A DNA stretch of 64,000 bases from Cyclobacteriaceae bacterium (GTDB lineage: Bacteria > Bacteroidota > Bacteroidia > Cytophagales > Cyclobacteriaceae): NCBI GenBank assembly GCA_026129485.1, contig JAHCHY010000008.1, positions 1 through 64,000 of the forward strand, in the 5' to 3' direction. The notes under the pieces were generated by a model that was not told the origin of the DNA, made no database searches, and worked only from the letters and a program-made list of their open reading frames with translations. This document shows positions 1 through 64,000 of this stretch, piece after piece. The first letter of the stretch is position 1, and every line of letters begins with the position of its first letter. Both the position numbers and the translations under genes were made by a program.

Positions 1-320
1 AGCCAGATGCAGGAAATGCAATGAATGGCCGGCACATAAAAGCGGATTCTCGAAAACGACTCTGAGTCAAACTCCAGCAACTGTTTCCGGATCACGGATT
101 CGTCTAAGTAAGCATACGTTTCATCGCTTACGTGGCGCAGGTTTACGCCCGGGTTTTTATCGAAGGCATAATATTCGCACAGGTTGTTTTCATGGAGGAT
201 TTCATAAACTGTTTTGCATCCGTAGCAGCAGAACGATTTATCGGCCAGGCTGAAAATTTCTTCTTCGCAGGGCTGACCGCAATGGTAACAGGTTATTTTT
301 TCGGTAACAGCTACTTCCAT
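1..320 (-). CDS. ccoI: CcoI-type heavy-metal P-type ATPase, N-terminal part
   Basis: Partial gene; only about the first 106 residues are inside the window. The N-terminus (MEVAVTEKITCYHCGQPC) carries a Cys-rich ribbon-like segment (CYHCGQPC, then FCCYGC), followed near the edge by a heavy-metal-associated motif, HCISC. This Cys-ribbon plus HMA arrangement is typical of the CcoI/FixI copper ATPases that supply copper to cbb3-type cytochrome oxidase in the inner membrane; the family is known, the exact role is inferred. Its ATG overlaps the stop codon of the upstream stress protein gene (TAATG), so translation is probably coupled. It is the third gene of an operon headed by a predicted Fnr-type promoter. 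The ATPase core lies beyond the left edge. Confidence 0.85.
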   Translation of the reverse strand, partial: MEVAVTEKITCYHCGQPCEEEIFSLADKSFCCYGCKTVYEILHENNLCEYYAFDKNPGVNLRHVSDETYAYLDESVIRKQLLEFDSESFSRIRFYVPAIHCISCIW

Positions 321-1078
321 TATGCGTTGGAATAAAAAATCGACATGTGATGATCCGCCACCTGTGTGGCCAACTGCTCGTTATTCAATAGCTCCAGTGC
401 CGTTTTTCCCATTACCAGCACCGGGCGGGTAAGCTTGGTAGCGTGGGCCATTACCTGTTGCGCCATGTTCTGATTATTGAGCGGCACAATACCCACATCG
501 TTAAAGAATTTCTGCAGATAGCTCACCAGGTATTTTTCAAGATGAATTTCGGGCGAATCGTCCGGGCTTACTGTTAGTAAAGTTACTTTTTTATCGCTGC
601 TTACCTTTCCAAAAAAGGAAAGAAAAGATTTTAATGCCACCAGGCCGGACTGATCATAATCAAACAATACCAGGATTTCCTGGTAGGGTGCGAGCAAATC
701 TTCCGAAAGAAAAACCGGGCATGCAATGGAATCAAAGAAATGATCGGGAAACAGCTGGTTAAGCTGAAGGATGTTTTCATGCTTAACCGGGTTAATAATG
801 ATCAGGTCGGCAAACCGGCTTTGGTTTACAAGCAGGTTTGTATTGGCAGTGCTTTTTACAAAATCAAAGTCAAGATCAAGCTTACGGGCTTCTTCCTGCA
901 AATTAGATTGTACGGTATTTTTCTCCTGGTCTGAATTTTTTGATTTGATTGCCCGTGAAAAGTCGCGCAGAAAAAAACCGACAAAGCTCTTCTTGTCTAC
1001 ATGCGAAAGCAGCTGAGCATAATCAGCCAGGTGCGTACCGGGCCTAAAATCGACCGGGAAAAGAATCTGCTTTTTCAC
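320..1078 (-). CDS. Universal stress protein family, divergent tandem-domain protein
   Basis: 252 residues, starting with GTG (MKKQILFPVDF). The length fits two tandem Usp domains of about 120-130 residues each, with a second domain starting around EILVLFDYD. The ATP-binding G-x2-G-x9-G-S/T signature of UspA-type domains is not clearly present in either half (the C-terminus has only VMGKTALELL), so nucleotide binding may be lost. It lies 11 bp behind a second, better conserved Usp gene and overlaps the ccoI start by one base, so all three are almost certainly cotranscribed. Usp proteins in such microaerobic operons are linked to survival under oxygen limitation; the precise role here is inferred. 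Confidence 0.75.
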   Translation of the reverse strand: MKKQILFPVDFRPGTHLADYAQLLSHVDKKSFVGFFLRDFSRAIKSKNSDQEKNTVQSNLQEEARKLDLDFDFVKSTANTNLLVNQSRFADLIIINPVKHENILQLNQLFPDHFFDSIACPVFLSEDLLAPYQEILVLFDYDQSGLVALKSFLSFFGKVSSDKKVTLLTVSPDDSPEIHLEKYLVSYLQKFFNDVGIVPLNNQNMAQQVMAHATKLTRPVLVMGKTALELLNNEQLATQVADHHMSIFYSNA

Positions 1079-1089
1079 ACACCCTTATG

Positions 1090-1920
1090 TTAATTGATTT
1101 TATAAGTCCAGATCGGGCCTTGCAGGTGGTTAACTGCATCTTCTGCAATGCTGCCGCTCATAAGATGACTTAGCCCCCTGCGACCGTGCGTAGCCATGGC
1201 AACCATATCTCCTTTTATCTCAGCAATGAAATTGCGTAAGCCTTCTTCTTCGGTAAAATCGTTGAAGATGGTAAGGGTGTAATCCTTCAGCATGAATCGC
1301 TTTGCAAATGCTTTCATTTCCTTCTTTACTTCCACATCGCGCCTGAACCTGGAAGGTGTATTTACATATAATACATGCAGGGTTGCCCCGAAAAAGCTTT
1401 GAAGAGCCTTAACCTTAAGCGTTAAATCCTCCTGGTCAAGATCCAATGTGTTGGGGAACACAATATTTTTAACAGACGATACCTTGGTACTGCCCTTTAC
1501 GGAAATAACCGGAACCGGGCTGGTACGCACAATTTTTTCAGTGTTGGAGCCGATGAAGAACTCTTTCATACCGGTAGCCCCCTGTGTTCCCATTACCACA
1601 AGGTCTATCTTGTTATCTTCTATAAAATCACGAATAGATGAAGTTGTACCCCCGTATTCCACCAACGTGGTAAGCTTTACATCAGCCGCCCACTTGCTTT
1701 TCATTTTGGTAAAATTCTTTTCGGCATTCACCTTCATGTCCTTGATAAACGCTTCCTCGAACGAAAGCGAAGGCATGAGCACACTATCGCCCATTACCGG
1801 AAGCTCAATTACATTCAACAGGATCACTTCGCCCCCGCTTTGGCGGGCTATTTCTACTGCAAACTTGAAAGCCTGAACGGCCGGATCTGAAAAATCGCAG
1901 GGAACCAATATGCGTTTCAT
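1090..1920 (-). CDS. Universal stress protein, two UspA domains
   Basis: The start is placed at the ATG for MKRILVPCDFS, since the longer frame only adds an untypical leader; this gives 276 residues. Domain 1 (about 1-140) ends with the nucleotide-binding signature GTQGATGMKEFFIGSNTEKI and then SPVPVISV. Domain 2 has a similar ATHGRRGLSHLMSGSIAED near the C-terminus. Both match the ATP-binding UspA class. It is the first gene of the usp-usp-ccoI operon. The 187-bp region upstream contains a -7 promoter element and a Fnr-type box at a spacing expected for activation, which suggests induction at low oxygen by the neighbouring Crp/Fnr protein. Confidence 0.88.
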   Translation of the reverse strand: MKRILVPCDFSDPAVQAFKFAVEIARQSGGEVILLNVIELPVMGDSVLMPSLSFEEAFIKDMKVNAEKNFTKMKSKWAADVKLTTLVEYGGTTSSIRDFIEDNKIDLVVMGTQGATGMKEFFIGSNTEKIVRTSPVPVISVKGSTKVSSVKNIVFPNTLDLDQEDLTLKVKALQSFFGATLHVLYVNTPSRFRRDVEVKKEMKAFAKRFMLKDYTLTIFNDFTEEEGLRNFIAEIKGDMVAMATHGRRGLSHLMSGSIAEDAVNHLQGPIWTYKIN

Positions 1921-2030
1921 AAATTTGAAAGTTTTAGTTTTTATTAACCGCATATAATCGCCAGGCAAGCATTTCGGTAATTACAATTATCTGCAACAGC
2001 GATTTCATAGTCGTAGCGGTTTTGATATAC

Positions 2031-2038
2031 CAAAGGTA
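2031..2038 (-). promoter_or_regulatory. Bacteroidota -7 promoter element before usp-usp-ccoI
   Basis: On the minus strand the bases read TACCTTTG, an exact match to the Bacteroidota -7 consensus TAnnTTTG. It would place a transcription start near 2025, about 105 bases before the usp start codon. An Fnr-type box is centred about 33 bases further upstream. Confidence 0.6.
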
Positions 2039-2060
2039 GATCGGCCCCCACACTTTGCTA

Positions 2061-2074
2061 ATGATGGGTATCAA
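2061..2074. promoter_or_regulatory. Fnr/Crp-type operator
   Basis: ATGATGGGTATCAA matches the Fnr consensus TTGAT-N4-ATCAA at 9 of 10 defined bases. Its centre (about 2067.5) lies roughly 41 bp upstream of the transcription start predicted from the -7 element at 2031-2038. That is the classic class II activator position. The only Crp/Fnr gene visible here ends 34 bp away. Confidence 0.65.
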
Positions 2075-2107
2075 GCAAAAAGATGACTTTTGTCAGTTTT
2101 GGAGTGG

Positions 2108-2824
2108 TCAGGCCACGATCAGGTCGGCCTGCCGGGCAAGCTTTTTAGGATCCAGCACCCGGATTTTCTTTCCTTCGAACGCAATCAGTCCATCGGATTT
2201 GAAATCTGACAGCAGGCGGATAACGGTTTCGGTGGCTGTGCCCACAATACTGGCCAGATCTTCGCGCGAAAGCGCAAGGTCGATAAGCGTGCTGCCCTCA
2301 CCTTCCATGCCGTATGTTTCTTTGAGCATTAACAGGTTAGCTGCCAGCCGCTCGCGAACGGATTTATGCGCCAGCTCGGCCAGCTTGTCCTCCATTACAC
2401 CCATTTCATGACAAACCGCTTTTACCACACGCTTCATAAACGTGGGGTTTTTCTGCAGCACTTCAAAAAAATTTTCCTTGGGGATGAAGCATATCTTGGC
2501 GTCCTCCAGCACCGTGGCCGTGGCCTGGTAAAATTCTTCGCTCAGCAATGCCCGGTAGCCCAGGAAATCGCCCGGCTTGGCAATGTAGATGATGTATTCT
2601 TTACCCTGCACATTGTTTTTGAAAACCTTAACCTTACCGGCATTCATGCAGTACAAGCCGGTTGGTCTTGTACCTTCATAAAAAATGTTCTGACCTTTTT
2701 TGTATTGAACACATGTTTTGTGATTGTTGATCCGGCTCAGATCTTCCGGGCTAAGCCCGTTAAAGAGCGAATCTTTTAAATGTTCACAAAGCGAGCATGC
2801 GATATTAAATTCAACTTTGGCCAT
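2108..2824 (-). CDS. Crp/Fnr family transcriptional regulator
   Basis: 238 residues: an N-terminal cyclic-nucleotide-binding-like beta roll (about 30-140), a dimer helix, and a C-terminal winged helix (about 165-230) with recognition helix region GTATETVIRLL. Cysteines at 10, 13, 38, 59 and 112 are visible. C10-x2-C13 and C112 (in AKICFIP) align with three of the four cluster ligands of E. coli Fnr. The expected third N-terminal Cys is replaced in SLFNGL, so C38 would have to substitute if a cluster is bound. The ExxxR of the DNA-reading helix (E..R in ETVIR) is kept. It lies 30 bp after menA and just before an operon with an Fnr-type box, its likely target. Confidence 0.85.
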   Translation of the reverse strand: MAKVEFNIACSLCEHLKDSLFNGLSPEDLSRINNHKTCVQYKKGQNIFYEGTRPTGLYCMNAGKVKVFKNNVQGKEYIIYIAKPGDFLGYRALLSEEFYQATATVLEDAKICFIPKENFFEVLQKNPTFMKRVVKAVCHEMGVMEDKLAELAHKSVRERLAANLLMLKETYGMEGEGSTLIDLALSREDLASIVGTATETVIRLLSDFKSDGLIAFEGKKIRVLDPKKLARQADLIVA

Positions 2825-2854
2825 GGTTAAAGTTGGGTAAATTGTATGGGTAAA

Positions 2855-3751
2855 TCAAACATTTATCAGTAATCCTAATCCAAACAGGACAACAAAAATC
2901 AGGGCCGAAAGCGCCATTTGTTTTAAAAAAGGATCGAGCTGATGCGCTGGTTTTTGATGAACGGCTTGCCCGTTGCGTACCAGCAAAGGCAAAGTAGCCA
3001 GGAACAAAAACTGCCAGGGCGATTTATAAGCAAGCAGCGTATACACTACCGCACTTAATAAACCTGCTGCCAGTAAAAACCAATGATATAAAACTGCTTT
3101 TTCTTTACCGATACGTACCGGAATGGAGTACTTGCCGGCTGCACGGTCTGATTCAATATCGCGGATGTTATTTACATTAAGCACAGCAATTGAAAATAAT
3201 CCGCAACTCAGGGCGGGTAGCATTTCCTTCCAGGTTATTTGCTGTGTAAACAGGTAATACGACCCCATCACACCTACTATTCCAAAAAAAACCAATACCG
3301 AAATATCGCCCAGGCCAATATAACCATAGGGCTTTTTACCTACCGTATATCCAATAGCAGCCGCTATGCTTAATAGCCCAAGGGCGAGAAATAAAGTGAG
3401 CGCTTTCCAATCGGCACCAAATGCTGTCCACAACAAGAACAACCCGCAAACCAGGCTAAGCAGGGTAAAAAGGATTACTGCATTACGCATCTGGTTAGCC
3501 GAAATGGCGCCTGATTGCACCGCCCGCTGAGGCCCCTTGCGACCGGCATGGTCAGCGCCATTGACTGAATCGCCATAATCGTTGGCCAGGTTCGACAAGA
3601 TCTGAAGCAGCACGGTGGTGAGGCAACACAAGGCAAATAACAATCCATTGAATTTACCTGCGGCAGCAGCCAGAAACCCGGCCATGCCAATACAGGCAAG
3701 CGCCAACGGCAAAGTGCGCAACCTGAAAGCCTGTACCCATGCTTTTGTCAT
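2855..3751 (-). CDS. menA: 1,4-dihydroxy-2-naphthoate polyprenyltransferase MenA
   Basis: An integral-membrane UbiA-family prenyltransferase that attaches the isoprenoid tail to dihydroxynaphthoate in menaquinone synthesis. The start is set at the ATG for MTKAWVQAFRLRTLPLA (298 residues); the longer frame would run into the upstream Gre-like gene. The prenyl-diphosphate-binding Asp motif is NLANDYGD (about 54-61), followed by DHAGRKGPQR (about 67-76), both typical of MenA. The second Asp-rich region, NNIRDIESD, lies around residue 190. About eight to nine hydrophobic segments are visible. Menaquinone is the usual respiratory quinone of Bacteroidota, which fits the neighbouring respiratory genes. 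Confidence 0.9.
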   Translation of the reverse strand: MTKAWVQAFRLRTLPLALACIGMAGFLAAAAGKFNGLLFALCCLTTVLLQILSNLANDYGDSVNGADHAGRKGPQRAVQSGAISANQMRNAVILFTLLSLVCGLFLLWTAFGADWKALTLFLALGLLSIAAAIGYTVGKKPYGYIGLGDISVLVFFGIVGVMGSYYLFTQQITWKEMLPALSCGLFSIAVLNVNNIRDIESDRAAGKYSIPVRIGKEKAVLYHWFLLAAGLLSAVVYTLLAYKSPWQFLFLATLPLLVRNGQAVHQKPAHQLDPFLKQMALSALIFVVLFGLGLLINV

Positions 3752-3788
3752 GTTTGCAAAGGTAACAGGCGCCCGCGAGAAAATCCGG

Positions 3789-4238
3789 TTAAATAACCGA
3801 GATAATCGCAATAGCGTTGCCCTGAAATGTTATTTTATCACCAACGGAGCGGCCCGATAACTGCATGCCTAAAGGCGATGCCGGTGAAAGCGCCAGAAAC
3901 TCTTTTTCTTCAACCTTTAATTTTCCGGCACCGATGGCCAGGTAATAATTACCCTTATCGGTAATCACAACACTTCCCAACGAAACTTTTGGGGTTGAAG
4001 CTTCCGGGTTAATTTTAGAAAGCGCTTCCTTCAGCTTGTTTCCTTCAAGCAACTGGACGGCAGCTTTTTCCTTTTCGAGCTGGGCCATGGCGCGACCTGT
4101 TTCATATTTGTCCCCGGCACTGCTTTTCTCTTCCATGTTGGCGGCTTGCTGCGCCTGTTGCATAGCCTCACGGGCAGCCTGTATGCGCGCATCTGCATAG
4201 GCGTGGCATAAGTCAAGCAAGGTCTTTCGCAGCTCCAT
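3789..4238 (-). CDS. GreA/GreB-like elongation-factor family protein
   Basis: 149 residues. The first half (about 10-75) is charged and helical (YADARIQAAREAMQQAQQAA, then EKSSAGDKYETGRAM), matching a Gre-type coiled coil with acidic residues at the tip (D and E in AGDKYETG). The second half (about 85-149) has the FKBP-like C-terminal fold with VSLGSVVITDKGNYYLAIG and SPLGMQLSGRSVGDKITF, as in GreA/GreB C-terminal domains. It is shorter than GreA (about 158 residues). It probably binds in the RNA polymerase secondary channel, but whether it cleaves backtracked transcripts is not known. Its ATG directly follows the stop of the LytTR regulator gene on the other side, so the two may be cotranscribed. 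Confidence 0.72.
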   Translation of the reverse strand: MELRKTLLDLCHAYADARIQAAREAMQQAQQAANMEEKSSAGDKYETGRAMAQLEKEKAAVQLLEGNKLKEALSKINPEASTPKVSLGSVVITDKGNYYLAIGAGKLKVEEKEFLALSPASPLGMQLSGRSVGDKITFQGNAIAIISVI

Positions 4239-4976
4239 CTATATTCCCAAAATAACTTTAAGCCTGGTGTAGCCTGTTTTACTAATAGGCACCTGTTGTC
4301 CGTTACGTAAAACCGCCAGGTGTGTTTCTTTCTGGTAGGGTTCTATTTTGGTGATCTGGCCAATGTGTACAATATACGAACGGTGCACGCGAACAAACTG
4401 CTGCTCATCCAGCGTTTGCTCGTAAAACGACATGGTCTTGTTCTTCAGAAAGGTTCCTTCGGCTGTTACAATCTTTACAAAATCATCATCCGCTTCGAGG
4501 TAATGAATATCGTGTACCGGGATGATCTTAACCTTGCTGCCGGTTTTCACCACAATGCGATTATTTTGAGCCCGGGATTGCGCCATCACATCCAGTAAGC
4601 CGGCTGTTGCAGTTGCCGGTTGTGGCGATTTATCTAAGAACTTCTGTACCGCTTTGGCGAAGCGATCTTCTGAAACAGGCTTTAACAGGTAATCGATGGC
4701 ATTGGCCTCAAAAGCTTTCAAAGCAAATTCATCGAATGCGGTGATAAAAATTACAGCCGGCATGGGATTGACCAGCTCCAGCATTTCAAAGCCATTGATC
4801 TTGGGCATCTGGATATCCAGGAAAACCAGGTCGGGCTGATGTTGCTGAATGGCTTTTACACCTTCAAATCCATCGTTGCACTCGGCTGCAATTTCAACCT
4901 GCGGAAAGCGCGCGAGGTAGCTTTTCAGGATCTCGCGGCCCAGGGGCTCATCATCTATCAATATGGCTTTGATCAT
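4239..4976 (-). CDS. LytTR-family response regulator
   Basis: 245 residues. A receiver domain (1-125) has acidic residues D8/D9, phosphoacceptor D54 in LVFLDIQMP, and K99 in DYLLKP. A linker leads to a C-terminal LytTR DNA-binding domain (about 140-245) with HYLEADDDFVKI, FVRVHRSYIVH and VPISKTGYTRLK. The start codon overlaps the stop of the kinase gene by 4 bp (ATGA), showing a cotranscribed two-component pair. Targets are not evident from the sequence. LytT/AgrA-type regulators often act on envelope or surface functions; that is family knowledge only. Confidence 0.92.
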   Translation of the reverse strand: MIKAILIDDEPLGREILKSYLARFPQVEIAAECNDGFEGVKAIQQHQPDLVFLDIQMPKINGFEMLELVNPMPAVIFITAFDEFALKAFEANAIDYLLKPVSEDRFAKAVQKFLDKSPQPATATAGLLDVMAQSRAQNNRIVVKTGSKVKIIPVHDIHYLEADDDFVKIVTAEGTFLKNKTMSFYEQTLDEQQFVRVHRSYIVHIGQITKIEPYQKETHLAVLRNGQQVPISKTGYTRLKVILGI

Positions 4977-6001
4977 GGGCGTGGTGGAATAACCAGGTTA
5001 ACCGTAAACGTGTCGTTTGCACGGGCCGTGCTCATCAAATCATTTCGTGCATAGAGCAGGTACAGCCTGCGTTGCAGTCCGCTTAAGCCGAAACCACTTC
5101 CGGCAGACGGCTGCATATCGGCATCGTACGGGTTGGTTATTTTAATTTGTATTTCATTATTATTCCTTATTGCCCGCAGCTCAATCGTAGTTTTCCCGGT
5201 GGTGCCATACAACCCGAACTTGATGGCATTTTCCAGCAACGGTTGCAACACCAGCGTTGGAATAACAAAGTCGCTGATGGCTTCTTCCACCTGAATGTTA
5301 ACATCCAACCGATGCCCAAACCGCACCTTCTCAATGGAAAGATACGCTTGCAGGTATTCAAGCTCCTGTGCCAGCGTTATCCAGGGCTCATCGGCACGGC
5401 TTATCGTGAGGCGCAGAAAATCTGAAAGCTGCTGTACCATCTGGCGGGCCTGGTCGGGCTTAACCAATATCAGCGCGTTAATGGAGTTAAGGCTATTGAA
5501 TAAAAAGTGCGGCTGAAGCTGCAACTGGAGCTTATGCAGCTCGGCTTCGCGTGCAACCAGTTGTGTTTCGGCTTCGCGCGCCTGGCTTTCGGCTAATTCG
5601 CGCCAGCGGATATAAAAAATCAAAGCCGCACCTGCCGAGCCTATCATCACAAAACCCATCGCCCACCTTACCGGCATAGATTGATTTAAAAAAGCAAGAT
5701 AAACGCCATCGGTTATCAATTGCGCGAGGGCTTGTTGCGCCAGCCATTGCGAAAGAAAAGCGAAAAAGACCGCCAGCCCCAATAGCATCTGAAAAATTCC
5801 GGTGCGGGGCAAATAGCCGATAACCAGGTTCATTACCACCACCGCGCTGGCGGTTAGCAAATTAAACAGCACCGCATCCGTTACTGCGGTAATCCAATCA
5901 AAAGCAAAAAAGAAATGCAACCCGGCAGCATAGGCGGCTGTCCATAGTAAAACCACACCTGTAAGCGGTAATCGTGATATGTGTAATGATCCGGGAGCCA
6001 A
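4973..6001 (-). CDS. LytS/YehU-type sensor histidine kinase
   Basis: 342 residues. The N-terminal half has about four hydrophobic membrane segments (about 15-130), then a short coiled coil rich in Glu/Ala. The His_kinase (LytS-type) domain has LQPHFLFNSLNSINALI with the predicted phosphorylated H165. The ATP-binding domain shows LLENAIKFGLYG (N box) and GSGFGLSGLQRRLYLLY (G box). The frame begins at a TTG codon; no in-frame ATG precedes the first membrane segment and an in-frame stop lies five codons upstream, so TTG is the best start, with some doubt. It pairs with the LytTR regulator it overlaps. Confidence 0.88.
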   Translation of the reverse strand: MAPGSLHISRLPLTGVVLLWTAAYAAGLHFFFAFDWITAVTDAVLFNLLTASAVVVMNLVIGYLPRTGIFQMLLGLAVFFAFLSQWLAQQALAQLITDGVYLAFLNQSMPVRWAMGFVMIGSAGAALIFYIRWRELAESQAREAETQLVAREAELHKLQLQLQPHFLFNSLNSINALILVKPDQARQMVQQLSDFLRLTISRADEPWITLAQELEYLQAYLSIEKVRFGHRLDVNIQVEEAISDFVIPTLVLQPLLENAIKFGLYGTTGKTTIELRAIRNNNEIQIKITNPYDADMQPSAGSGFGLSGLQRRLYLLYARNDLMSTARANDTFTVNLVIPPRP

Positions 6002-6143
6002 ATGAATTAAATGTTATACATGCAGGCAAGATAATCGCAATTCGAGTATTTTTATAGAAAGAAATGGCCATTAAAATGCTCTGCACCCGATCCCGCATTT
6101 GCGGGAACCATAAACAAAACAATTATTAACAGGTGAATATAAA

Positions 6144-6695
6144 ATGAAAGCCGACCGCTGGAGCTCCGATCTGGATGAAATTACGCGATCCTTCAGGCAG
6201 GAGTTCGGTTTGTTAACTGTGGATGAGCTAAACTGGAAACCCAACGCCAGCACCTGGAGCATTGCACAGGTTGTGCATCACCTGGTTGTAGTGAATGAAT
6301 CTTACTACCCGATACTGGAACAAATCCGCAACAACAATTATTACACGCCACGCTTTGGCCAGATCGGCTTTATCAATCGCTTTTTCGGAAAATTAATTCT
6401 GAGCGGTGTACAGCCCACACAAAAACGCAAAACCAAAACCTTTCCAATCTGGGAACCTGAGCTAAGCGCGATCCGAAGCGATATTCTGAAGCAGTTTGAA
6501 GATCATCAAACCGAATTAAAACAAGTAATCTGCAACAGCGAAGACCTGATTGCTCAAGGCACGGTTATATCTTCTCCGGCCAACCGCATAATTGTGTATA
6601 AGCTGGAAACCGCTTATGATATTATTGTAGCGCACGAGAAACGCCATTTCAGGCAGGCACAGGAAATAAACAGCCTGCGAATAAACAGAAGCTGA
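6144..6695 (+). CDS. DinB-superfamily protein
   Basis: 183 residues. The fold is a predicted four-helix bundle: FGLLTVDELNWKPNASTWSIAQVVHHLVVVN is the typical DinB/YfiT N-terminal signature (helix, W-S-x-x-Q-x-x-x-H). The other expected metal-binding histidines lie in VAHEKRHFRQAQEI near the C-terminus (about 160-170). Three His in this arrangement usually bind a divalent metal (Ni or Zn). DinB-superfamily members include bacillithiol and mycothiol-dependent transferases, so a thiol-transfer role is possible but not shown. It is divergent from the LytS-type kinase gene and stands alone. Confidence 0.82.
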   Translation: MKADRWSSDLDEITRSFRQEFGLLTVDELNWKPNASTWSIAQVVHHLVVVNESYYPILEQIRNNNYYTPRFGQIGFINRFFGKLILSGVQPTQKRKTKTFPIWEPELSAIRSDILKQFEDHQTELKQVICNSEDLIAQGTVISSPANRIIVYKLETAYDIIVAHEKRHFRQAQEINSLRINRS

Positions 6696-6717
6696 TATTA
6701 CCTGCTATCTTGGGCAC

Positions 6718-7050
6718 ATGAACAAACGCTCACGTTTTATCAAGCTGGTTACACAGGGAGTTCTGGCGCTTATCCTGCTGATAAGCCCGGTGAGCGGATA
6801 TTCGGGGAGTGTTTCTTCCGGCCATCCTAAAATCCATACGGTATGGGTTGCATCATCCCGGCAAGAGGCCGTTCACATTCGCAAGATTTCTTCTAAAAAA
6901 AGAAATCCCACCCCGCGCCATCATCTATACCAATTTGCAGTAGCCGGCAAGCTAAAAGCGGCTCAAGGACAACAGCAAAGCCACTCCAGACCACGTACAC
7001 AATTACAAAAAACCATTCCGTACGGCACAGAAGATGAGCTGATCGCGTAG
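6718..7050 (+). CDS. Hypothetical small exported protein
   Basis: 110 residues, not recognised. It has a basic N-terminus and one hydrophobic segment (about 12-30, LVTQGVLALILLISPVSGYSG) that could be a signal peptide or anchor. The rest is basic and low in hydrophobic residues (KISSKKRNPTPRHHLY, QGQQQSHSRPRTQ), suggesting a short unstructured tail. It starts 22 bp after the DinB-like gene on the same strand and may be cotranscribed. No catalytic motif is visible. Confidence 0.5.
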   Translation: MNKRSRFIKLVTQGVLALILLISPVSGYSGSVSSGHPKIHTVWVASSRQEAVHIRKISSKKRNPTPRHHLYQFAVAGKLKAAQGQQQSHSRPRTQLQKTIPYGTEDELIA

Positions 7051-7141
7051 CACGTACGCCCTACACCTGATCCCATTAGCCGGACAGGCAACTTCACATT
7101 TTTTTCAAGTTTTAAACTTCATTACCCTACCGGGTTTGGTT

Positions 7142-7303
7142 ATGCTACGCATCAAAAAAATTTTACGGACCACCGTATTGGTGATCCTTATAATACTCGC
7201 GTTATGCGGAATTGGCATTGTGCCTCCGCGGGAACTATTTCAGAAAAAAGAAGATACCATTGAGCTGGTGGAAGACCATGAAGAGGAGTCTGAAAAGGAT
7301 TAG
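7142..7303 (+). CDS. Small single-pass membrane protein (53 aa)
   Basis: A short frame, MLRIKKILRTTVLVILIILALC..., with a basic start, one hydrophobic helix (about 9-27) and a strongly acidic tail (KKEDTIELVEDHEEESEKD). This basic-in, membrane, acidic-tail pattern is what a genuine small membrane protein looks like, and codon use is like the neighbours. No homologue is recalled with certainty. It ends 8 bp before an imperfect palindromic repeat. Confidence 0.5.
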   Translation: MLRIKKILRTTVLVILIILALCGIGIVPPRELFQKKEDTIELVEDHEEESEKD

Positions 7304-7310
7304 TTGATCT

Positions 7311-7370
7311 TTAACCACATAGAAACATAGGACACATAGTCTATGTGCTCCATTGTGCCTGTGTGGCTAA
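7311..7370. repeat. Imperfect palindromic repeat (REP-like)
   Basis: The left arm TTAACCACATAGAAACATAG... (7311-7339) and the right arm ending TGCCTGTGTGGCTAA (7341-7370) are imperfect reverse complements of each other, so the transcript could form a roughly 60-base hairpin. Sequences starting TTAACCACATAG are, from general knowledge, dispersed in many Bacteroidota genomes. The remaining noncoding stretch to 7525 shows nothing else recognisable. Confidence 0.6.
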
Positions 7371-7525
7371 AAAAATCAATCTATTAAACCTTGGTTAACC
7401 CGGCAAGTCTAACTGTGTTTTTCATAGCACTGACTTTAAAACTCCGGGGAAGATTTTCTAAAAGCCATGTTAAACTTTTAGAGTGGCTTACGCTCTAAGC
7501 ACCACAAACAAACTTTAACACGACT

Positions 7526-8383
7526 ATGAAAACAAACACATCACTGCATACGAACCGGAAGAACCTGTTCTATGCGCTTATGGCTGCCTTCATGTTTATG
7601 CTCGCAGCCTGTAACCAGGATGAAGCGCCTGATTTCTCACCGGAAGACACGGAAGATGCATCGCTGGATGCGATTGAAGACGCTTACTATGATGATGCCG
7701 ATGATTTAGTAAGCGAAGCATTTGCCGGCATGGAAGGATCATCGAATGGTAAAAAGGCGACTGACGAAAGGTTAACCTGCGCTACGATAACTTACGAAGG
7801 CAATGGTTTGTCAGGGACACTTAGAATTGATTTTGGTGATGGTTGCACTGACCCGCGCGGTAATGTGCGCAGAGGAGCTATTGTGGTAACACATGCAGGT
7901 GCCTGGAACCTTGCCGCCTCGTTATGGTCCATTTCATTTGAAGGTTATACCATTAATGATGTTGAAATAGAAGGTACTCGTGTGGTAACTATGGTAAGTT
8001 ACACGGCAGAGCTTTCTGTATTTGATGTGGTATTGGTTGGCGGACGTGTAACCTGGCCGGATGGACGCACAGCAACCCGCGAGGTAAACCGCAGGCGCGA
8101 GCACGAACGCAACGGAAATAATTTGTTAGATCGTTTGATTATCTATGGTTCTGCGCAAGGCACATTCAGAAATGGTCGCGGGTATTCCATTGAAATACTG
8201 GAGCCGCTGGTTTATACCCGTACCTGTGCAGCCCAGGGAGTATTCATCCCGGTAAGCGGTGTAAAGCTGGTAAAGCATGGCTTGCGCGAGCTTACCATTG
8301 ACTATGGCGATGGCACCTGCGATAACATTGTAACGCTAACCAATAAAAACGGACGCACGGTGCGGTATGAGGTGAAGAAGTAG
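7526..8383 (+). CDS. Hypothetical lipoprotein with two Asp-Gly-Cys modules
   Basis: 285 residues. A lipoprotein signal is visible: MKTNTSLHTNRKNLFYALMAAFMFMLAAC, with the lipid-bearing Cys at 29. An acidic segment follows (DEAPDFSPEDTEDASLDAIEDAYYDDADD), then a beta-rich domain. Two related modules are seen: CATITYEGNGLSGTLRIDFG with DGCTDPRG after it (about 87-115), and VKHGLRELTIDYGDGTCDN near the C-terminus (about 250-270). Both have D-F/Y-G-D-G followed by Cys and Asp. This may be a metal-binding or disulfide-stabilised repeat; function unknown. A rho-independent terminator follows the gene, so it is monocistronic. Confidence 0.8.
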   Translation: MKTNTSLHTNRKNLFYALMAAFMFMLAACNQDEAPDFSPEDTEDASLDAIEDAYYDDADDLVSEAFAGMEGSSNGKKATDERLTCATITYEGNGLSGTLRIDFGDGCTDPRGNVRRGAIVVTHAGAWNLAASLWSISFEGYTINDVEIEGTRVVTMVSYTAELSVFDVVLVGGRVTWPDGRTATREVNRRREHERNGNNLLDRLIIYGSAQGTFRNGRGYSIEILEPLVYTRTCAAQGVFIPVSGVKLVKHGLRELTIDYGDGTCDNIVTLTNKNGRTVRYEVKK

Positions 8384-8403
8384 GATGGTGAAATGTGAAT
8401 AGA

Positions 8404-8438
8404 AAAGTCCGCTTGGTAAAGCGGGCTTTTTGTTTTTT
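8404..8438 (+). terminator. Rho-independent terminator after the lipoprotein gene
   Basis: The stem AAGTCCGCTT / AAGCGGGCTT encloses a GGTA loop and is followed by TTTTTGTTTTTT. It lies about 20 bp after the stop codon of the plus-strand lipoprotein. Confidence 0.8.
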
Positions 8439-8498
8439 GAATTGCAAATTCATGTCATCAATCTTTGAGATTACAAATCCCGAAGAGAAGGAAGTTTA

Positions 8499-9266
8499 TC
8501 ACATTGTTATAAGCAAAACTGTTACCGCTCCTAAACCAATCGTGATAAGCATTGTCCGTTTGTCAATGTTGTAAACTTCTCTGATGTTTTGCTTTGTCAT
8601 CACCCAAGTCATTCCCCCAAAGAGCAAAAATGTTCCTACATAAATCATTGGTGACACAACAGGAAAAATTGTGTCCAATGCTGTGTTGCCTGTCAGTTGT
8701 CTGTTAAGTGCTGAAAGAAAAAGTAAAACTGCTCCTGCTGCTGTATATGAGAAAAATAAAGTAGCAAGTGTCCAGCCGTGCTTTTTTCTTAACCACATAA
8801 GAGTACCTGATGTTGACAAAACAAAAAGCGGAAGAAAATAGAGAACCATACTAAAGTCCCATTCGGCTGAACTGTCAGTAAACATAAACTGAAGCATACC
8901 AACTTCTCTGTAAAGTTGATATAAGAAAAGTCCGACAAGAAAAAGTGAAATAAGTTTGATATGCTTATCAGTTGTTGACGCTTCGTTTTGAATTGGATTA
9001 AGTATGTCAGCAATTAATGATCCAAATGATTTGATCTTGTCTTCAATCACTTTCATTTGCTGCTGCTTGTCAGCTTTTGCTTTTTGTCTGTCTGCTTGAA
9101 TTGTCTTCGCAGTTTCAAGTTGTTCCGCAGTTAACTGTCTATTGTCAAGCTCGTGTCGTGCCGCTTCAACCGCCAATGATTGATAGTCGCTTGGATTGTC
9201 CACGATATCCAGCAACCTGTCAGTTGTCAAAGTTTGATAAAGTTCTGTGAAGTTGTTTTTGTTCAT
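8499..9266 (-). CDS. Hypothetical membrane protein, AT-rich
   Basis: 255 residues from the ATG for MNKNNFTELYQTLTTD. The N-terminus (1-100) is soluble and helical, with TDRLLDIVDNPSDYQSLAVEAARHELDNR, similar in style to short segments found in many Bacteroidota membrane proteins. The C-terminal half has about five hydrophobic segments (HIKLISLFLVGLFLYQL onward). No catalytic motif is seen. Codon use is visibly more AT-rich than in the flanking core genes. It is isolated between two terminators (8404-8438 and 9362-9394), consistent with a single-gene insertion. Confidence 0.7.
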   Translation of the reverse strand: MNKNNFTELYQTLTTDRLLDIVDNPSDYQSLAVEAARHELDNRQLTAEQLETAKTIQADRQKAKADKQQQMKVIEDKIKSFGSLIADILNPIQNEASTTDKHIKLISLFLVGLFLYQLYREVGMLQFMFTDSSAEWDFSMVLYFLPLFVLSTSGTLMWLRKKHGWTLATLFFSYTAAGAVLLFLSALNRQLTGNTALDTIFPVVSPMIYVGTFLLFGGMTWVMTKQNIREVYNIDKRTMLITIGLGAVTVLLITM

Positions 9267-9361
9267 TTTTCGCAACCACAATATCACCAAATAAGGGTAG
9301 CCAACACCCGAATATAAGCATTTCCAATATCTCCCTGACGGAAATTATTACAGCAAGTCGG

Positions 9362-9394
9362 CAAAAAAATCCCGCAGCACCATGCCGCGGGATT
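9362..9394 (-). terminator. Rho-independent terminator of ahcY
   Basis: On the minus strand, ATCCCGC and GCGGGAT arms flank a short loop, and the stem runs into a T tract (7 T). It lies 38 bp beyond the ahcY stop codon. Confidence 0.85.
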
Positions 9395-9431
9395 CCTCTC
9401 TTTTTTATTGCAAGCAGAGAGTTAGTGGCTC

Positions 9432-10745
9432 TTAGTAGCGATAATAATCCGGCTTGAACGGACCTTTTACCGAAACACCAATATACTTGGCTTGATCAGG
9501 GGTTAGCTCATCAAGCTCAACGCCTATCTTCTTCAAGTGTAAGCTGGCTACCTTTTCATCCAGGTGCTTCGGCAGCATATACACTTTGTTTTCATACTTA
9601 TCGGTATTTGTCCAAAGCTCAAGCTGCGCCAGGGTCTGGTTAGTAAATGAGTTAGACATTACAAACGAAGGGTGGCCGGTCGCGCAACCTAAGTTTACCA
9701 GGCGGCCTTCGGCCAACAGGATTATCTGGTTGCCATTCTTTAATGTATAAAGATCTACCTGCGGCTTTACTTCATCGCGTGTGGCATTCTTCTTCAGCCA
9801 CGCTACATCAATCTCGTTATCGAAGTGGCCAATGTTACACACAATGGTTTTGTCTTTCATCATTTCAAAATGGCGACCCAGCACAATACCAAAGTTACCG
9901 GTAGTGGTTACCACAATGTCTGCATCCTTAATGGCACTGTCCATCTTCTTCACGGCAAAACCGTCCATAGCTGCCTGCAAGGCGCAAATCGGGTCAATCT
10001 CGGTAACGATTACACGCGCCCCGGCACCACGCAACGAAGCGGCAGAACCTTTACCCACATCGCCATAACCCGCCACCACGGCTACCTTACCGGCCATCAT
10101 CACATCAGTAGCCCTGCGGATCGCATCTACCAATGATTCCTTACAGCCGTACTTGTTATCGAACTTCGACTTGGTTACCGAATCGTTAATATTAATCGCG
10201 GGAAGCGGAAGCTTGCCGTTTTGCTCACGTTCAATCAAACGGTGCACACCGGTAGTAGTTTCTTCCGAGATACCCTTAATGCCTTTTACCAGCTCAGGAT
10301 AACGATCCAGCACCATGTTGGTTAAATCACCACCATCATCTAAGATCATATTCAAGGGCTGGCCATCTTTAAAAGCAAACAGCGTTTGTTCAATGCACCA
10401 GTCAAACTCCTGCTCGTTCATACCCTTCCAGGCATATACCGGGATACCGGCTTTGGCAATGGCAGCAGCGGCATGGTCTTGCGTAGAGAAGATGTTACAG
10501 GACGACCAGGTTACTTCAGCGCCCAGCTCTATCAATGTTTCAATCAATACAGCCGTTTGAATGGTCATGTGAAGGCAGCCGGCAATACGCGCGCCCTTTA
10601 AGGGCTTTTGCTTGCCAAATTCTTCACGCAGGGCCATCAAGCCCGGCATTTCGGCTTCGGCTAATTTAATTTCTTTACGGCCCCATTCGGCCAGGTTAAG
10701 GTCTTTTACTTTGAATTTTGCCTTTTCGGTTGTGGTTGCTGACAT
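9432..10745 (-). CDS. ahcY: Adenosylhomocysteinase
   Basis: 437 residues, the normal length for bacterial S-adenosylhomocysteine hydrolase, which reversibly splits S-adenosylhomocysteine into adenosine and homocysteine and so clears the inhibitor made by methyltransferases. The NAD-binding Rossmann motif is [12 protein letters not shown] (about 220-231), followed by [20 protein letters not shown]. Other family motifs are [18 protein letters not shown] with the substrate-binding Lys and Asp, [12 protein letters not shown], and the C-terminal KPDYYRY that reaches into the partner subunit. It is monocistronic, with its own terminator and a -7 box upstream. Cytosolic tetramer. Confidence 0.98.
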
Positions 10746-10776
10746 ACGTTTTTTTCTTGTTTATAAGCTAAGGGCA

Positions 10777-10784
10777 CAAAGGTA
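10777..10784 (-). promoter_or_regulatory. -7 promoter element of ahcY
   Basis: TACCTTTG on the minus strand is an exact TAnnTTTG match, 31 bp upstream of the ahcY start codon. No clear -33 TTTG at the usual spacing was found. Confidence 0.5.
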
Positions 10785-10883
10785 AAACAAAGGGATAATA
10801 ATTACCACATCGCCTCGGTTAAGATACCTTCAAAATGAACTTATTAGCTTCCGCTTTGTTTTTAGCTTAAAGTTTTCAGAATC

Positions 10884-11564
10884 ATGCAAAAGATCAAAAT
10901 TGATATTGTTTCGGATGTGGTTTGCCCGTGGTGCTATATTGGTAAAAGGAGAATAGAAAAGGCAATGGATTCGCTCAAAGACCGGTTTGAGTTTGAAGTT
11001 TCGTACCTGCCTTTTGAGCTAAACGCGCAGGTTCCCAAAGCAGGACTTGATCAAAAGCAATACCTGGCCGATAAGTTTGGTGGCGATGACCGGTTTAAGC
11101 AGCTTTCGCAACACGTTACTTCCGTAGCGGCCACAGAAGGCTTGAAGTTTGACTTCGACAAACAAAAAGTAATGCCCAATACGCGCGATGCCCACCGCGT
11201 TATCTGGCTGGCCCGGCAGGAAGGCAAGCAACTGGCTGTAAAAGAAGCTTTGATGAAAGCCTATTTTGAAGATGGTGTGGATTTATCCAAAACCGAAAAC
11301 CTGTTAGCGATTGCCGTTGCTTGCGGGTTATCTGAACAAAGGGTTTCGGCATTCCTGAACTCTGATGAGGGCTTAAAGGAAGTTATGGCCATGGAACATC
11401 TGAACCAGCAACGGGGTGTAAGTGGCGTGCCCTTCTATATCATCAATGATCAATACGGTATTTCCGGAGCGCAACCGGCCGATGTATTTGTTCAGGCGCT
11501 TACGCAGATTGGAAGTGAAGTAGAAGCAGCCAATGCGTGCGATGTGGACTCAAAAGCGTGTTAA
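10884..11564 (+). CDS. DsbA-family oxidoreductase (FrnE-like)
   Basis: 226 residues without a signal peptide, so cytosolic. The thioredoxin-fold N-terminus MQKIKIDIVSDVVCPWCYIGKRRIE carries a CPWC redox pair (C14, C17), the hallmark of the FrnE branch. A helical insert follows, then the cis-Pro loop GVSGVPFYIINDQYGISGAQP near the C-terminus, typical of DsbA/2-hydroxychromene isomerase-like proteins. Two more Cys lie at the very end (ANACDVDSKAC), a CxnC tail that could form an extra redox pair. It probably handles thiol-disulfide exchange; the substrate is unknown. It is divergent from ahcY. Confidence 0.9.
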   Translation: MQKIKIDIVSDVVCPWCYIGKRRIEKAMDSLKDRFEFEVSYLPFELNAQVPKAGLDQKQYLADKFGGDDRFKQLSQHVTSVAATEGLKFDFDKQKVMPNTRDAHRVIWLARQEGKQLAVKEALMKAYFEDGVDLSKTENLLAIAVACGLSEQRVSAFLNSDEGLKEVMAMEHLNQQRGVSGVPFYIINDQYGISGAQPADVFVQALTQIGSEVEAANACDVDSKAC

Positions 11565-11639
11565 GCGCAGTTTCTTCTCAATAAAAAATACTGCGGGGTC
11601 CCTGTGCATCAATCAATTCTTGTGAATCTGGGCTGCCAG

Positions 11640-12920
11640 CTATTTCTTGATTAGCTCTGTGTCCTTGATAATCGTAGTAAGCACACTCGTTCGTCCCTCA
11701 TCTGTGCGTGTCCAAACGGGCATGATTATTCCCTTGTAAGCATCTATCCCCAGGTAGTTACCTACACCTTTTTCGGCTGAAGGAGTAAACGGCTTCTCGC
11801 TGATCTTTGCTTCCTTAAACGATGCTCCGCCATCCATGGAATATGCCAGGTACACATCCGTTTGCAGATCATCGTATGCCCTGCGGTCGTAATACACAAT
11901 ATAGATATACCCGGTTTCGTCATCTACCGCCAAAGCCGGTAAAAACTGGTGCTTACCAGCTTCATCCTGGTTAATCCGTAAAGGTTGTGTCCAGAAATCG
12001 CCCTGGTTGGTAGAGCGCATAAACCAGATATCGGTATCATCTTCACTGTTTTGCTGACCGGCCCACACCAGATAAATGCTTCCGTTCAAACGCCCCTTGC
12101 TATTATCCACCACCAGCACCGGCATTCCATGGGTGCGCCTGAAGCCGGGAATATTCAACGACCACCCGCCTTCCTGTTTGGTTATGCCCAGATCGTTGGT
12201 AAGCCAGGTGGTGCCGCCATCAAAAGATCGATCCATGAAAATAGTACCCTGGTTAGACCACGCTACGAACACACGCCCCCTCTGGTCTACTGCAGGCATT
12301 GCACCTGCCACCGAGTTGTCGTCATCCGCACAATTGCCCGGGGTCTGACTGATCTGTGTGGCTTTGCTCCATTTTTTACCACCGTTGGCGGACATGCTGA
12401 ACATGATATTGGAATGACAGTTCGCATCGGTTGAACCATACTGGTCAAACTGGGTCCAGGTTGCATAAACGATTTGCTTGCGCGGATGAACCGCTGCCCG
12501 CGAATAGCGTTGCCTTGTTGGCGGGTTATAGCCCAGGAACTCACCATCGCTCCAGCTTTCGCCACCATCGGTTGATTTATGAACCACAATGCGATCGCGT
12601 TTATTGCTTTCATCGGCCAGGTGATAATAGAAAAGCTCACCTTTAATATCTCCCACCAAAACGGGGTTCCCGCCATTTCCGTAAGACGAGCTCAAGCCCG
12701 TTGCTTTCCAGCTCAAGCCCCCGTCTTTGGTATAGATAACCTTATCCTTCATTACGCCCACTGCAATATTCTTAGGGTTCTTGCGGCTAATGGAGATAGT
12801 AGGATCGTAAACCGGGTTCTCACCATTCGTTTCTACTGCAATGACTAAGTTTTTAAATTGTGCCTGAAGCAGATTACCCTTCAGCATTAAAACAAGTAAT
12901 AGAAAAATCAATCGCCTCAT
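11640..12920 (-). CDS. Secreted Asp-box (BNR/sialidase-like) beta-propeller protein
   Basis: 426 residues with an N-terminal signal peptide (MRRLIFLLLVLMLKGNLLQAQ). At least five Asp-box motifs (S/T-x-D/N-G-G-x-x-W/F) are present: TKDGGLSW, STDGGESW, SANGGKKW, SFDGGTTW and SMDGGASF, spaced about 60-80 residues apart, giving a six-bladed propeller as in sialidases. The arginine triad of true sialidases cannot be confirmed, so glycosidase activity is uncertain. It is the last gene of a tight operon behind an SGNH hydrolase (3-bp gap) and a CocE-type hydrolase, which suggests joint work on an external ester- or glycan-containing substrate. Confidence 0.85.
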   Translation of the reverse strand: MRRLIFLLLVLMLKGNLLQAQFKNLVIAVETNGENPVYDPTISISRKNPKNIAVGVMKDKVIYTKDGGLSWKATGLSSSYGNGGNPVLVGDIKGELFYYHLADESNKRDRIVVHKSTDGGESWSDGEFLGYNPPTRQRYSRAAVHPRKQIVYATWTQFDQYGSTDANCHSNIMFSMSANGGKKWSKATQISQTPGNCADDDNSVAGAMPAVDQRGRVFVAWSNQGTIFMDRSFDGGTTWLTNDLGITKQEGGWSLNIPGFRRTHGMPVLVVDNSKGRLNGSIYLVWAGQQNSEDDTDIWFMRSTNQGDFWTQPLRINQDEAGKHQFLPALAVDDETGYIYIVYYDRRAYDDLQTDVYLAYSMDGGASFKEAKISEKPFTPSAEKGVGNYLGIDAYKGIIMPVWTRTDEGRTSVLTTIIKDTELIKK

Positions 12921-12923
12921 TTT

Positions 12924-13598
12924 TTATAAGTGCTTTAATTCTTTCAAAACTTCAACCCACCGCTGGTAGCCGGTGGCATTCAGGTGCAGGCCATCGTACG
13001 TGTATTTTGCATCCAGCCTGCCCTGGCTATCAATAAACCTTCCGTACAAATCCACGTAGGTATAACGTAACCGCGCAGCGTATCGTGCCAGCTGATCGTT
13101 AATGGTGTTAATGTGAATGCTGTTATTAAACTGCTGCGGAAACCGTTCTACGGTTTCATTAACCGGCAAAATGCTCTGAACAAAAATTTTAGTTTTGGGT
13201 GAACCGGCCTTGATTTTAGAAACGATCGTAAAAATGTTTTCAAGAATAGCCTCGTCAGGAATTTTCTTTGAGAGATCGTTCGTACCGATCAGGATAAACA
13301 AAGAAGCCGGCTTCAGCTTAATGATCTCGTTTACCCGTGCCAGCACGCCAAAGGTATTATCACCCGAAATACCCCGGTTAATTACGGTTGAGTCCTTTAA
13401 CAATTGCTTCCACTTACCGCCTTCCGTAATGCTGTTGCCCAGGAAGACAATCTTGCCGGGCACCACAGGTTCTTTCTTGAATTTTTCCATCCGCACCCAA
13501 TAATGTTCGGGCATATTGGGGATGGTATCATAGGGTCTTTTTTGCGCGAAAGTACCAGCGGAACCTAAAAGCAACAGCAGTATTACGGTTATCCTCAT
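12924..13598 (-). CDS. Secreted SGNH/GDSL-type esterase
   Basis: 224 residues with a signal peptide (MRITVILLLLLGSAGTFAQ). The SGNH blocks are in order: block I GNSITEGGKW with the nucleophile Ser, block II RGISGDNTFG with Gly, block III ILIGTNDLS with Asn, and block V YDGLHLNATGY with the catalytic Asp/His pair. This places it with acetylesterases and lysophospholipase-like lipases of the GDSL family. Its ATG overlaps the stop of the CocE-like gene by 4 bp. Likely periplasmic or extracellular; it may deacetylate a glycan or cleave an ester. Confidence 0.93.
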   Translation of the reverse strand: MRITVILLLLLGSAGTFAQKRPYDTIPNMPEHYWVRMEKFKKEPVVPGKIVFLGNSITEGGKWKQLLKDSTVINRGISGDNTFGVLARVNEIIKLKPASLFILIGTNDLSKKIPDEAILENIFTIVSKIKAGSPKTKIFVQSILPVNETVERFPQQFNNSIHINTINDQLARYAARLRYTYVDLYGRFIDSQGRLDAKYTYDGLHLNATGYQRWVEVLKELKHL

Positions 13599-15493
13599 TT
13601 TTTAAAGGTATCAATTTTTGTGTTCAGCTTTTCGCCACCGCCAATTTCCACTACCGATGAGCCGTACACTTTTATGGTTGCCTTTATAAAATCTTCGGCA
13701 TTAGCCTTATAAATATTATCCACATACTTCTGCGGGTTGCGATCGATATATGGAAACCAGGTGCTGTGAATCTGTACCATTATTTTATGACCTTTTTTAA
13801 AGGTGTGCAATATATCCTGCAGGGTAATATTCACATCGGTTGCTTCTCCGGGTTTAAAAGGCTCAGGCTTTTCAAAGCTGTTGCGCCACCGTCCGCGAAA
13901 CACTTCATGCCTTACTAACTGCTGGTAACCACCCATTACAATGTTGCCGGGATTGTGCTTGTAGTTAGGATGATTATCCGGGTACACATCGATCAGCTTC
14001 ACAATAAAATCAGCATCAGTGCCGGAGATGGCCACTTTCAGCTTTGCCATAATTTCACCCGCAAGCGTAATATCATCGGTAAGGGCATCCGTTTCAAACG
14101 TAATCACATCGGGCCGGGTAGCGGCATGACGCTGATCGTCCGTCATAAACCTGCGGGGTGTAAACGTTAATCCTTCCGTTTGCGAAACATAAGGCACCGG
14201 CTTGTTCGGATCGCTGATGTATTCAAATGTTGCATCCGGCTTCAGCGGTTGGTTAACGGAAAGCTTTCCGTTCTCGCCAAAGTAAAGCCTAACCGGGGGA
14301 ATTCCTTTTGGTGGCCATTCGGCAAACTGCTTCCAGGTTTTAAGTCCGCAATCGAACATATAGGCTTCCGGCATATTGGGGTTCACGTTATCCTTCAGCA
14401 GGGAATTGAAAAACTTCCGTTCAATTTCGCGTTGATAAAAAGTTGAAATGCTATCACCAAAATAAATATGGTTTACGGCCTGAAACCCGCCTTCACGCGC
14501 CCAGTCGCCATGGCTCCACGGCCCCATTACTATCGTGTTCTGCGCTGCCGGGCTGGTAGCTTCAATGCGTTTGTAAATGTTAAGCGGGCCATATAAATCT
14601 TCCGCATCGTACCAGCCGCCTACCGTCATTACCGCGTGCTTTACATTCGTGAGGTGCGGTAGTAAATTTCGCTTTTGCCAGAAGTCGTCATAGTTGGGAT
14701 GATCCACGATCTGCTGCCAGAAGAAGTTATCGTGATGGTATTTTTCCGTAACATTTTTCAACGGGCCGAGGTTAAGATGAAAATCATAGCCATCTTTTGG
14801 AGCATCTTTATAAAAGCGCATGATCTGATCCATAAACCAGTCTTGTTTGGTCGGACCATCCTTTTGATAGCCGAAAACTCCAAACGCAGCCGTATAGCTT
14901 TGCAGGTAGGCGCCATTGTGGTGGAAATCATCAAACCAGAAATCGGAAATAGGCGCCTGGGGGGAAGATGCCTTTAATGCCGGGTGGGCATCCGGAATTG
15001 CAGCCGCAGTATAAAAACCGGGATAGGAAATCCCGTACATACCCACACGGCCGTTATTGTTCTTTAGATTTTTAACCAGCCAGTCGATGGTATCCCAGGT
15101 ATCGGAGCTTTCGTCAATGTCTTTCTTATTCTTCCGGTCGTTACCGGGAATGTTCGGGCGCATATTATCAAATGTGCCTTCGCTCATGTACCGGCCACGC
15201 ACATCCTGAAACACCAGGATGTACTTATCCTGAATTAAATACCTGGAAGGATAGCCCCCGGTTTTATAATTGCTGTAGTTGGAGGCATTATAGCAGGTAC
15301 GGTTTAATAGTATAGGATACTTCTGCGACTGATCTTTGGGTGTATAGACTATCGCAAACAGCTTTATACCATCGCGCACAGGAATCTGCACCTCGGTAAG
15401 ATCGTAATGCGTACGCAGATAAACCGAATCGGCATTTTGGGCGTAGGCTGCTCCCGGGCAAACCATTAGCAAGAAGGCAAAAATTTGTTTCAT
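13595..15493 (-). CDS. CocE/NonD-family hydrolase (X-Pro dipeptidyl-peptidase-like)
   Basis: 632 residues with a signal peptide (MKQIFAFLLMVCPGAAYAQ). The alpha/beta-hydrolase domain comes first: VQIPVRDGIKLFAIVYTPK, the oxyanion region RTCYNASN, and the nucleophile in GMYGISYPGF. A helical cap and the catalytic Asp/His region follow (GGWYDAEDLYGPLNIY, then GPWSHGDWAREGG). The C-terminal jelly-roll domain typical of CocE/NonD (DDITLAGEIMAKLKVAISGTDADF) begins around residue 470. Family members hydrolyse esters, beta-lactam precursors or peptides. It is the first gene of the three-gene secreted hydrolase operon. Confidence 0.93.
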   Translation of the reverse strand: MKQIFAFLLMVCPGAAYAQNADSVYLRTHYDLTEVQIPVRDGIKLFAIVYTPKDQSQKYPILLNRTCYNASNYSNYKTGGYPSRYLIQDKYILVFQDVRGRYMSEGTFDNMRPNIPGNDRKNKKDIDESSDTWDTIDWLVKNLKNNNGRVGMYGISYPGFYTAAAIPDAHPALKASSPQAPISDFWFDDFHHNGAYLQSYTAAFGVFGYQKDGPTKQDWFMDQIMRFYKDAPKDGYDFHLNLGPLKNVTEKYHHDNFFWQQIVDHPNYDDFWQKRNLLPHLTNVKHAVMTVGGWYDAEDLYGPLNIYKRIEATSPAAQNTIVMGPWSHGDWAREGGFQAVNHIYFGDSISTFYQREIERKFFNSLLKDNVNPNMPEAYMFDCGLKTWKQFAEWPPKGIPPVRLYFGENGKLSVNQPLKPDATFEYISDPNKPVPYVSQTEGLTFTPRRFMTDDQRHAATRPDVITFETDALTDDITLAGEIMAKLKVAISGTDADFIVKLIDVYPDNHPNYKHNPGNIVMGGYQQLVRHEVFRGRWRNSFEKPEPFKPGEATDVNITLQDILHTFKKGHKIMVQIHSTWFPYIDRNPQKYVDNIYKANAEDFIKATIKVYGSSVVEIGGGEKLNTKIDTFKK

Positions 15494-15602
15494 AAGAGTA
15501 ACATTTCTGTAGCCTGAAAAATAATCATAAGCCAGCCTAACTACAACGCTTTCCTGATAATCCCCCTATCTTTTAATATCTGCTGAAAGGTAAATTATTA
15601 AT

Positions 15603-15610
15603 TATATTTG
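15603..15610 (+). promoter_or_regulatory. -7 promoter element before the toxin-antitoxin remnant
   Basis: TATATTTG is an exact TAnnTTTG match, 20 bp before the start codon of the antitoxin-like gene at 15631. Confidence 0.45.
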
Positions 15611-15630
15611 ACTCTGATCACCTCAACTTT

Positions 15631-15795
15631 ATGGTCATCAACTTGAAAAAGAACACTTCACCCAAACAACTGAATGAAAAACTTCTCAACCGGAAACCGG
15701 CTAAGGTTATTCAGGCAAAAAAGCATTTGGGTAAAGTAAAGTGGGGCGAAGACGCACTTGCCTACCAAAAACGTAAGCGAAATGAGTGGGTTTAG
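15631..15795 (+). CDS. Small antitoxin-like protein (54 aa)
   Basis: The frame MVINLKKNTSPKQLNEKLLN... is 54 residues, basic and rich in Lys (KPAKVIQAKKHLGKVKWGED). The position, size and overlap with a PIN-domain reading frame make it a VapB-type antitoxin. Its C-terminus (WGEDALAYQKRKRNEW) fits the part that usually lies in the toxin's active site, but that is inference. Its stop codon overlaps the next start by 14 bp. A -7 promoter box is present upstream. The frame appears intact, unlike the toxin. Confidence 0.6.
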   Translation: MVINLKKNTSPKQLNEKLLNRKPAKVIQAKKHLGKVKWGEDALAYQKRKRNEWV

Positions 15796-15913
15796 GGTTG
15801 TGGCAGACACCAACCCACTTGTATATCTCCTAAACGGAAATGAACAAGTCGGAAACCATTCGGACGGTAAGAAAAAAATCAAAGACCTGGAGCTTATCTT
15901 GTTGGATGCTTAA
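15782..15913 (+). pseudogene. Truncated PIN-domain (VapC-like) toxin
   Basis: The frame MSGFRVVADTNPLVYLLNGN... has the start of a PIN domain: the hydrophobic strand and first catalytic Asp in VVADTN, then LVYLLNGN. It stops after 43 residues (DLELILLDA), whereas PIN toxins are about 125-140 residues and need three further acidic residues. Nothing downstream to the permease at 15958 restores the domain. It is therefore read as a 3'-deleted toxin that can no longer cleave RNA. Confidence 0.65.
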
Positions 15914-15957
15914 ATCCTTAACCATTAACGATACAAACCCATTTTTTCTTACCCATC

Positions 15958-17268
15958 ATGGAAGTCCATCGAAAATATACCCTTTCCGTAGCCATCATGC
16001 TGGTGATCGCCAACATGATCGGCACCGGGGTATTCACCTCGCTGGGCTACCAGGTAGGGCCTTTACCTTCGGGCTTTGTTATTCTGGTGTTGTGGCTGGT
16101 GGGAGGCGTGGTGGCTTTATCGGGTGCGTTTACCTATGCCGAAATCGCTACTACCTTAAAACGTTCCGGTGGCGAGTACCTCTATCTTTCCAAAATCTTT
16201 CACCCGGCCTTAGGTTTTTTAAGCGGCTGGATGAGCGCTGTGGTTGGGTTTGCAGGCGCCATATCGGCTGTGGCCATTGCCATTGGGGCCTATGCCTCCG
16301 AAGCCCTCGGTGTACCTGCCCGGCTTATCGCCATCCTCGCTATTATAATGGTATCGGTCATTCACTGGTTTGGTGTAAAAACCGGGGGCCGGGCCCAAAC
16401 CATTCTTACATCTGTTAAGCTCAGCCTGATCGCTTTCTTTTGCCTTGCACCGCTTTTTGTGGTTAAAGAATCGACTGGTGTAAATTTCATACCCAAGCCG
16501 GGCGACCTCGATTTGATTCTCAGCCCGGGGTTTGCCGTTTCATTGGTGTTTGTGGTTTATGCGTACACAGGCTGGAATGCCTCGGCCTATATTGCCGGCA
16601 ACCTTGAAAATCCCAAACGTAACCTGCCGCTTTCGTTGGTAGCAGGTACTTTAATTGTGGTGGTAGTTTACCTCTTGCTTAACGCGATGTTCATGTACTC
16701 GGCTTCGTTCAATGAGCTTGCCGGTCAAAACGACATTGGCAATGTGGTTGCCTACAAACTTTTTGGCGAAAAAGCAGGCTTTGTGTTTTCAGGTATTTTT
16801 AGTGTAGCGTTACTATCCACGCTTAGCGCCATGACCATTGCCGGGCCGCGTGTTACAGAAGCTATGGGTGAAGATTACGGGTTGCTGAAATCATTTACGG
16901 TAAAAAATAAATACCAGATGCCTTACCTCGCCATCCTGGCACAGGCAGCGTGGGCTATCTTTTTAGTGTTGGTTAGCTCATTCAAAGAGATCATTCAATA
17001 CATTTCTGTAAGCCTTTCTATCTTTTCGATGATTACCGTAATCGGGATTTTCTGGCTGCGCAAACAACACCCCGATGCCGATGCCTACAAGGTTCCGCTC
17101 TACCCGGTAACACCACTCATTTTTGCAAGCTGTACCCTTTGGATGATTTATTATGTGGCTGCCGATGATCCGAAGATTTTAGTGTATTCATTGTCAACCC
17201 TTATACCGGGCTACATCGTTTATTTGTTAGCTCATCGCCATAATCGTAAACACTCTTCTTCTTTATGA
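15958..17268 (+). CDS. APC-family amino acid permease
   Basis: 436 residues with about 12 membrane segments throughout. The N-terminus has the APC signature IANMIGTGVFTSLGYQVGPLPSG (unwound TM1 with the substrate-binding G-T-G) and GALTYAE-like AFTYAEIATTLKRSGGEYLYL in TM2-3. Loops are short and there is no extra C-terminal domain, as in the LAT/YhdG-type amino acid exchangers. Substrate is not determined; amino acid import or exchange across the inner membrane is likely. Its stop overlaps the start of the following lipoprotein gene (ATGA). Confidence 0.93.
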   Translation: MEVHRKYTLSVAIMLVIANMIGTGVFTSLGYQVGPLPSGFVILVLWLVGGVVALSGAFTYAEIATTLKRSGGEYLYLSKIFHPALGFLSGWMSAVVGFAGAISAVAIAIGAYASEALGVPARLIAILAIIMVSVIHWFGVKTGGRAQTILTSVKLSLIAFFCLAPLFVVKESTGVNFIPKPGDLDLILSPGFAVSLVFVVYAYTGWNASAYIAGNLENPKRNLPLSLVAGTLIVVVVYLLLNAMFMYSASFNELAGQNDIGNVVAYKLFGEKAGFVFSGIFSVALLSTLSAMTIAGPRVTEAMGEDYGLLKSFTVKNKYQMPYLAILAQAAWAIFLVLVSSFKEIIQYISVSLSIFSMITVIGIFWLRKQHPDADAYKVPLYPVTPLIFASCTLWMIYYVAADDPKILVYSLSTLIPGYIVYLLAHRHNRKHSSSL

Positions 17269-18467
17269 GAATATTTTTTGTCTGCCTGCTGGCAGTAACG
17301 TTGCTAAGCTCGTGTACATCATCCACAGAAAAAACAGAAACCGTTGCCATTGATTCAACTGCACAGGATACTGCTGCCGTTGTACCTGCTGCTCCCCCAC
17401 CGGTACTCATTTATAAAGACACCCTGTTGGATAACCTCGCCCGTTTTGTAGCCGGCTTGCCGCAACTTGATTCCAATTCTTTTTCTGCTTTGGAAAGCGA
17501 CCATTACTGGCAGGAATATAAAACGGCAATGGATAACAACTGGAAAAAGATGTACGAAACACGGTTAAGCAAAATTACCGGCTGGCGCGATAACACCTTA
17601 GCCCTGCACAACGATACGCTTCCTTTGTTCTACCCGTTTTCCGGGCCGGATTTTTTACATGCCTACTATCTTTATCCAAATGCACGCACCTATGTATTGG
17701 CTGCACTGGAGCCCGTGGCCGCAGTACCGCAACTCGATACGCTGCCTTTAACCGATCGCGATAAATTCTTAGATACTCTTGGCGCTTCCCTGCGCGATAT
17801 TTTTCAAAAGAGCTACTTCATTACCAAGCACATGAAATCAGACCTGAAGCAGGTTAAAGGTGTGTTGCCTCCACTCTACTTTTTTATTCAACGGTCGGGG
17901 CATGAGTTTATCTCGCAAGCTTTTATCACATTGGATAGTACCGGCATTGAAACCGAAGTGGACGTTAAAAAACTACACTGGCAAAAAACACCGGGGGTGA
18001 AATTAGTAATCCGCAACCTGGCCACACGGGAGATCAAGACGTTATATTATTTCTCAGTTAGTATTTCCAACTCAGGCCTGGCGGAAAGACCCGAGCTGGT
18101 AACGTTCATTACACAACGCGCACCTTTCAATACGTTTGTAAAATCTGCCAGTTACCTGATGCACAATAAATACTTTACCGGCATCAAAAACCTGGTTCTT
18201 GCGCATACCGAAAATCTCTTCCAGGACGATACGGGCATTCCGTACAAAGATTTTAAAAAGAACCTCGGCTTTACTGTACAGTTTTATGGTGAATATGTAA
18301 AACCCGTGAAAGACTTTGGCGATGCGCGCTACCAACCCGACCTCGACTCGGCTTTCAAAGCATCCACCACCCGACAAAAACTTCCGTTCTCGTTAGGGTA
18401 TCATTGGGGAACAGCCAAACAGCATTATATTTTGGTGAGGAAGAGTAAGGTGCAATCGGTACAATAG
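17265..18467 (+). CDS. Hypothetical lipoprotein (400 aa)
   Basis: 400 residues, beginning MRIFFVCLLAVTLLSSC with the lipid-bearing Cys at 17. A Thr/Pro/Ala-rich linker (STAQDTAAVVPAAPPP) follows, then a globular domain of about 350 residues with KTAMDNNWKKMYETRLSKI, and FYPFSGPDFLHAYYLYPNARTYVLAALEPV. The motif PLFYPFSGPDFLHA...LYPN recurs in Bacteroidota proteins of unknown function. The ATGA overlap with the permease suggests cotranscription, but whether it serves the permease is unknown. Confidence 0.8.
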   Translation: MRIFFVCLLAVTLLSSCTSSTEKTETVAIDSTAQDTAAVVPAAPPPVLIYKDTLLDNLARFVAGLPQLDSNSFSALESDHYWQEYKTAMDNNWKKMYETRLSKITGWRDNTLALHNDTLPLFYPFSGPDFLHAYYLYPNARTYVLAALEPVAAVPQLDTLPLTDRDKFLDTLGASLRDIFQKSYFITKHMKSDLKQVKGVLPPLYFFIQRSGHEFISQAFITLDSTGIETEVDVKKLHWQKTPGVKLVIRNLATREIKTLYYFSVSISNSGLAERPELVTFITQRAPFNTFVKSASYLMHNKYFTGIKNLVLAHTENLFQDDTGIPYKDFKKNLGFTVQFYGEYVKPVKDFGDARYQPDLDSAFKASTTRQKLPFSLGYHWGTAKQHYILVRKSKVQSVQ

Positions 18468-18545
18468 CATTTCTTCAACCGTTCAAAAAAAGCGCTGAGA
18501 TTGAATCAAAAGATTTTCTTTCTTTAGATGATTAAATCTCTATAT

Positions 18546-20627
18546 ATGAAAACCCTTTTCGGCCTGCTCTTTATTCTATCCTTCCCGGCTTTCAGCCAAA
18601 CCTATTACGGCTTTACCGGCAACAGCTCTGCCACACAATCCAAAGCGGAAGAATTATTTCTTCAGCAACAGGAAAGCGAACGTTATAAAAATCACCTGAA
18701 GCAGCTCACCAAAGAGCCTCACATTGCCGGTACCAAAGCTAACGAGCGCGTGCGCGATTACCTGGCCGATGTGATGCGCAAGGCCGGCCTGCACGTGGAA
18801 ATTTTTCCATACGATATTTACCTGCCCGTAATGCCCGGCACGGCTTATGCCGAAGTAGTGGAGCCCGTTCGCATTCCGCTCAATAATAAAGAGTATGTTC
18901 ATCATGAAGATTCGTTTACCGCTAATCCCGATCTGCCGGTTGGATTTAATGCCTATACCGGCTCAGGTGATGTTACGGCCCAAGTGGTTTACGCCAACTA
19001 TGGCCGCAGGGAAGATTTTGAAAAGCTTGCCGCGATGGGCATCTCTGTAAAAGATAAAATTGTTATTGCGCGTTATGGCGGAAACTTTCGCGGTTACAAA
19101 GCCAAGTATGCACAAGCTTACGGGGCTGCCGGGTTGATAATATTTACCGATCCGGGTGATAGCGGCTACGCCAAAGGCTTGGTTTACCCGGAAGGACCCT
19201 ACTTTAATGAAAGCAGCATCCAGCGTGGCTCACTGCTTACTGCCGACTGGACAGGCGATCCGCTCACTCCATTTGAACCTGCCCTGCCCGTTGATGGAAA
19301 AAAGAAAGTGGTTCGTAAAAACCCGGAAGAAGTAAGCGGTATGCACACCATACCCGTGTTGCCTCTGCCCTATGGCTCAGCTAAAGAAATTTTTGCACGC
19401 ATGACGGGTAAACCCGTACCCGCAGGCTGGCAGGGCGGACTGCCTTATACGTATCGCCTTGAAGGTGGAGCAGCATTGAAAGTAAGAGTAAGCGTTCAGC
19501 AGAAGAGAGAAATACAACGGGTGTATAATGTAGTGGGAACATTGCCCGGCTCTGAGTTGCCTAATGAATGGATCATTGCCGGTTCGCACTACGATGCATG
19601 GGGGCATGGCGCTACCGATCCGAACAGCGGAACCGCCATGCTTTTATCATTAAGCGAATCGTTGGGCAAGCTGGCGCAGGCCGGCTACAAACCGAAACGC
19701 ACGATTAAGATTGCACACTGGGATGCCGAAGAGCAGGGTGTAATTGGTTCCAGCGAATGGGTAGAACAATTCCGCGATGAGCTGAACGCAAAAGGGGTGG
19801 CTTACTTTAATGCTGATGGCGCTGTAAGCGGAAGAAATTTTGGCGGAGCTTCCAGCCCTTCATTAAAAAGTGTAATCATTGACGCCACAAAAGTTATTCC
19901 TTATCCCGATTCGGCAAAAAGTGTATTCGACCATTGGCGCAAACAAAATCCTTATCCGCCCATCGGCAACCTGGGCGGGGGTTCCGATCACATTGCATTT
20001 TATACGCATGTAGGCATTCCTTCCTGGAGCGGTGGTACGGGCGGACCCTCCATGTATCATTCCAACCACGACACATTTTATTTCTACGAAAAATTTTCCG
20101 ACCCTTTGTTTAACATGGGGCCATTGGTAGAACGTGTCTTCGGTATTGCTGCTTTGCGTTTGGCCAATGCCGATGTAATTCCCTATAGTGTAAGTCGCTA
20201 TGGCGCTGACTTACGTACGCACTTCGAAGCGTTGCAAAAATCAATCGCAGCTTACGATAAATCTGAAAACAAATTTTCGTTTGATGAATTGCTGAAGGCA
20301 TCGGATGATCTGAAGAAAACAGGCGAAGCTTGTGAAGCTGCATTAAAAAATACCAATGCCTCCAACAAGAAAGCAATCAATGCAGAATTACTTTCACTGG
20401 AGCGTCAATGGATTGACCAGGAAGGTATGCCCTATGGAAACTGGTATAAATCGTTGTATGCCTCGCCCGATCCGTACAGCGGTTATGCTTCGGCAATATT
20501 ACCCGGCTTTCAATATGAAGTGGCTAATAAATCAACCGCTAATTTAAAAACGTGGGAACAAAAATATCTGGCTGCCATTGCACGTTTAAAAGTTAAGATG
20601 GAAACGATAACCAGGCTTGCGCAATAA
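18546..20627 (+). CDS. Secreted M28 peptidase, glutamate carboxypeptidase II-like
   Basis: 693 residues from the ATG for MKTLFGLLFILSFPAFSQ, a good signal peptide; a start 18 bp upstream is possible. A PA (protease-associated) domain lies around 120-260 (KIVIARYGGNFRGYKAKYAQAYGAAGLIIF). The M28 zinc site is given by GSHYDAWGHGATDPNSG (His, Asp), DAEEQGVIGSSEW (catalytic and ligand Glu), NADGAVSG (Asp) and MYHSNHDTFYF (His). A C-terminal transferrin-receptor-like dimerisation domain follows from about 550. The order matches GCPII/PSMA, an exo-peptidase that removes C-terminal Glu or other residues. Likely periplasmic. It is followed by a palindromic element. Confidence 0.95.
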   Translation: MKTLFGLLFILSFPAFSQTYYGFTGNSSATQSKAEELFLQQQESERYKNHLKQLTKEPHIAGTKANERVRDYLADVMRKAGLHVEIFPYDIYLPVMPGTAYAEVVEPVRIPLNNKEYVHHEDSFTANPDLPVGFNAYTGSGDVTAQVVYANYGRREDFEKLAAMGISVKDKIVIARYGGNFRGYKAKYAQAYGAAGLIIFTDPGDSGYAKGLVYPEGPYFNESSIQRGSLLTADWTGDPLTPFEPALPVDGKKKVVRKNPEEVSGMHTIPVLPLPYGSAKEIFARMTGKPVPAGWQGGLPYTYRLEGGAALKVRVSVQQKREIQRVYNVVGTLPGSELPNEWIIAGSHYDAWGHGATDPNSGTAMLLSLSESLGKLAQAGYKPKRTIKIAHWDAEEQGVIGSSEWVEQFRDELNAKGVAYFNADGAVSGRNFGGASSPSLKSVIIDATKVIPYPDSAKSVFDHWRKQNPYPPIGNLGGGSDHIAFYTHVGIPSWSGGTGGPSMYHSNHDTFYFYEKFSDPLFNMGPLVERVFGIAALRLANADVIPYSVSRYGADLRTHFEALQKSIAAYDKSENKFSFDELLKASDDLKKTGEACEAALKNTNASNKKAINAELLSLERQWIDQEGMPYGNWYKSLYASPDPYSGYASAILPGFQYEVANKSTANLKTWEQKYLAAIARLKVKMETITRLAQ

Positions 20628-20640
20628 TCAATATCTGATG

Positions 20641-20772
20641 TTACGCAAAACTATGGTTAAATGTCAGGTTGAGCCTGTCGAAACCGATTTTTCCTTATGG
20701 AAATGGTCTTCGACAAGCCTGTCTGCCGACAGGCAGGCTCAGACCGACATCATTCCTAAACGTTTTGCGTAA
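20641..20772. repeat. 132-bp palindromic (MITE-like) element
   Basis: The ends are perfect 11-bp inverted repeats, TTACGCAAAAC (20641-20651) and GTTTTGCGTAA (20762-20772). Inside are a second pair, ATGTCAGGTTGAGCCTGTCG and its imperfect reverse complement, with an extra inner hairpin CCTGTCTGCCGACAGG. It carries no gene and fills the gap between the M28 peptidase and the dehydrogenase, ending 10 bp before the latter's start codon. It looks like a nonautonomous mobile or REP element. Confidence 0.7.
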
Positions 20773-20782
20773 TTCACTTAAC

Positions 20783-21766
20783 ATGTCAAAAAAAATACTT
20801 ATCACCCGAATCATCCCCGCTATAGCCGGAGACCTGCTTAAGCAAGCCGGTTTTGACGTAACGGTATGGCCGAGTGATAAGCCGATGACAAAAGAAGAAC
20901 TGATTGAGCATACGCTTCAGGCCGATGCATTACTTTCGCTGGGTTCTAACAAGCTCGACCGATCATTTTTTGAAACGTGTAAGCACTTAGACATCGTATC
21001 GCAATTTGCTGTTGGTTACGATAATATTGATGTAGCTGCCGCAACCAATTTTAAAATTCCGGTGTGCAACACACCCGATGTGTTAAGCGAGGCTACTGCC
21101 GATGTTGCTTTTGGATTGATGATTAATGTTTCACGAAAAATGTTTTATCATCACAAACAGATTTTAAAAGATGAATGGAAACAATTTGAGCCGCTTAAAA
21201 ATCTTGGCTTTGAGCTATCCGGAAAAACACTGGGAATTTTCGGATTGGGTCGGATAGGTAGTATTATGGCACAACGCTGCAAAGGCGCATACGGTATGGA
21301 TGTGATCTATCATAACCGGAAACGAAATCCTGAGCTGGAAACAAAAACCGGAGCGCGTTATGTTGATTTCGATACGCTGCTGCGTGAAAGCGATGTGCTC
21401 TCTGTTCACTGTGCGCTTACTCCTGAAACACGAGGTTTATTCGATAAGCAGGCTTTCTCCAAAATGAAAAAGACAGCCGTATTTATCAACACAGCCCGTG
21501 GAGGTGTTCACAACGAAACAGATTTAATCGAAGCCTTACAAAACAAAACCATCTGGGGCGCTGGCCTGGATGTTACCAATCCCGAACCGATGCGTGCGGA
21601 TAATCCTTTGCTTGAAATGCCTAATGTGGCGGTATTGCCGCACATCGGTTCAGCTACCATCGAAGCCCGCACAGGTATGGCCCGGCTGGCGGCAGAGAAT
21701 ATTATATCGTTTTATAAAACAGGCAAGCCCGTTACAATCGTAAATCCGGAGGTGTTAGGCAGTTAG
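20783..21766 (+). CDS. D-2-hydroxyacid dehydrogenase (glyoxylate/hydroxypyruvate reductase type)
   Basis: 327 residues from the ATG for MSKKILITRIIPAIAG; the longer frame runs through the palindromic element and is not real. The NAD(P) site is LGIFGLGRIGSIMAQRC (about 145-162). The catalytic residues are Arg in VFINTARGGVHNE, Glu in DVTNPEPM and His in VLPHIGSATIEAR, as in the GyaR/GhrB branch. It reduces glyoxylate or hydroxypyruvate, or oxidises D-glycerate; direction not determinable. It is convergent with a DUF5916 remnant. Confidence 0.93.
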   Translation: MSKKILITRIIPAIAGDLLKQAGFDVTVWPSDKPMTKEELIEHTLQADALLSLGSNKLDRSFFETCKHLDIVSQFAVGYDNIDVAAATNFKIPVCNTPDVLSEATADVAFGLMINVSRKMFYHHKQILKDEWKQFEPLKNLGFELSGKTLGIFGLGRIGSIMAQRCKGAYGMDVIYHNRKRNPELETKTGARYVDFDTLLRESDVLSVHCALTPETRGLFDKQAFSKMKKTAVFINTARGGVHNETDLIEALQNKTIWGAGLDVTNPEPMRADNPLLEMPNVAVLPHIGSATIEARTGMARLAAENIISFYKTGKPVTIVNPEVLGS

Positions 21767-21796
21767 AACTCATCAAAAGGTTTTCTTCGCAGCAAA

Positions 21797-22098
21797 TTAA
21801 AACTGCTTCAGGTAACTCAGCTTACAAATACCCGATTGATTTCGTTCCTGCGAATTGATAAAATTGGTTTCGTTAAACACCAGGTATAAAAAGCTTAACG
21901 GGGCAAACTGCCAGCTTCCGCGTACATTCCAGCGCCCCTGTTCATTAAACGAGTTATATTGATAAAACAATGACAACTGGATATTCGCATCCCAGGCCAG
22001 CCGCAATCCCCCGGTAACCAGCGAAGTGATTTTGTCTTCCTTTTATGTGCAAACAGGTTTGCGGAACATAATAACAGGGCTAATACCAATACCCTCAT
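21797..22098 (-). pseudogene. DUF5916 gene remnant (signal peptide joined to C-terminal tail)
   Basis: Two pieces of one gene are visible. At the right, an ATG at 22098 begins a signal peptide, MRVLVLALLLCSANLFA. At the left, 21797-22006 encodes the last 69 residues of a DUF5916 protein (LRLAWDANIQLSLFYQYNSF... to LSYLKQF). They are in different frames and about 650 residues of the protein are missing, so an internal deletion with frameshift has occurred. The tail is about 94% identical over 241 bp (21801-22041) to the 3' end of the intact gene at 37465, but the signal peptide differs, so this was a paralogue. Confidence 0.85.
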
Positions 22099-22146
22099 AA
22101 CTTGTATTTATTTACATACAAAAATGAGCAATCGGATTATCCTGCT

Positions 22147-22168
22147 TTGGTTAAATCCTGTACATTTT
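22147..22168. repeat. 22-bp recurring motif, copy 1 (diverged)
   Basis: This copy agrees at 18 of 22 positions with the motif at 25434 and 37157 (core AAATCCTGTA). It lies 3 bp beyond the stop codon of the truncated M23 peptidase and marks the left part of the AT-rich island. Confidence 0.5.
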
Positions 22169-22171
22169 AAA

Positions 22172-22564
22172 TTATTGAGATACTCTGTTTCCGGCAGAAA
22201 TAAAAATTGATTCTTTACTCTTATTTCCATCAAGGAAAATATTTGAAAAACGAACAGGCAAACCCTTTGCAGTATAAAAATCTGCTCTGTCCTGTAAGTG
22301 AAAATGCAAATGCGGTTCGGAACTGTAACCACTATGTCCGCATTTCCCTATTATCTGACCTTGAACTATAACATCACCTTTCTTTACTGTAACAGTTCCT
22401 TTTACCAAATGTGCATAAAATGAATATTCGTTTGCAGTATGTTTGATGATAACATAGTTGCCTATAAAACTGGTCGTTAGAAAATCCAAAATCCCATAAC
22501 CGACAAAAGGAGCATTACGCTTATCATTAACAGCTTTAATTACAATGCCGTCCGCTTTTTCATT
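22172..22564 (-). pseudogene. 5'-truncated M23 metallopeptidase
   Basis: An open frame of 130 codons without a start codon; it begins right after an in-frame TGA with KADGIVIKAVNDKRNAPFVG. The visible part is the C-terminal half of a LytM/M23 domain: NYVIIKHTANEYSFYAHL, then VIVQGQIIGKCGHSGYSSEPHLHFHLQD with the HxH zinc motif. The upstream His and Asp ligands of the domain (H-x3-D) are missing, so the enzyme cannot bind zinc. The break lies within 10 bp of the stop codon of the neighbouring hydrolase gene, as expected from an illegitimate junction. Confidence 0.8.
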
Positions 22565-22571
22565 TCAACAA

Positions 22572-23942
22572 CTATTTATTTACCATTACCGAACGTATCC
22601 ATTTATCAAATTCATCTACTACTTTATTATTAAACTTTGTAGGGTACATTGATACCAAAGTTCCTTCTCTGTTGGCTTTATAGCTTTCTTCCATAGTGGG
22701 AAAACTAACAAAATTATGGTCTGTTCCTTCCAAAATTAAAAAAGTAGCATTACCGGGATGATACTGATTAACGATTTTAACCAATTCCCTATGAGAAAAA
22801 TCATTGATGGTCTGAATGTCTGTTTCGCCCCACGCAGATAGTACCTTACATTCTGTATTTGCCCAAGCCTCTATCATATTTATATCATTCAGCGATTGAC
22901 TGAAAATAATATTACGTGTCAAAAAATCATCGCCACCCGTATAGTTAAAATCACGTTTTAAAATCCGTGCATAATCAGGATTTTTTTGTACCATCTCCAA
23001 AGGTGTTTTCTTGACTACTAACAGTTCATACAGTAGTGTTTCATACAACCGCATATCTTTTTCCAACTGCAAATAATCCATACCAAGATTAGGATTTTGT
23101 ACCCTTAGCATTTCGGTAAGATATTCCAACCAAGGTTTTACAGTAATACCCATTGCAATAATACCACGAATACTATTGCCTGATGCTACCAAAGGAGCTT
23201 CTATACCACCCATTGAATGCCCGAAAATGAAAATATTATTGGTATCTACTTCGGGGTGCTTTTTCAATTCCTGCAATGCTGCTTTGAAAGATGCTACTTC
23301 TGTATGAAAATCAATAGTGGCACAATCAGGTGTATTGGTACAATCTCCTACACCAGGTTTTTCTGCTCTCATCACCAAATAACCTTTTTCTGCCAATCCA
23401 TAGATTAATTTTTTGTAAGGGTGATGCACCCAAAGGTTGTCCACACTACTACAAGGATAGCCGGGTATAAACAGAATTGCAGGTTTCTTTTTCTTGTCTT
23501 TCGGTTTCAGGTATATGCTTCTTATATAGCCGTTTTCAAATGGGAATGAGCCATATTCCACATTGAATTTTTCTGATGTTTCAATCGGATTGGCAATACA
23601 TTTACCCTGCAAAGTCAGTTTCTCATTATTGCGAAGCACTTCATACTTGATAACATCACCGCCACGCAAATTCAATTCGGGTAAGAAAAGTTTTTGTGGT
23701 GTTTCCAATACAGCATCATTTATTGAAATGATAACATCACCATCTTTTATACCGATTTCGGCAGCCGTGAAACCAGGAATAACTTTGTGTACCCTCATTC
23801 CAGCAGTAAGATTCATTGAAGCAAGCTGTTCGGATGAAAGCGGTGCTAATTGAATGCCTTTACTGCTTAATCTTTTCAGTTCCTGTGCCGATGTGTATAA
23901 ACTCGAAATTAATAGTAATAGGGTTAATAGATATTTTACCAT
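22572..23942 (-). CDS. Secreted PDZ + alpha/beta hydrolase
   Basis: 456 residues with a signal peptide (MVKYLLTLLLLISSLYTSAQ). Residues about 45-110 form a PDZ-like domain (GMRVHKVIPGFTAAEIGIKDGDVIISIND). The rest is an alpha/beta hydrolase: oxyanion region ILFIPGYPCSSVDNLW, nucleophile elbow FGHSMGGIEAP, acid region SAWGETDIQ and His in ILEGTDHNFVSFP. The combination of PDZ and hydrolase fold is found in Bacteroidota secreted peptidases and esterases; the substrate is unknown. Codon use is AT-rich. It is the first intact gene at the left end of the accessory island. Confidence 0.88.
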   Translation of the reverse strand: MVKYLLTLLLLISSLYTSAQELKRLSSKGIQLAPLSSEQLASMNLTAGMRVHKVIPGFTAAEIGIKDGDVIISINDAVLETPQKLFLPELNLRGGDVIKYEVLRNNEKLTLQGKCIANPIETSEKFNVEYGSFPFENGYIRSIYLKPKDKKKKPAILFIPGYPCSSVDNLWVHHPYKKLIYGLAEKGYLVMRAEKPGVGDCTNTPDCATIDFHTEVASFKAALQELKKHPEVDTNNIFIFGHSMGGIEAPLVASGNSIRGIIAMGITVKPWLEYLTEMLRVQNPNLGMDYLQLEKDMRLYETLLYELLVVKKTPLEMVQKNPDYARILKRDFNYTGGDDFLTRNIIFSQSLNDINMIEAWANTECKVLSAWGETDIQTINDFSHRELVKIVNQYHPGNATFLILEGTDHNFVSFPTMEESYKANREGTLVSMYPTKFNNKVVDEFDKWIRSVMVNK

Positions 23943-23958
23943 ACGATATAAAAGAGTA

Positions 23959-25380
23959 TTAAGATTTTATTATAAACTTCCTGCTTGCCTTACAATGCGG
24001 TGTACTTAAAGTCAGGATGTATGTGCCCGATGTTAAAGTTTCGGTAGATAGTACAACCTGTTTCTTGTTCAGGCTGTTTTGTGCAATGATTGTCTTCCCT
24101 GTAATATCCGAAACGGTTAATTGCACAGTTCCACTCAGGCAATCACTCTCTAAATTTACATTCAGTGTATTTTTTGTAGAGTTGGGATAAATGGAAAAAG
24201 CATTGTTTTTCTCGATTTGCTGAACACTCATAGTCATTTCGGAAAAGAACATTCCATCGCCTTGCTGAAATCTACCGATATAAATATCATCTTTTCCGTC
24301 ATTATTAAAATCAGCCACATACACTGCAATATTGTTTCCTGCCGTTTCAATGGGTAAATAACTGCTCGTGTGGTCAATAAAAGCCCCTGTGCCGTCATTA
24401 AGTAAAACCGAAGGCATTTCATTCAAAGTATAAACTACTGTCAAATCGGGTTTGCTATCTCCGTTAAAGTCGGTAAAAACCGCATCAAATGTATGTTTGC
24501 CGTCAGGTGGAAGTTTGGTATTGGTAACATCGGTAAAATGACCTGTACCGTCATTGAGATATAACCTGTCCTGAATATCTTTACCTACAACAGATGCCAT
24601 ATTGGAAAAGAATAAATCATCATACCCATCACCGTTTACATCAGCTTTACTTACTTTTCTTGATTCCATATTGATAGTTGTTGCCAATCGTGTAGCGGTT
24701 TCGTCTGTAAACACACCTGTACCGTCATTAATCAATAAACGGTTGCCGTCTTCGTTACCCACTGCTAAATCCCAATCTCCGTCATTGTCCACATCTACCA
24801 ATAAAATATCCTGCGTAACGTCATTTATCAGCGGCATTCTTGTATTGGTTTCATCAGTAAAATGACCTGTGCCGTCATTAATGAAAATCCTGTTTTGTCC
24901 ATCATTACCGAATATAAGGTCAATGTAAGTATCTCCGTTAATATCAACTGCTACAACCGCATTGGAAACAAACTGCGGAAGCCGTGAACTTACATCGGTA
25001 AAATTGCCCGAACCTGTGTTTAAATAAAACTCGTGTGTAGAATCATCTTCGCTGGCAAATACAACATCTAACCAGCCGTTACCGTCAAAGTCGGCAATGG
25101 CAATGTCTTCGCTATCGTGGTTCACATCTGTAAACCTGCCAATGGTTGCATCTGTAAAGTTTCCTGCACCGTCATTAAAAAGTATCCTGTTTCGCTGCCA
25201 TTCTTTAGCCAATACAATATCAGGATAACCATCACCGTTAAAGTCGGCTACTTCTATATCCATAGTGTTTCCGCCTATTGCTCCTGGCGGTAAATGGGAT
25301 GTAGCATTAGAGAAAACAGTTTGGGAAAAAACTGAAACATTTCCCAACAAAAGACAAAGAAATAAATTCGCCTTGTTCAT
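23959..25380 (-). CDS. FG-GAP/VCBS-repeat protein with T9SS sorting domain
   Basis: 473 residues from the ATG for MNKANLFLCLLLGNVSVFSQ (signal peptide). About seven repeats of the VCBS/FG-GAP type follow, each with a D-x-[ND]-x-D-G-x-x-D calcium-binding loop (DFNGDGYPDIV, DFDGNGWLDVV, DINGDTYIDLI, DVDNDGDWDLA, DVNGDGYDDLF, DFNGDSKPDLT, DFNNDGKDDIY). These build a beta-propeller. The last 80 residues form a type A T9SS sorting domain (FSIYPNSTKNTLNVNL ... SGTYILTLST), so the protein is exported across the outer membrane. Probable adhesin or surface protein. Confidence 0.92.
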   Translation of the reverse strand: MNKANLFLCLLLGNVSVFSQTVFSNATSHLPPGAIGGNTMDIEVADFNGDGYPDIVLAKEWQRNRILFNDGAGNFTDATIGRFTDVNHDSEDIAIADFDGNGWLDVVFASEDDSTHEFYLNTGSGNFTDVSSRLPQFVSNAVVAVDINGDTYIDLIFGNDGQNRIFINDGTGHFTDETNTRMPLINDVTQDILLVDVDNDGDWDLAVGNEDGNRLLINDGTGVFTDETATRLATTINMESRKVSKADVNGDGYDDLFFSNMASVVGKDIQDRLYLNDGTGHFTDVTNTKLPPDGKHTFDAVFTDFNGDSKPDLTVVYTLNEMPSVLLNDGTGAFIDHTSSYLPIETAGNNIAVYVADFNNDGKDDIYIGRFQQGDGMFFSEMTMSVQQIEKNNAFSIYPNSTKNTLNVNLESDCLSGTVQLTVSDITGKTIIAQNSLNKKQVVLSTETLTSGTYILTLSTPHCKASRKFIIKS

Positions 25381-25433
25381 ATTACAAGCATTCTTAGACA
25401 CGAACCAATGTAATAGTAGCAAGCGATATTTAG

Positions 25434-25455
25434 CTTGTCAAATCCTGTAAATTTT
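25434..25455. repeat. 22-bp recurring motif, copy 2
   Basis: Begins CTTGTCAAATCCTGTAAATT and is identical over 22 bases to the copy at 37157-37178. Its right end touches the stop codon of the AraC-family gene. Confidence 0.6.
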
Positions 25456-26348
25456 CAAAGCATAAAACGTGATGGAGCACAACCATACATTTTCTTGAAT
25501 AATTTGCTAAAGGTGTGAATATCGATAAAACCACAGGTAAGCGCTATATCAGTAATATTTATCTTGTTTTCACATATCAAAGATACCGCCATTTCCATTC
25601 TTTTCTTAATCAGATAATTATATGGAGTGATCTGATAAATCCTCTTAAACAATTTGAAAAAATAGTATTCCGAGATAGCTGCCTCTTTTGCGGCTGTTTC
25701 TATTAAAATGGGTTCTAAGAAATGAGCATCTAAAAATTCTTTCCCGGCAAGCACTCTTCGAAAAATGTCTTTTCGCGTAGATGCCTTTACTTTGTCTACA
25801 TTATTGAGTTGTTTAAATACACTTAGGTGATCTTGTATCAAGTCTTCTGCAAGCGTGTAAAACAATTCTTTTGACAAAAAAGTGGGTCTATCATTCTTTG
25901 GCAATAATTTGGATGCCAATTCTCTTAGTGATTTTCCTAAGAAGGTATCAGTATCTTTATACTTGTTATCCAAAAAATTTTCTGAATGAAAAAAATCCGC
26001 TAAATCCGTATCAGGAAAAGGAGTATCCGGTCTTACATGCAAGGATGCTATTTCAGCTATTAATTGCGGCTCTATGTCTATACATATACCTATAACCGGC
26101 TTATCACTATCTATTTCAACATAACCTTCATATTGTGCATTTGCCAGAATATACTCTCCCTTATCTACCTTGTACCTGTTATCGTTTACCTTGTATTTCT
26201 CACAACCATCTACCACATACTTGATAGAAAAGCTGCGAAAATTTAATGGCCCCTCAATCTGTTTTATCGATGACAGGTTAAGAAGATTGGTGTTTTTAGG
26301 CAAGTCCCTAAGCCCCAATACATTTTTTTCGTTAATGAAATTTATCAT
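25455..26348 (-). CDS. AraC-family transcriptional regulator
   Basis: 297 residues from the ATG for MINFINEKNVLGL; two codons upstream there is also a GTG. The N-terminal 190 residues (GPLNFRSFSIKYVVDGCEKYKVN) form a cupin-like effector domain as in AraC regulators of the CFA/Rns type. The C-terminal about 100 residues carry two HTH motifs: LIETAAKEAAISEYYFFKLFKRIYQITPYNYLI and ITDIALTCGFIDIHTFSKLFKKMYGCAPSRF. Effector and targets are unknown; it lies at the 3' end of the secreted-protein block. A 22-bp repeat directly follows the stop. Confidence 0.92.
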   Translation of the reverse strand: MINFINEKNVLGLRDLPKNTNLLNLSSIKQIEGPLNFRSFSIKYVVDGCEKYKVNDNRYKVDKGEYILANAQYEGYVEIDSDKPVIGICIDIEPQLIAEIASLHVRPDTPFPDTDLADFFHSENFLDNKYKDTDTFLGKSLRELASKLLPKNDRPTFLSKELFYTLAEDLIQDHLSVFKQLNNVDKVKASTRKDIFRRVLAGKEFLDAHFLEPILIETAAKEAAISEYYFFKLFKRIYQITPYNYLIKKRMEMAVSLICENKINITDIALTCGFIDIHTFSKLFKKMYGCAPSRFML

Positions 26349-26410
26349 TCGCACAATAAAAACTACGCACCAAATTTAATCAAAATGCACCAATTAGCAT
26401 TTTAAATATA

Positions 26411-27109
26411 CTAATAATTCAGTATGCTATAATCAATAAGTTTATCGCCTTTAAATACTAAGAACCAGATTTTTCCATAATCATTCTCGTCCATATTGGT
26501 AAATTCATTCTTGCCAATTAAAGCATTAACCATTAGTGGTACTGTATTGGAATGTCCAGCAATAACAATTTTTTTTCCTTTGCCTGCCTGTATCATTTCG
26601 GCAAAACTGTTTCTGTCTGTCGGGTTATAGGTAAGCACTTCTTTCCCTTTTGCCTTTGCAAGTGGAGCAATGGTTTCGATAGCTCTTTTATAGGGCGTTG
26701 CATAAAAAGCATCAATAGAAGCATCTTTAAAAAAAAGGGCAAATGTGTTAGCTCTTTGTTTGCCTTTGTCAGACAATGACGGGTCTTTTGTGCCGTCCTC
26801 GCTTTTCTCTGCGTGTCGCAACAAGATGATTATTGAAACCTGGTTTTCGGAATTGGTTTGTATTTTCTGTTGGGCAGTTTCTGTTTCCTGCTTTTGCTTT
26901 GTGCTTTTGATTTCCTCAAATGTCTTTATTCTTACAGGCTCACCATTCCTGTTTTTAGATTTACTGTTGGAAGATGCAAGCTCTTGCTTTTGTTTTGAGT
27001 TTTGAGCTTCGCTAAAAGTTACAATTTTTTTTTGCTCATTTTCTTGTGCTACTGCATAATTCGAGTTTAACGAAAATATACAAATGAAAATACTTAAAGT
27101 CGCTTTCAT
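26411..27109 (-). CDS. Secreted histidine phosphatase family protein
   Basis: 232 residues from the ATG for MKATLSIFICIFSLN, a signal peptide ending near AVAQ. A linker follows with two similar copies of a Lys/Glu-rich stretch (VTFSEAQNSKQKQEL and IKTFEEIKSTKQKQE). The phosphatase domain has the catalytic ILLRHAEKS (RHG-type, here RHA), SDKGKQRA, and the second His in VIAGHSNTVP. The RHA variant is common among secreted SixA/phytase-like members. Periplasmic phosphatase of unknown substrate. Its 5' end abuts a transposase remnant, so its original promoter may have been replaced. Confidence 0.88.
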   Translation of the reverse strand: MKATLSIFICIFSLNSNYAVAQENEQKKIVTFSEAQNSKQKQELASSNSKSKNRNGEPVRIKTFEEIKSTKQKQETETAQQKIQTNSENQVSIIILLRHAEKSEDGTKDPSLSDKGKQRANTFALFFKDASIDAFYATPYKRAIETIAPLAKAKGKEVLTYNPTDRNSFAEMIQAGKGKKIVIAGHSNTVPLMVNALIGKNEFTNMDENDYGKIWFLVFKGDKLIDYSILNY

Positions 27110-27124
27110 TTTACTATGGTTTAC

Positions 27125-27346
27125 TATCATCACTTAAACTATAATACCGTTGCAGAATTACGATCTTAAACATCATTACATAATCATAAGCGGGGCGACC
27201 TCCTCTGTTTTCTCCTTGCGTCTCCTTCTTAATAGTCTTCCAAAGGCCTACGAAAAATTCAAAATCTATATGAGCAACCAATTTTTCGAGCGGGTCGTTT
27301 TGCTTACTGATTTTTTCTAACCAATAAATGGGTAAGGAGTAGTAGA
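27125..27346 (-). pseudogene. IS5-family transposase N-terminal remnant
   Basis: The minus-strand translation reads ...NDPLEKLVAHIDFEFF, then KETQGENRGGRPAYDYVMMF and KIVILQRYYSLSDD. This is the N-terminal signature of IS5-family (DUF772-type) transposases. Only about 75 codons remain, there is no start codon at the proper place and the DDE catalytic region is absent. Homology stops just before the phosphatase start region, and no terminal inverted repeat was recognised. It is the remains of an IS partly replaced by the phosphatase gene segment. Confidence 0.8.
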
Positions 27347-27395
27347 ATTCTAATCTTATTCATTGATCTATAGTTTATTTTGGGTGATCCGAGAA

Positions 27396-28208
27396 TTACA
27401 TGCTAAATCCCAATTTTATTTTATAACGATACATGCTACCATTCATTTGTTGTTCAAGTTTTAGCACCTCTTTAGTCTTTTTGCTTATCCAAAAAATTTC
27501 CTTATTCCCTTTGCTCTCATGCACAAGTATCCAGCAGTCAATTTTTTGGTCATCATAACCTATTAATGCTTCAGAGCCAGTCACGGTGTACGTTACTTTT
27601 TGAAAACCAGATGCTGTTCCAGGGTCATAAAAGGGAATAACGAATGTTGCTCCTTGTTTATAAGGTAATAATGGAAAGGTTTCTAAATCTAAATGCCAGT
27701 TTAGGCAGTACTTATCAATTGATGATTTATAACCAGACCATATTGCCATTGGTTGTTTGTCTGTATCGGAATCCTTTAACAGGTTTCCATTATGGTCAAC
27801 GGTCTTGCTTAAAAAATCAACAGTCGTAACATTTACCGTTTTAGTAGTTGCTGTTCTTGACGTTTGAACCTTCCACCAGGTTTTATGATAAAGCGGTTGC
27901 ATGGTTTTAGCATCGGAGATTGACTTTACAGTGTGCATAATGCTGTCTTTATCCTCCCATTCCTGGTTAATTTCGATTACTGGAATTCCATTATATTCAG
28001 TTCTTTTGATTGTTCGTGTCCAAAACTGTGTTTGGGTACGGGTGGCGTTATTGCCCATTTTAAAATAGACAAGATAACGATGAGTTCCTTCTCTAAGGAT
28101 TTTCGTATTGATGTTTTTCGCTGTGATGTACACCGTATCACTATGTTGTCCTTTTAAAGAAAATGTTGTGATGAAAAGGATGAGCAGAGATGAAAAGGTT
28201 TGCTTCAT
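27396..28208 (-). CDS. Secreted DUF3108-like protein
   Basis: 270 residues with a signal peptide (MKQTFSSLLILFITTFSLKGQ). The rest is beta-rich: HRYLVYFKMGNNATRTQTQFWTRTIKR, then VTYTVTGSEALIGYDDQKIDCWILV and IFWISKKTKEVLKLEQQ near the end. This layout (long beta strands, a final W-I-S-K-K-T-x-E-V-L-K) is that of the DUF3108-like outer-surface proteins of Bacteroidota. No catalytic residues are evident. It is flanked by an IS remnant and a palindromic element, so it was probably moved as a unit. Confidence 0.72.
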   Translation of the reverse strand: MKQTFSSLLILFITTFSLKGQHSDTVYITAKNINTKILREGTHRYLVYFKMGNNATRTQTQFWTRTIKRTEYNGIPVIEINQEWEDKDSIMHTVKSISDAKTMQPLYHKTWWKVQTSRTATTKTVNVTTVDFLSKTVDHNGNLLKDSDTDKQPMAIWSGYKSSIDKYCLNWHLDLETFPLLPYKQGATFVIPFYDPGTASGFQKVTYTVTGSEALIGYDDQKIDCWILVHESKGNKEIFWISKKTKEVLKLEQQMNGSMYRYKIKLGFSM

Positions 28209-28247
28209 ATTTCAATTTATTTTATGCCTTATCTTTATTTTGAATTA

Positions 28248-28357
28248 AGGGTACCTCTAAAAACCTTGTCTTTGATAACCTCAACCCTGCCCGAACGGCA
28301 GGCAGGCGTCACCCTTCTCCCAAATGAGAAGGTACAAGGAGTTTTTAGAGATGCCCT
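28248..28357. repeat. 110-bp palindromic element with three nested hairpins
   Basis: The ends are imperfect inverted repeats: AGGGTACCTCTAAAAACCTT (28248 on) and a right arm ending TTTTTAGAGATGCCCT (28334-28357). Inside are two smaller stems, CCTGCC/GGCAGG (28286-28302) and CCTTCTC/GAGAAGG (28313-28332). There is no coding potential. It is a MITE-like element different in sequence from the one at 20641. Confidence 0.65.
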
Positions 28358-28365
28358 ATGTTTAT

Positions 28366-28390
28366 AATAAGTTATTATTTCTACTAAAAT
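28366..28390. repeat. 25-bp direct repeat, left copy
   Basis: AATAAGTTAT-xx-TTTCTACTAAAA; 23 of 25 bases match 30068-30092, where the same bases encode the last residues of the YD-repeat-like protein. The two copies enclose the amidohydrolase gene. Confidence 0.6.
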
Positions 28391-28402
28391 ATCTTTAACT
28401 AA

Positions 28403-29920
28403 TTACTTTGCCTTAAATACACTTCTTTCATAAACCTTTCCATTCAGAATAACTGTTTCTATACTATTGTAGGCCTCAATGGTTTCCAAAGGATTTTTAT
28501 CTAAAATCAGCAGGTTGGCCTTTTTGTTTATTTCAATTGTCCCGATGTCTTTTAGATTGAATGCCTCCGAGTTATTGAGGGTCAAGGCTTCAAACAGTTT
28601 CTTTAACGAAAGCCCATTATGATATAAGTTAAGGATTTCCAAATGTCCGTTATATCCGATAGGGTTAGTCATTGACGGGCTTGACGGAGTATCTGAACCA
28701 AACAGTATTTTTGCTCCATTCCTTGCCAGGTATTGTACTGTAGCATCTATTTGCTTTTTATAGATAGTAATAACCTGCAACTTATTTGTCTCATCCTCAT
28801 TTATTGGTATACTAAATTTTGCCGAAATTAAAGCAGCATTACCATCATAGAGTTGGTTAAGTTCTTCAAAGTACCACGCTGCTTGCGGTGTGTGATACCA
28901 GTCTAAAAGCAGTTTAGGAACTGTGTTTTTCAATTCATCGTTTGCCAGGAAGTCCCTTTCCAACGCACTCCTTTCCGAATAAATTACCTGTATGGTAGGC
29001 ATAAACTTTTTACCAGCGGCAATCAGACTGTCCAATACTGCCATGATCTCGGCAGGCATTGTTTGCGAATTATCATAACCGCCCCAATGCCATAAACCGT
29101 GTGCAAGTATATCGACATTCGTTTTTAGCCCGAAACGGTAGCCTTTTAGGGAATTAGCGTGCAGTACCACGGGAAGGTTATATGTCCCGGCTTCTTTTAC
29201 AACTTCCCTGATCATTTTCTCAGTTGGGGTGGGCCAATTGAAAATACCTCCGAATCCGTCCTCATAATGCACCTTTATTAAAGAACCCTCATTTTCCGCA
29301 ACACGTTTTACAACTGCTTTTGGGGTATGGTCCAGAGGAGTGTATTTTTGGGGAATATCATTCTTCTGGCGTTCATCATATAAAAAATTGGGATGGTCTT
29401 CATAACGTTCTTCGCCCTCGTCAAAAGTCATTCCGTAGCCGTTTGCCAAAGTGAGTGGGTTGTCGCAATGGTAAATATCGGGGTGAACGGGTGAAGCTGA
29501 AACTTTCTCTACTGCATAGTTCGGACCTAATTCTATTAAAGTCGTAAATCCATAGTACAAATAACTTTTGGGCATTTGCTCCCAAAACGCATCCCGGATT
29601 TGCGGGTTCTTTTTTGCAATATTAGGGTTCATCCCGGGTATCTGGAAAAGATGCACGTGGCCGTCAATGAGTCCTGGAGTTAAGTACTTGCCTGTACCGT
29701 CTATGATACTATCTTTTGGGAATTTTCGTGAAAGATCTCCTGTGCCGATATATTTGATCTTCCCGTTTTCTATAACTACATTCTGATTTTTGAGAATATT
29801 TTTATTTTGACCGGAAACTACGATAATATTTGAAATTAAAATTCCTTGATGCTCTTTATTATTACAGCTGTTTAAACAGAAACTTAAGAGTAAAAAACAT
29901 AAAAATTGTTTATTTGTCAT
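28403..29920 (-). CDS. Amidohydrolase-family lipoprotein
   Basis: 505 residues from the ATG for MTNKQFLCFLLLSFCLNSC (lipobox, Cys at 19); the longer frame adds a leader without features. The amidohydrolase core: the metal-binding LTPGLIDGHVHLFQIPG (HxH), the His in NLPVVLHANSLKG and in VDILAHGLWHWGG, and the Asp in ILFGSDTPSSPSM. The final strands, IGTIEINKKANLLILDKNPLETI, are typical of the imidazolonepropionase/prolidase-like family of secreted amidohydrolases. Substrate unknown. It sits between two copies of a 25-bp direct repeat, as an inserted segment would. Confidence 0.9.
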   Translation of the reverse strand: MTNKQFLCFLLLSFCLNSCNNKEHQGILISNIIVVSGQNKNILKNQNVVIENGKIKYIGTGDLSRKFPKDSIIDGTGKYLTPGLIDGHVHLFQIPGMNPNIAKKNPQIRDAFWEQMPKSYLYYGFTTLIELGPNYAVEKVSASPVHPDIYHCDNPLTLANGYGMTFDEGEERYEDHPNFLYDERQKNDIPQKYTPLDHTPKAVVKRVAENEGSLIKVHYEDGFGGIFNWPTPTEKMIREVVKEAGTYNLPVVLHANSLKGYRFGLKTNVDILAHGLWHWGGYDNSQTMPAEIMAVLDSLIAAGKKFMPTIQVIYSERSALERDFLANDELKNTVPKLLLDWYHTPQAAWYFEELNQLYDGNAALISAKFSIPINEDETNKLQVITIYKKQIDATVQYLARNGAKILFGSDTPSSPSMTNPIGYNGHLEILNLYHNGLSLKKLFEALTLNNSEAFNLKDIGTIEINKKANLLILDKNPLETIEAYNSIETVILNGKVYERSVFKAK

Positions 29921-30022
29921 TTTTACGGTTTGGAAGTATTTTTTATTCTGATTATCTATCTTTATAGTCTTCAATGAAGAATTTATGGGTGATGTACTTT
30001 TTGATATATGTAACGGCAACTT

Positions 30023-30063
30023 GTGTTAACTATGGTTAAGCAACATATAATGTGTGTTAACAC
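30023..30063. repeat. Twin GTGTTAAC palindromes upstream of the amidohydrolase
   Basis: GTGTTAAC (30023-30030) and the perfect 10-bp palindrome GTGTTAACAC (30054-30063) lie 23 bp apart between the YD-like gene and the amidohydrolase gene. They could be an operator or a recombination-linked repeat; no regulator can be assigned. Confidence 0.35.
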
Positions 30064-30065
30064 TT

Positions 30066-31280
30066 TTAATAAGTTATCCTTTCTACTAAAATGCCTTTTT
30101 CATCATACCTGAATTCTATTCTGGAAATACCGTTATCTGTTCTGCTTACCGGATTGTTATCTTTATCAAAATATGTGATGCTGACCCGGTTATTTTTATC
30201 GTCATATTCTGTTTTTGCTATGGCATAGCCCCGCTGAAGATGATTGGTCAGGTTTCCGGCCAGATCATAATATTCTGTTGAAAGCAGTTGATTTCCGGTG
30301 TTATCCCAAATAAATTTTGCGCTTACATACCCTGCCAGTTTATGAGCCGTGGGGTTAGCATTTTCATCATAAAATATCCTGTAAATCGTATTGCCGAAAG
30401 AATCATATTCGGTTCTTGACTGGCAAATGCCGAACGAATTATAGATAAGATTTCCCTTTTCGTCAAATCCTTTATATACAATTTCATTTCCGAAACTGTC
30501 GAACTCCTGAACTCCCCTTGCAATATCAGGGCTGTTGCCTTTTTCCAAATTACCATTTTTATCCAGCACATTCCAGGCAATGAATAATCCTTCGGCAGTA
30601 GTTTCAATATAGTCTTGAGCGGCTCCGCTATTATTTTCCATTAGTTGGCCTCTTTCGTTCATATTTTGCATTAAGGCAATATTTCCATACTGATTGAAAA
30701 TAAAACGGGTTTTATAAAACTCAAAGCCGGGCCTGATAGAAGCAGGTGTACCTTCTTTATTATACCTTGTTTCTATTACAGCACCGGTACCATATTCTCC
30801 TTCCCATTTGTATTTTGAGATCTTCCAGCTGTTTTCAATTTTTTTTCGCTGATCCGAAAGAAAAAACAAAGCTTTCCGGTACCCGTTTTCGTCCAGTTCA
30901 TACAAAAACTGAGACACATTACCCAATACCTTTGCCCGATTACCGTGTTTGTCATAAAAGGTAATTATCTCCTTATTTCCATTATACCTGATCTCCTGCC
31001 TGGACGAAAGAAAGAAAAAATTTGCCGTTTCGTTTGGGTCCTTCGGGATATGCCCATTATAAAAACCTACAGAAATGAGCCTGTTTTGCACGTCATATTC
31101 AAACCTGTAATGATTGCGGGTCAGCGCAACTTCCTTTGAAACGGCATTAGCTCCCTTTATTTTGGAGAGCGGGGTTTCAACAAAAGCCAGGGAAGTGTAA
31201 TATACAGTATGAAAACTACCCGTTGCCCCGGATAAAACAGGAAACATAACATACGCTATTAACAAAATTGATTTTAACAT
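30066..31280 (-). CDS. YD/RHS-repeat-like secreted protein, copy A
   Basis: 404 residues with a signal peptide (MLKSILLIAYVMFPVLSGATG). The body has about a dozen short repeats with alternating Y/F, D and G (for example FEYDVQNRLISVGFYNGH, ETRYNKEGTPASIRPG, QEFDSFGNEIVYKGFDEKGN, TEYDSFGNTIYRIFYDENAN, TEYDDKNNRVSITYFDKDNN). This is the style of YD/RHS and MORN-like repeats but without a polymorphic toxin core. It is a paralogue of the protein at 31900-33237, sharing RNHYRFEYD, FELDENGxR and NNxGAAQD-type motifs. Probably a long beta-sheet surface or periplasmic protein; function unknown. Confidence 0.85.
   Translation of the reverse strand: MLKSILLIAYVMFPVLSGATGSFHTVYYTSLAFVETPLSKIKGANAVSKEVALTRNHYRFEYDVQNRLISVGFYNGHIPKDPNETANFFFLSSRQEIRYNGNKEIITFYDKHGNRAKVLGNVSQFLYELDENGYRKALFFLSDQRKKIENSWKISKYKWEGEYGTGAVIETRYNKEGTPASIRPGFEFYKTRFIFNQYGNIALMQNMNERGQLMENNSGAAQDYIETTAEGLFIAWNVLDKNGNLEKGNSPDIARGVQEFDSFGNEIVYKGFDEKGNLIYNSFGICQSRTEYDSFGNTIYRIFYDENANPTAHKLAGYVSAKFIWDNTGNQLLSTEYYDLAGNLTNHLQRGYAIAKTEYDDKNNRVSITYFDKDNNPVSRTDNGISRIEFRYDEKGILVERITY
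30068..30092. repeat. 25-bp direct repeat, right copy
   Basis: Overlaps the last codons of the YD-repeat-like gene (TTTCTACTAAAA core); 23 of 25 bases match the copy at 28366-28390. Confidence 0.6.
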
Positions 31281-31297
31281 ACTAAATTGCTTTAAAG

Positions 31298-31897
31298 TTA
31301 CTTTACTCCCTGCCGTATAATGGTTTTCAAATCTGCCGGTTTCGTTTTTCTCGGGTCACTCAAATAAATCTCGTGGTGCAGCCCGTTAAGAGACATTCCG
31401 TTGCTTTCAATAAACTGATACAATGCGTCAATCGTAGGCTGTTCGTCAGTATATGCACCTATATGTAATATTTGGGCTGCTTTGCCTTCGTCTATTTTTT
31501 CGAACAGGACATTTCTTGCTAAAGGATTCTTCTTTTTTATCAATACTTCTGCCAAAGCGGTTTGATACATTTCCGAGGTGGCATAGTCGGGCATTCGTAT
31601 CATCAGCTTCCAGTTCCAATCGCTACGAGGCGTATCTTGGGCAGAGGTATTATTGTCTGTCCACCAGAATCCTTCCAAAGCAGGTACCCCGAAATCCATC
31701 CCTTTCAGCTTGCATATTTTCTTTACTCCATAAGCCATCGGGAATAACACTTCATTGGCAGCTTGAAATTCTTTACCTCCGGGTTCGCCTTTTCCCGTAA
31801 TTGTCAAACAATTAACTTCTCCAAATGAATGTAATTCAGGAATCTGCTTTGCAGAATAATAATTTTTATAGGCCTTTTTAAAATCCAATTTTTCCAT
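31298..31897 (-). CDS. GyrI-like small-molecule-binding protein
   Basis: 199 residues, cytosolic. The sequence MEKLDFKKAYKNYYSAKQIPELHSFGEVNCLTITGKGEPGG and the following FPMAYGVKKICK, LEGFWW, and a C-terminal LHHEIYLSDPRKTKPADLKTIIRQ match the GyrI-like domain family often annotated as "GyrI-like domain-containing protein" (SOUL/BmrR effector-binding fold). The Trp-rich EGFWWTDNN and a Glu near the middle would line the ligand cavity. It lies alone between two YD-repeat-like paralogues with gaps of 17 and 2 bp, so all three are probably cotranscribed. Ligand unknown. Confidence 0.85.
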   Translation of the reverse strand: MEKLDFKKAYKNYYSAKQIPELHSFGEVNCLTITGKGEPGGKEFQAANEVLFPMAYGVKKICKLKGMDFGVPALEGFWWTDNNTSAQDTPRSDWNWKLMIRMPDYATSEMYQTALAEVLIKKKNPLARNVLFEKIDEGKAAQILHIGAYTDEQPTIDALYQFIESNGMSLNGLHHEIYLSDPRKTKPADLKTIIRQGVK

Positions 31898-31899
31898 TT

Positions 31900-33237
31900 C
31901 TATAATTGATTTCCGTCTTTATCAAACCGCCTCATTTCTGATGTTCCTTTTTCGTCATCAAATGTAACAGTAAGGTAAGCTATACCGCTTCGGGTCTCAT
32001 TGACCAACTTCCCATCTGCATCCAGGTGAGATAATTTCACCATCCTGTTTTTATCATCCAGTTCCCTGACAATCGAAGAGAATCCGGTTCCTGTAATGCT
32101 TACATTGTTGCCGTCCCGGTCTAAGAAGTCCGTCCTTATCAGCCTGTCCCTGTCATCAAAAGTGTCCTTTTGAGAAGCATAGCCTGCCATCGGATGTAAA
32201 AAGGGCTTTTTCTCAATATCCAAAAACTCTGTCCTGATCAAATTATACCCTGTCTCATCATAGGTGTATTTTATATAAACCAATCCTTCTCTTGTGTGCG
32301 GGCCGGGATTTCCTTTACTGTCTAAAAAAGCATGTTGAACGATATTGCCAAAACCGTCAAGTTCTAATTTATTTCCCCAGTATCCATAGGCATTGACCAT
32401 AGGCTTTAGTTCTTTATTGTAATAAAGGGTGCTTTCATAATATCCATATTTATTTATGAGATTTTTACCCTGAGCCACATTGGGGGCATTCCCTTCTTTT
32501 AACTGATGATTTTTGTTCAAAACCGTCCAACTCAGGAATGAACCATCAGCATTATACTCCAATTTATCCTGAGCTGCACCGCTTGCGTTTTCGATCAGGT
32601 TGCCACTATCATCAATATTCTGCATAAGAACAAGAAAGCCCCTATGATCAAAATGCAACTTCAGCTTATGAAAAATCAGGTCAGGACGCATAGGGGCTGA
32701 TTCTGAGTTTAAGCTAAATCTGTCTTCTATTACTGTATTATCATTTTGAATATGCCACTTGTATCGTGCTATATTCCAATCATTCTGAATTTTTTCACCA
32801 TTCCTGTTCTCAAAATGCAACGTTGTCCTGTTACCGTTTTCATCCAATTCAAAAATTTCTTTATACACAGTACCACGTATGGGTATCGGCCTGTTAAAAC
32901 GGTCGAAAAAAGTGCGGATTTCCTTATTGCCTACATAATCGATTTTTATAACCGGAGACAGGAAAAAGTAATTTGCTGTAAAATTCGGGTTGCGAAGTTT
33001 GTTTCCGAGCAGGAAAGAAATTTTAATCAATCTTTCTTTTTCATCATATTCAAAACGATAGTGATTTCGTTTCATCGCTTCTTCTTTCGTTAATGAAATG
33101 ATTCCTTTAAAATCCTGAAAAGGAGTTTCCATAAACTGGATAGTGGAAAAATATTCAATTTTTGTACTTGAATTGATTTGATCGCTATGAGCAAAACAGA
33201 GCGACAGTAATAACAAACCACACAAAATTATTTTCAT
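31900..33237 (-). CDS. YD/RHS-repeat-like secreted protein, copy B
   Basis: 445 residues with a signal peptide (MKIILCGLLLLSLCFAHSDQ). It aligns along its whole length with the protein at 30066-31280: STIQFMETPFQDFKGIISLTKEEAMKRNHYRFEYD here equals SLAFVETPLSKIKGANAVSKEVALTRNHYRFEYD there. The repeats are of the type D-x-D/E-G-N-x-x (FLDRDGNNVSITG, HLDADGKLVNETRSG). It is about 40 residues longer, with one or two additional repeats at the C-terminus. It heads the YD-GyrI-YD segment. No enzyme motif is seen. Confidence 0.85.
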   Translation of the reverse strand: MKIILCGLLLLSLCFAHSDQINSSTKIEYFSTIQFMETPFQDFKGIISLTKEEAMKRNHYRFEYDEKERLIKISFLLGNKLRNPNFTANYFFLSPVIKIDYVGNKEIRTFFDRFNRPIPIRGTVYKEIFELDENGNRTTLHFENRNGEKIQNDWNIARYKWHIQNDNTVIEDRFSLNSESAPMRPDLIFHKLKLHFDHRGFLVLMQNIDDSGNLIENASGAAQDKLEYNADGSFLSWTVLNKNHQLKEGNAPNVAQGKNLINKYGYYESTLYYNKELKPMVNAYGYWGNKLELDGFGNIVQHAFLDSKGNPGPHTREGLVYIKYTYDETGYNLIRTEFLDIEKKPFLHPMAGYASQKDTFDDRDRLIRTDFLDRDGNNVSITGTGFSSIVRELDDKNRMVKLSHLDADGKLVNETRSGIAYLTVTFDDEKGTSEMRRFDKDGNQL

Positions 33238-33308
33238 CTTTTACATTTTATTAAATACTCATTACTGTTTCTGGCTTCGATAAACTTTTTATTTGATTGA
33301 GATTTTAG

Positions 33309-34181
33309 TTAATCCTTGTCCCCTATCCCTGTTATCATTTTTACTTTGTTGTTACCTGCATCCGAAAAATATAACGCATCACCTGTTATTGAAAACGCAA
33401 CGGATGTAGGTGCATTAAATAAAGCCGTATTCAGGCTTCCGTTTAAGTCGCCTGCCGTGCCTTCTGTTCCTGCAAATACACTGTAACCGGTTCCTGCTGT
33501 GTCCACTTTATAGATGCAGTTTTTAGCTGATGGCACATAGAGATGCCCCTTATTATATGCCAAAAACCCTAAACTATAAGGGCTTGAAACAGGTAGCGTT
33601 ACAAGTGTGGTTTTATCTCCCGTTTTCGGATCAATTTTAATTACCATTGCGTTCATCAGGTTACAGGTATAGAACATACCGTTTTCATCTCTTGCCAAAG
33701 CCAGATTGTAACTCAACGGGTTTCCTGATGCAAGGATTTGGATTGTCTTATCGGGATTGACTTTTGTAAGTCTGCCAAGTGCGTTTTGTGTAACATACCA
33801 AGTGCCGTCAGGGTCTAAAATGATAGATGTTGGATAAGGCATTAGTATACTGTCAAGTTTGTTACCGCTATGGTCATACTTGTAAATTTTAGACGTTGCA
33901 CCCCAATCACCGCTAATCCAAATAATACTATCGTTTACTCCAAACATTCCCAATGTGTGATTTGCCGTGATAATATCTGTAAGCGTGCCCTCAGATGTAA
34001 TTTTTGCTAAACGATGTTCCGGTGATGAAAGGCTTACCCTGTAATTTACCCAAAGGTCTCCGGAACTATCCACTTCCATATCATCAGGGTTAGGTACAGA
34101 AACAAAATCAGAAACTACTTGGGCAAATGAACTAAAGCCACAAAAAAATAAAATCACGGGAAGTAAAATTTCATTTCTCAT
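33309..34181 (-). CDS. Secreted NHL/SMP-30-like beta-propeller protein
   Basis: 290 residues with a signal peptide (MRNEILLPVILFFCGFSSFAQ). Repeats with the pattern PDDMEVDSSGDLWVNYR, SLGFLAYNKGHLYVPSAKNCIYKVD, and APTSVAFSITGDALYFSDAGNNKVKMI correspond to NHL/SMP-30-type propeller blades. It ends shortly after the last blade and has no T9SS domain. It starts 9 bp after the following serine hydrolase gene's stop on the same strand (upstream in transcription), so they are cotranscribed. Probably a binding propeller or lactonase; the metal ligands of SMP-30 were not confirmed. Confidence 0.85.
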   Translation of the reverse strand: MRNEILLPVILFFCGFSSFAQVVSDFVSVPNPDDMEVDSSGDLWVNYRVSLSSPEHRLAKITSEGTLTDIITANHTLGMFGVNDSIIWISGDWGATSKIYKYDHSGNKLDSILMPYPTSIILDPDGTWYVTQNALGRLTKVNPDKTIQILASGNPLSYNLALARDENGMFYTCNLMNAMVIKIDPKTGDKTTLVTLPVSSPYSLGFLAYNKGHLYVPSAKNCIYKVDTAGTGYSVFAGTEGTAGDLNGSLNTALFNAPTSVAFSITGDALYFSDAGNNKVKMITGIGDKD

Positions 34182-34189
34182 AATAGTTT

Positions 34190-35590
34190 CTATCTTTTAA
34201 TAATAATTTTACTTGTTTCAGATGTTAGTCCTTCCGTAACCTGAATAAAATAAAGTCCATCGGGATTATTTTTCAGATTGGCAGTTATACTATGCTTTCC
34301 GTTCTTTAGCATTGTACTCCAAACATTCTGACCCAAGTGATTGTAGATGTCTATTCTTTTCTTTTGATTCGTTTTATCTCCGAATTTAATATTTACCTTT
34401 CCTGTTGACGGATTAGGATATACCTCTATCCGGCTTTCATTTTCCGGTTGAGCTTCTACGCTCAATATCATCTCATTTTGCAAAGCCGATAAAAGTTCAA
34501 TGGCAATCGCCCCTCTTGGTGCATTGTTTCTGTTAATGGATATGGTCAATGTTATGCCATCTGTATTATTGTGTACTGTAAGTTGTGTGAAACCGCTTAA
34601 ATCTCCTGCATGGCCATAATATGTTTTACCGTCAAATACATACCTCATTAATCCGTACCCATACCCATTGCTGTTATTTCCCAAATTGACATTGGTACAG
34701 GTTCTCATTATATCCAAAGTAGCATGGCTTAAAATTTCACCGGAAAGTAACAGACGTGTAAATTTTACAACATCTTGCGGAGATGAAATTAAAGCCCCCG
34801 ATGTGAATGACATACTTGCATAACAGGTTGTCAATATGGGGGCTGCATCTGTATCATAAGTATTGGGTAATGTAAAACTTGTCCAACCTTTTGTAATACT
34901 CCCGGTAACAGTATCTTCGGGAAGAAAGAATGTCTGATTAAGATTGTAAGGAATTAAAATTTTATCCTTTAACACCTGTGCGAAACTGTCTCCTGTTATT
35001 TGTTCTATAATCATACCCAAAAGCATATAGTTGGTATTTGAGTAGAGAAAAGAAGTACCCTGTGCAAACGAAGGATTGCTGTTGTATGTTTCCATAACAT
35101 CTTTCGGATTCCATATTGCGTTGGGTGTGGCGTACCAGTTATTTCTCGCAGCTGCATTTGAAAACACATCATAAATTCCGCTTCTGTGATTTAACAAATA
35201 CCTAATCCTGGTATCTGAAGGAACTGTTGAAATAACCGGCAAATACAATCCTACACTATCATCTAAAGAAATTTGTTTTTCTTCAATTAGCTGGAATATT
35301 ATCGTTGCAACAAACATTTTGGTAACACTCGCCTGATAAAATAAATGTCCGGTATTCATCAAATCAAGTGTGTGAATATCCGACAGACCGGAAGCTCCGC
35401 TCCAATAATCTCCATCTGCATTAATTATACTCGCTGAAATACCGGGCAGATTAAAAGCTGTAACAGAGTTATCTAATTTTTGTTGCAAAATAGCTGCTCG
35501 TTCTGGCGATAGAGATGTTTGGGCTTTAACACCCCCATGCAACACCAAAAAGGTGGCAATTAGAGCTATTTTTTTTGCATCACTTTTCAT
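34190..35590 (-). CDS. Serine beta-lactamase-like hydrolase with T9SS sorting domain
   Basis: 466 residues from the ATG for MKSDAKKIALIATFLVLHGGVKAQ (signal peptide). The class C beta-lactamase/DD-peptidase motifs are all present: SxxK in YQASVTKMFVA (about 88-91), YxN in LYSNTNYMLLG (about 190) and HxG in YYGHAGDLSGF (about 325). The last 80 residues form a type A T9SS sorting domain (RIEVYPNPSTGKVNIKFG ... NPDGLYFIQV), so it is secreted to the surface. It could be an esterase or D-aminopeptidase acting on an external substrate; true beta-lactamase activity is not implied. Confidence 0.93.
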   Translation of the reverse strand: MKSDAKKIALIATFLVLHGGVKAQTSLSPERAAILQQKLDNSVTAFNLPGISASIINADGDYWSGASGLSDIHTLDLMNTGHLFYQASVTKMFVATIIFQLIEEKQISLDDSVGLYLPVISTVPSDTRIRYLLNHRSGIYDVFSNAAARNNWYATPNAIWNPKDVMETYNSNPSFAQGTSFLYSNTNYMLLGMIIEQITGDSFAQVLKDKILIPYNLNQTFFLPEDTVTGSITKGWTSFTLPNTYDTDAAPILTTCYASMSFTSGALISSPQDVVKFTRLLLSGEILSHATLDIMRTCTNVNLGNNSNGYGYGLMRYVFDGKTYYGHAGDLSGFTQLTVHNNTDGITLTISINRNNAPRGAIAIELLSALQNEMILSVEAQPENESRIEVYPNPSTGKVNIKFGDKTNQKKRIDIYNHLGQNVWSTMLKNGKHSITANLKNNPDGLYFIQVTEGLTSETSKIIIKR

Positions 35591-35628
35591 TCGGATACAC
35601 CAAAGTACCACTATACAGATAAGGGGTA

Positions 35629-35650
35629 TTTGTCGAATCCTGTCAATTTT
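35629..35650. repeat. 22-bp recurring motif, copy 3
   Basis: 19 of 22 bases match the copies at 25434 and 37157 (TTTGTCGAATCCTGTCAATT). It overlaps the stop codon of the DJ-1/PfpI lipoprotein gene by two bases. Confidence 0.55.
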
Positions 35651-36785
35651 AGTGGTAATCCAGCAACCGCTCCACCGTTTTTCTAAATCGCGTGGAATAC
35701 TGTTCTTCTATTCTGTCTAAAATTTCGGGAAACAGATAACCATTAGATTGTGAGTAGTCAACTATGACAGTATTGAAATCCCTAAACGCTGAATTGCTAT
35801 TTTGAGGAATATGTATTTCATCATACCCGTCAATGATATCAGATTGTGGCAGTAACTGCAAGCCATATTTTGAAGTAATCATTTCATTTCCTGTTGTGAA
35901 TGTTGCAATAGAAGCGGGGAAAGTCCTGTTATAGGCATCAAGAATAGCTGCAAGCTGTAATTCATGAATGTTGTTATCCAAAAGCACACCGATACGCTTA
36001 TTGCTTTTAAACCACGTTTTTAAGAGTATATTGAGTTGTGTCGACAGGCCAACCGTATTTGACTGATGTACCGTCTGTAAATGTTCATACGGGTACTGAA
36101 TATCAGCCATTATTTTTTTCATTTCTGCATCTCCCAATAATACATCGACCAAATGCAGGCTACCCTCAACTGCGGCAGACACTCCAGCGGTTGTATAAAT
36201 ATTGTCCTGCTCCGTATACTTTATATTACTTTTCCAATTAGCTCCCGGGAATTTTTTTCTCTGGTCTTTAATAGTACTTGCGTGTGTCGTGCAAAGAACA
36301 CTATCGAGCAAGCCTGCTTTTGCAAGGGTTCTGCTGCCCTCACAGACACTTAATTTTTTACTTCGAGAATGGGATTTCAGATAAGCCAAAATAGTGGTAT
36401 CAGAATCGTTAAGTAAAGCGGGAATAACGATCAGTGCAGGCTCAAGATGACGTATTTCAGGTATAGTAAAATGTGGCACTGCAAACACCCCCTTCCATAA
36501 TAAAAATGGCCTCTTTTCAGGTGCTGCTATAATTACGTTAAATCGTTGAGTTGAAGAGAAAATATAAAAGGGAGCCAGCAAGTCGAATATTTCAGTACCT
36601 GAGTTATCCGCCACAATCACTATTAAAGGCAAGCCAGGAACAATCTGCCGTGTACTCAATTGATTTATATCATTGCCATTATATTCCGCGACCTCATGAA
36701 ATTCCTCTATCGGCTGGCAGGCACATAAGAGTACTGAGAATGCAACAAATGAAATCCTTACGTATTTACGACTATTTGCGTTCAT
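35649..36785 (-). CDS. Tandem DJ-1/PfpI-like lipoprotein
   Basis: 378 residues with a lipobox (VAFSVLLCAC, lipid Cys about 23). Residues about 55-200 form one DJ-1/PfpI (GATase1-like) domain: LIVIVADNSGTEIFDLLAPFYIF, then the nucleophile-elbow region KLSVCEGSRTLAKAGLLD with the candidate catalytic Cys. A second, weaker DJ-1-like half follows (KRIGVLLDNNIHELQLAAILDAY ... SKYGLQLLPQSD). Unlike GlxA-type proteins it has no AraC HTH domain, but an AraC gene is present elsewhere in the island. Outer- or inner-membrane anchored. Role unknown. Confidence 0.75.
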   Translation of the reverse strand: MNANSRKYVRISFVAFSVLLCACQPIEEFHEVAEYNGNDINQLSTRQIVPGLPLIVIVADNSGTEIFDLLAPFYIFSSTQRFNVIIAAPEKRPFLLWKGVFAVPHFTIPEIRHLEPALIVIPALLNDSDTTILAYLKSHSRSKKLSVCEGSRTLAKAGLLDSVLCTTHASTIKDQRKKFPGANWKSNIKYTEQDNIYTTAGVSAAVEGSLHLVDVLLGDAEMKKIMADIQYPYEHLQTVHQSNTVGLSTQLNILLKTWFKSNKRIGVLLDNNIHELQLAAILDAYNRTFPASIATFTTGNEMITSKYGLQLLPQSDIIDGYDEIHIPQNSNSAFRDFNTVIVDYSQSNGYLFPEILDRIEEQYSTRFRKTVERLLDYH

Positions 36786-36854
36786 TCAATGTATAGGATA
36801 AGTCGAGGTGAAAAATGTAATACATAATAAATAACAAAGACTTGAAACTATCCG

Positions 36855-37124
36855 TTATTTTAGTAGCGTGCGTAACAACTGAACAGCAATAAATCCGAAC
36901 AGAGCGTTTGCCATTACGATAAGTGCCCATGCTCCCAATAAGCCAAACTGCACCATAGCCTTGCTTGGCGGAATAGCTGTCTTTATATTAAAAGTATGCA
37001 GGAGAACACTCCAGGCATTAAGGTGTTCTGCTTTTTTTCCTAAAAGGAAATCAGTTAGAAGCATAATGCCCAATGCCAATAGAAAGGCAGCACAATAAAT
37101 CCAGTTACTTTTTATTAATACCAT
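36855..37124 (-). CDS. Small membrane protein (89 aa)
   Basis: 89 residues with two hydrophobic helices, IYCAAFLLALGIMLLTDFLLG (about 9-29) and FGLLGAWALIVMANALFGFIAVQLL (about 61-85). A short loop between them (KKAEHLNAWSVLLHTFNIKTAIPPSKAMVQ) is probably periplasmic. It is not recognised. It lies upstream of the DJ-1-like lipoprotein gene in the direction of transcription, with a 69-bp gap, and may be cotranscribed. Confidence 0.55.
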   Translation of the reverse strand: MVLIKSNWIYCAAFLLALGIMLLTDFLLGKKAEHLNAWSVLLHTFNIKTAIPPSKAMVQFGLLGAWALIVMANALFGFIAVQLLRTLLK

Positions 37125-37156
37125 TCAGCAATGATATAGAAGCTTTATTATACTTT

Positions 37157-37178
37157 CTTGTCAAATCCTGTAAATTTT
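37157..37178. repeat. 22-bp recurring motif, copy 4
   Basis: Identical over 22 bases to the copy at 25434-25455 (begins CTTGTCAAATCCTGTAAATT). It lies at the right end of the AT-rich island, before a degenerate stretch and the intact DUF5916 gene. Confidence 0.6.
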
Positions 37179-37179
37179 A

Positions 37180-37464
37180 ACTCTAAACTGTAGATTCAGG
37201 TGATGTTGCTCATCCCTTCCTTATAGGACTCCACCAAAGAGGCAGCATAAACGTGCTGGTAATTCACGTGTAGTTGGGTGAGGTTAGTGCGACAATTTGA
37301 AATGCACCCGGTACAACAAGCGGCATCGGAGTGTAGGTGTAGGCCCTTCCAGGGGGGATCTTTAATGCTGTTATTTTCCAGCGGCTTTGCGGTCCAGCGT
37401 TAGGATCTGTTATCCGGGTAATCAACACCTTTTAAAAGGGTATACTTTTTAGCAATCTTCCCTG
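37180..37464 (-). pseudogene. Degenerate coding remnant between island and DUF5916 gene
   Basis: The 340-bp gap between the small membrane protein and the DUF5916 gene has no complete gene. The minus strand has an open stretch reading RITDPNAGPQSRWKITALKI and on to VPGAFQIVALTSPNYT, followed in another frame by VNYQHVYAASLVESYKEGMSNIT. They look like the C-terminal end of one protein split by a frameshift, but no family is recognised and neither has a start. The stretch is less AT-rich than the island. Confidence 0.4.
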
Positions 37465-39675
37465 CTAAAACTGTTTAAGATAACTCAGCTTACAAATACC
37501 CGATTGATTTCGTTCCTGCGAATTGATAAAATTAGTTTCGTTAAACACCAGGTACAAAAAGCTTAACGGGGCAAACTGCCAGCTTCCGCGTACGTTCCAT
37601 CGGCCTTGTTCATTAAACGAGTTATATTGATAAAACAATGACAACTGGATATTCGCATCCCAGGCCAGCCGCAATCCCCCCATAACCAGCGAAGTGGTCT
37701 TGTCTTCCTGATTCGCTCCTATCCTTCTGAAATCGTTATACTCATAATCGGCTGTTAAGGCTACCTGCGGTGCAGGTGCAATGCGCACACCCAGCACGGT
37801 ACGGTTCAACTTACCATTGTAATAATCACCAAGCTCAAAGCTGCCGCGCAATGAGTATTTTTTCGATTGGTCTGTATTGTATGTGAACCGGTGCCGTGTA
37901 TAGTAATACGCACGCTGCTCAACCGGAATTCCTAACAATGAAAAATCAAAATTGATGTTTTGCCACGTGGGCGTGATCGCATACTCAAAAAAACTTCCGT
38001 CCTGGAAGATGGTATAGACCGGGAACAGGTACAGGTCGGCCTGCTGAAAGGAAAGATCATGGACATTGTGATAGTAGTTCACAAAAAAGCCCGGGTCGAA
38101 CCTGCGAATGAATTTCCATTTCTTCGGCCGCCAGATATAATAACCGCCCGGATTGTGATGAATTGTATTTTGCGCAAACACAAACCCCATGCCCGGTACA
38201 TACTGCCCGCTTACCGCTTTGGTAACCCAGCCATAATACCATTTGGGCAAAGCCCTTCCGGCATAAAAGCTACCGGCAAACCCAACGGAATCATTTGCAT
38301 TGTCGCGCGATACGGAAGCAAGGTATTGGATCGTCCACGTATCATCCGGGCGAATAAATCCATCAAGCGTAACAGTAATATTATTGTGTTGACTGAATCC
38401 TTTACCGTTGGTTTCATCCAACCGGTGCGTAACCATCGCACCAATGTTGTTTTGTTTTCCGTAATTTTTGAGATATCGCATCACACCAAAATTGGCTGCT
38501 CCCTGGAAATCCGTTTCACGCTGCCGCACGTACATCCCGGCCCATGTACGTTTTTGCGTTCGATCTGTAAATCGTAACCCTGCATCAATCGGTACCGGAC
38601 CGGCATTAAACTGCGCGTTGGATAACCCGATCGCCCGGCTGAAAAATGGCTTTACCCCGCCAATATCCGCACCGGCATATACCCCTGAGTTTTCGAGGAA
38701 GAACTGCCTGCGCTCAGGAAAAAATACATTAAAGCGCGTAAGGTTATTCACTGCGCGATCCACATCGGCCTGCGCAAAGTCGGTATTGAAAGTAACATCC
38801 AGCACACTATGCGGTGTTATGGCCCACTTGATTTCACCGCCCGCTTTCCATGCCGTATTTTCCGTTACCTGTTCAGCAGCATTTGTATTCCTGTTGTATT
38901 GCACTAATCCGTAAGGCTGAATGCGAATGTTTGCCGAAGGCGGAGGAAGCACAAGTCCATTCATCCGGGCTGCATACGTCATGCGATACGGGGAATAAGC
39001 CTGAGGCACCTGCGGATACACCGTAACTTCATAATCCCTGCGGGCCATGCGGGCAAACGTTACACCCCACGATGCAGCATCTGAAGCAGGTTTATCATAC
39101 CGGAGCGATTTAAAGGGAATGGCAAACTCGGCATAGTAGCCGCTATCGGTTACATGCGTGCGCACGCGCCAAAGCGCATCCCAATCGCTGTCGCGGTTTG
39201 TATCGTCAAAGGCTTGCAGGTCGCGTTGCGTACCCAGCGGAGTAGTCTGGAACGATACACAATATCTTTTCAGGTTTTGCGGATCAAGCTGTAAGTAAAA
39301 CACATCGTTATCGCCATAAATAAAATCCCTCCGGTAATCCTGCACGCGAATTCCTTTTCTGCCCACGCTGTCTTTGCAAAAAACACCGAAGTATAAATTC
39401 TTTTTATCGAACAAAACCCTTACATCAGTTTCATATAAATACTTGCCGCCCTGGCGCGGTTCCATGCGGAAAAAATCTTTCACCGCTTCGGCTTGCTGCC
39501 ATGCAGGTTCGATGAGCCTACCATCTAATTGAATGAGTTCGGTTGTTTCAACAGCAAAGAAAGAAGGTGCAATGGCGGGTGGGTTAAAAGCATCCTGCGC
39601 CCCGACAAAGCGAGGGCAGGATAAAACACACACTAAACCTAAGCCATAGCATTTGATAAATGAGGAAATCGTCAT
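37465..39675 (-). CDS. DUF5916 outer-membrane beta-barrel protein with CBM9-like domain
   Basis: 736 residues from the ATG for MTISSFIKCYGLGLVCVLSC (signal peptide ending FVGAQ). The N-terminal domain (about 40-240) is of the CBM9/DOMON type: LIQLDGRLIEPAWQQAEAVKDFFRMEPRQGG and DNDVFYLQLDPQN. The rest is a membrane beta-barrel, with FNVFFPERRQFFLENSG, a strong marker of DUF5916, around 320. The C-terminus ends with LSYLKQF. It is the last gene of the metal operon, 16 bp after a permease gene. Its tail has a second, diverged copy at 21801-22041. Role in the operon unknown; outer-membrane transport or binding is inferred. Confidence 0.9.
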   Translation of the reverse strand: MTISSFIKCYGLGLVCVLSCPRFVGAQDAFNPPAIAPSFFAVETTELIQLDGRLIEPAWQQAEAVKDFFRMEPRQGGKYLYETDVRVLFDKKNLYFGVFCKDSVGRKGIRVQDYRRDFIYGDNDVFYLQLDPQNLKRYCVSFQTTPLGTQRDLQAFDDTNRDSDWDALWRVRTHVTDSGYYAEFAIPFKSLRYDKPASDAASWGVTFARMARRDYEVTVYPQVPQAYSPYRMTYAARMNGLVLPPPSANIRIQPYGLVQYNRNTNAAEQVTENTAWKAGGEIKWAITPHSVLDVTFNTDFAQADVDRAVNNLTRFNVFFPERRQFFLENSGVYAGADIGGVKPFFSRAIGLSNAQFNAGPVPIDAGLRFTDRTQKRTWAGMYVRQRETDFQGAANFGVMRYLKNYGKQNNIGAMVTHRLDETNGKGFSQHNNITVTLDGFIRPDDTWTIQYLASVSRDNANDSVGFAGSFYAGRALPKWYYGWVTKAVSGQYVPGMGFVFAQNTIHHNPGGYYIWRPKKWKFIRRFDPGFFVNYYHNVHDLSFQQADLYLFPVYTIFQDGSFFEYAITPTWQNINFDFSLLGIPVEQRAYYYTRHRFTYNTDQSKKYSLRGSFELGDYYNGKLNRTVLGVRIAPAPQVALTADYEYNDFRRIGANQEDKTTSLVMGGLRLAWDANIQLSLFYQYNSFNEQGRWNVRGSWQFAPLSFLYLVFNETNFINSQERNQSGICKLSYLKQF

Positions 39676-39691
39676 GGGCACTAATCAGAAG

Positions 39692-41125
39692 CTATGAAGT
39701 CAGCACCGGCTCAAGTCCTTCTTTCCTGTAAACCCACACGCTAATGCCCGTAAGCAGCACGGCAAAAACAAGCAACGCCACAAAATCGGCTGCGAACGAT
39801 GACGCTACCTCGTCATAGTTGTATTCAAATGAAGGGAGCTTTTCAAAATCACTGCTGCTCATCAGCTCGTTGTTGAACATGCGCGGTAAAAACCAGGCAC
39901 GCCATTCTTCGGTAAACGCAATCACCCTGTTTTTATACGCTTCATAATGGCGTGAAGAAGTGCCGGCTATGTCGTTGAGCGCGTGCTGCAACAGCAAGGC
40001 TGGTGAAACGAACCGGAATGACTCTACAAACTGCTTTTGTGCCTCTGACTTTTCCCGGTATTCTTCCAGCACCGGGGCAACCGATTTCTTCACCACATCC
40101 TGCGAGGCAAAATATCCAAGGTAAAACTGGTACTGGTTTTTCACCGTGGTGTCCTGCTGCGCGAGTTCGGGGTGGTCGCGGTAATAGCTTGCCAGTATTT
40201 TATTAGCTTCTTTCTCCGCTTCCGCTTTAGCTGTGCGCATTTCGTGTATCATGTTGACACGCGAGGGCACGGGATATAAATTGTTTGCCAACTGGCTGAT
40301 AACAGCCGGAAGCAACAATACCAACACCGTCCAGACGGAAATAACCGCTACCGCATTGGTGCCGGATGTTTTGCCAAACACATTCACGATCAGCGCTACG
40401 GCAAACCAGAAGAAGATGTAGAGTGTAACCAATCCCAGCAAGGGCAGGATTCCGAAGCTCCACGAAACGCCTGCCACGAGCAAGGCAACAATAAGCGAGC
40501 CCCATACGATGGCCGTCATCAGGAAAAAACGCAACAGCATTTTGTTAAACAGCCAGCCGTAAAGCGATACCGGCTGCGCAAGCGTGAGCCGTAACAAACC
40601 TTGTTCTTTTTCTTCCGATAACAAATTGTAGCTGAACGCCAGCACTAACAGCGGCAACAAATAGATCAGCACAAAGGCCAGGTCAAAGCTGCCAAACATA
40701 AGCTGCACCGGGTTGCTCAGTTCTGTAAAGCTGGCTGCATACGTTTCAATATTCACATACAGGTATGCCTTCATGGTATGCGGGTATAAATCACTCTGGC
40801 CTGTTGCCAGGAATGCCAACGATGCAGGCGGCATCACCGCCACACGTGGTGCACGGTTGCCGATATAGTTCAGCCTTCTTCTCCACCCGTCATCTTCAAG
40901 GGATAACAACCCTTTTTCCAGCGAGTCGATTTTTGCCTTATGCACTTCGTCTGCTTCGCGCATGGTGTTCACGGCTGTTTCGGTTTCTGCTTTTCGCAAC
41001 GTTACTTTCCCTGTTCCGTTGGAAACCGCAAACAGGCAAAGCACAACAAACACAATCAGCAAGACAACCGCCCAACGGTTGCGTATCAGTTGCAGTCCTT
41101 CATATTTTACATAGTGAAAAAACAT
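39692..41125 (-). CDS. DUF3526 ABC transporter permease, second subunit
   Basis: 477 residues. The protein has an N-terminal TM (WAVVLLIVFVVLCLFAV), a large extracytoplasmic loop of about 130 residues, a cluster of TMs in the middle (about 165-290), a second large extracytoplasmic loop and a final TM (DFVALLVFAVLLTGISVWVY). This is the ABC-2 layout with DUF3526 domain. It is a paralogue of the adjacent permease gene (13-bp gap) and the two probably make a heterodimer with the ATPase at 42566. Such systems are exporters or maturation factors in Bacteroidota; here the metal context is the only clue. Confidence 0.88.
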   Translation of the reverse strand: MFFHYVKYEGLQLIRNRWAVVLLIVFVVLCLFAVSNGTGKVTLRKAETETAVNTMREADEVHKAKIDSLEKGLLSLEDDGWRRRLNYIGNRAPRVAVMPPASLAFLATGQSDLYPHTMKAYLYVNIETYAASFTELSNPVQLMFGSFDLAFVLIYLLPLLVLAFSYNLLSEEKEQGLLRLTLAQPVSLYGWLFNKMLLRFFLMTAIVWGSLIVALLVAGVSWSFGILPLLGLVTLYIFFWFAVALIVNVFGKTSGTNAVAVISVWTVLVLLLPAVISQLANNLYPVPSRVNMIHEMRTAKAEAEKEANKILASYYRDHPELAQQDTTVKNQYQFYLGYFASQDVVKKSVAPVLEEYREKSEAQKQFVESFRFVSPALLLQHALNDIAGTSSRHYEAYKNRVIAFTEEWRAWFLPRMFNNELMSSSDFEKLPSFEYNYDEVASSFAADFVALLVFAVLLTGISVWVYRKEGLEPVLTS

Positions 41126-41138
41126 AATCGGTTTGAGG

Positions 41139-42554
41139 TTAGAGGATGTTCATTTTTCTAACAGACCATACAACCAGCAGCGCAGACACCGCCAGCCATG
41201 CCAGCAGCACACCGATGCCGCCAAGGTTAGCGTGGATGATGTCGCCATAGCTTTTCGGCTCATACGAGAAATCAGGAATTCCTGCATAGAAAGATTTATC
41301 GGCTTTGTATGCCCAGTCGCCATACTTAGAGTTTTCTGCAAAGTGCGTGTTGAGATTGTCCATCAACGCAAGCCTGTATTTTTCGGCAGCATCGCTGAAA
41401 TGCGCATGTGCGGTATAATCCGTGCGGCACAAGGCCATCGATAAAAACCGGGCAGGCAGGTAAGGCGACAGCACGGAAGCCAGGCGATATACATTCGCCT
41501 GGTTTTCGTGTATGGTTTTTAATTGCCCATAATGCTTGTCAAAAATTTCAGCCGTATGCTCTTCACCGCGCTGCATGAGGTAGCCGTCCCAGTTAAAAGG
41601 CAGCTTGTGAAGGCTGTCCACGCCATATTTTTTCAGTGTTTCTTCTTCGAGCTTCTTTGCCTGTGTGCTGAACGGATCATGGCCATCCAGCCCGTTGCGT
41701 TCGTCTTCCGCCACAGCCGCCATAAACTGGCTTTGTGTAGGGTACGGACTTATGCTTTCGGCAAAACGGCTGGCTGCTTTCGGCATTCCCAAACACGCCA
41801 CCATCCACACGGCCAGCAACACCACGAGTGATATGCCCGATTTTTTCGCCCATGCCGAAACAATCAGCGTGAGGTTTGAAAAGACTGCATAGTATGCGAG
41901 GTAGAATAAAAAGAGTAACGCCAATACTCCCGCGTTAAATTCACCAAAGTCTTTTGCTTTGCTTAAAAAGTAAATGCTGAGTATAAAAACAGGAACGATA
42001 ATGAGCAGCACAGCCGCAAATAACCCGAGCCATTTTCCGGCAGCGAGCGTTACGGATGAAACGCCCTGGCTTTTCAGCAGCCGGAGCGTGCCGCTTTCAC
42101 GTTCGGATGTAAACGCATCAAACCCGGTAAGAATAATGAACAGCGGAATGATAAACAGCAAAACAAAATCGGGTGTGAGATCGCCAAAACGCGAAATGGC
42201 AGCCTGATCTTGTGCCGCCATGTACCGGGCTTCGTTTCGCGTGTGGCCTTCTAAGTAAATGCTTACACCTGCATACTTATCGATGCCCTGATCGATCAGC
42301 GAAAGCGGATATTTAGGCTTGAAGGCATACGTGCCATAATGCGCAGCCGAGTGCGGGTTCTTTGCATCCTGGCTTACCCACACGCTGCGGGCATTTTCTC
42401 TGGCTTCGGTATGCTGCCTGTTAACCCACTGGTAATAGTTGTTGCTGATCATAACGGCAACCGCTAACAAGGCGATCATCACAATCGCCATCACGCGAAA
42501 GCGGCCTTCGCGCAGGCGCTCCTTTAACTCTTTGAAAGCTATGGTGAATATCAT
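41139..42554 (-). CDS. DUF3526 ABC transporter permease, first subunit
   Basis: 471 residues, ABC-2 type. An N-terminal TM (FRVMAIVMIALLAVAVMIS) is followed by a periplasmic loop, then FLLFIIPLFIILTGFDAFTSERESGTLRLLKSQGVS, the conserved cytoplasmic coupling segment of DUF3526 permeases. Further TMs and a second long loop follow, and a final TM ends with the cytoplasmic SVRKMNIL. It is 11 bp after the ATPase gene. It shares its layout with the next permease, so they probably came from a duplication. Confidence 0.88.
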   Translation of the reverse strand: MIFTIAFKELKERLREGRFRVMAIVMIALLAVAVMISNNYYQWVNRQHTEARENARSVWVSQDAKNPHSAAHYGTYAFKPKYPLSLIDQGIDKYAGVSIYLEGHTRNEARYMAAQDQAAISRFGDLTPDFVLLFIIPLFIILTGFDAFTSERESGTLRLLKSQGVSSVTLAAGKWLGLFAAVLLIIVPVFILSIYFLSKAKDFGEFNAGVLALLFLFYLAYYAVFSNLTLIVSAWAKKSGISLVVLLAVWMVACLGMPKAASRFAESISPYPTQSQFMAAVAEDERNGLDGHDPFSTQAKKLEEETLKKYGVDSLHKLPFNWDGYLMQRGEEHTAEIFDKHYGQLKTIHENQANVYRLASVLSPYLPARFLSMALCRTDYTAHAHFSDAAEKYRLALMDNLNTHFAENSKYGDWAYKADKSFYAGIPDFSYEPKSYGDIIHANLGGIGVLLAWLAVSALLVVWSVRKMNIL

Positions 42555-42565
42555 GGCTATGTTTT

Positions 42566-43264
42566 TTAGTTCATGTGTTTTAAGTACAACTTCTCTAAAT
42601 CGGTGTGGTTTACGTGGCTGGTCGTGAGCAGCTCGAGCAGGCGGCCTTCTTTCATAATGCCGATGTGTGTGCCGGTTTCTTTGGCGCGGAACAAATCGTG
42701 CGTGGCCATGAGTGTAGCCACACCCAGCGCACTGAGCTTGGTGAGCAATTCTGAAAATTCATTGCTCGCTTTCGGGTCGAGGCCGGAAGTGGGTTCGTCT
42801 AACAGCAGCACTGCGGCATTTTTTGCCAGCGCAATGGCAATGCCTACTTTCTGGCGCATCCCTTTTGAATAGTGCGAAGCCTTGCGCGAATGGGCCTCCT
42901 CCTGCAAGCCGGCTTCTGTCAGAAATTTTTTGCATTCGTCTTTTGAATACTTTTTCCCGGCAAGACCCGAAAAGTATTCAAGGTTCTCTAATCCCGTCAG
43001 GTTTGGATAGAGAATAAGGTTTTCAGGGATGTACGACAGCAGCTTTTTGGTTTCGAGTGAATGAGCCGTAACCGATAAGCCATTGATAAGCGCCTCGCCA
43101 CCCGTAGGCTGAATAAAATTCAGGAACAAATTGATGGTGGTAGTTTTGCCTGCGCCATTCGCGCCCAGCAAACAAAAGATGTCGCCCTTGTTTACGGTAA
43201 AGCTAACTGCATCCAATGCAGTCGCATCATTGTATTTTTTGGTGAGTTGTTTTGCTTCTAACAT
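42566..43264 (-). CDS. ABC transporter ATP-binding protein
   Basis: 232 residues from the ATG for MLEAKQLTKKYNDATALD; the upstream frame would overlap the GTPase gene and lacks family support. The Walker A motif is GANGAGKTTT (about 36-45), the signature is YSKGMRQKV, Walker B is AVLLLDEPTSGLD and the switch His is in LMATHDLF. It belongs to the CcmA/NosF-like branch of ABC-2 exporters and energises the two DUF3526 permeases that follow. It lies between a metallochaperone GTPase gene and the permeases. Confidence 0.93.
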   Translation of the reverse strand: MLEAKQLTKKYNDATALDAVSFTVNKGDIFCLLGANGAGKTTTINLFLNFIQPTGGEALINGLSVTAHSLETKKLLSYIPENLILYPNLTGLENLEYFSGLAGKKYSKDECKKFLTEAGLQEEAHSRKASHYSKGMRQKVGIAIALAKNAAVLLLDEPTSGLDPKASNEFSELLTKLSALGVATLMATHDLFRAKETGTHIGIMKEGRLLELLTTSHVNHTDLEKLYLKHMN

Positions 43265-43305
43265 ATCGTTGAGGTTATGATTGGGTATTACATCTGTTTT
43301 CAGCT

Positions 43306-44511
43306 TCAAATCGGCCACGTGTCGTTAAACTTTCCGCCATTCAAAAAATATTGTGCTTCCGCATCGTTGCATAAGCAAGCCTCCAGCTCGCGCCTTACTT
43401 TTTCTTTATCGAGGTGTTGCCCGATGATGACAATTTCATTCAGCCGGTCGCCCCATGTTTTGTTCCATTTCTTTTGGATGAATTCCTGATTTTCGATGTA
43501 GGCCGGGTTGGCCGCACGCTCGCGCATGGGCACCGATGCCCACCACTTGCCATATACTTCGGCACGCGATGAGCCACCGGCCTGGCTCCACAGCAATGCA
43601 TGTGCAGGCCGGGATACCATCCAGAAAATACCTTTGCTGCGCACGACATTGTTTGGCCAGCGATGCTGAATGTAATTCCAGAACCGGTCAGGATTGAACG
43701 GTCGTGGATCGCGAAACACAAACGAGCTGATACCATACTCTTCCGTTTCGGGTGTGTGGATACTATTCAGCTCTTTGATCCACCCGGCTGATTGCTCGGC
43801 TTTTTCGTAATCAAACAGCTTGGTATTCAGAATATCGGTTGAATGGATTTTACTGTACGTAGTTTTGATAATGCGTGCATCGGGATTCAGCTTTTTGATG
43901 GTCCCCTCCAGCAACTTTAAGTTTTCGGGCGAAACCAGATCGGTTTTGTTCAGCACGATCACATTGGCAAACTCTACCTGATCGGTTAATAAATTAACAA
44001 TGCTGCGCTGGTCTTCGGCATCGTCTGTCAGCTTACGAGTGAGTACCGTATCGGCACTGCCAAAGTCTTTAAAGAAGTTGAAGGCATCCACCACGGTAAC
44101 CATTGTATCGAGGCGGGTGATGTCAGCAAGGTTTTGCAGCTTTTCGCCCGTATCGAATGTAAAGGTCTGCGCTACGGGAATGGGTTCAGAAATACCCGTG
44201 CTTTCAATGAGCAAATAATCGAACTTACCTTGTCTGGCTAACGTGCTTACTTCTTTCACCAGGTCTTCGCGAAGGGTACAGCAGATGCAGCCGTTGCTCA
44301 TCTCTACTAATTTCTCTTCGGTGCGCGACAGTTTGATTTCGTTTTTTACGAGCTGCGCATCGATGTTCACTTCGCTCATGTCGTTCACGATCACCGCTAC
44401 TTTCATGCCCTCGCGGTTGTGGAGCACGTGGTTGAGCAACGTGGTTTTACCCGCACCGAGAAAACCGCTTAGCACCGTTACCGGCAATTTTTTTTCTTTA
44501 AACAGCCACAT
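43306..44511 (-). CDS. COG0523 GTP-binding metallochaperone (ZigA/YciC-like)
   Basis: 401 residues. The Walker A motif is GFLGAGKTT (16-24), the metal-binding CxCC is CICC (75-78) in [12 protein letters not shown], then the Walker B-like [12 protein letters not shown] and the guanine specificity motif NKTD (VLNKTDLV). The C-terminal CobW_C domain (about 270-390) contains [27 protein letters not shown]. This is the COG0523 branch that in many bacteria is Zur-regulated and loads zinc onto proteins under zinc limitation. Its position beside a His-rich lipoprotein and a TonB receptor fits a zinc role. The ATG is 2 bp after the lipoprotein's stop. Confidence 0.92.
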
Positions 44512-44513
44512 GC

Positions 44514-44897
44514 TTACGGGGTTAGGGCATCAACACGCTTTTTGATCTGTTCTATCCGTTGCTTCAGCTCAAGCTGTAGTTCCAGCATTTCGGCCGCAGT
44601 AACATTAACCGGCTCATGCGAATGATTGTGCCCTTCATGATCGTGGTGATGCTCGTTGCCCGGCACTTCAATCAAATCCTGCTCCCATTCTTCAATAGCC
44701 GCTAAAATCACGAAAGCGGAATCAGCCGGGATAGCCTCCTGCTTCAGACGCGATTCAAGATCTTCAGCAATCTGAAGTGCCGTATTGTGCACATCAGCAG
44801 CTTCCTTCAGCAGCTTTTCATCCTGCGAAGGCGCTGCACACGCCCATGCCAGTAGTACAGGCACAAGTCCTAAAAGTTTAGAGTAGCGCTGCATCAT
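44514..44897 (-). CDS. His-rich metal-binding lipoprotein
   Basis: 127 residues with a lipoprotein signal, [10 protein letters not shown] (lipid Cys about 20). Two helical segments (about 28-75 and 98-125) are separated by the loop [16 protein letters not shown] (81-96), with seven His and two Asp/Glu in a run: a clear metal-binding loop, as seen in periplasmic zinc-binding proteins. Its start overlaps the end of the preceding gene by 20 bp. It probably captures or buffers zinc in the periplasm. The function is inferred from composition and context. Confidence 0.85.
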
Positions 44898-45297
44898 CTA
44901 AAATAAAGTTCATGTGGTTTACATCTTTATCGTTCAGGCGAAGCTTTCCCCTTACGGTAATCACCTGGTCGGCTTTAAACCGGGGAGGCTTATTGGAAAA
45001 GAAAATTTCAGCTACCGATTCAGGGCCGGCACCTCCGCAAAAAAAACAGGCGGCATACGGGTACTTCGATACGATGATCGACTGGCCCCCCATATCGAAG
45101 GGCAGGTAATGACCGCGCACGGTAACTTCCGTTCCGGCCTTGCTCAGGATCGCCTCGCTAAACTTAGGCACCAAGTATTTCTCCTTGTATTCCGGGAAGT
45201 ATTTAGGCTCAAACCGCACCTGCGCGAAAAGCTTCCACCCATCCTCCGGCTCCTGCAAAGGCGAAATCAGTAAAAAAACAGCGATTAAGTATTTCAT
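44878..45297 (-). CDS. DUF3299-like secreted protein, copy 1
   Basis: 139 residues with a short signal sequence (MKYLIAVFLLISPLQ). The body matches the DUF3299 pattern: VTVRGHYLPFDMGGQSIIVSKYPYAACFFCGGAGPESVAEIFF, where the Cys pair C84-x2-C87 and the following GAGPES replace the ACIHxPPPP region of DUF3299. An OB-fold-like end follows (ADQVITVRGKLRLNDKD). The Cys pair is a likely metal or redox site. It is the first gene of the metal operon, starting 4 bp after the first inverted-repeat operator. A second copy lies at 50365. Confidence 0.75.
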   Translation of the reverse strand: MKYLIAVFLLISPLQEPEDGWKLFAQVRFEPKYFPEYKEKYLVPKFSEAILSKAGTEVTVRGHYLPFDMGGQSIIVSKYPYAACFFCGGAGPESVAEIFFSNKPPRFKADQVITVRGKLRLNDKDVNHMNFILDDAALL

Positions 45298-45300
45298 AAA

Positions 45301-45315
45301 TGCAACAATGTTGCA
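45301..45315. promoter_or_regulatory. 7-1-7 inverted repeat, predicted Fur-family (Zur-like) operator, site 1
   Basis: TGCAACAATGTTGCA is a perfect 7-1-7 palindrome, the architecture of Fur/Zur/PerR boxes. It lies 4 bp upstream of the minus-strand operon's start codon, so bound protein would block transcription or translation initiation. Confidence 0.6.
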
Positions 45316-45337
45316 ATAATATGAATTTTAACTTAAT

Positions 45338-45352
45338 TGCAACAATGTTTCA
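45338..45352. promoter_or_regulatory. 7-1-7 inverted repeat, predicted Fur-family operator, site 2
   Basis: TGCAACAATGTTTCA repeats site 1 with one changed base; the centres are 37 bp apart, allowing cooperative binding. Confidence 0.6.
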
Positions 45353-45365
45353 AAAAGAAATGTAT

Positions 45366-45381
45366 TTTAGATTAGTCTAAA
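45366..45381. promoter_or_regulatory. DtxR-family-like palindrome
   Basis: TTTAGATTAGTCTAAA is a perfect 6-4-6 palindrome resembling DtxR/IdeR/MntR boxes (TTAGGTTAG-type). It lies about 47 bp upstream of the transcription start predicted for the TonB receptor. Confidence 0.5.
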
Positions 45382-45407
45382 TATTTTTTTATAATATTCT
45401 AATTAAA

Positions 45408-45415
45408 TAAATTTG
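45408..45415 (+). promoter_or_regulatory. -7 promoter element of the TonB receptor gene
   Basis: TAAATTTG is an exact TAnnTTTG match, 15 bp before the start codon, giving a very short leader. Confidence 0.5.
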
Positions 45416-45430
45416 TGGCTCTAAAAGGAT

Positions 45431-47689
45431 ATGAAAATTTTTATTACAGTTTTGATTTTAATTGCAGCCCAGACGCTGCGGGCACAAGGATCGCTTTCGG
45501 GAAAAGTGCAGGCAAAAGGTGAGCCGCTGGAGTTTATCAATGTGCTGCTGAGTGGCACTACACAGGGCGCTACCACAAACGAGGCCGGTGAGTTCGTTCT
45601 TCAACCGGTCAAAGCGGGAAACTACGTGGTCAGGATTTCGGGTATTGGCTATCAGGCCAAAGAAGTTGCTGTTAGCATTCGCGATGGCGTAAATGCACGC
45701 ATTGAAATTGAGCTACAGGAAGATGTATCGCAATTGAATGAAGTTGTGGTAACGGGCACCATGAAAGAAGTTACCAAAATGAATTCGCCTATTCCGGTTG
45801 AAGTGTATGCACCGTCTTTCTTTCTCAAGAATCCTACTCCCAATATTTTTGAAGCGCTCGCTACCGTAAACGGTGTGCAGCCGCAGATCAACTGCAACGT
45901 GTGTAACACGGGCGATATTCATATTAACGGGCTGGAAGGCCCTTACACCATGATATTGATTGACGGCATGCCCATTGTAAGCAGCCTGGCAACCGTGTAC
46001 GGGTTATCGGGCATACCCAACAGCATGGTTAAGCGCATGGAGATTGTGAAAGGCCCGGCTTCCACACTTTACGGATCGGAAGCTGTGGGTGGCGTAATCA
46101 ATATCATTACAAAAGAGCCGGGCTCCATACCCAAGCTGAAATTCGATGTCTTCGGTACTTCCGTGGGAGAATACAATCTCGACCTGGCATCCGGGATAAA
46201 AGCCGGAAAATCATCTGCGCTTTTTGGCATAAACTATTTTAACTACACACAAAAGCGCGACATTAACCACGACAACTTTACGGATGTTACGCTTCAAAAC
46301 AGGATTTCACTTTTCAACAAGTGGAGCTTCAACAGGCCATCCGGAAAAAACTTTTCATTAGCCGGACGTTATGTATATGAAAACCGGTGGGGTGGCGAAA
46401 TGCAATGGACAAGCAACCATCGCGGAAGCGACCAGGTGTATGGCGAGTCGATCTACACGAACCGCGCAGAGCTGATCGGCAATTACCAGCTCACTCCCGT
46501 TTTTATCGATTACTCGTACAACTATCACGTACAGGATTCCTATTACGGAGTGGTAAAATATTATGCCAGGCAACAGGTGGCGTTTACCCAGCTCCGGCTG
46601 AATAAAAAATTTGGGAGCCACGAATTGTTAGCCGGTATTCCGCTACGCTATATTCATTACGATGACAACACCGTAGGCACAGCCAACAGCAACGGCAGCA
46701 ACCAGCCCGATGTAACTTTCCTTCCGGGGATTTTTGTGCAGGACGAAGCAGCGTTCACTTCGCGCTTTACCACATTAGCCGGCTTGCGTTACGACCGGCA
46801 CAACGTGCACGGCAACATTTTTACGCCACGCCTCAGCTTCAAGTATTCGCCCAACGCCAACAATACCTTACGCCTGACGGGAGGCAGCGGTTATCGCGTG
46901 GTAAATTTATTTACGGAAGATCATGCCGCGCTTACCGGCTCGCGCGAAGTGGAAATACGAAACGATCTGAAGCCGGAGCAATCGTGGAATGTAAACCTGA
47001 ACTACGCGCACAACTTTATTGTGAACGATGGCTTTATTGGTTTTGATGCCAGCCTGTTCTACACCTACTTCACCAACAAGATCGTGGGCGATTTTCTTAC
47101 TGACCCTAACAAAATCATTTATGATAACCTGGATGGCTATGCCGTATCGCGCGGGTTAACCGTAAATACCGATGTAGCATTAGCCAACAGCTTTAAGATT
47201 ATTTCAGGCATTACGTGGATGGATGTATTCCAAGTGCAGGGCAACGAAGCAGGTGAAAACAAAATACCGCAAATACAGGCGTCCCGCTTTTCGGGAACAT
47301 TCACGGTAAGCTATACTGCTCCGAAATCGCTCGTTACGTTCGATCTTACCGGTAAAGTAACCGGTCCCATGCATTTGCCTGTTGTTGAAAATGATTTCCG
47401 GCCGGCTATGTCGCCCTGGTTCGGGTTGCTGAATTTGCAGGTAAGCAAAGCGTTTAACTCCAATATTGAAGTATATGCCGGTGTAAAGAACCTGCTCAAC
47501 TTTATCCCGAAACACCCGTTGCTGCATCCTGACGATCCGTTCGACCGGCCCAGTGGAAAATACTTTGATGAAAACGGTAACCCGCGCCCTGACACTAACC
47601 CCAACGGTTATACTTTTGATACTGCATATAACTATGCGCAGTTGCAAGGAGCCAAAATGCAGGCAGGCTTACGTCTGACAATAAATTGA
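45431..47689 (+). CDS. TonB-dependent receptor, probable metal or metallophore uptake
   Basis: 752 residues with a signal peptide (MKIFITVLILIAAQTLRAQ). A carboxypeptidase-regulatory-like beta-sandwich (about 20-100) precedes the TonB box region (EVVVTG), the plug (about 120-230) and the 22-stranded barrel. The plug contains INCNVCNTGDIHINGLEGPY with a C155-x2-C158 pair, then MILIDGMPIVSS and KGPASTLYGSEAVGGVINII, the standard plug end. A Cys pair exposed in a plug is unusual and may bind the metal. It is divergent from the zinc-type operon and shares its regulatory region. Imports a metal complex across the outer membrane; which one is not certain. Confidence 0.92.
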   Translation: MKIFITVLILIAAQTLRAQGSLSGKVQAKGEPLEFINVLLSGTTQGATTNEAGEFVLQPVKAGNYVVRISGIGYQAKEVAVSIRDGVNARIEIELQEDVSQLNEVVVTGTMKEVTKMNSPIPVEVYAPSFFLKNPTPNIFEALATVNGVQPQINCNVCNTGDIHINGLEGPYTMILIDGMPIVSSLATVYGLSGIPNSMVKRMEIVKGPASTLYGSEAVGGVINIITKEPGSIPKLKFDVFGTSVGEYNLDLASGIKAGKSSALFGINYFNYTQKRDINHDNFTDVTLQNRISLFNKWSFNRPSGKNFSLAGRYVYENRWGGEMQWTSNHRGSDQVYGESIYTNRAELIGNYQLTPVFIDYSYNYHVQDSYYGVVKYYARQQVAFTQLRLNKKFGSHELLAGIPLRYIHYDDNTVGTANSNGSNQPDVTFLPGIFVQDEAAFTSRFTTLAGLRYDRHNVHGNIFTPRLSFKYSPNANNTLRLTGGSGYRVVNLFTEDHAALTGSREVEIRNDLKPEQSWNVNLNYAHNFIVNDGFIGFDASLFYTYFTNKIVGDFLTDPNKIIYDNLDGYAVSRGLTVNTDVALANSFKIISGITWMDVFQVQGNEAGENKIPQIQASRFSGTFTVSYTAPKSLVTFDLTGKVTGPMHLPVVENDFRPAMSPWFGLLNLQVSKAFNSNIEVYAGVKNLLNFIPKHPLLHPDDPFDRPSGKYFDENGNPRPDTNPNGYTFDTAYNYAQLQGAKMQAGLRLTIN

Positions 47690-47793
47690 AATCAGCGTGA
47701 AAATGCACTTTTGCGGAGAATACAAACAATATAGACTCAAAAAGTATGGAGGCGTAGTAGATAGTTAATGACCTTTCTTAAAAAACTTTGGAA

Positions 47794-47801
47794 TATCTTT
47801 G
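47794..47801 (+). promoter_or_regulatory. -7 promoter element of the EthD-like gene
   Basis: TATCTTTG is an exact TAnnTTTG match, 36 bp before the ATG at 47838. Confidence 0.4.
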
Positions 47802-47837
47802 AACGATCTGATCACTTGCCATTAAACATAAAACAAC

Positions 47838-48245
47838 ATGAAAACAACATTTGGCTTCCTGTTTATCATTTTCGGGCTTATGTGCGGTTGTCAACAAACT
47901 AAAATTGATGACAGCCCTAAAATAAAAAAGGGAATGATCAAGATGACCATCCTCTATCCCAACGGGGAGGATAAAACATTTGACATGGATTATTATGTAA
48001 ATAAGCACATGACATTGGCCAAAACTTTACTGGGAGATTCCGTGAAGATAATATCCATTGATAAGGGATTATCCGGGGGGAGACCTGATGCACCCCTCCC
48101 CTTTTTAGCAGTCGGGTATTTTTATTTTGAAACCATATCAGCCCTTCAGAATTCGATGGGGCCGGCCAGGGATAAACTCGTGGCTGACATCCCCAACTTT
48201 ACAAATATTCAACCCATCGTTCAAATCAGCGAGGTGCAGCAATAG
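47838..48245 (+). CDS. EthD-domain lipoprotein
   Basis: 135 residues with a lipoprotein signal, FIIFGLMCGC (lipid Cys about 17). The remaining 100 residues form an EthD domain (dimeric alpha/beta barrel): MIKMTILYPNGEDKTFDMDYYVNKHMTLAKTLLGD with the typical Y-x2-x-H-x-x-L, then PFLAVGYFYFETISALQNSMG and a C-terminal DIPNFTNIQPIVQISEV. EthD proteins are small monooxygenase-like or isomerase-like enzymes of mostly unknown substrate; an exported member is unusual. It is monocistronic and followed by a two-hairpin element. Confidence 0.88.
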   Translation: MKTTFGFLFIIFGLMCGCQQTKIDDSPKIKKGMIKMTILYPNGEDKTFDMDYYVNKHMTLAKTLLGDSVKIISIDKGLSGGRPDAPLPFLAVGYFYFETISALQNSMGPARDKLVADIPNFTNIQPIVQISEVQQ

Positions 48246-48248
48246 CTT

Positions 48249-48316
48249 GGTGTCAGGTGTTTCCACCTGACACATCGATAGAACCGTAAACAGTCAGGTC
48301 GAAAGACCTGACTGCA
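48249..48316. repeat. Two-hairpin REP-like element, copy 1
   Basis: Stem 1: TGTCAGGTG-TTTC-CACCTGACA (48251-48272). Stem 2: CAGTCAGGTC-GAAA-GACCTGACTG (48291-48314). The 18-bp spacer is conserved in the second copy at 49579. Compensatory changes in the loops and stems show that the structure is maintained. Confidence 0.75.
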
Positions 48317-48410
48317 ATGAAAACGGGCTATAGAACTATAAACTCTGAACTCGGAAGAGGATAGTAATGAAAATGATCATCATGCGTTATATTGCAGAAT
48401 CTTAACACCT

Positions 48411-49568
48411 ATGCGCAAAATCACCTTCCTTGTTGTTATGCTGGTATCCATGTCTGCTTTTTGCCAGGATTTTGATAACCTTCTCACAAAAAAGCAAATT
48501 GATTGCTCCGACATTGCTGCCAACAGTGCGCTTTACTTTATAAAATACATAGAAAAAAATAAGATTGACTCCGCAAAACTTCTCTTGCAATACTGGCAAT
48601 CCAAATGCGGTTCACGCGAACCTGTTTTCAGGGCGCAGCTCCTGCTTGCCTTAAAAACACAAACGTTTAACGACTCACTGGTTACAGACAAAATCCTGGA
48701 TCATATTTTCACCTACCGCAATCGTCTTAGCCTGACAGAGGGAGATGAACCATATTCATTTGAAAATTACAAATCCTATTTCGGGTTTGTACCACCGGCA
48801 CAGGCATTTGATAAGTTTACGCGCCAACTGGCTTCTGATCTGAAATGGCTTTATCCCACTCACTCAATGGAATATCTTTTAGCTGAATTCTATGGCGATA
48901 ACCCGGACGAAATCTTCACTAAAATTCAAAATAATACGTACAGCACATCTCCCCTTACTATAGAATACAACAAAGCGGTTGATCGATTCTTAAAAATGCC
49001 CGAGGGGCACATGTCCTGGATTACAGGGGTTTGGATTCCAACGGGAGGCATTAAAAAACTGGGTGCACATCCGGAGCTGGGTTTTCAATTAGGTGCAAAA
49101 ACCAAAAAAATGAATTACGATCTTACCATGTCTTTCAAATTCATAAATTCTTCCAACACCTACCTCGCAAGAAGAAATGGCGTACTGGAATCAACCAACA
49201 GTTTTTTTGGCGGGTATATTGGCTTTGATGCAGGTCGGGATATCTATGCCCACAAAAGAAATGAATTGCAGGTAATTGGAGGAATTGGCTTTGACGGTTT
49301 TGATGCCCTGAAAGAAGACAAGAATAATGACCTTAAATCCGCTTCCGTTGGTTCGTATAATTTTAATTTCGGATTAGCCTACCGGTATTACGTAAATAAT
49401 CATTTTTACCTTGGCTTGCGTGCAAAATATAACATTGTGGATTACACACTCAACCGCGTGGTGGACTTTACCGGAAACCCGGTTACCGTTCAGTTTTTAC
49501 TGGGAAGAGTTAATAATGTTTACCGAAACAGTTACCTGAACGAATTGAAATACAGATACAGAAAGTGA
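48411..49568 (+). CDS. Hypothetical secreted protein (385 aa), beta-rich C-terminus
   Basis: 385 residues with a signal peptide (MRKITFLVVMLVSMSAFCQ). Residues 20-190 are helical (DIAANSALYFIKYIEKNKIDSAKLLLQYWQSKC). From about 205 the sequence is beta-barrel-like: GVWIPTGGIKKLGAHPELGFQLGAKTKKMNYDLTMSFKFI, NFGLAYRYYVNNHFYLGLRAKYNIV and a C-terminal aromatic-rich end (YLNELKYRYRK). It is probably an outer-membrane protein of unknown function. It stands between two copies of the same two-hairpin element. Confidence 0.72.
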   Translation: MRKITFLVVMLVSMSAFCQDFDNLLTKKQIDCSDIAANSALYFIKYIEKNKIDSAKLLLQYWQSKCGSREPVFRAQLLLALKTQTFNDSLVTDKILDHIFTYRNRLSLTEGDEPYSFENYKSYFGFVPPAQAFDKFTRQLASDLKWLYPTHSMEYLLAEFYGDNPDEIFTKIQNNTYSTSPLTIEYNKAVDRFLKMPEGHMSWITGVWIPTGGIKKLGAHPELGFQLGAKTKKMNYDLTMSFKFINSSNTYLARRNGVLESTNSFFGGYIGFDAGRDIYAHKRNELQVIGGIGFDGFDALKEDKNNDLKSASVGSYNFNFGLAYRYYVNNHFYLGLRAKYNIVDYTLNRVVDFTGNPVTVQFLLGRVNNVYRNSYLNELKYRYRK

Positions 49569-49578
49569 GTTTTCTTTT

Positions 49579-49645
49579 GGTGTCAGGTATTCTACCTGAC
49601 ACATCCATAGAACCATAAACAGTCAGGTCTTCCGACCTGACTGCA
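49579..49645. repeat. Two-hairpin REP-like element, copy 2
   Basis: Stem 1: TGTCAGGTA-TTC-TACCTGACA (49581-49601). Stem 2: CAGTCAGGTC-TTCC-GACCTGACTG (49620-49643). The spacer, CATCCATAGAACCATAAA, differs at two bases from copy 1. It lies between convergent genes and may also end transcription. Confidence 0.75.
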
Positions 49646-49676
49646 AATGGAAAACTCTATTTCAGCATCCGCACCA

Positions 49677-50303
49677 TCAGTTGTTTTCAAAAATAACAAT
49701 ATTGTCATCCTGCTTTCTTGGATACTTTTCATATAGTTTCAGAAATCCGATTGTATTGGACAGCTTACTTTCCGTATTCCATCTGAAAATAAATCCCGTT
49801 ACATCCGTGTACTTCTTACTATCTAAAAATTTCTTTTTTAACAGTATTTCGTAAGTCTCGCGCAAAAGCTTTTCATTATCTCCGGGCAATGGCGATTTCA
49901 CATTCAGTCTTATAACCACATCAATCTCCTTTCCTTTGCGATCCGTATCGGTATTTTCTACAAGTTCAACTCTATCAAACATCAATCCCGGATCAATAAG
50001 GGAATCAAGATCAAAGATGTGCCGGTGTTGTGTAGCATATTCACTCACACCCTTGTCAGTATATTCCGTAAATAACGTTGACTGCACCAAACCATCTTTA
50101 AACACTTTTTTATACACTCTCCGTACGTCTTTGCGATATCCGCCTATGGTATCCAAAAACGTTTCTCCCGTAAAAGGAAGGTTCTTATAATAATGAATTT
50201 CACTTTCCATTAGCTGCAATTGGCGATGTGAGATTTGTTGTGCCTTTACTGCAGAGAGGCTGCATACTGTCAAGAATAAAATTACTATCAGAGCCTGTTT
50301 CAT
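49677..50303 (-). CDS. Hypothetical secreted protein (208 aa)
   Basis: 208 residues with a signal peptide (MKQALIVILFLTVCSLSAVKAQ). The body is alpha/beta in character with no Cys after the signal: YYKNLPFTGETFLDTIGGYRKDVRRVYKKVFKDG, and a long strand VELVENTDTDRKGKEIDVVIRLN. No family is recognised. Convergent with the 385-residue protein, and upstream on the same strand of no other gene at close distance. Confidence 0.65.
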   Translation of the reverse strand: MKQALIVILFLTVCSLSAVKAQQISHRQLQLMESEIHYYKNLPFTGETFLDTIGGYRKDVRRVYKKVFKDGLVQSTLFTEYTDKGVSEYATQHRHIFDLDSLIDPGLMFDRVELVENTDTDRKGKEIDVVIRLNVKSPLPGDNEKLLRETYEILLKKKFLDSKKYTDVTGFIFRWNTESKLSNTIGFLKLYEKYPRKQDDNIVIFENN

Positions 50304-50364
50304 ATGGTTTACCGGTTGATACCCTTTTATCTCATTCAGTACAGTAGTACTTTGTACGTGGCAA

Positions 50365-50799
50365 TCACTTCACCAGCACGGCTTCCTCTACAATAAAATT
50401 ACCATGCTCCAGGTCGGAATCATTGAGCTTTAGCTTGCCTTTGATGCGGATAAACTGGTCGGGCTCGAACTTAGGCGCTTTGGCTTTAAAATAAACTTCG
50501 GCAATAGATTCAGGGCCGGCACCGCCACAAAAGAAGCACTGGCTGTAAGGGAATTTGGAAAGAATAATGTAGGCATTGCCATCTACGTCAATCGGCAGGT
50601 AATAGCCTTCCAGCTCAAGCTCTTTGCCTGCCATCGCTTTTAAGTCGGCAGAAAAAGTAGGGTACAAAAAATACTCCCCCGCTTTTTCATTGTATTTCGC
50701 ATCGAACCTGGTTTTGGCAAACGCTACCCAGCCATCGGTTTGGGCGAAAGCTGAACTACCCCACACCAGCATCAACAAAGAAAAAAATACATTTTTCAT
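50365..50799 (-). CDS. DUF3299-like secreted protein, copy 2
   Basis: 144 residues from the ATG for MKNVFFSLLMLVWGSSAFAQ (signal peptide). It aligns with the protein at 44878: DGWVAFAKTRFDAKYNEKAGEYFLYPTFS equals DGWKLFAQVRFEPKYFPEYKEKYLVPKFS there, and the central QCFFCGGAGPESIAEVYF (C88-x2-C91) is almost identical. The OB-like end is FIRIKGKLKLNDSD. It lies downstream of a LolD/FtsX-type ABC pair on the same strand (82-bp gap). The same kind of pairing of DUF3299 with an FtsX-type ABC is known for Zur-controlled loci of Pseudomonas. Confidence 0.75.
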   Translation of the reverse strand: MKNVFFSLLMLVWGSSAFAQTDGWVAFAKTRFDAKYNEKAGEYFLYPTFSADLKAMAGKELELEGYYLPIDVDGNAYIILSKFPYSQCFFCGGAGPESIAEVYFKAKAPKFEPDQFIRIKGKLKLNDSDLEHGNFIVEEAVLVK

Positions 50800-50881
50800 A
50801 GCCCTGAATTTCGGATTGTAAGTTAACAAATTCGTTTTAGCTTCATTTCTAAAATTGTGCCAGCCGGTCTATAAAAGGTTG

Positions 50882-52120
50882 TCAACCTTTAGCCAGCACC
50901 TTATGTATATCCGTACTGTACGCCTGGAAGGAAGGGATCAGCGAACAGATCACTCCCAGCACCACGCTGCCCGCCAGCAAGTACCACTCCTCTTTATAAA
51001 GCACAAACGCGCTCACACCGGCAGTCCGGCTTTCCGTTACCAGCGTAGTAAACAAATACAAAACCGTGTGCCCCAACACGATACCCAATACACTGCCGCA
51101 CAATGTCAGCGCCACGCCTTCCAGTTGAGTAGCCCACAGCAGCTTGCCCCGGCTGGCTCCCATCGACCGCATAATGGCTAAGTCGTACTGTCGTTCCTTC
51201 AAGGAATTATACAGCGCAATAAAAATGCTGAGCGCTGAAATAAAAATGAGCACATACGCAAAACCGGTAAGCGCTTCAATGCCCACGCCCAAAATGGAGA
51301 ACAACCGCGCTGCTTCAAACGAGGGTGAAGCCGCCTGCATGTTGGTTTGACTATTAATGTAGCGCGGCAACTGGATGGCCGCGATGGGATTGCGATACTT
51401 TATTAACAACGAGGTAATCTCACGGGTAGAATCCGAAGCTAATGCGGAAGACACCAACACAGAAGCGTTTAAAGAATCCGGCTTTACTCCGGCTTCTTCT
51501 TCGCTGTGCTCATGCACCAGCCAGATGCTGGCCACATTGGTGAGGATAAGATTATCGAGCACACTGTAAGTCGGTTTTAAAATTCCTTTTACTACGAACG
51601 GGTGCTCATCGTGGGCATGGCCTTCGGCACTTAAGCCGTGCGCGCTGGCAAAGGTATCGCCTAATTTCAGATTAAGCAGTTTGGCAACCGTAGCCCCGAC
51701 TGTAACTTCAAGATCATTTACCCACCAATCGCCATTCGCCAGTTCCGCTTTATACAATTCCGCGTAAGCGTGTGTGGTACCTACTATGCGATAATTCTGG
51801 TAGCTGTCGCCCAATGCCACGGGTATAGCATGCTTCACCAACCGGTGTTTGGCTAAGCGGTCTGCTTCATTCAGCTTAATGTTGCCGGTAGGGAAATCGA
51901 CATGAAACACATTGCAGAGTATAAGCTGTAACGGACTGCCCTTGGCGCCTACCACCAGGTCAATGCCTTTGCTGTTGTCTGAAATTTTTTCCTGCAACTG
52001 GTTATTGAACAACAGCAGGATGGTGATCATGGCAATGCCCAGCGAAAGCAGCACAATATTAAGTAGTGTGTTGAGCGGCCGCGACCGGAGGTAACCGATA
52101 ATAAGGGTAAATAAATTCAT
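50882..52120 (-). CDS. FtsX-type ABC transporter permease with His-rich periplasmic loop
   Basis: 412 residues, MacB/FtsX topology: one N-terminal TM (NTLLNIVLLSLGIAMITILLLF), a large periplasmic domain of about 220 residues, and three C-terminal TMs. The periplasmic domain contains FASAHGLSAEGHAHDEHPF and later WLVHEHSEEEAG, with six His in short range, which suggests metal binding. After TM2 comes the conserved cytoplasmic LKERQYDLAIMRSMGASRGKLLW. Its ATG overlaps the ATPase stop by one base (TAATG). FtsX-type transporters usually do not move metal ions but extract or remodel envelope components. Confidence 0.9.
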   Translation of the reverse strand: MNLFTLIIGYLRSRPLNTLLNIVLLSLGIAMITILLLFNNQLQEKISDNSKGIDLVVGAKGSPLQLILCNVFHVDFPTGNIKLNEADRLAKHRLVKHAIPVALGDSYQNYRIVGTTHAYAELYKAELANGDWWVNDLEVTVGATVAKLLNLKLGDTFASAHGLSAEGHAHDEHPFVVKGILKPTYSVLDNLILTNVASIWLVHEHSEEEAGVKPDSLNASVLVSSALASDSTREITSLLIKYRNPIAAIQLPRYINSQTNMQAASPSFEAARLFSILGVGIEALTGFAYVLIFISALSIFIALYNSLKERQYDLAIMRSMGASRGKLLWATQLEGVALTLCGSVLGIVLGHTVLYLFTTLVTESRTAGVSAFVLYKEEWYLLAGSVVLGVICSLIPSFQAYSTDIHKVLAKG

Positions 52121-52746
52121 TACAGTTGAATCACGTTTTGGATTTTGTTTTTAAGCCGCTGGTCATGCGTGGCAATGATTAGCGTAGCCCGGTTTTGCTG
52201 CGCCACCTGCAACAGCAGCTCGCTTACGCGATCGCAATTTTTATCATCGAGGGCAGAGGTAGGTTCATCGGCCAGGATAACCGATGGCTTGTTTAATACA
52301 GCACGGGCAATGGCCACGCGTTGCGCCTGCCCTAAGCTTAATTCCTGAATGCGTTTTTTCTTTTGATCGGCAATATCAAGCTGGGCAAGCACTTCCTCTA
52401 CCCGGCTCTTATCTTGTTTTATCCCCGCTAAATACGGAGCCATCAGCAGGTTTTGCTCTACGGTAAGCGAAGCCAGCAAATGGTTACGCTGAAAAATGAA
52501 GCCGTAATGCTTTCCGCGAAAGCGATCAAGCTGTGATTCGGTAAGCGTGGAAAGCTCAGTGCCGTTTACTTCAATGCCTCCGCGTTGCAGCTTTAACAGT
52601 CCGCCCAGCAAATGGAGTAACGTGGTTTTACCACTGCCCGATTCGCCCAGCAGCAGAAACTGTTCGCCTGTTTGTATGGTGAGGTCGCGAAAGGTAATTT
52701 CTTTTTCGGGATTATAGCGATAAGCTAAGGATTGTACACGTATCAT
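52120..52746 (-). CDS. LolD-like ABC transporter ATP-binding protein
   Basis: 208 residues. Walker A is GESGSGKTTL (about 34-43), the signature is LSLGQAQRVAIARA, Walker B is SVILADEPTSALD and the switch His is in LIIATHDQRL. The class is LolD/MacB/FtsE, matching the FtsX-type permease it overlaps. It is the first gene of a three-gene operon ending with the DUF3299-like gene. A -7 promoter box lies 14 bp upstream, partly overlapping the terminator of the preceding gene. Confidence 0.93.
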   Translation of the reverse strand: MIRVQSLAYRYNPEKEITFRDLTIQTGEQFLLLGESGSGKTTLLHLLGGLLKLQRGGIEVNGTELSTLTESQLDRFRGKHYGFIFQRNHLLASLTVEQNLLMAPYLAGIKQDKSRVEEVLAQLDIADQKKKRIQELSLGQAQRVAIARAVLNKPSVILADEPTSALDDKNCDRVSELLLQVAQQNRATLIIATHDQRLKNKIQNVIQL

Positions 52747-52760
52747 AGTTACCTAAACCC

Positions 52761-52768
52761 CAAAAGTA
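52761..52768 (-). promoter_or_regulatory. -7 promoter element before the LolD-like ATPase gene
   Basis: TACTTTTG on the minus strand is an exact TAnnTTTG match, 14 bp upstream of the start codon. It directly abuts the terminator stem at 52768-52800. Confidence 0.4.
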
Positions 52769-52800
52769 GAAAAGCCGTTTCAAAAAACGGCTTTTCTTTT
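52768..52800 (-). terminator. Rho-independent terminator after the 330-residue protein gene
   Basis: AGAAAAGCCGTTT / AAACGGCTTTTCT form a 13-bp stem with a four-base loop. T-rich tracts are on both sides, so it could work in either direction. It separates the operon at 50365-52746 from the gene at 52844. Confidence 0.8.
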
Positions 52801-52843
52801 TCAAGCTCCTCCGGAAAATATATGGACGGAGAATCGTATAGGC

Positions 52844-53836
52844 TTACTTGATATTCTCCTGCAACCGCGCGAGGCTCACATCCAAAAACTGGGTCATCAT
52901 ACGCTTGGTTTCACTTTTATAAAGATCAGGGTTACAGGTAAGATAATGAGAAACACTTATGTTCTTATTGTTCACGAAAACAATGGCGGCATAATCCGGA
53001 ATCGCTTTACTGGCCGCTACAGCCGATTCCTTAAGCTTAACATCCTCAAACACGGTTTCGTTACTCCCAAGATCTTTTTTCAGCGATGTGTTAATAGCCG
53101 CCTCCACAGCAGTCAGGTTCTTGCCAAACGCATAATTGGCGCTGGAAAGCACCTGGTTTTTTATATCGCCCAGTACCCTTACAAAACGAAAGTTTGGCTT
53201 ACCCGTTACCTGCGAATAGCCCAGGAATTCATTATCGAACGTTTTCATCTGCACGAAGTAAAAGGTCATGTTCACATCGGCAATTACGGCATCGTTCAGT
53301 TGTTTGCTCAGTACACCGGTATTCGCAAAAACACCGCTCTTTTCTTTTCCTTTGGCTGTTTCACGTTTTACATAATAAGAATAGTCGTTGGGTGTTACTT
53401 TCAAAAAGCCGAGCGATTGTGTTGCCGAAAGCTCACCGCCTTCCTTTTTCAGCCAGTCTTTATACACTTCTGTTTTACCGGCTTCATCTGCCGAAATGAT
53501 CTCGTACCCCATCGCCTTTAGCTTGCCCACGTATTGCTGGTACACCTCGTTGGTTATTTCGAGAAAATCCTTGTTGTCTACACCGTCAAGCGAAACGCCC
53601 ATAGCCACATTGGTGTTTCCGCGTAGTGTACCCAGCATTTCACCACCGGTAGTGCTGGCGCGTGCGCTTCCGAAAACCTGGAAATACACATTAAAGCTGT
53701 TGATAAAAATCCGCTTAGGCGCATTCTTAAACGACTTGGTTTTGAACGATCCGTGTGCAAACACATCGTTTTCAGTTATCTGTGCATGTGCCTGCACAGC
53801 GATCAGCACCACTGCTATTGTCAGTAATTTTTTCAT
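52844..53836 (-). CDS. Hypothetical secreted protein (330 aa)
   Basis: 330 residues with a signal peptide (MKKLLTIAVVLIAVQAHAQ). The body has RIFINSFNVYFQVFGSA, TGGEMLGTLRGNTNVAMGVSLDGVDNKDFLEITNEVYQQYVGKL, and a C-terminal helical end (MMTQFLDVSLARLQENIK). The G-N-T-N-V-A-M-G-V-x-L-x-G-V pattern suggests a curli-assembly- or lipoprotein-like fold, but no family can be named with confidence. It is monocistronic, with its own terminator. Function unknown. Confidence 0.72.
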   Translation of the reverse strand: MKKLLTIAVVLIAVQAHAQITENDVFAHGSFKTKSFKNAPKRIFINSFNVYFQVFGSARASTTGGEMLGTLRGNTNVAMGVSLDGVDNKDFLEITNEVYQQYVGKLKAMGYEIISADEAGKTEVYKDWLKKEGGELSATQSLGFLKVTPNDYSYYVKRETAKGKEKSGVFANTGVLSKQLNDAVIADVNMTFYFVQMKTFDNEFLGYSQVTGKPNFRFVRVLGDIKNQVLSSANYAFGKNLTAVEAAINTSLKKDLGSNETVFEDVKLKESAVAASKAIPDYAAIVFVNNKNISVSHYLTCNPDLYKSETKRMMTQFLDVSLARLQENIK

Positions 53837-53919
53837 GGTAATTATTTTGTTCTAATTACCCGAAAGTTGGCGGGCAGGCGTTCGCCAATAAATACCCACG
53901 CACAGCCAAATAGCACTAC

Positions 53920-53953
53920 CTGCCAGCCGGTAGCAGCTAATACCGGCCGGCAG
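53920..53953 (-). repeat. Strong hairpin after the NarL-type regulator gene
   Basis: CTGCCAGCCGGTA / TACCGGCCGGCAG arms with an 8-base loop, 10 bp beyond the regulator's stop codon. It lacks a T tract, so it may be a transcript-end structure rather than a classic terminator. Confidence 0.5.
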
Positions 53954-53963
53954 CTATCAGCCT

Positions 53964-54581
53964 TTATATAAGATTATTGGCGTACGCGAATTTGATAAGG
54001 CCCACCAGCGAGCCCGTGCCCGTTTTCCGAAAGATGTTTTTGCGATGCGTTTCAACGGTATGCTCGGAAATAAACAGCTCTTCGGCAATCTGCTTGTTGG
54101 AATATTCTTTCGCGATAAGCTTAAGCACCTCACGCTCGCGGTCGCTTAACAATTTGCTTTCGTCTGAAACGGTGAGGTTACGAACCAGCAGCTTATTGAT
54201 CTCATCGCTCAGGAAAATCTTGCCCATCTGAACGTGCCGCAGGGCATTTACCAGCTCTTTGTGCGAATCTTTCTTGAGCAGGTAAGCATCCACGCCTTCG
54301 CGCAGAATTTCTTTAACAAGATGGGTTTCGTGATGCATGCTCAACACCATAATTTTTACGTGAGGATATTGCTTCTTCACTCTTCTGATCAGCGAAAGAC
54401 CATCCATGCCCGGCAGGTTGAAATCTGTAATCAGCAGGTCGGTATCATGCCGGGCCAATAAGTCAAGACCTTCTTCGGCCGTAGATGAAGTTGCCACCAG
54501 CGTATAGTTACCCTCGCGCTCCAGCAATGCCTTAATGCCATCCATTAAAATGGCATGATCATCAATCAACATTATTTTCAT
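53964..54581 (-). CDS. NarL/LuxR-type response regulator
   Basis: 205 residues from the ATG for MKIMLIDDHAILMDGIKALL; the longer frame adds an untypical leader. The receiver domain (1-120) has D7/D8, the phosphoacceptor Asp in DLLITDFNLPGMDG (about 53) and the Lys in AYLLKKDSH (about 103). The C-terminal HTH (about 140-205) is of the LuxR type: LSDREREVLKLIAKEYSNKQIAEELFISEHTVETHRKNIFRKTG. It lies 100 bp after the kinase gene on the same strand, its likely partner. Targets unknown. Confidence 0.94.
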   Translation of the reverse strand: MKIMLIDDHAILMDGIKALLEREGNYTLVATSSTAEEGLDLLARHDTDLLITDFNLPGMDGLSLIRRVKKQYPHVKIMVLSMHHETHLVKEILREGVDAYLLKKDSHKELVNALRHVQMGKIFLSDEINKLLVRNLTVSDESKLLSDREREVLKLIAKEYSNKQIAEELFISEHTVETHRKNIFRKTGTGSLVGLIKFAYANNLI

Positions 54582-54682
54582 ACGCAATGGGTTACGAGGA
54601 AAGACACTCTTTTTAAGCCTGGAATCACCCTGCAAATCAAGTTCCTGTATAAACAGGATACCATCCCTGCCAGCAGGTATTG

Positions 54683-56716
54683 TTAATTCATCTGTACAGG
54701 GGATACCCTGTTTTTCTCACTAACCTGAACCGGTATTTCGAGGATAAGCGTGGTGCCCCGAACACCCGGCCGGGTATCAATCCTGATTTTCCCCTGTACC
54801 AGGTTGAGGCGTGATTGTATGTTACGCCAGCCATTACCCTTGCTGTCTTCCAGCTCTTCGGCATTAAACCCGGTGCCGTTATCCTCAATGGTAAAAGAGA
54901 TCGCATTTTCATGCTGCACCAACTGAATATCAATCTTATCTGCCGTGTTATACTTAATTATATTATTGATCCATTCCTGCGTGATCCGGTACAGGTTGAT
55001 CTCCAGTATCTCGGCAAAACGCTGCGTTACTCCAAAGTCAGTTGCGGTAACCGCTACTTTCTCGTATGCATTTAGTTGAGCAGCCAATTCTTTGAGAGCA
55101 GCCGGCAAACCATTGTGAATCAGGACAGCTGGCATCAGGTTAAACGCTATATTACGAAGCTCGGCATGCATGTTCTCGATAACCAGCGTGGTTTTATCAA
55201 AGATGCTGGCTTTCTGCCCGGGCTGATCTTCTTTCTGCAAATGATCGAGGTGTAGCCGCAAAGCAGATATAAGCTGGCCAAAGCCATCGTGCAGATCCTG
55301 CGCAAACCGTTTTCTTTCCGTTTCCTGCGAGGTTAACGCTGCATTGACCTGCGCCTCCTTTACCAGCAGCTCATTTTCTTTTTGCACTAATAGCGCCTTG
55401 CGCTTGTTCCGGTTTACAACAAGTAAAATTACCAGCACCGAAAGCACCAGCAACATGACCAGCGATACCAATATAATGGTGTTGCGTTGGTTCAACGCTT
55501 TGTGCTCCTCCAGCTCAGCCTGCTGCAACGCGATCTGCTGCTCTTTCTTTTCAGTTTCATACTTCACCTGCAGGTCGGCAATAGCATTGGCGTTTTGCCT
55601 GGAGAAAACACTGTCGCTGATGGTAACATAACGTTTAAAATACGCGGCACCGGCCTCTGCATTCTGCAGCATATATTCCGCATGCGATGCGCTTTTAAAA
55701 AGGGTGAGCGCATAATTTTCCAGCTCAGGGTTTTCATTCAGTATAGCAATACCCTGATTTGCATAAGCCAATGCTTGCTTAGGCTGGTTTAACTGCACAT
55801 GTGCATTTGCAAGATTACTCAGTGCGCTTAAGCTGCCTTTAGGGTTTTTACCGATCGACTCCGGTATGTTGAGGGAAGTAAGCAGGTAAGGTATTGCTTT
55901 GCTGTATTCCTTGTTGTCGAGGTAGCTGTTGCCCATGTTATCGTGCAAGGCATAGTACATGCGCATATTGTTGGCCTGCTTGCTCAGCCGGATAGCTTCT
56001 GAATAATGCTCGACCGCTTTGTTAAAATCACCCTGGCTTTTAAAGCACACGCCCAGGTTAGCAAATGAAATAGCCTGATCGTTGGCCGATGCATACTGTT
56101 TTCGTAATGTCAATGCCTGCTGGTGATATTCGATAGCCTTTACATATTGACGCAGCTCCTGGTACACCAGTCCGATGTTGCTGAGGTATTTGCCCTGGTT
56201 CAGAAAATCTGTGGGCTGCCGGGTTTGTAGCAGCTCATATCCTTTTGAAAAAAAATCCAGCGCGGTATCAAACTTACCCCCGTTCAGGTTACTCATGCCC
56301 AGGTTGTTTAATGATCGTTCTTCCAGGTCATACCAGGCATGTTGCTGTGCCAATTGATGAACCTCTTTAAAATAATGTTGAGCCGAATCGCGAATTCTTA
56401 ATATCTCAAAATAAACTCCCTGCATAAGCAGGGACTCTGCAAACGAATAAGACGGTGCCGTGGGTTGGGAAACAGACCGGCTATGCTTTAGTAGCTGCTG
56501 TGCCGTGTCCGGGTTATTGAAAATAAAATAGTACGATACTGCATTTAAAGCCCTCACCTTTACCGAATCATTGTCAGTCGTTTTGATAACGCTCAGCAAG
56601 CTATCAATACGGGCCGGGCGCTGCGCCCGGCTTGCAGCCGGGTAGATTGCTATGCACAGCAACCCAACACGACAATGCATAAGGAAAGGCTTTACTCTTG
56701 GTATCCGTTTAATCAT
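54683..56716 (-). CDS. TPR-containing sensor histidine kinase (NarX/DesK class)
   Basis: 677 residues with an N-terminal signal or anchor segment. Residues about 60-400 form about eight TPR repeats (for example IGLVYQELRQYVKAIEYHQQALTL and LGVCFKSQGDFNKAVEHYSEAIRLS), followed by a TM (NTIILVSLVMLLVLSVLVILLVV) and a coiled coil. The HisKA_3 domain has QETERKRFAQDLHDGFGQ with the predicted phosphorylated His, and the ATPase end has EDNGTGFN and KGNGWRNIQSRL. The periplasmic TPR part senses an unknown signal. It pairs with the NarL-type regulator. Confidence 0.92.
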   Translation of the reverse strand: MIKRIPRVKPFLMHCRVGLLCIAIYPAASRAQRPARIDSLLSVIKTTDNDSVKVRALNAVSYYFIFNNPDTAQQLLKHSRSVSQPTAPSYSFAESLLMQGVYFEILRIRDSAQHYFKEVHQLAQQHAWYDLEERSLNNLGMSNLNGGKFDTALDFFSKGYELLQTRQPTDFLNQGKYLSNIGLVYQELRQYVKAIEYHQQALTLRKQYASANDQAISFANLGVCFKSQGDFNKAVEHYSEAIRLSKQANNMRMYYALHDNMGNSYLDNKEYSKAIPYLLTSLNIPESIGKNPKGSLSALSNLANAHVQLNQPKQALAYANQGIAILNENPELENYALTLFKSASHAEYMLQNAEAGAAYFKRYVTISDSVFSRQNANAIADLQVKYETEKKEQQIALQQAELEEHKALNQRNTIILVSLVMLLVLSVLVILLVVNRNKRKALLVQKENELLVKEAQVNAALTSQETERKRFAQDLHDGFGQLISALRLHLDHLQKEDQPGQKASIFDKTTLVIENMHAELRNIAFNLMPAVLIHNGLPAALKELAAQLNAYEKVAVTATDFGVTQRFAEILEINLYRITQEWINNIIKYNTADKIDIQLVQHENAISFTIEDNGTGFNAEELEDSKGNGWRNIQSRLNLVQGKIRIDTRPGVRGTTLILEIPVQVSEKNRVSPVQMN

Positions 56717-56818
56717 TCAGGCAAGTTAAACGATTACCCGTAAAATGATTGTTTCTTTTCGGATGGAATTGCCGGTATGATTACCAATTCTAATTTTTTA
56801 CTAATGTTGAAAAAAACA

Positions 56819-57574
56819 TCATGCATCGGCAAAACGGATTTCTTTAAGACCAAACGCGCGCGCGCCTTGTCCTGTTTCTACAAGCAACCTGCCCGTTTCA
56901 TCCACACCGGTAATCAAGCCTTGAAATTTTTCACCTGCCGTTTCAAACAAATGGCGTTCACCCAGCCTGTAAAGATTATTCCGGTAATCTGCATTGAGCT
57001 GATCCACCTTGCCTTCGCGTAACTGGAGATACCTTACTTCTATACAATGAAGCAACAATTCCAGCTCTTGGTTAAGATCATATTCTTTTCCTGTTATAAG
57101 CTTAAGCGAAGTGGCCTTTGGATCCTTAAACACAGCCTGGTTTACATTTAGCCCTACACCGGCAATCACCACCTGGATAGCCGAACCCACCAGCGAGTTT
57201 TCAATCAGAACACCACAAAGCTTTTTGTCATTTACCAGAATATCGTTGGGCCACTTGATTTTTACATGCCCTGCTTTACTCCGCACATAATCCGCTACAG
57301 CCAGGGCTACAACCTGGGTAAGCAAAAACTGCCGGTCGGCCCGTAAAGCAGGTTTAAGCAATACCGAAAAGGTAAAGTTTTTACCGGGCTCGGAAACCCA
57401 GAGGTTGCCGCGCTGCCCCCGGCCACCATACTGATTATCCGTAATTACAACGGTACCTTCCGTTCCTACTCCACGCTGGGCAAATTCCATAGCCAGCGAA
57501 TTTGTGGAATGACAATCCGGCACAAAAACAAGGTTTTTACCCACAAAAAGCGTACTGACAGGAATTTTATACAA
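56819..57574 (-). CDS. birA: Biotin--[acetyl-CoA-carboxylase] ligase
   Basis: 251 residues; the frame starts with TTG (MYKIPVSTLFVGKNLVFVP). The catalytic core matches BirA: CHSTNSLAMEFAQRG, the biotinyl-AMP loop GGRGQRGNLWVSEPGKNFTFSVLLKP, KIKWPNDILVNDKKLCGVLIEN, and a C-terminal SH3-like domain (FQGLITGVDETGRLLVETGQG). There is no N-terminal HTH, so this is a monofunctional ligase (class I), not a biotin repressor. It makes biotinyl-AMP and transfers biotin to carboxyl carrier proteins. It is divergent from rsfS. Confidence 0.95.
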   Translation of the reverse strand: MYKIPVSTLFVGKNLVFVPDCHSTNSLAMEFAQRGVGTEGTVVITDNQYGGRGQRGNLWVSEPGKNFTFSVLLKPALRADRQFLLTQVVALAVADYVRSKAGHVKIKWPNDILVNDKKLCGVLIENSLVGSAIQVVIAGVGLNVNQAVFKDPKATSLKLITGKEYDLNQELELLLHCIEVRYLQLREGKVDQLNADYRNNLYRLGERHLFETAGEKFQGLITGVDETGRLLVETGQGARAFGLKEIRFADA

Positions 57575-57586
57575 GGTTATTTTGGT

Positions 57587-57594
57587 TAGCTTTG
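57587..57594 (+). promoter_or_regulatory. -7 promoter element before rsfS
   Basis: TAGCTTTG is an exact TAnnTTTG match, 35 bp before the rsfS start codon at 57630. Confidence 0.5.
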
Positions 57595-57629
57595 CAGATT
57601 GTTTTGATCAAAAAATCGAAAATAGTTTA

Positions 57630-58001
57630 ATGCCAAGAAAAAAGAAGGGGGTTGATTCAGAAAAACTAACCGATGCCATTGTAAAGGGAATGCAGGAAAA
57701 GAAGGCATCTGATGTTGTGGTGATGGATTTGCGGAAAGTAAAAAATGCGGTGGCCGACTTCTTTGTGATCTGCTCCGGTAACAGCGATAAGCAATTGGAG
57801 GCCATTGCCGATTCCATCGATGACGAGGTTTACAAGGCTATGAAAGAAAAACCCTGGCATACGGAAGGTAAAAACAATAAAGAATGGATGATTCTCGACT
57901 ACATCAGTGTAGTGAGTCACGTTTTCCGCAAAGACCGCAGGGAATTTTATGCGCTGGAAAAGCTGTGGGGCGATGCCGAAATAACCGAGATTGAAGACTG
58001 A
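57630..58001 (+). CDS. rsfS: Ribosome silencing factor RsfS
   Basis: 123 residues from the ATG for MPRKKKGVDSEKLTDAIVKG; the upstream TTG frame is discarded. The domain matches the RsfS/Iojap/YbeB family: KASDVVVMDLRKVKNAVADFFVICSGNSDKQLEAIADSI, then KPWHTEGKNNKEWMILDYISVVSHVFRKDRREFYALEKLW. RsfS binds ribosomal protein L14 and blocks subunit joining when nutrients are low. It lies 62 bp before ftsH on the same strand, a common gene order in Bacteroidota. Confidence 0.96.
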   Translation: MPRKKKGVDSEKLTDAIVKGMQEKKASDVVVMDLRKVKNAVADFFVICSGNSDKQLEAIADSIDDEVYKAMKEKPWHTEGKNNKEWMILDYISVVSHVFRKDRREFYALEKLWGDAEITEIED

Positions 58002-58063
58002 AAAACCGGGAACCTAATATTCGTAAAGACGTTATTCATCACAAGTAATTTATATTCATAAGA

Positions 58064-60094
58064 ATGGACAAGGAAAGAGAAAAGAAAATGCCTAAAGTGC
58101 CGCGGCCAAACTACCAGATGTGGGTAATCTTAATTCTGGTGGCTGTAGTGCTGGGTATCAGTGTTTATAATCGCGGTGGCGAACTGATCGAAATTACCGA
58201 AAGCCGGTTTGAGGATATGGTGCAGGGGCATAACATCAAAAAGCTGGTACAGATAAAAAACGATAACATCTGGATTATAGAGATCACACTTAAAGAAGAT
58301 GCCCTGCAGAATGCCCGGTACAAGCAGGAGCTGGAGCGCAACAGCCAGTGGGGCGTGCGCACTAACGGCCCGCACTATAAATTAAAGGTGGGCTCTATCG
58401 ATAAGTTTATCGAGAAATACGAGCAGCTCAAAAAAAATATTCCCCGTGCCGAGCAGGTTGATCTTAAGGTAGAAGAGCGCCAGGACTACACGAACTTCCT
58501 GTTCCAGATGGGTTTCCTGGTGATGCTGGTGTTCGGCTTCTGGATACTGATGCGCAGAATGACGGGCGGTGGCGGCCCTGGCGGGCAGATCTTCAACATC
58601 GGGAAATCAAAAGCCGCCTTGTTCGATGCCGAAAACAAAGTACGCATTACGTTTGCCGATGTAGCCGGGCTGGAAGAAGCCAAGGAAGAAGTAAAAGAGA
58701 TTGTGGATTTCCTCAAGTCGCCACAGAAGTTTACCAAGCTGGGCGGCAAGATCCCGAAAGGCGCCTTGCTGGTGGGCCCTCCCGGAACCGGAAAAACCTT
58801 GTTGGCCAAAGCTGTGGCCGGAGAAGCCGGGGTACCGTTCTTCTCGCTGTCGGGTTCGGATTTTGTAGAGATGTTTGTGGGAGTAGGAGCCGCGCGCGTG
58901 CGCGATTTGTTTAAGCAAGCCAAAGAGAAGGCCCCTTGTATTGTTTTCATTGATGAAATTGATGCCATTGGCCGTTCACGCGGGCGTGGCCAGATGCCGG
59001 GCGCCAATGATGAACGCGAAAACACACTTAACTCGCTGCTGGTTGAAATGGACGGTTTTGCTACCGATAGTGGCGTCATCATCCTGGCGGCTACCAACAG
59101 GCCCGATGTATTGGATTCAGCCTTGTTGCGCCCGGGCCGTTTTGATCGCCAGATCAGCATTGACAAGCCGGATATTGTGGGCCGTGAGCAGATCTTTAAA
59201 GTACACCTGAAGCCCATCAAGCTATCGAAGGATATTGATGTAAAGAAGCTGGCTGCGCAAACTCCCGGTTTTGCCGGGGCCGAAATTGCCAACGTATGTA
59301 ACGAAGCCGCTTTGATTGCAGCCCGCAGAGATAAAGGAGAGGTGGACATGCAGGATTTCCAGGATGCAATTGACCGGGTGATTGGCGGGTTGGAAAAGAA
59401 AACCAAGATCATTTCACCCGAAGAAAAACGTATCGTGGCTTACCATGAAGCCGGCCACGCGGTGGCAGGCTGGTTCCTGGAGCATGCCGATCCGTTGGTG
59501 AAGGTGAGCATTGTACCGCGCGGAGTGGCCGCATTAGGCTATGCGCAGTACCTGCCTAAAGAACAATTCCTTTACCAGACCGAACAATTGGTTGACGAAA
59601 TGTGCATGACCTTTGGCGGCCGTGCAGCCGAAGAGATTGTGTTTGGAAAAATCTCTACCGGTGCGTTGAGCGATTTGGAGCGCATTACCAAAATGGCTTA
59701 CAGCATGGTTACGGTTTACGGTATGAATAAAGAGATCGGGAATATCTCGTTCTACGATTCCAAGCAGTCCGATTACACGTTCAACAAACCGTATTCGGAA
59801 GCAACTGCCGAAAAGATAGACCGCGAAGTGAAGAAGATAATCGATGAAGCATTTGAAAGAACCAAACGCCTGCTTATTGAACACCGCGATCACCTCGAAA
59901 TAATTGCAAAAGAGCTGCTGGAAAAAGAAATTTTGTTCCAGACCGATCTGGAACGCTTGATCGGGAAGCGTCCGTTTGCGCATCAGACTACTTACGAGAA
60001 GTTTACCAATACTGTAACCGAGCAGAAAGAAGAAGCTCCGACCAACGGAGTGGCGGAGGAAACCAAAGAACCTGCTGGCAATGAAGTAAAATAA
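58064..60094 (+). CDS. ftsH: ATP-dependent zinc metalloprotease FtsH
   Basis: 676 residues. Two TMs (about 19-35 and 147-163) flank a periplasmic domain. The AAA+ domain has Walker A GPPGTGKT (238-245), Walker [12 protein letters not shown] and the second region of homology [18 protein letters not shown]. The pore motif is [11 protein letters not shown]. The protease zinc site is HEAGH (461-465), with the third ligand Asp in the [16 protein letters not shown] region. It degrades membrane and short-lived regulatory proteins. A Glu/Lys-rich tail follows after about 640. It is followed by a rho-independent terminator. Confidence 0.98.
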
Positions 60095-60117
60095 CCGGGT
60101 AACTCTTTATAATATTC

Positions 60118-60142
60118 AAAGCCCTTGCACGAGGGCTTTTTT
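60118..60142 (+). terminator. Rho-independent terminator of ftsH
   Basis: AAAGCCCT / GAGGGCTTT stem with a short loop, followed by six T. It lies 24 bp after the ftsH stop. Confidence 0.85.
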
Positions 60143-60174
60143 CATTTGCATCGCTTTTGCCGTTATTTGCAGCG

Positions 60175-60948
60175 ATGGCAGAAACCATAACATTACCTGC
60201 AGGAAAAAAAATCTACTTCGCTTCCGACTTTCACCTCGGTGTGCCTGATTATACCAGCAGCCTGGCGCGGGAAAAGAAAATTGTTGCATGGCTTACCCAG
60301 GCTGAGAAAGATGCTCATGCCATTTACCTGATGGGCGACATCTTCGATTTCTGGTTCGAGTATAAGCATGCTATACCCAAGGGGTTTATAAGGCTGCAGG
60401 GTAAGCTGGCTGCCCTGTGCGATGCCGGCATTCCGGTTTATTTCTTTACCGGCAATCACGATATGTGGATGTTTGATTATTTTGAAAAAGAAATTGGCGT
60501 GGTTATCTATCGCAAGCCTGTTGATATTCAGATCAACACACATAAATTTTTAATCGGGCATGGCGATGGGCTTGGCCCGGGTGATGCGAGCTACAAAATC
60601 CTGAAACGATTCTTTAACAGCAAAACATGCCAGTGGCTGTTTGCGCGTATCCACCCCAACCTGGGTATTGGCATTGCCAATTACTGGAGCCGTAAAAGCC
60701 GCATCAGCAATAACAAGAAGGGAGAATCGTTTGTGAGTGAGGATCAGGAGTTTTTGTTAACCTGGTGCAAAGAAGTGGAGCAAAGCCAGCACCACGACTT
60801 TTATATTTTCGGGCACCGCCATTTACCGCTCGACCTGCACGTTAACGAAACAAGTCGCTACATTAATTTGGGCGAATGGGTTCATTTTGATACGTATGCG
60901 GAATATGACGGTACAACTGTTTCATTAAAAAAATTTGAAGGAGCATGA
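60175..60948 (+). CDS. lpxH: UDP-2,3-diacylglucosamine diphosphatase LpxH
   Basis: 257 residues from the ATG for MAETITLPAGKKIYFASDFHLG. The calcineurin-type metallophosphatase motifs are all present: SDFHLG, GDIFDFWFEY, TGNHDMW, GHGDGLGPGD and FGHRHLPLD. The FWFEY extension of the second motif and the length match LpxH-type lipid A enzymes rather than general phosphatases. It converts UDP-2,3-diacylglucosamine to lipid X at the inner membrane. It overlaps the following gene by 4 bp. Confidence 0.94.
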   Translation: MAETITLPAGKKIYFASDFHLGVPDYTSSLAREKKIVAWLTQAEKDAHAIYLMGDIFDFWFEYKHAIPKGFIRLQGKLAALCDAGIPVYFFTGNHDMWMFDYFEKEIGVVIYRKPVDIQINTHKFLIGHGDGLGPGDASYKILKRFFNSKTCQWLFARIHPNLGIGIANYWSRKSRISNNKKGESFVSEDQEFLLTWCKEVEQSQHHDFYIFGHRHLPLDLHVNETSRYINLGEWVHFDTYAEYDGTTVSLKKFEGA

Positions 60949-61745
60949 TGAAAGCCGCTGGCCTGATTTTTTTTTGCTGCTTTATTTCATTTGCTGTTTT
61001 TCCGCAAACTGATTTTGTTAAACTGAAATCGTGGAAAGCCAAAAACACCGAGCTGATTACGGTAGATCGGTTGGGTAACTTCATCTTCAAAGAAAAAACG
61101 GGCAAATTGTTAAAGTACGATGCCGATGGAAAAAAATCAGCCGCATCAGCCCGGCAAAGCATTACGCTGGTAGAGCCGTGGTTTCAGCCGTCCATTTTTG
61201 TATACAATCGCGAAAAGCAGCAGTACCATTTGTGGAACAGGAATTTTGAATCCGAAACCGCTTACCAGGTTGATGCGGCATGGGCGGTTGAGCCCTGGTT
61301 AGTTTGCCCCACGCACGATAATCGCCTGTGGATTTTAGACCGGGCCGATTGGTCGCTCAAAAAAGTGCTGCCCGTATCAGGCGAAGTAATCCAGGAGTTT
61401 AGCCTGGGCACGGAAGAAACGGGTAATGCTAATTTTATTTACCTGCGCGAATACCTCAACCTCGTGTTCCTGCTGGATACCCGTTCGGGTATATTAATCT
61501 ACAATCACCTCGGCAAGCTCATTGAAAAAATTCATGCCCCTGGCTTAACCAGCTTTTATTTTTTTGGTGATGAGCTGTACTTTTTGCAGGATGACAAGCT
61601 GAAATATTTCAACTTACTTACTTCGCAATGGCGCGAACACTCCATCCCTGCCAATACCCGGCAGGCCATTATTACAGATGAGCGCCTGATGGTTCTTAAC
61701 CAACAAAAGCAGGCTGTTCTGTATCGCTATAACCCCGGGTTATAG
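60945..61745 (+). CDS. Hypothetical secreted propeller-like protein (266 aa)
   Basis: 266 residues with a signal peptide (MMKAAGLIFFCCFISFAVFPQ). The repeats are of a beta-propeller kind, with D-x-x-G-N-x-I/L-x-K (DRLGNFIFKEKTGKLLKYDADG, NRLWILDRADWSLKKVLPVSG, YLNLVFLLDTRSGILIYNHLGKLIEKIHAPG). No enzyme signature is seen. It overlaps lpxH by 4 bp (ATGA) and so is cotranscribed with a lipid A gene; this gene order may be conserved in Cytophagales, which could be checked. Function unknown. Confidence 0.75.
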   Translation: MMKAAGLIFFCCFISFAVFPQTDFVKLKSWKAKNTELITVDRLGNFIFKEKTGKLLKYDADGKKSAASARQSITLVEPWFQPSIFVYNREKQQYHLWNRNFESETAYQVDAAWAVEPWLVCPTHDNRLWILDRADWSLKKVLPVSGEVIQEFSLGTEETGNANFIYLREYLNLVFLLDTRSGILIYNHLGKLIEKIHAPGLTSFYFFGDELYFLQDDKLKYFNLLTSQWREHSIPANTRQAIITDERLMVLNQQKQAVLYRYNPGL

Positions 61746-61882
61746 CTTTTAATACTGTTCATTTTTGAACATATTTGTACGCCTAAGCACAAACCGAACT
61801 ACAAAAACCCGTTTTTCGCCCTGCAAATGCAATGGCATAATTTTTTCCTGTCAAAGAGAACAAAACTTTAAACCTACTTACT

Positions 61883-63247
61883 GTGAACGAAGGCAAAATC
61901 CTGATGATTGATGACGATGAAGATGTTTTGTTAGCGGCCAAAATGCTGCTCAAAAAATCCAATCACCAGGTAATTATTGAAAAGAACCCGAATAAAATTC
62001 CATTCCTCCTCAATAACGATACGTATGATGTGATTTTGCTGGATATGAATTTCAGCAAAGACACCACCAGCGGTAAAGAAGGATTTGAGTGGCTGAAACA
62101 AATTAAAGAACGTGATCCTGATGCCGTAGTAATTATGATTACTGCATTTGGCGATGTGGAGATGGCCGTACGTGCGTTGAAAGAAGGCGCCACTGATTTT
62201 ATTCTGAAGCCGTGGCAGAATGAAAAATTAGTAGCCACAATCTCTACTGCCATCAAGCTAAAGAAATCATACAACGAAGTAGATAAGCTGCGCAAGGCCA
62301 AGCAAATGCTGGAAGAGCAGATCAGCCAGCCCTTCCGCGATATAATTGGTCAGAGCAGTGCGCTTAATGAAGTATTTGGGCTTATTGATAAAGTCGCTAA
62401 AACCGATGCGAATGTGCTGATATTGGGCGAGAACGGAACCGGGAAAGAATTAGTGGCGCGTGCTATTCACCAGAAGTCGATGCGCAAGGACAATTCGTTT
62501 GTAGCGGTGGATATGGGTGCCATTACCGAAACCCTGTTTGAAAGCGAGCTGTTCGGCCATAAGAAAGGTGCATTTACTGATGCGCGCGAAGACCGCCCCG
62601 GGAGGTTTGAATTAGCCAATGGCGGTACCTTGTTTTTAGATGAGATCGGTAACCTGAGCATGGCGCTGCAAAGCAAGCTGTTGAGCGCATTGCAATCGCG
62701 GCAGATCACGCGCATAGGTTCCAACCAGCCTATTGAGGTAGATATCCGGTTGATCTGCGCCACCAATATGCCCTTGCACCAGATGGTGCAGGAAGGAAAA
62801 TTCCGGCAGGATTTATTGTACAGGATCAACACTGTTGAAATCACCATACCACCACTCAGCGACCGGATTGATGATATTCCACTGCTGGCCAACCACTTTC
62901 TGAACCATTATGCCAGGAAGTACAGGAAAGAGGTGAACAATATTTCGGCTGAGGCTATGAGCAAGCTGAAGAAATATCCCTGGCCGGGTAACGTACGCGA
63001 GCTGCAGCATGCCCTTGAGCGCGCGGTAATCATGGCCGACTCTTCCACGCTGCAGGAAAGTGATTTCCTCTTCAGCCGTAAAAGCTCCAGCGACTTGGCT
63101 TCCGATACCCTAAACCTGGATGAAGTGGAAAAGGCTGCCGTTGTAAAAGCCATTCAGCTCCATAACGGCAACATCTCAAAAGCTGCGGAAGAATTAGGGC
63201 TAACACGCGCATCCCTGTATCGCAGAATGGAAAAGTATGGGCTTTAA
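61883..63247 (+). CDS. Sigma-54-dependent response regulator (NtrC family)
   Basis: 454 residues, starting with GTG (MNEGKILMIDDDEDVLLA). The receiver domain (1-125) has D54 as phosphoacceptor and K109 (FILKP). The AAA+ domain has Walker A GENGTGKE (182-189), GAFTDA (229-234) in place of GAFTGA, Walker B GGTLFLDEIG (247-256), and an arginine-finger region. The C-terminal Fis-type HTH is LHNGNISKAAEELGLTRASLYRRMEKYGL. It activates sigma-54 promoters in response to a kinase, most likely the one whose gene overlaps its 3' end by 11 bp. Confidence 0.95.
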   Translation: MNEGKILMIDDDEDVLLAAKMLLKKSNHQVIIEKNPNKIPFLLNNDTYDVILLDMNFSKDTTSGKEGFEWLKQIKERDPDAVVIMITAFGDVEMAVRALKEGATDFILKPWQNEKLVATISTAIKLKKSYNEVDKLRKAKQMLEEQISQPFRDIIGQSSALNEVFGLIDKVAKTDANVLILGENGTGKELVARAIHQKSMRKDNSFVAVDMGAITETLFESELFGHKKGAFTDAREDRPGRFELANGGTLFLDEIGNLSMALQSKLLSALQSRQITRIGSNQPIEVDIRLICATNMPLHQMVQEGKFRQDLLYRINTVEITIPPLSDRIDDIPLLANHFLNHYARKYRKEVNNISAEAMSKLKKYPWPGNVRELQHALERAVIMADSSTLQESDFLFSRKSSSDLASDTLNLDEVEKAAVVKAIQLHNGNISKAAEELGLTRASLYRRMEKYGL

Positions 63248-64000
63248 CTGGCGATCACCGCTCGTTACGCGCATCAGCATACTGGTGGCCACGATTGTAG
63301 TGTTTGCCTTTGTTGTTGCCTCTAAAGACAGGAGCTTCATCCTGATTCTTGCCCTGCTTGGCGCGATTGTTTTCCAGGTAAAGAAGCTTATGGAAGAAGC
63401 AGAGAAGCATGACATTCCGCTTTCTTCCATTTTCAACTCCATCCGGTTCGATGAGTTTACCCAAACGTTTAAATCCGATGCCTCATCGCCACAGGTAGAA
63501 CAGCTGCAACGCGAGCTGAATGAGGCGCTGGCCAAGCTGAAGCAGGCACGTAAAGAGAAAGACTCGGAATACCAGTTCTTCAAAAATATTGTACAGCACG
63601 TGGGCATTGGCTTGCTCACCTTTAAGCGCGATGGCTCCATCCAGATTATGAACAGCGCAGCCAAACGTTTGCTTCGCGTTAACAAAGCCGATCGTATTGA
63701 AGATCTGAAAATGGTAAGCGAATCGCTGGTAGATACATTTGTTAAGCTGAAAACCGGTGGCCGCGAATTATTGCGCCTTACTTTCGGTGATGAAACCGTA
63801 CAGCTTTCCGTGTTTGCCATTGAATTAACTCTGCGCGATGAGGAGGTGAAGCTCATTTCGATGAGCAACATTCAAAGCGAGCTGGAAGAAAAAGAAATGG
63901 AAGCCTGGCAAAACTTAGTGCGGGTGCTTACGCACGAGATCATGAACTCGGTTACGCCTATTTCTTCCTTAGCAGGCATTGTAGAGGAAGACCTGAAAAG
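63237..64000 (+). CDS. Sensor histidine kinase, N-terminal part
   Basis: Partial gene; about 254 residues are in the window, starting with ATG for MGFNWRSPLVTRISILVAT. Two adjacent TMs (about 12-42) make a short hairpin anchor. A coiled coil with VEQLQRELNEALAKLKQARKEK follows, then a PAS-like domain (about 120-220: FKNIVQHVGIGLLTFKRDGSIQIMNSAAKRLL). Near the edge is an H-box, LVRVLTHEIMNSVTPISSLAG, with the predicted phosphorylated His. It lies directly after, and overlaps, the sigma-54 regulator gene; this arrangement makes the two a cognate pair. Confidence 0.9.
   Translation, partial: MGFNWRSPLVTRISILVATIVVFAFVVASKDRSFILILALLGAIVFQVKKLMEEAEKHDIPLSSIFNSIRFDEFTQTFKSDASSPQVEQLQRELNEALAKLKQARKEKDSEYQFFKNIVQHVGIGLLTFKRDGSIQIMNSAAKRLLRVNKADRIEDLKMVSESLVDTFVKLKTGGRELLRLTFGDETVQLSVFAIELTLRDEEVKLISMSNIQSELEEKEMEAWQNLVRVLTHEIMNSVTPISSLAGIVEEDLK

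Follow-up and report, generated by a model that had tools for sequence, protein, structure and literature searches.

What would an ABC-2 transporter and a DUF5916 outer-membrane barrel do in an operon whose other genes point to zinc? ABC-2 folds are usually exporters. The question is raised by a Cyclobacteriaceae locus in the window, by which we mean the whole stretch of 64,000 nucleotides analysed here, the first 64 kb of contig C39 in a 4.08-Mb draft genome of 40 contigs. A preliminary description of the locus proposed a zinc-acquisition operon of seven minus-strand genes divergent from a TonB receptor, and suggested that its ABC-2 and DUF5916 genes export or mature a zinc ligand (zincophore) which the receptor takes back. 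All seven reading frames and the receptor were found where it had placed them. The features of the locus and of a linked module are as follows.

37465-39681, minus strand: DUF5916 outer-membrane barrel with an N-terminal CBM9-like domain (PF19313/PF06452)
39692-41125, minus strand: PermB, the second DUF3526 ABC-2 permease (Pfam)
41139-42554, minus strand: PermA, DUF3526 ABC-2 permease, NosY-like, with conserved H68, H72, E102 and H104 (Pfam)
42566-43318, minus strand: ABC ATPase (PF00005), or 42566-43264 from the inner ATG
43306-44511, minus strand: COG0523 GTPase, ZigA-like, with a CICC motif (PF02492/PF07683)
44514-44897, minus strand: HisLP, lipoprotein with an EVPG motif and a seven-His loop, from the translation
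44878-45297, minus strand: D3299a, secreted DUF3299-like OB-fold protein with a CFFCGGAGPES motif, by fold match to PA4066 (4hsp)
45301-45315, strand not set: predicted Zur box 1, operator-like palindrome TGCAACAATGTTGCA, 0 mismatches
45338-45352, strand not set: predicted Zur box 2, second copy of the palindrome, 1 mismatch
45431-47689, plus strand: divergent TonB-dependent receptor (PF00593/PF07715/PF13715)
50365-50829, minus strand: D3299b, paralogue of D3299a (46% identity), in the linked Zrg/MacB-like module
50882-52120, minus strand: FtsX/MacB-type permease of the linked Zrg-like module (PF02687, PF12704)
52120-52746, minus strand: LolD-type ABC ATPase of the linked Zrg-like module

Pfam recognised DUF5916 with CBM9, two DUF3526 permeases, an ABC ATPase, a CobW GTPase and the TonB receptor in this set, and no DUF1826 or MerC gene in the operon. 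The motifs reported earlier, CxCC (GCICC), the seven-His loop and the Cys pair (CFFC), are all present in the translations. The reported junction sizes hold as well, except that D3299a and HisLP overlap by 20 bp according to their coordinates. The HisLP-GTPase gap is 2 bp by the same measure. With the inner ATG as the ATPase start (residue 19 in the longest frame), 41 bp separate the GTPase and ATPase genes, whereas with the GTG start they overlap by 13 bp; the following gaps are 11 bp (ATPase-PermA), 13 bp (PermA-PermB) and 10 bp (PermB-DUF5916). The best NCBIfam model for the GTPase is ZigA (NF038288) at 562.7 bits, below its cut-off of 600; the protein appears ZigA-like and is not filed as ZigA. 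In the receptor, the plug region at about 45870-46000 carries a CNVC pair (QINCNVCNTGDIHINGLEG) which could bind metal. At 35649-36785 the window also encodes a secreted-looking protein with a DJ-1/GlxA-like stretch, seen by eye, and BLAST relatives of it were found in the stretches of loci L050, L083, L130 and L131.

The name DUF3299-like, given to D3299a earlier, was compared with Pfam and with solved folds. The DUF3299 Pfam model, which we take to be PF11736, matched 0 of 10 members of the D3299 family at E <=5. The predicted fold of D3299a (pLDDT 83.8) has as its first PDB match 4hsp, the solved DUF3299 protein PA4066 (E 1.7e-3, prob 1.00, TM 0.49), with other OB-fold proteins close behind and no PDB match reaching E 0.001. 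Its paralogue lies in the LolD-FtsX-D3299b module (50365-52746), which resembles Zrg/PA4063-66 and stands about 5 kb from the operon start. The two genes flanking this module matched no Pfam family and ZrgA was not recognised in them; no box of up to 3 mismatches was found in front of the module. In three relatives (L129, L137 and L140) the ABC-2 and LolD-FtsX genes are in one run, with a D3299 protein in two of them.

PermA matches at E <=1e-30 were found in 59 of 291 genomes of the order, and in the phylum sample 44 of 392 genomes have PermA. The sample includes 4 other members of the genus, and all 4 lack the operon, which therefore appears to be an accessory system, not a group-wide one. 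Eight named relatives were found with PermA, seven of them MAGs labelled Cyclobacteriaceae, Flammeovirgaceae or Cytophagales and one from Saprospiraceae. From the order, 60 stretches were fetched from 55 of the 59 genomes, one being the genome of L034 again (G040, G218 and G280 were left out), and from outside it 36 stretches from 35 of 41 genomes (without G621, G487, G602, G526, G367 and G591). Two sets of 76 loci were counted. The first comprises the window, the 8 named loci, the 60 order stretches and 7 plasmid loci; the second comprises the window, 7 named loci, 59 from the order and 9 plasmid loci. L031 and L042 nearly duplicate L033 and L034; they were dropped from the counts of partners, pair spacing and boxes within 4 kb, and kept in the two counts of upstream boxes. 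The short contigs L044, L098, L120 and L146 were kept, and six genomes (G047, G101, G169, G198, G073 and G534) give two loci each, so the loci are not all independent.

Both permeases were found in 77 of 78 loci, the exception (L075) being cut by the contig end. Their genes adjoin each other, with a 783-bp gap in L074, and the ABC ATPase family is present in 72 of 76 loci. In the second set a TonB receptor accompanies the transporter in 44 of 76 loci, the GTPase in 22, the His-rich lipoprotein in 18, DUF5916 and the DUF3299-like protein in 15 each, MerC in 14, DUF1826 in 8 and a XusB-like DUF4374 lipoprotein in 5; the last and the receptors, as the other outer-membrane parts where present, are of uptake type. 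Pfam agreed on the examples tested (DUF1826 4/4, MerC 2/2, DUF4374 2/2). At least one zinc-type partner occurs in 31 of 76 loci. The GTPase is retained in six of the eight named loci despite differing gene order; of the two others, L031 is a short contig and L032 has none within its stretch. The order in L034, for example, is DUF1826-ATPase-PermA-PermB-DUF5916-D3299-GTPase, and boxes stand in front of DUF1826 and where D3299 starts. Relatives of the receptor (58-79%) are near the operon in L028, L029 and L034. That relatives belonging to other families have these partners with the same transporter indicates that the grouping is more than chance. By these counts the DUF3526 ABC-2 transporter forms the conserved core, and a TonB receptor often stands next to it.

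The preliminary description would have counted it against itself if relatives had the ABC and DUF5916 genes apart from the others, and this is seen in part: most relatives have the ABC and lack DUF5916, which occurs in 15 of 76 ABC loci. Beside the window's own protein, 24 DUF5916 rows were obtained, and 22 of them (21 distinct loci, L042 repeating L034) are 38-82% identical to it. The second DUF5916 of the same genome is 28% identical to that of the operon, and the rows from L133 (29%) and L117 (23%) are as distant as this paralogue. Judged from these identities, the DUF5916 of the operon is a member of an ABC-linked subfamily which travels with the transporter. Among the 19 lipoproteins listed, EVPG is found in 14 and a variant of it in 4, and it is not in the stretch given for L067. 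A His-rich loop follows EVPG in the rows given except that of L073, for which another stretch is given. Families recurring within 6 kb in at least 4 of the 76 neighbourhoods numbered 17; Pfam covered part of them, with several small ones outside. No ligand-biosynthesis family was recognised among these 17, and opine dehydrogenase was found in 0 of 20 genomes by a search whose control was silent.

The divergent gap of 133 bp holds two TGCAAC-N3-GTTGCA palindromes 37 bp apart. With 3 mismatches allowed, the window contains the motif about as often as its shuffles do (5 rows against a mean of 4.2), so the case for an operator rests on comparison among loci. In the first set the box, at 0-1 mismatch, is present in the gap upstream of the ABC run in 48 of 76 loci, and each of 120 motifs with permuted half-sites reaches 0 or 1 of the 76 runs. 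A slightly stricter pattern was found in 46 of 76 loci; of 346 regions upstream of unassigned genes in these stretches, 18 have it. These 18 exceed the expectation from permuted motifs and some may belong to other zinc genes. A search with no preset motif returned the same box as the commonest exact palindrome, in 29 of 73 loci (L031, L042 and L028 omitted), the next unrelated ones being found in 2. Where neighbouring sites are up to 120 bp apart, 38 of 50 pairs are spaced 35-39 bp. Counted up to 4 kb from the permeases, a box is present in 55 of 76 loci of the second set, and the 21 loci with none include all 6 proteobacterial plasmid loci. Every one of the 8 named loci has a box of 0-1 mismatch within its stretch, and outside the order 11 of 36 fetched stretches have one. 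In family f13 six of seven fetched loci lack it (four of seven by a looser pattern). By motif and context the palindrome is a predicted Zur operator.

In the whole genome nine places match at 0-1 mismatch, and five of them are the operon pair and three sites on contig C14 (C14:31244, C14:33673 and C14:33710), which are positioned at the starts of a TonB receptor gene and of the gene that follows it, for a small secreted protein. Contig C14 also carries the one Fur-family gene detected in the genome. The C14 unit (L035, 13245-16339) encodes the box-marked receptor and a 209-aa secreted protein with no Pfam family. A single box marks the start of the receptor gene, and two boxes in tandem, spaced 37 bp, mark that of the secreted protein gene. 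L027 has a similar gene pair (52-53% identity) ahead of its operon genes and a Fur-family gene (Pfam FUR) within the operon itself; in L046, L047 and L071 BLAST places such a gene in the stretch that was fetched. The remaining four places and one 2-mismatch site were examined as L036-L040. Those of L037 and L039 are intergenic, before a DUF4199 protein and an E1-E2 ATPase, and those of L040, L038 and L036 are placed within or at the end of reading frames. In L039 the E1-E2 (P-type) ATPase gene (3091-5123) has the palindrome-like site TGCAACCCTATTGCA about 60 bp upstream and could perhaps, under the operon's regulator, serve zinc efflux. Tolerating up to 2 mismatches brings the genome total to 49 forward and 52 reverse matches; the reversed pattern gives 16 and 22, so that much of what such weak matches show is noise.

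Taken together, these observations are best read, with moderate confidence, as a zinc-scavenging system of the ZnuGHI type under predicted Zur control. The zinc-type operon proposed earlier is supported, as Zur-type, patchily conserved in the order and partnered by the receptor. Under zinc shortage Zur would come off its two operators, and transcription of the operon, and probably of the receptor gene, would follow. Zinc, alone or in a complex, would cross the outer membrane through the TonB receptor, as the family and linkage of the latter suggest. The His-rich lipoprotein and the OB-fold DUF3299-like protein may hold the metal in the periplasm and pass it on, and PermA would receive zinc at a conserved His-His-Glu-His set whose metal binding is presumed. 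ATP hydrolysis by the NosY-like ABC-2 pair would then move zinc inward or off its carrier, the direction being likewise presumed, and the ZigA-like GTPase could distribute it in the cytoplasm. DUF5916 would add an outer-membrane barrel with a CBM9-like domain.

The permeases carry the central part of this proposal. In 82 PermA sequences H72, E102 and H104 are invariant and H68 is conserved at 0.99, being Asn in one of six proteobacterial sequences; conservation was also followed in a further alignment of 36 sequences. The four residues are between the first and second membrane helix, and from the basic N-terminus we infer that they face the periplasm, where they form a predicted metal site. 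PermB has no His at or above the 85% conservation level. The closest solved chain to PermA by profile is NosY (7o0y_D, E 2.3e-5, residues 135-258 only), and the first 11 matches of a fold search with its weak model were NosDFY, NosFY or NosDFYL chains. The nearest NCBIfam model is GldF, at 42 bits far under its cut-off. The PermA model has a pLDDT of 68.7, with the part containing the predicted metal site (residues 54-125) under 50, and clustering of the four residues in three dimensions was set aside, the model being too weak there.

NosDFYL serves the copper loading of nitrous oxide reductase. The ABC-2 pair may similarly be a mechanical machine which, instead of carrying zinc into the cytoplasm, puts it on or takes it off a partner in the periplasm or outer membrane, the lipoprotein standing in for NosL. 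Profile and fold both put NosY nearest to PermA, the lipoprotein partner recurs in its 18 loci, and the LolD-FtsX ABC that joins the run in three relatives is about 5 kb off here. However, the profile match covers that limited part of PermA, the model is weak, and Pfam found no NosD or NosL family among the seven operon proteins. We regard this reading as rather unlikely.

A wider form of the zinc-scavenging reading would make the DUF3526 ABC-2 transporter an unrecognised class of metal ABC, NosY-like, with a built-in His-His-Glu-His site, supplied with zinc by a TonB receptor with no separate soluble protein of the ZnuA kind, and acting as the zinc-starvation ABC of many Bacteroidota that lack ZnuB. 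This is put forward tentatively, as a possibility more doubtful than probable. In the order sample a strong ABC-3 match was found in 20 of 59 genomes with DUF3526 against 118 of 232 without it (Fisher p 0.028), and neither ABC-3 nor ZIP in 18 of 59 against 40 of 232 (p 0.029); the p values ignore kinship, 15 weak ABC-3 matches were counted as absent and sub-cut-off ZIP matches as present. Pfam also found DUF3526 in 0 of the last 40 genomes. Since these lack all three, another zinc route must exist, and DUF3526 ABC as a general substitute for ZnuABC or ZIP was rejected. The window's genome carries a ZIP gene on contig C23. In genome G136 two DUF3526 ABC systems within one 18-kb stretch flank a ZIP-family zinc transporter gene (C283:17365-18087, inside L053).

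The metal itself may differ among relatives. On an Eleftheria terrae plasmid (L106, 3250-3440) a Fur-box-like sequence, seen by eye, precedes a run of DUF2946, TonB receptor and DUF3526 ABC genes, which suggests an iron-linked branch of the same transporter family. A Caulobacter-type site (up to 2 mismatches) was found in none of L103, L104, L105, L106, L107 and L109. With this Fur-like site, and no box in the proteobacterial plasmid loci, the transporter family is probably not zinc-only. The system here might import a metallophore complex of cobalt, iron or copper, either relieving zinc shortage or being wired to Zur in this group and no more. The L106 site, the five loci with XusB-like DUF4374 lipoproteins, a kind known to bind siderophores (available portion of PMC13142918), and the precedent of cobalt-pyochelin (available portion of PMC11481552) speak for it. 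However, the ZigA-like GTPase, the Zur-like boxes and the DUF1826 partners, a family which appears in a figure of Zur-regulated COG0523 clusters in the accessible part of PMC2770081, point to zinc, and we consider such import quite improbable.

Least probable is that the ABC-2 pair exports a zinc-binding molecule retaken by the TonB receptor, as has been proposed for the MacB-type PA4063-PA4066 system with pyochelin. This idea is favoured by the ABC-2 fold and by the Zur-controlled MacB-type exporter with DUF3299 of Pseudomonas (PMC11481552, in part), a module similar to which is about 5 kb off here, but opposed by the lack of a recognised ligand-biosynthesis family among the 17 recurrent neighbour families and by outer-membrane parts of uptake type. 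Of the preliminary picture, the Zur-type zinc-starvation operon with its receptor is supported, and zincophore export or maturation has so far found no support.

Zinc uptake under scarcity is poorly described in Bacteroidota, and no paper on such a system in the phylum was found in the literature searched. DUF3526, alone or with zinc, gave no paper in that literature, which covers few subscription papers, and the available portion of PMC9976891, on Zur in Cytophagales, has nothing on such a system. The analysis yields a concrete candidate operator, often in tandem 35-39 bp apart, and a core transporter with a predicted metal site. New here are the near-invariant His-His-Glu-His of PermA, NosY as its closest solved relative and the transporter-linked DUF5916 subfamily. 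Partner families with no known function are now named: the EVPG/His-loop lipoprotein, the CFFC OB-fold protein and the ABC-linked DUF5916.

Among known systems, ZrgABCDE of Vibrio and PA4063-PA4066 of Pseudomonas are Zur-controlled ABC systems with a DUF3299 and a zinc-binding periplasmic protein, according to the available portions of PMC11481552 and PMC9817125. The ABC of PA4064-65 is of MacB/FtsX type in the former source, whereas that of the operon is of ABC-2 type, and the LolD-FtsX-D3299b module is the nearer counterpart. XusABC of Bacteroides is a xenosiderophore uptake system for iron in the accessible text of PMC13142918; some relatives of our operon have a DUF4374 lipoprotein beside the receptor, and the window has none. 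ZnuABC is a Zur-linked zinc ABC system, as the operon is predicted to be, but of a different ABC class, and no ZnuB-type (ABC-3) permease matched in this genome. With NosDFYL the operon shares a NosY-like membrane domain and a lipoprotein beside the ABC. Unlike it, the operon has two different large-insert permeases, the conserved His and Glu residues, zinc-type partners and the operator.

The closest system is ZnuGHI of Caulobacter crescentus, an ABC-2 operon that is Zur-repressed and zinc-responsive (Mazzon et al. 2014, PMC4176598, available portion). It was the only system returned when the literature was searched for ABC-2, Zur regulon, TonB-dependent receptor and zinc together, and it gives a precedent for the ABC-2 genes, which the preliminary description had called unexplained in such an operon. 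ZnuGHI and the TonB receptor ZnuK (CC1517-CC1520) comprise one ABC-2 ATPase, two ABC-2 permeases and a receptor which matters for growth under zinc shortage, according to the same portion, where no znuGHI phenotype is given; a review of 2018 counts znuGHI among the ABC systems for zinc uptake (PMC6103462, in part). The operon shares the ABC-2 ATPase, two ABC-2 permeases and neighbouring TonB receptor, a likeness drawn from described gene content and a DUF3526 (PF12040) match in a C. vibrioides genome. The Caulobacter operator TGTTATNNNATAACA differs from the palindrome found here. Caulobacter likewise has a Zur-linked COG0523 gene, zrpX, at another place in its genome (available portion of PMC4176598). 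The znuGHI genes listed in that portion include no GTPase, His-rich lipoprotein, DUF3299-like protein or DUF5916, all four of which the operon has. The Caulobacter system, known since 2014, is tentatively connected in this way to the NosDFYL machine, and by its gene content our operon appears to be a Bacteroidota variant of the ZnuGHI-type system with extra zinc-handling parts.
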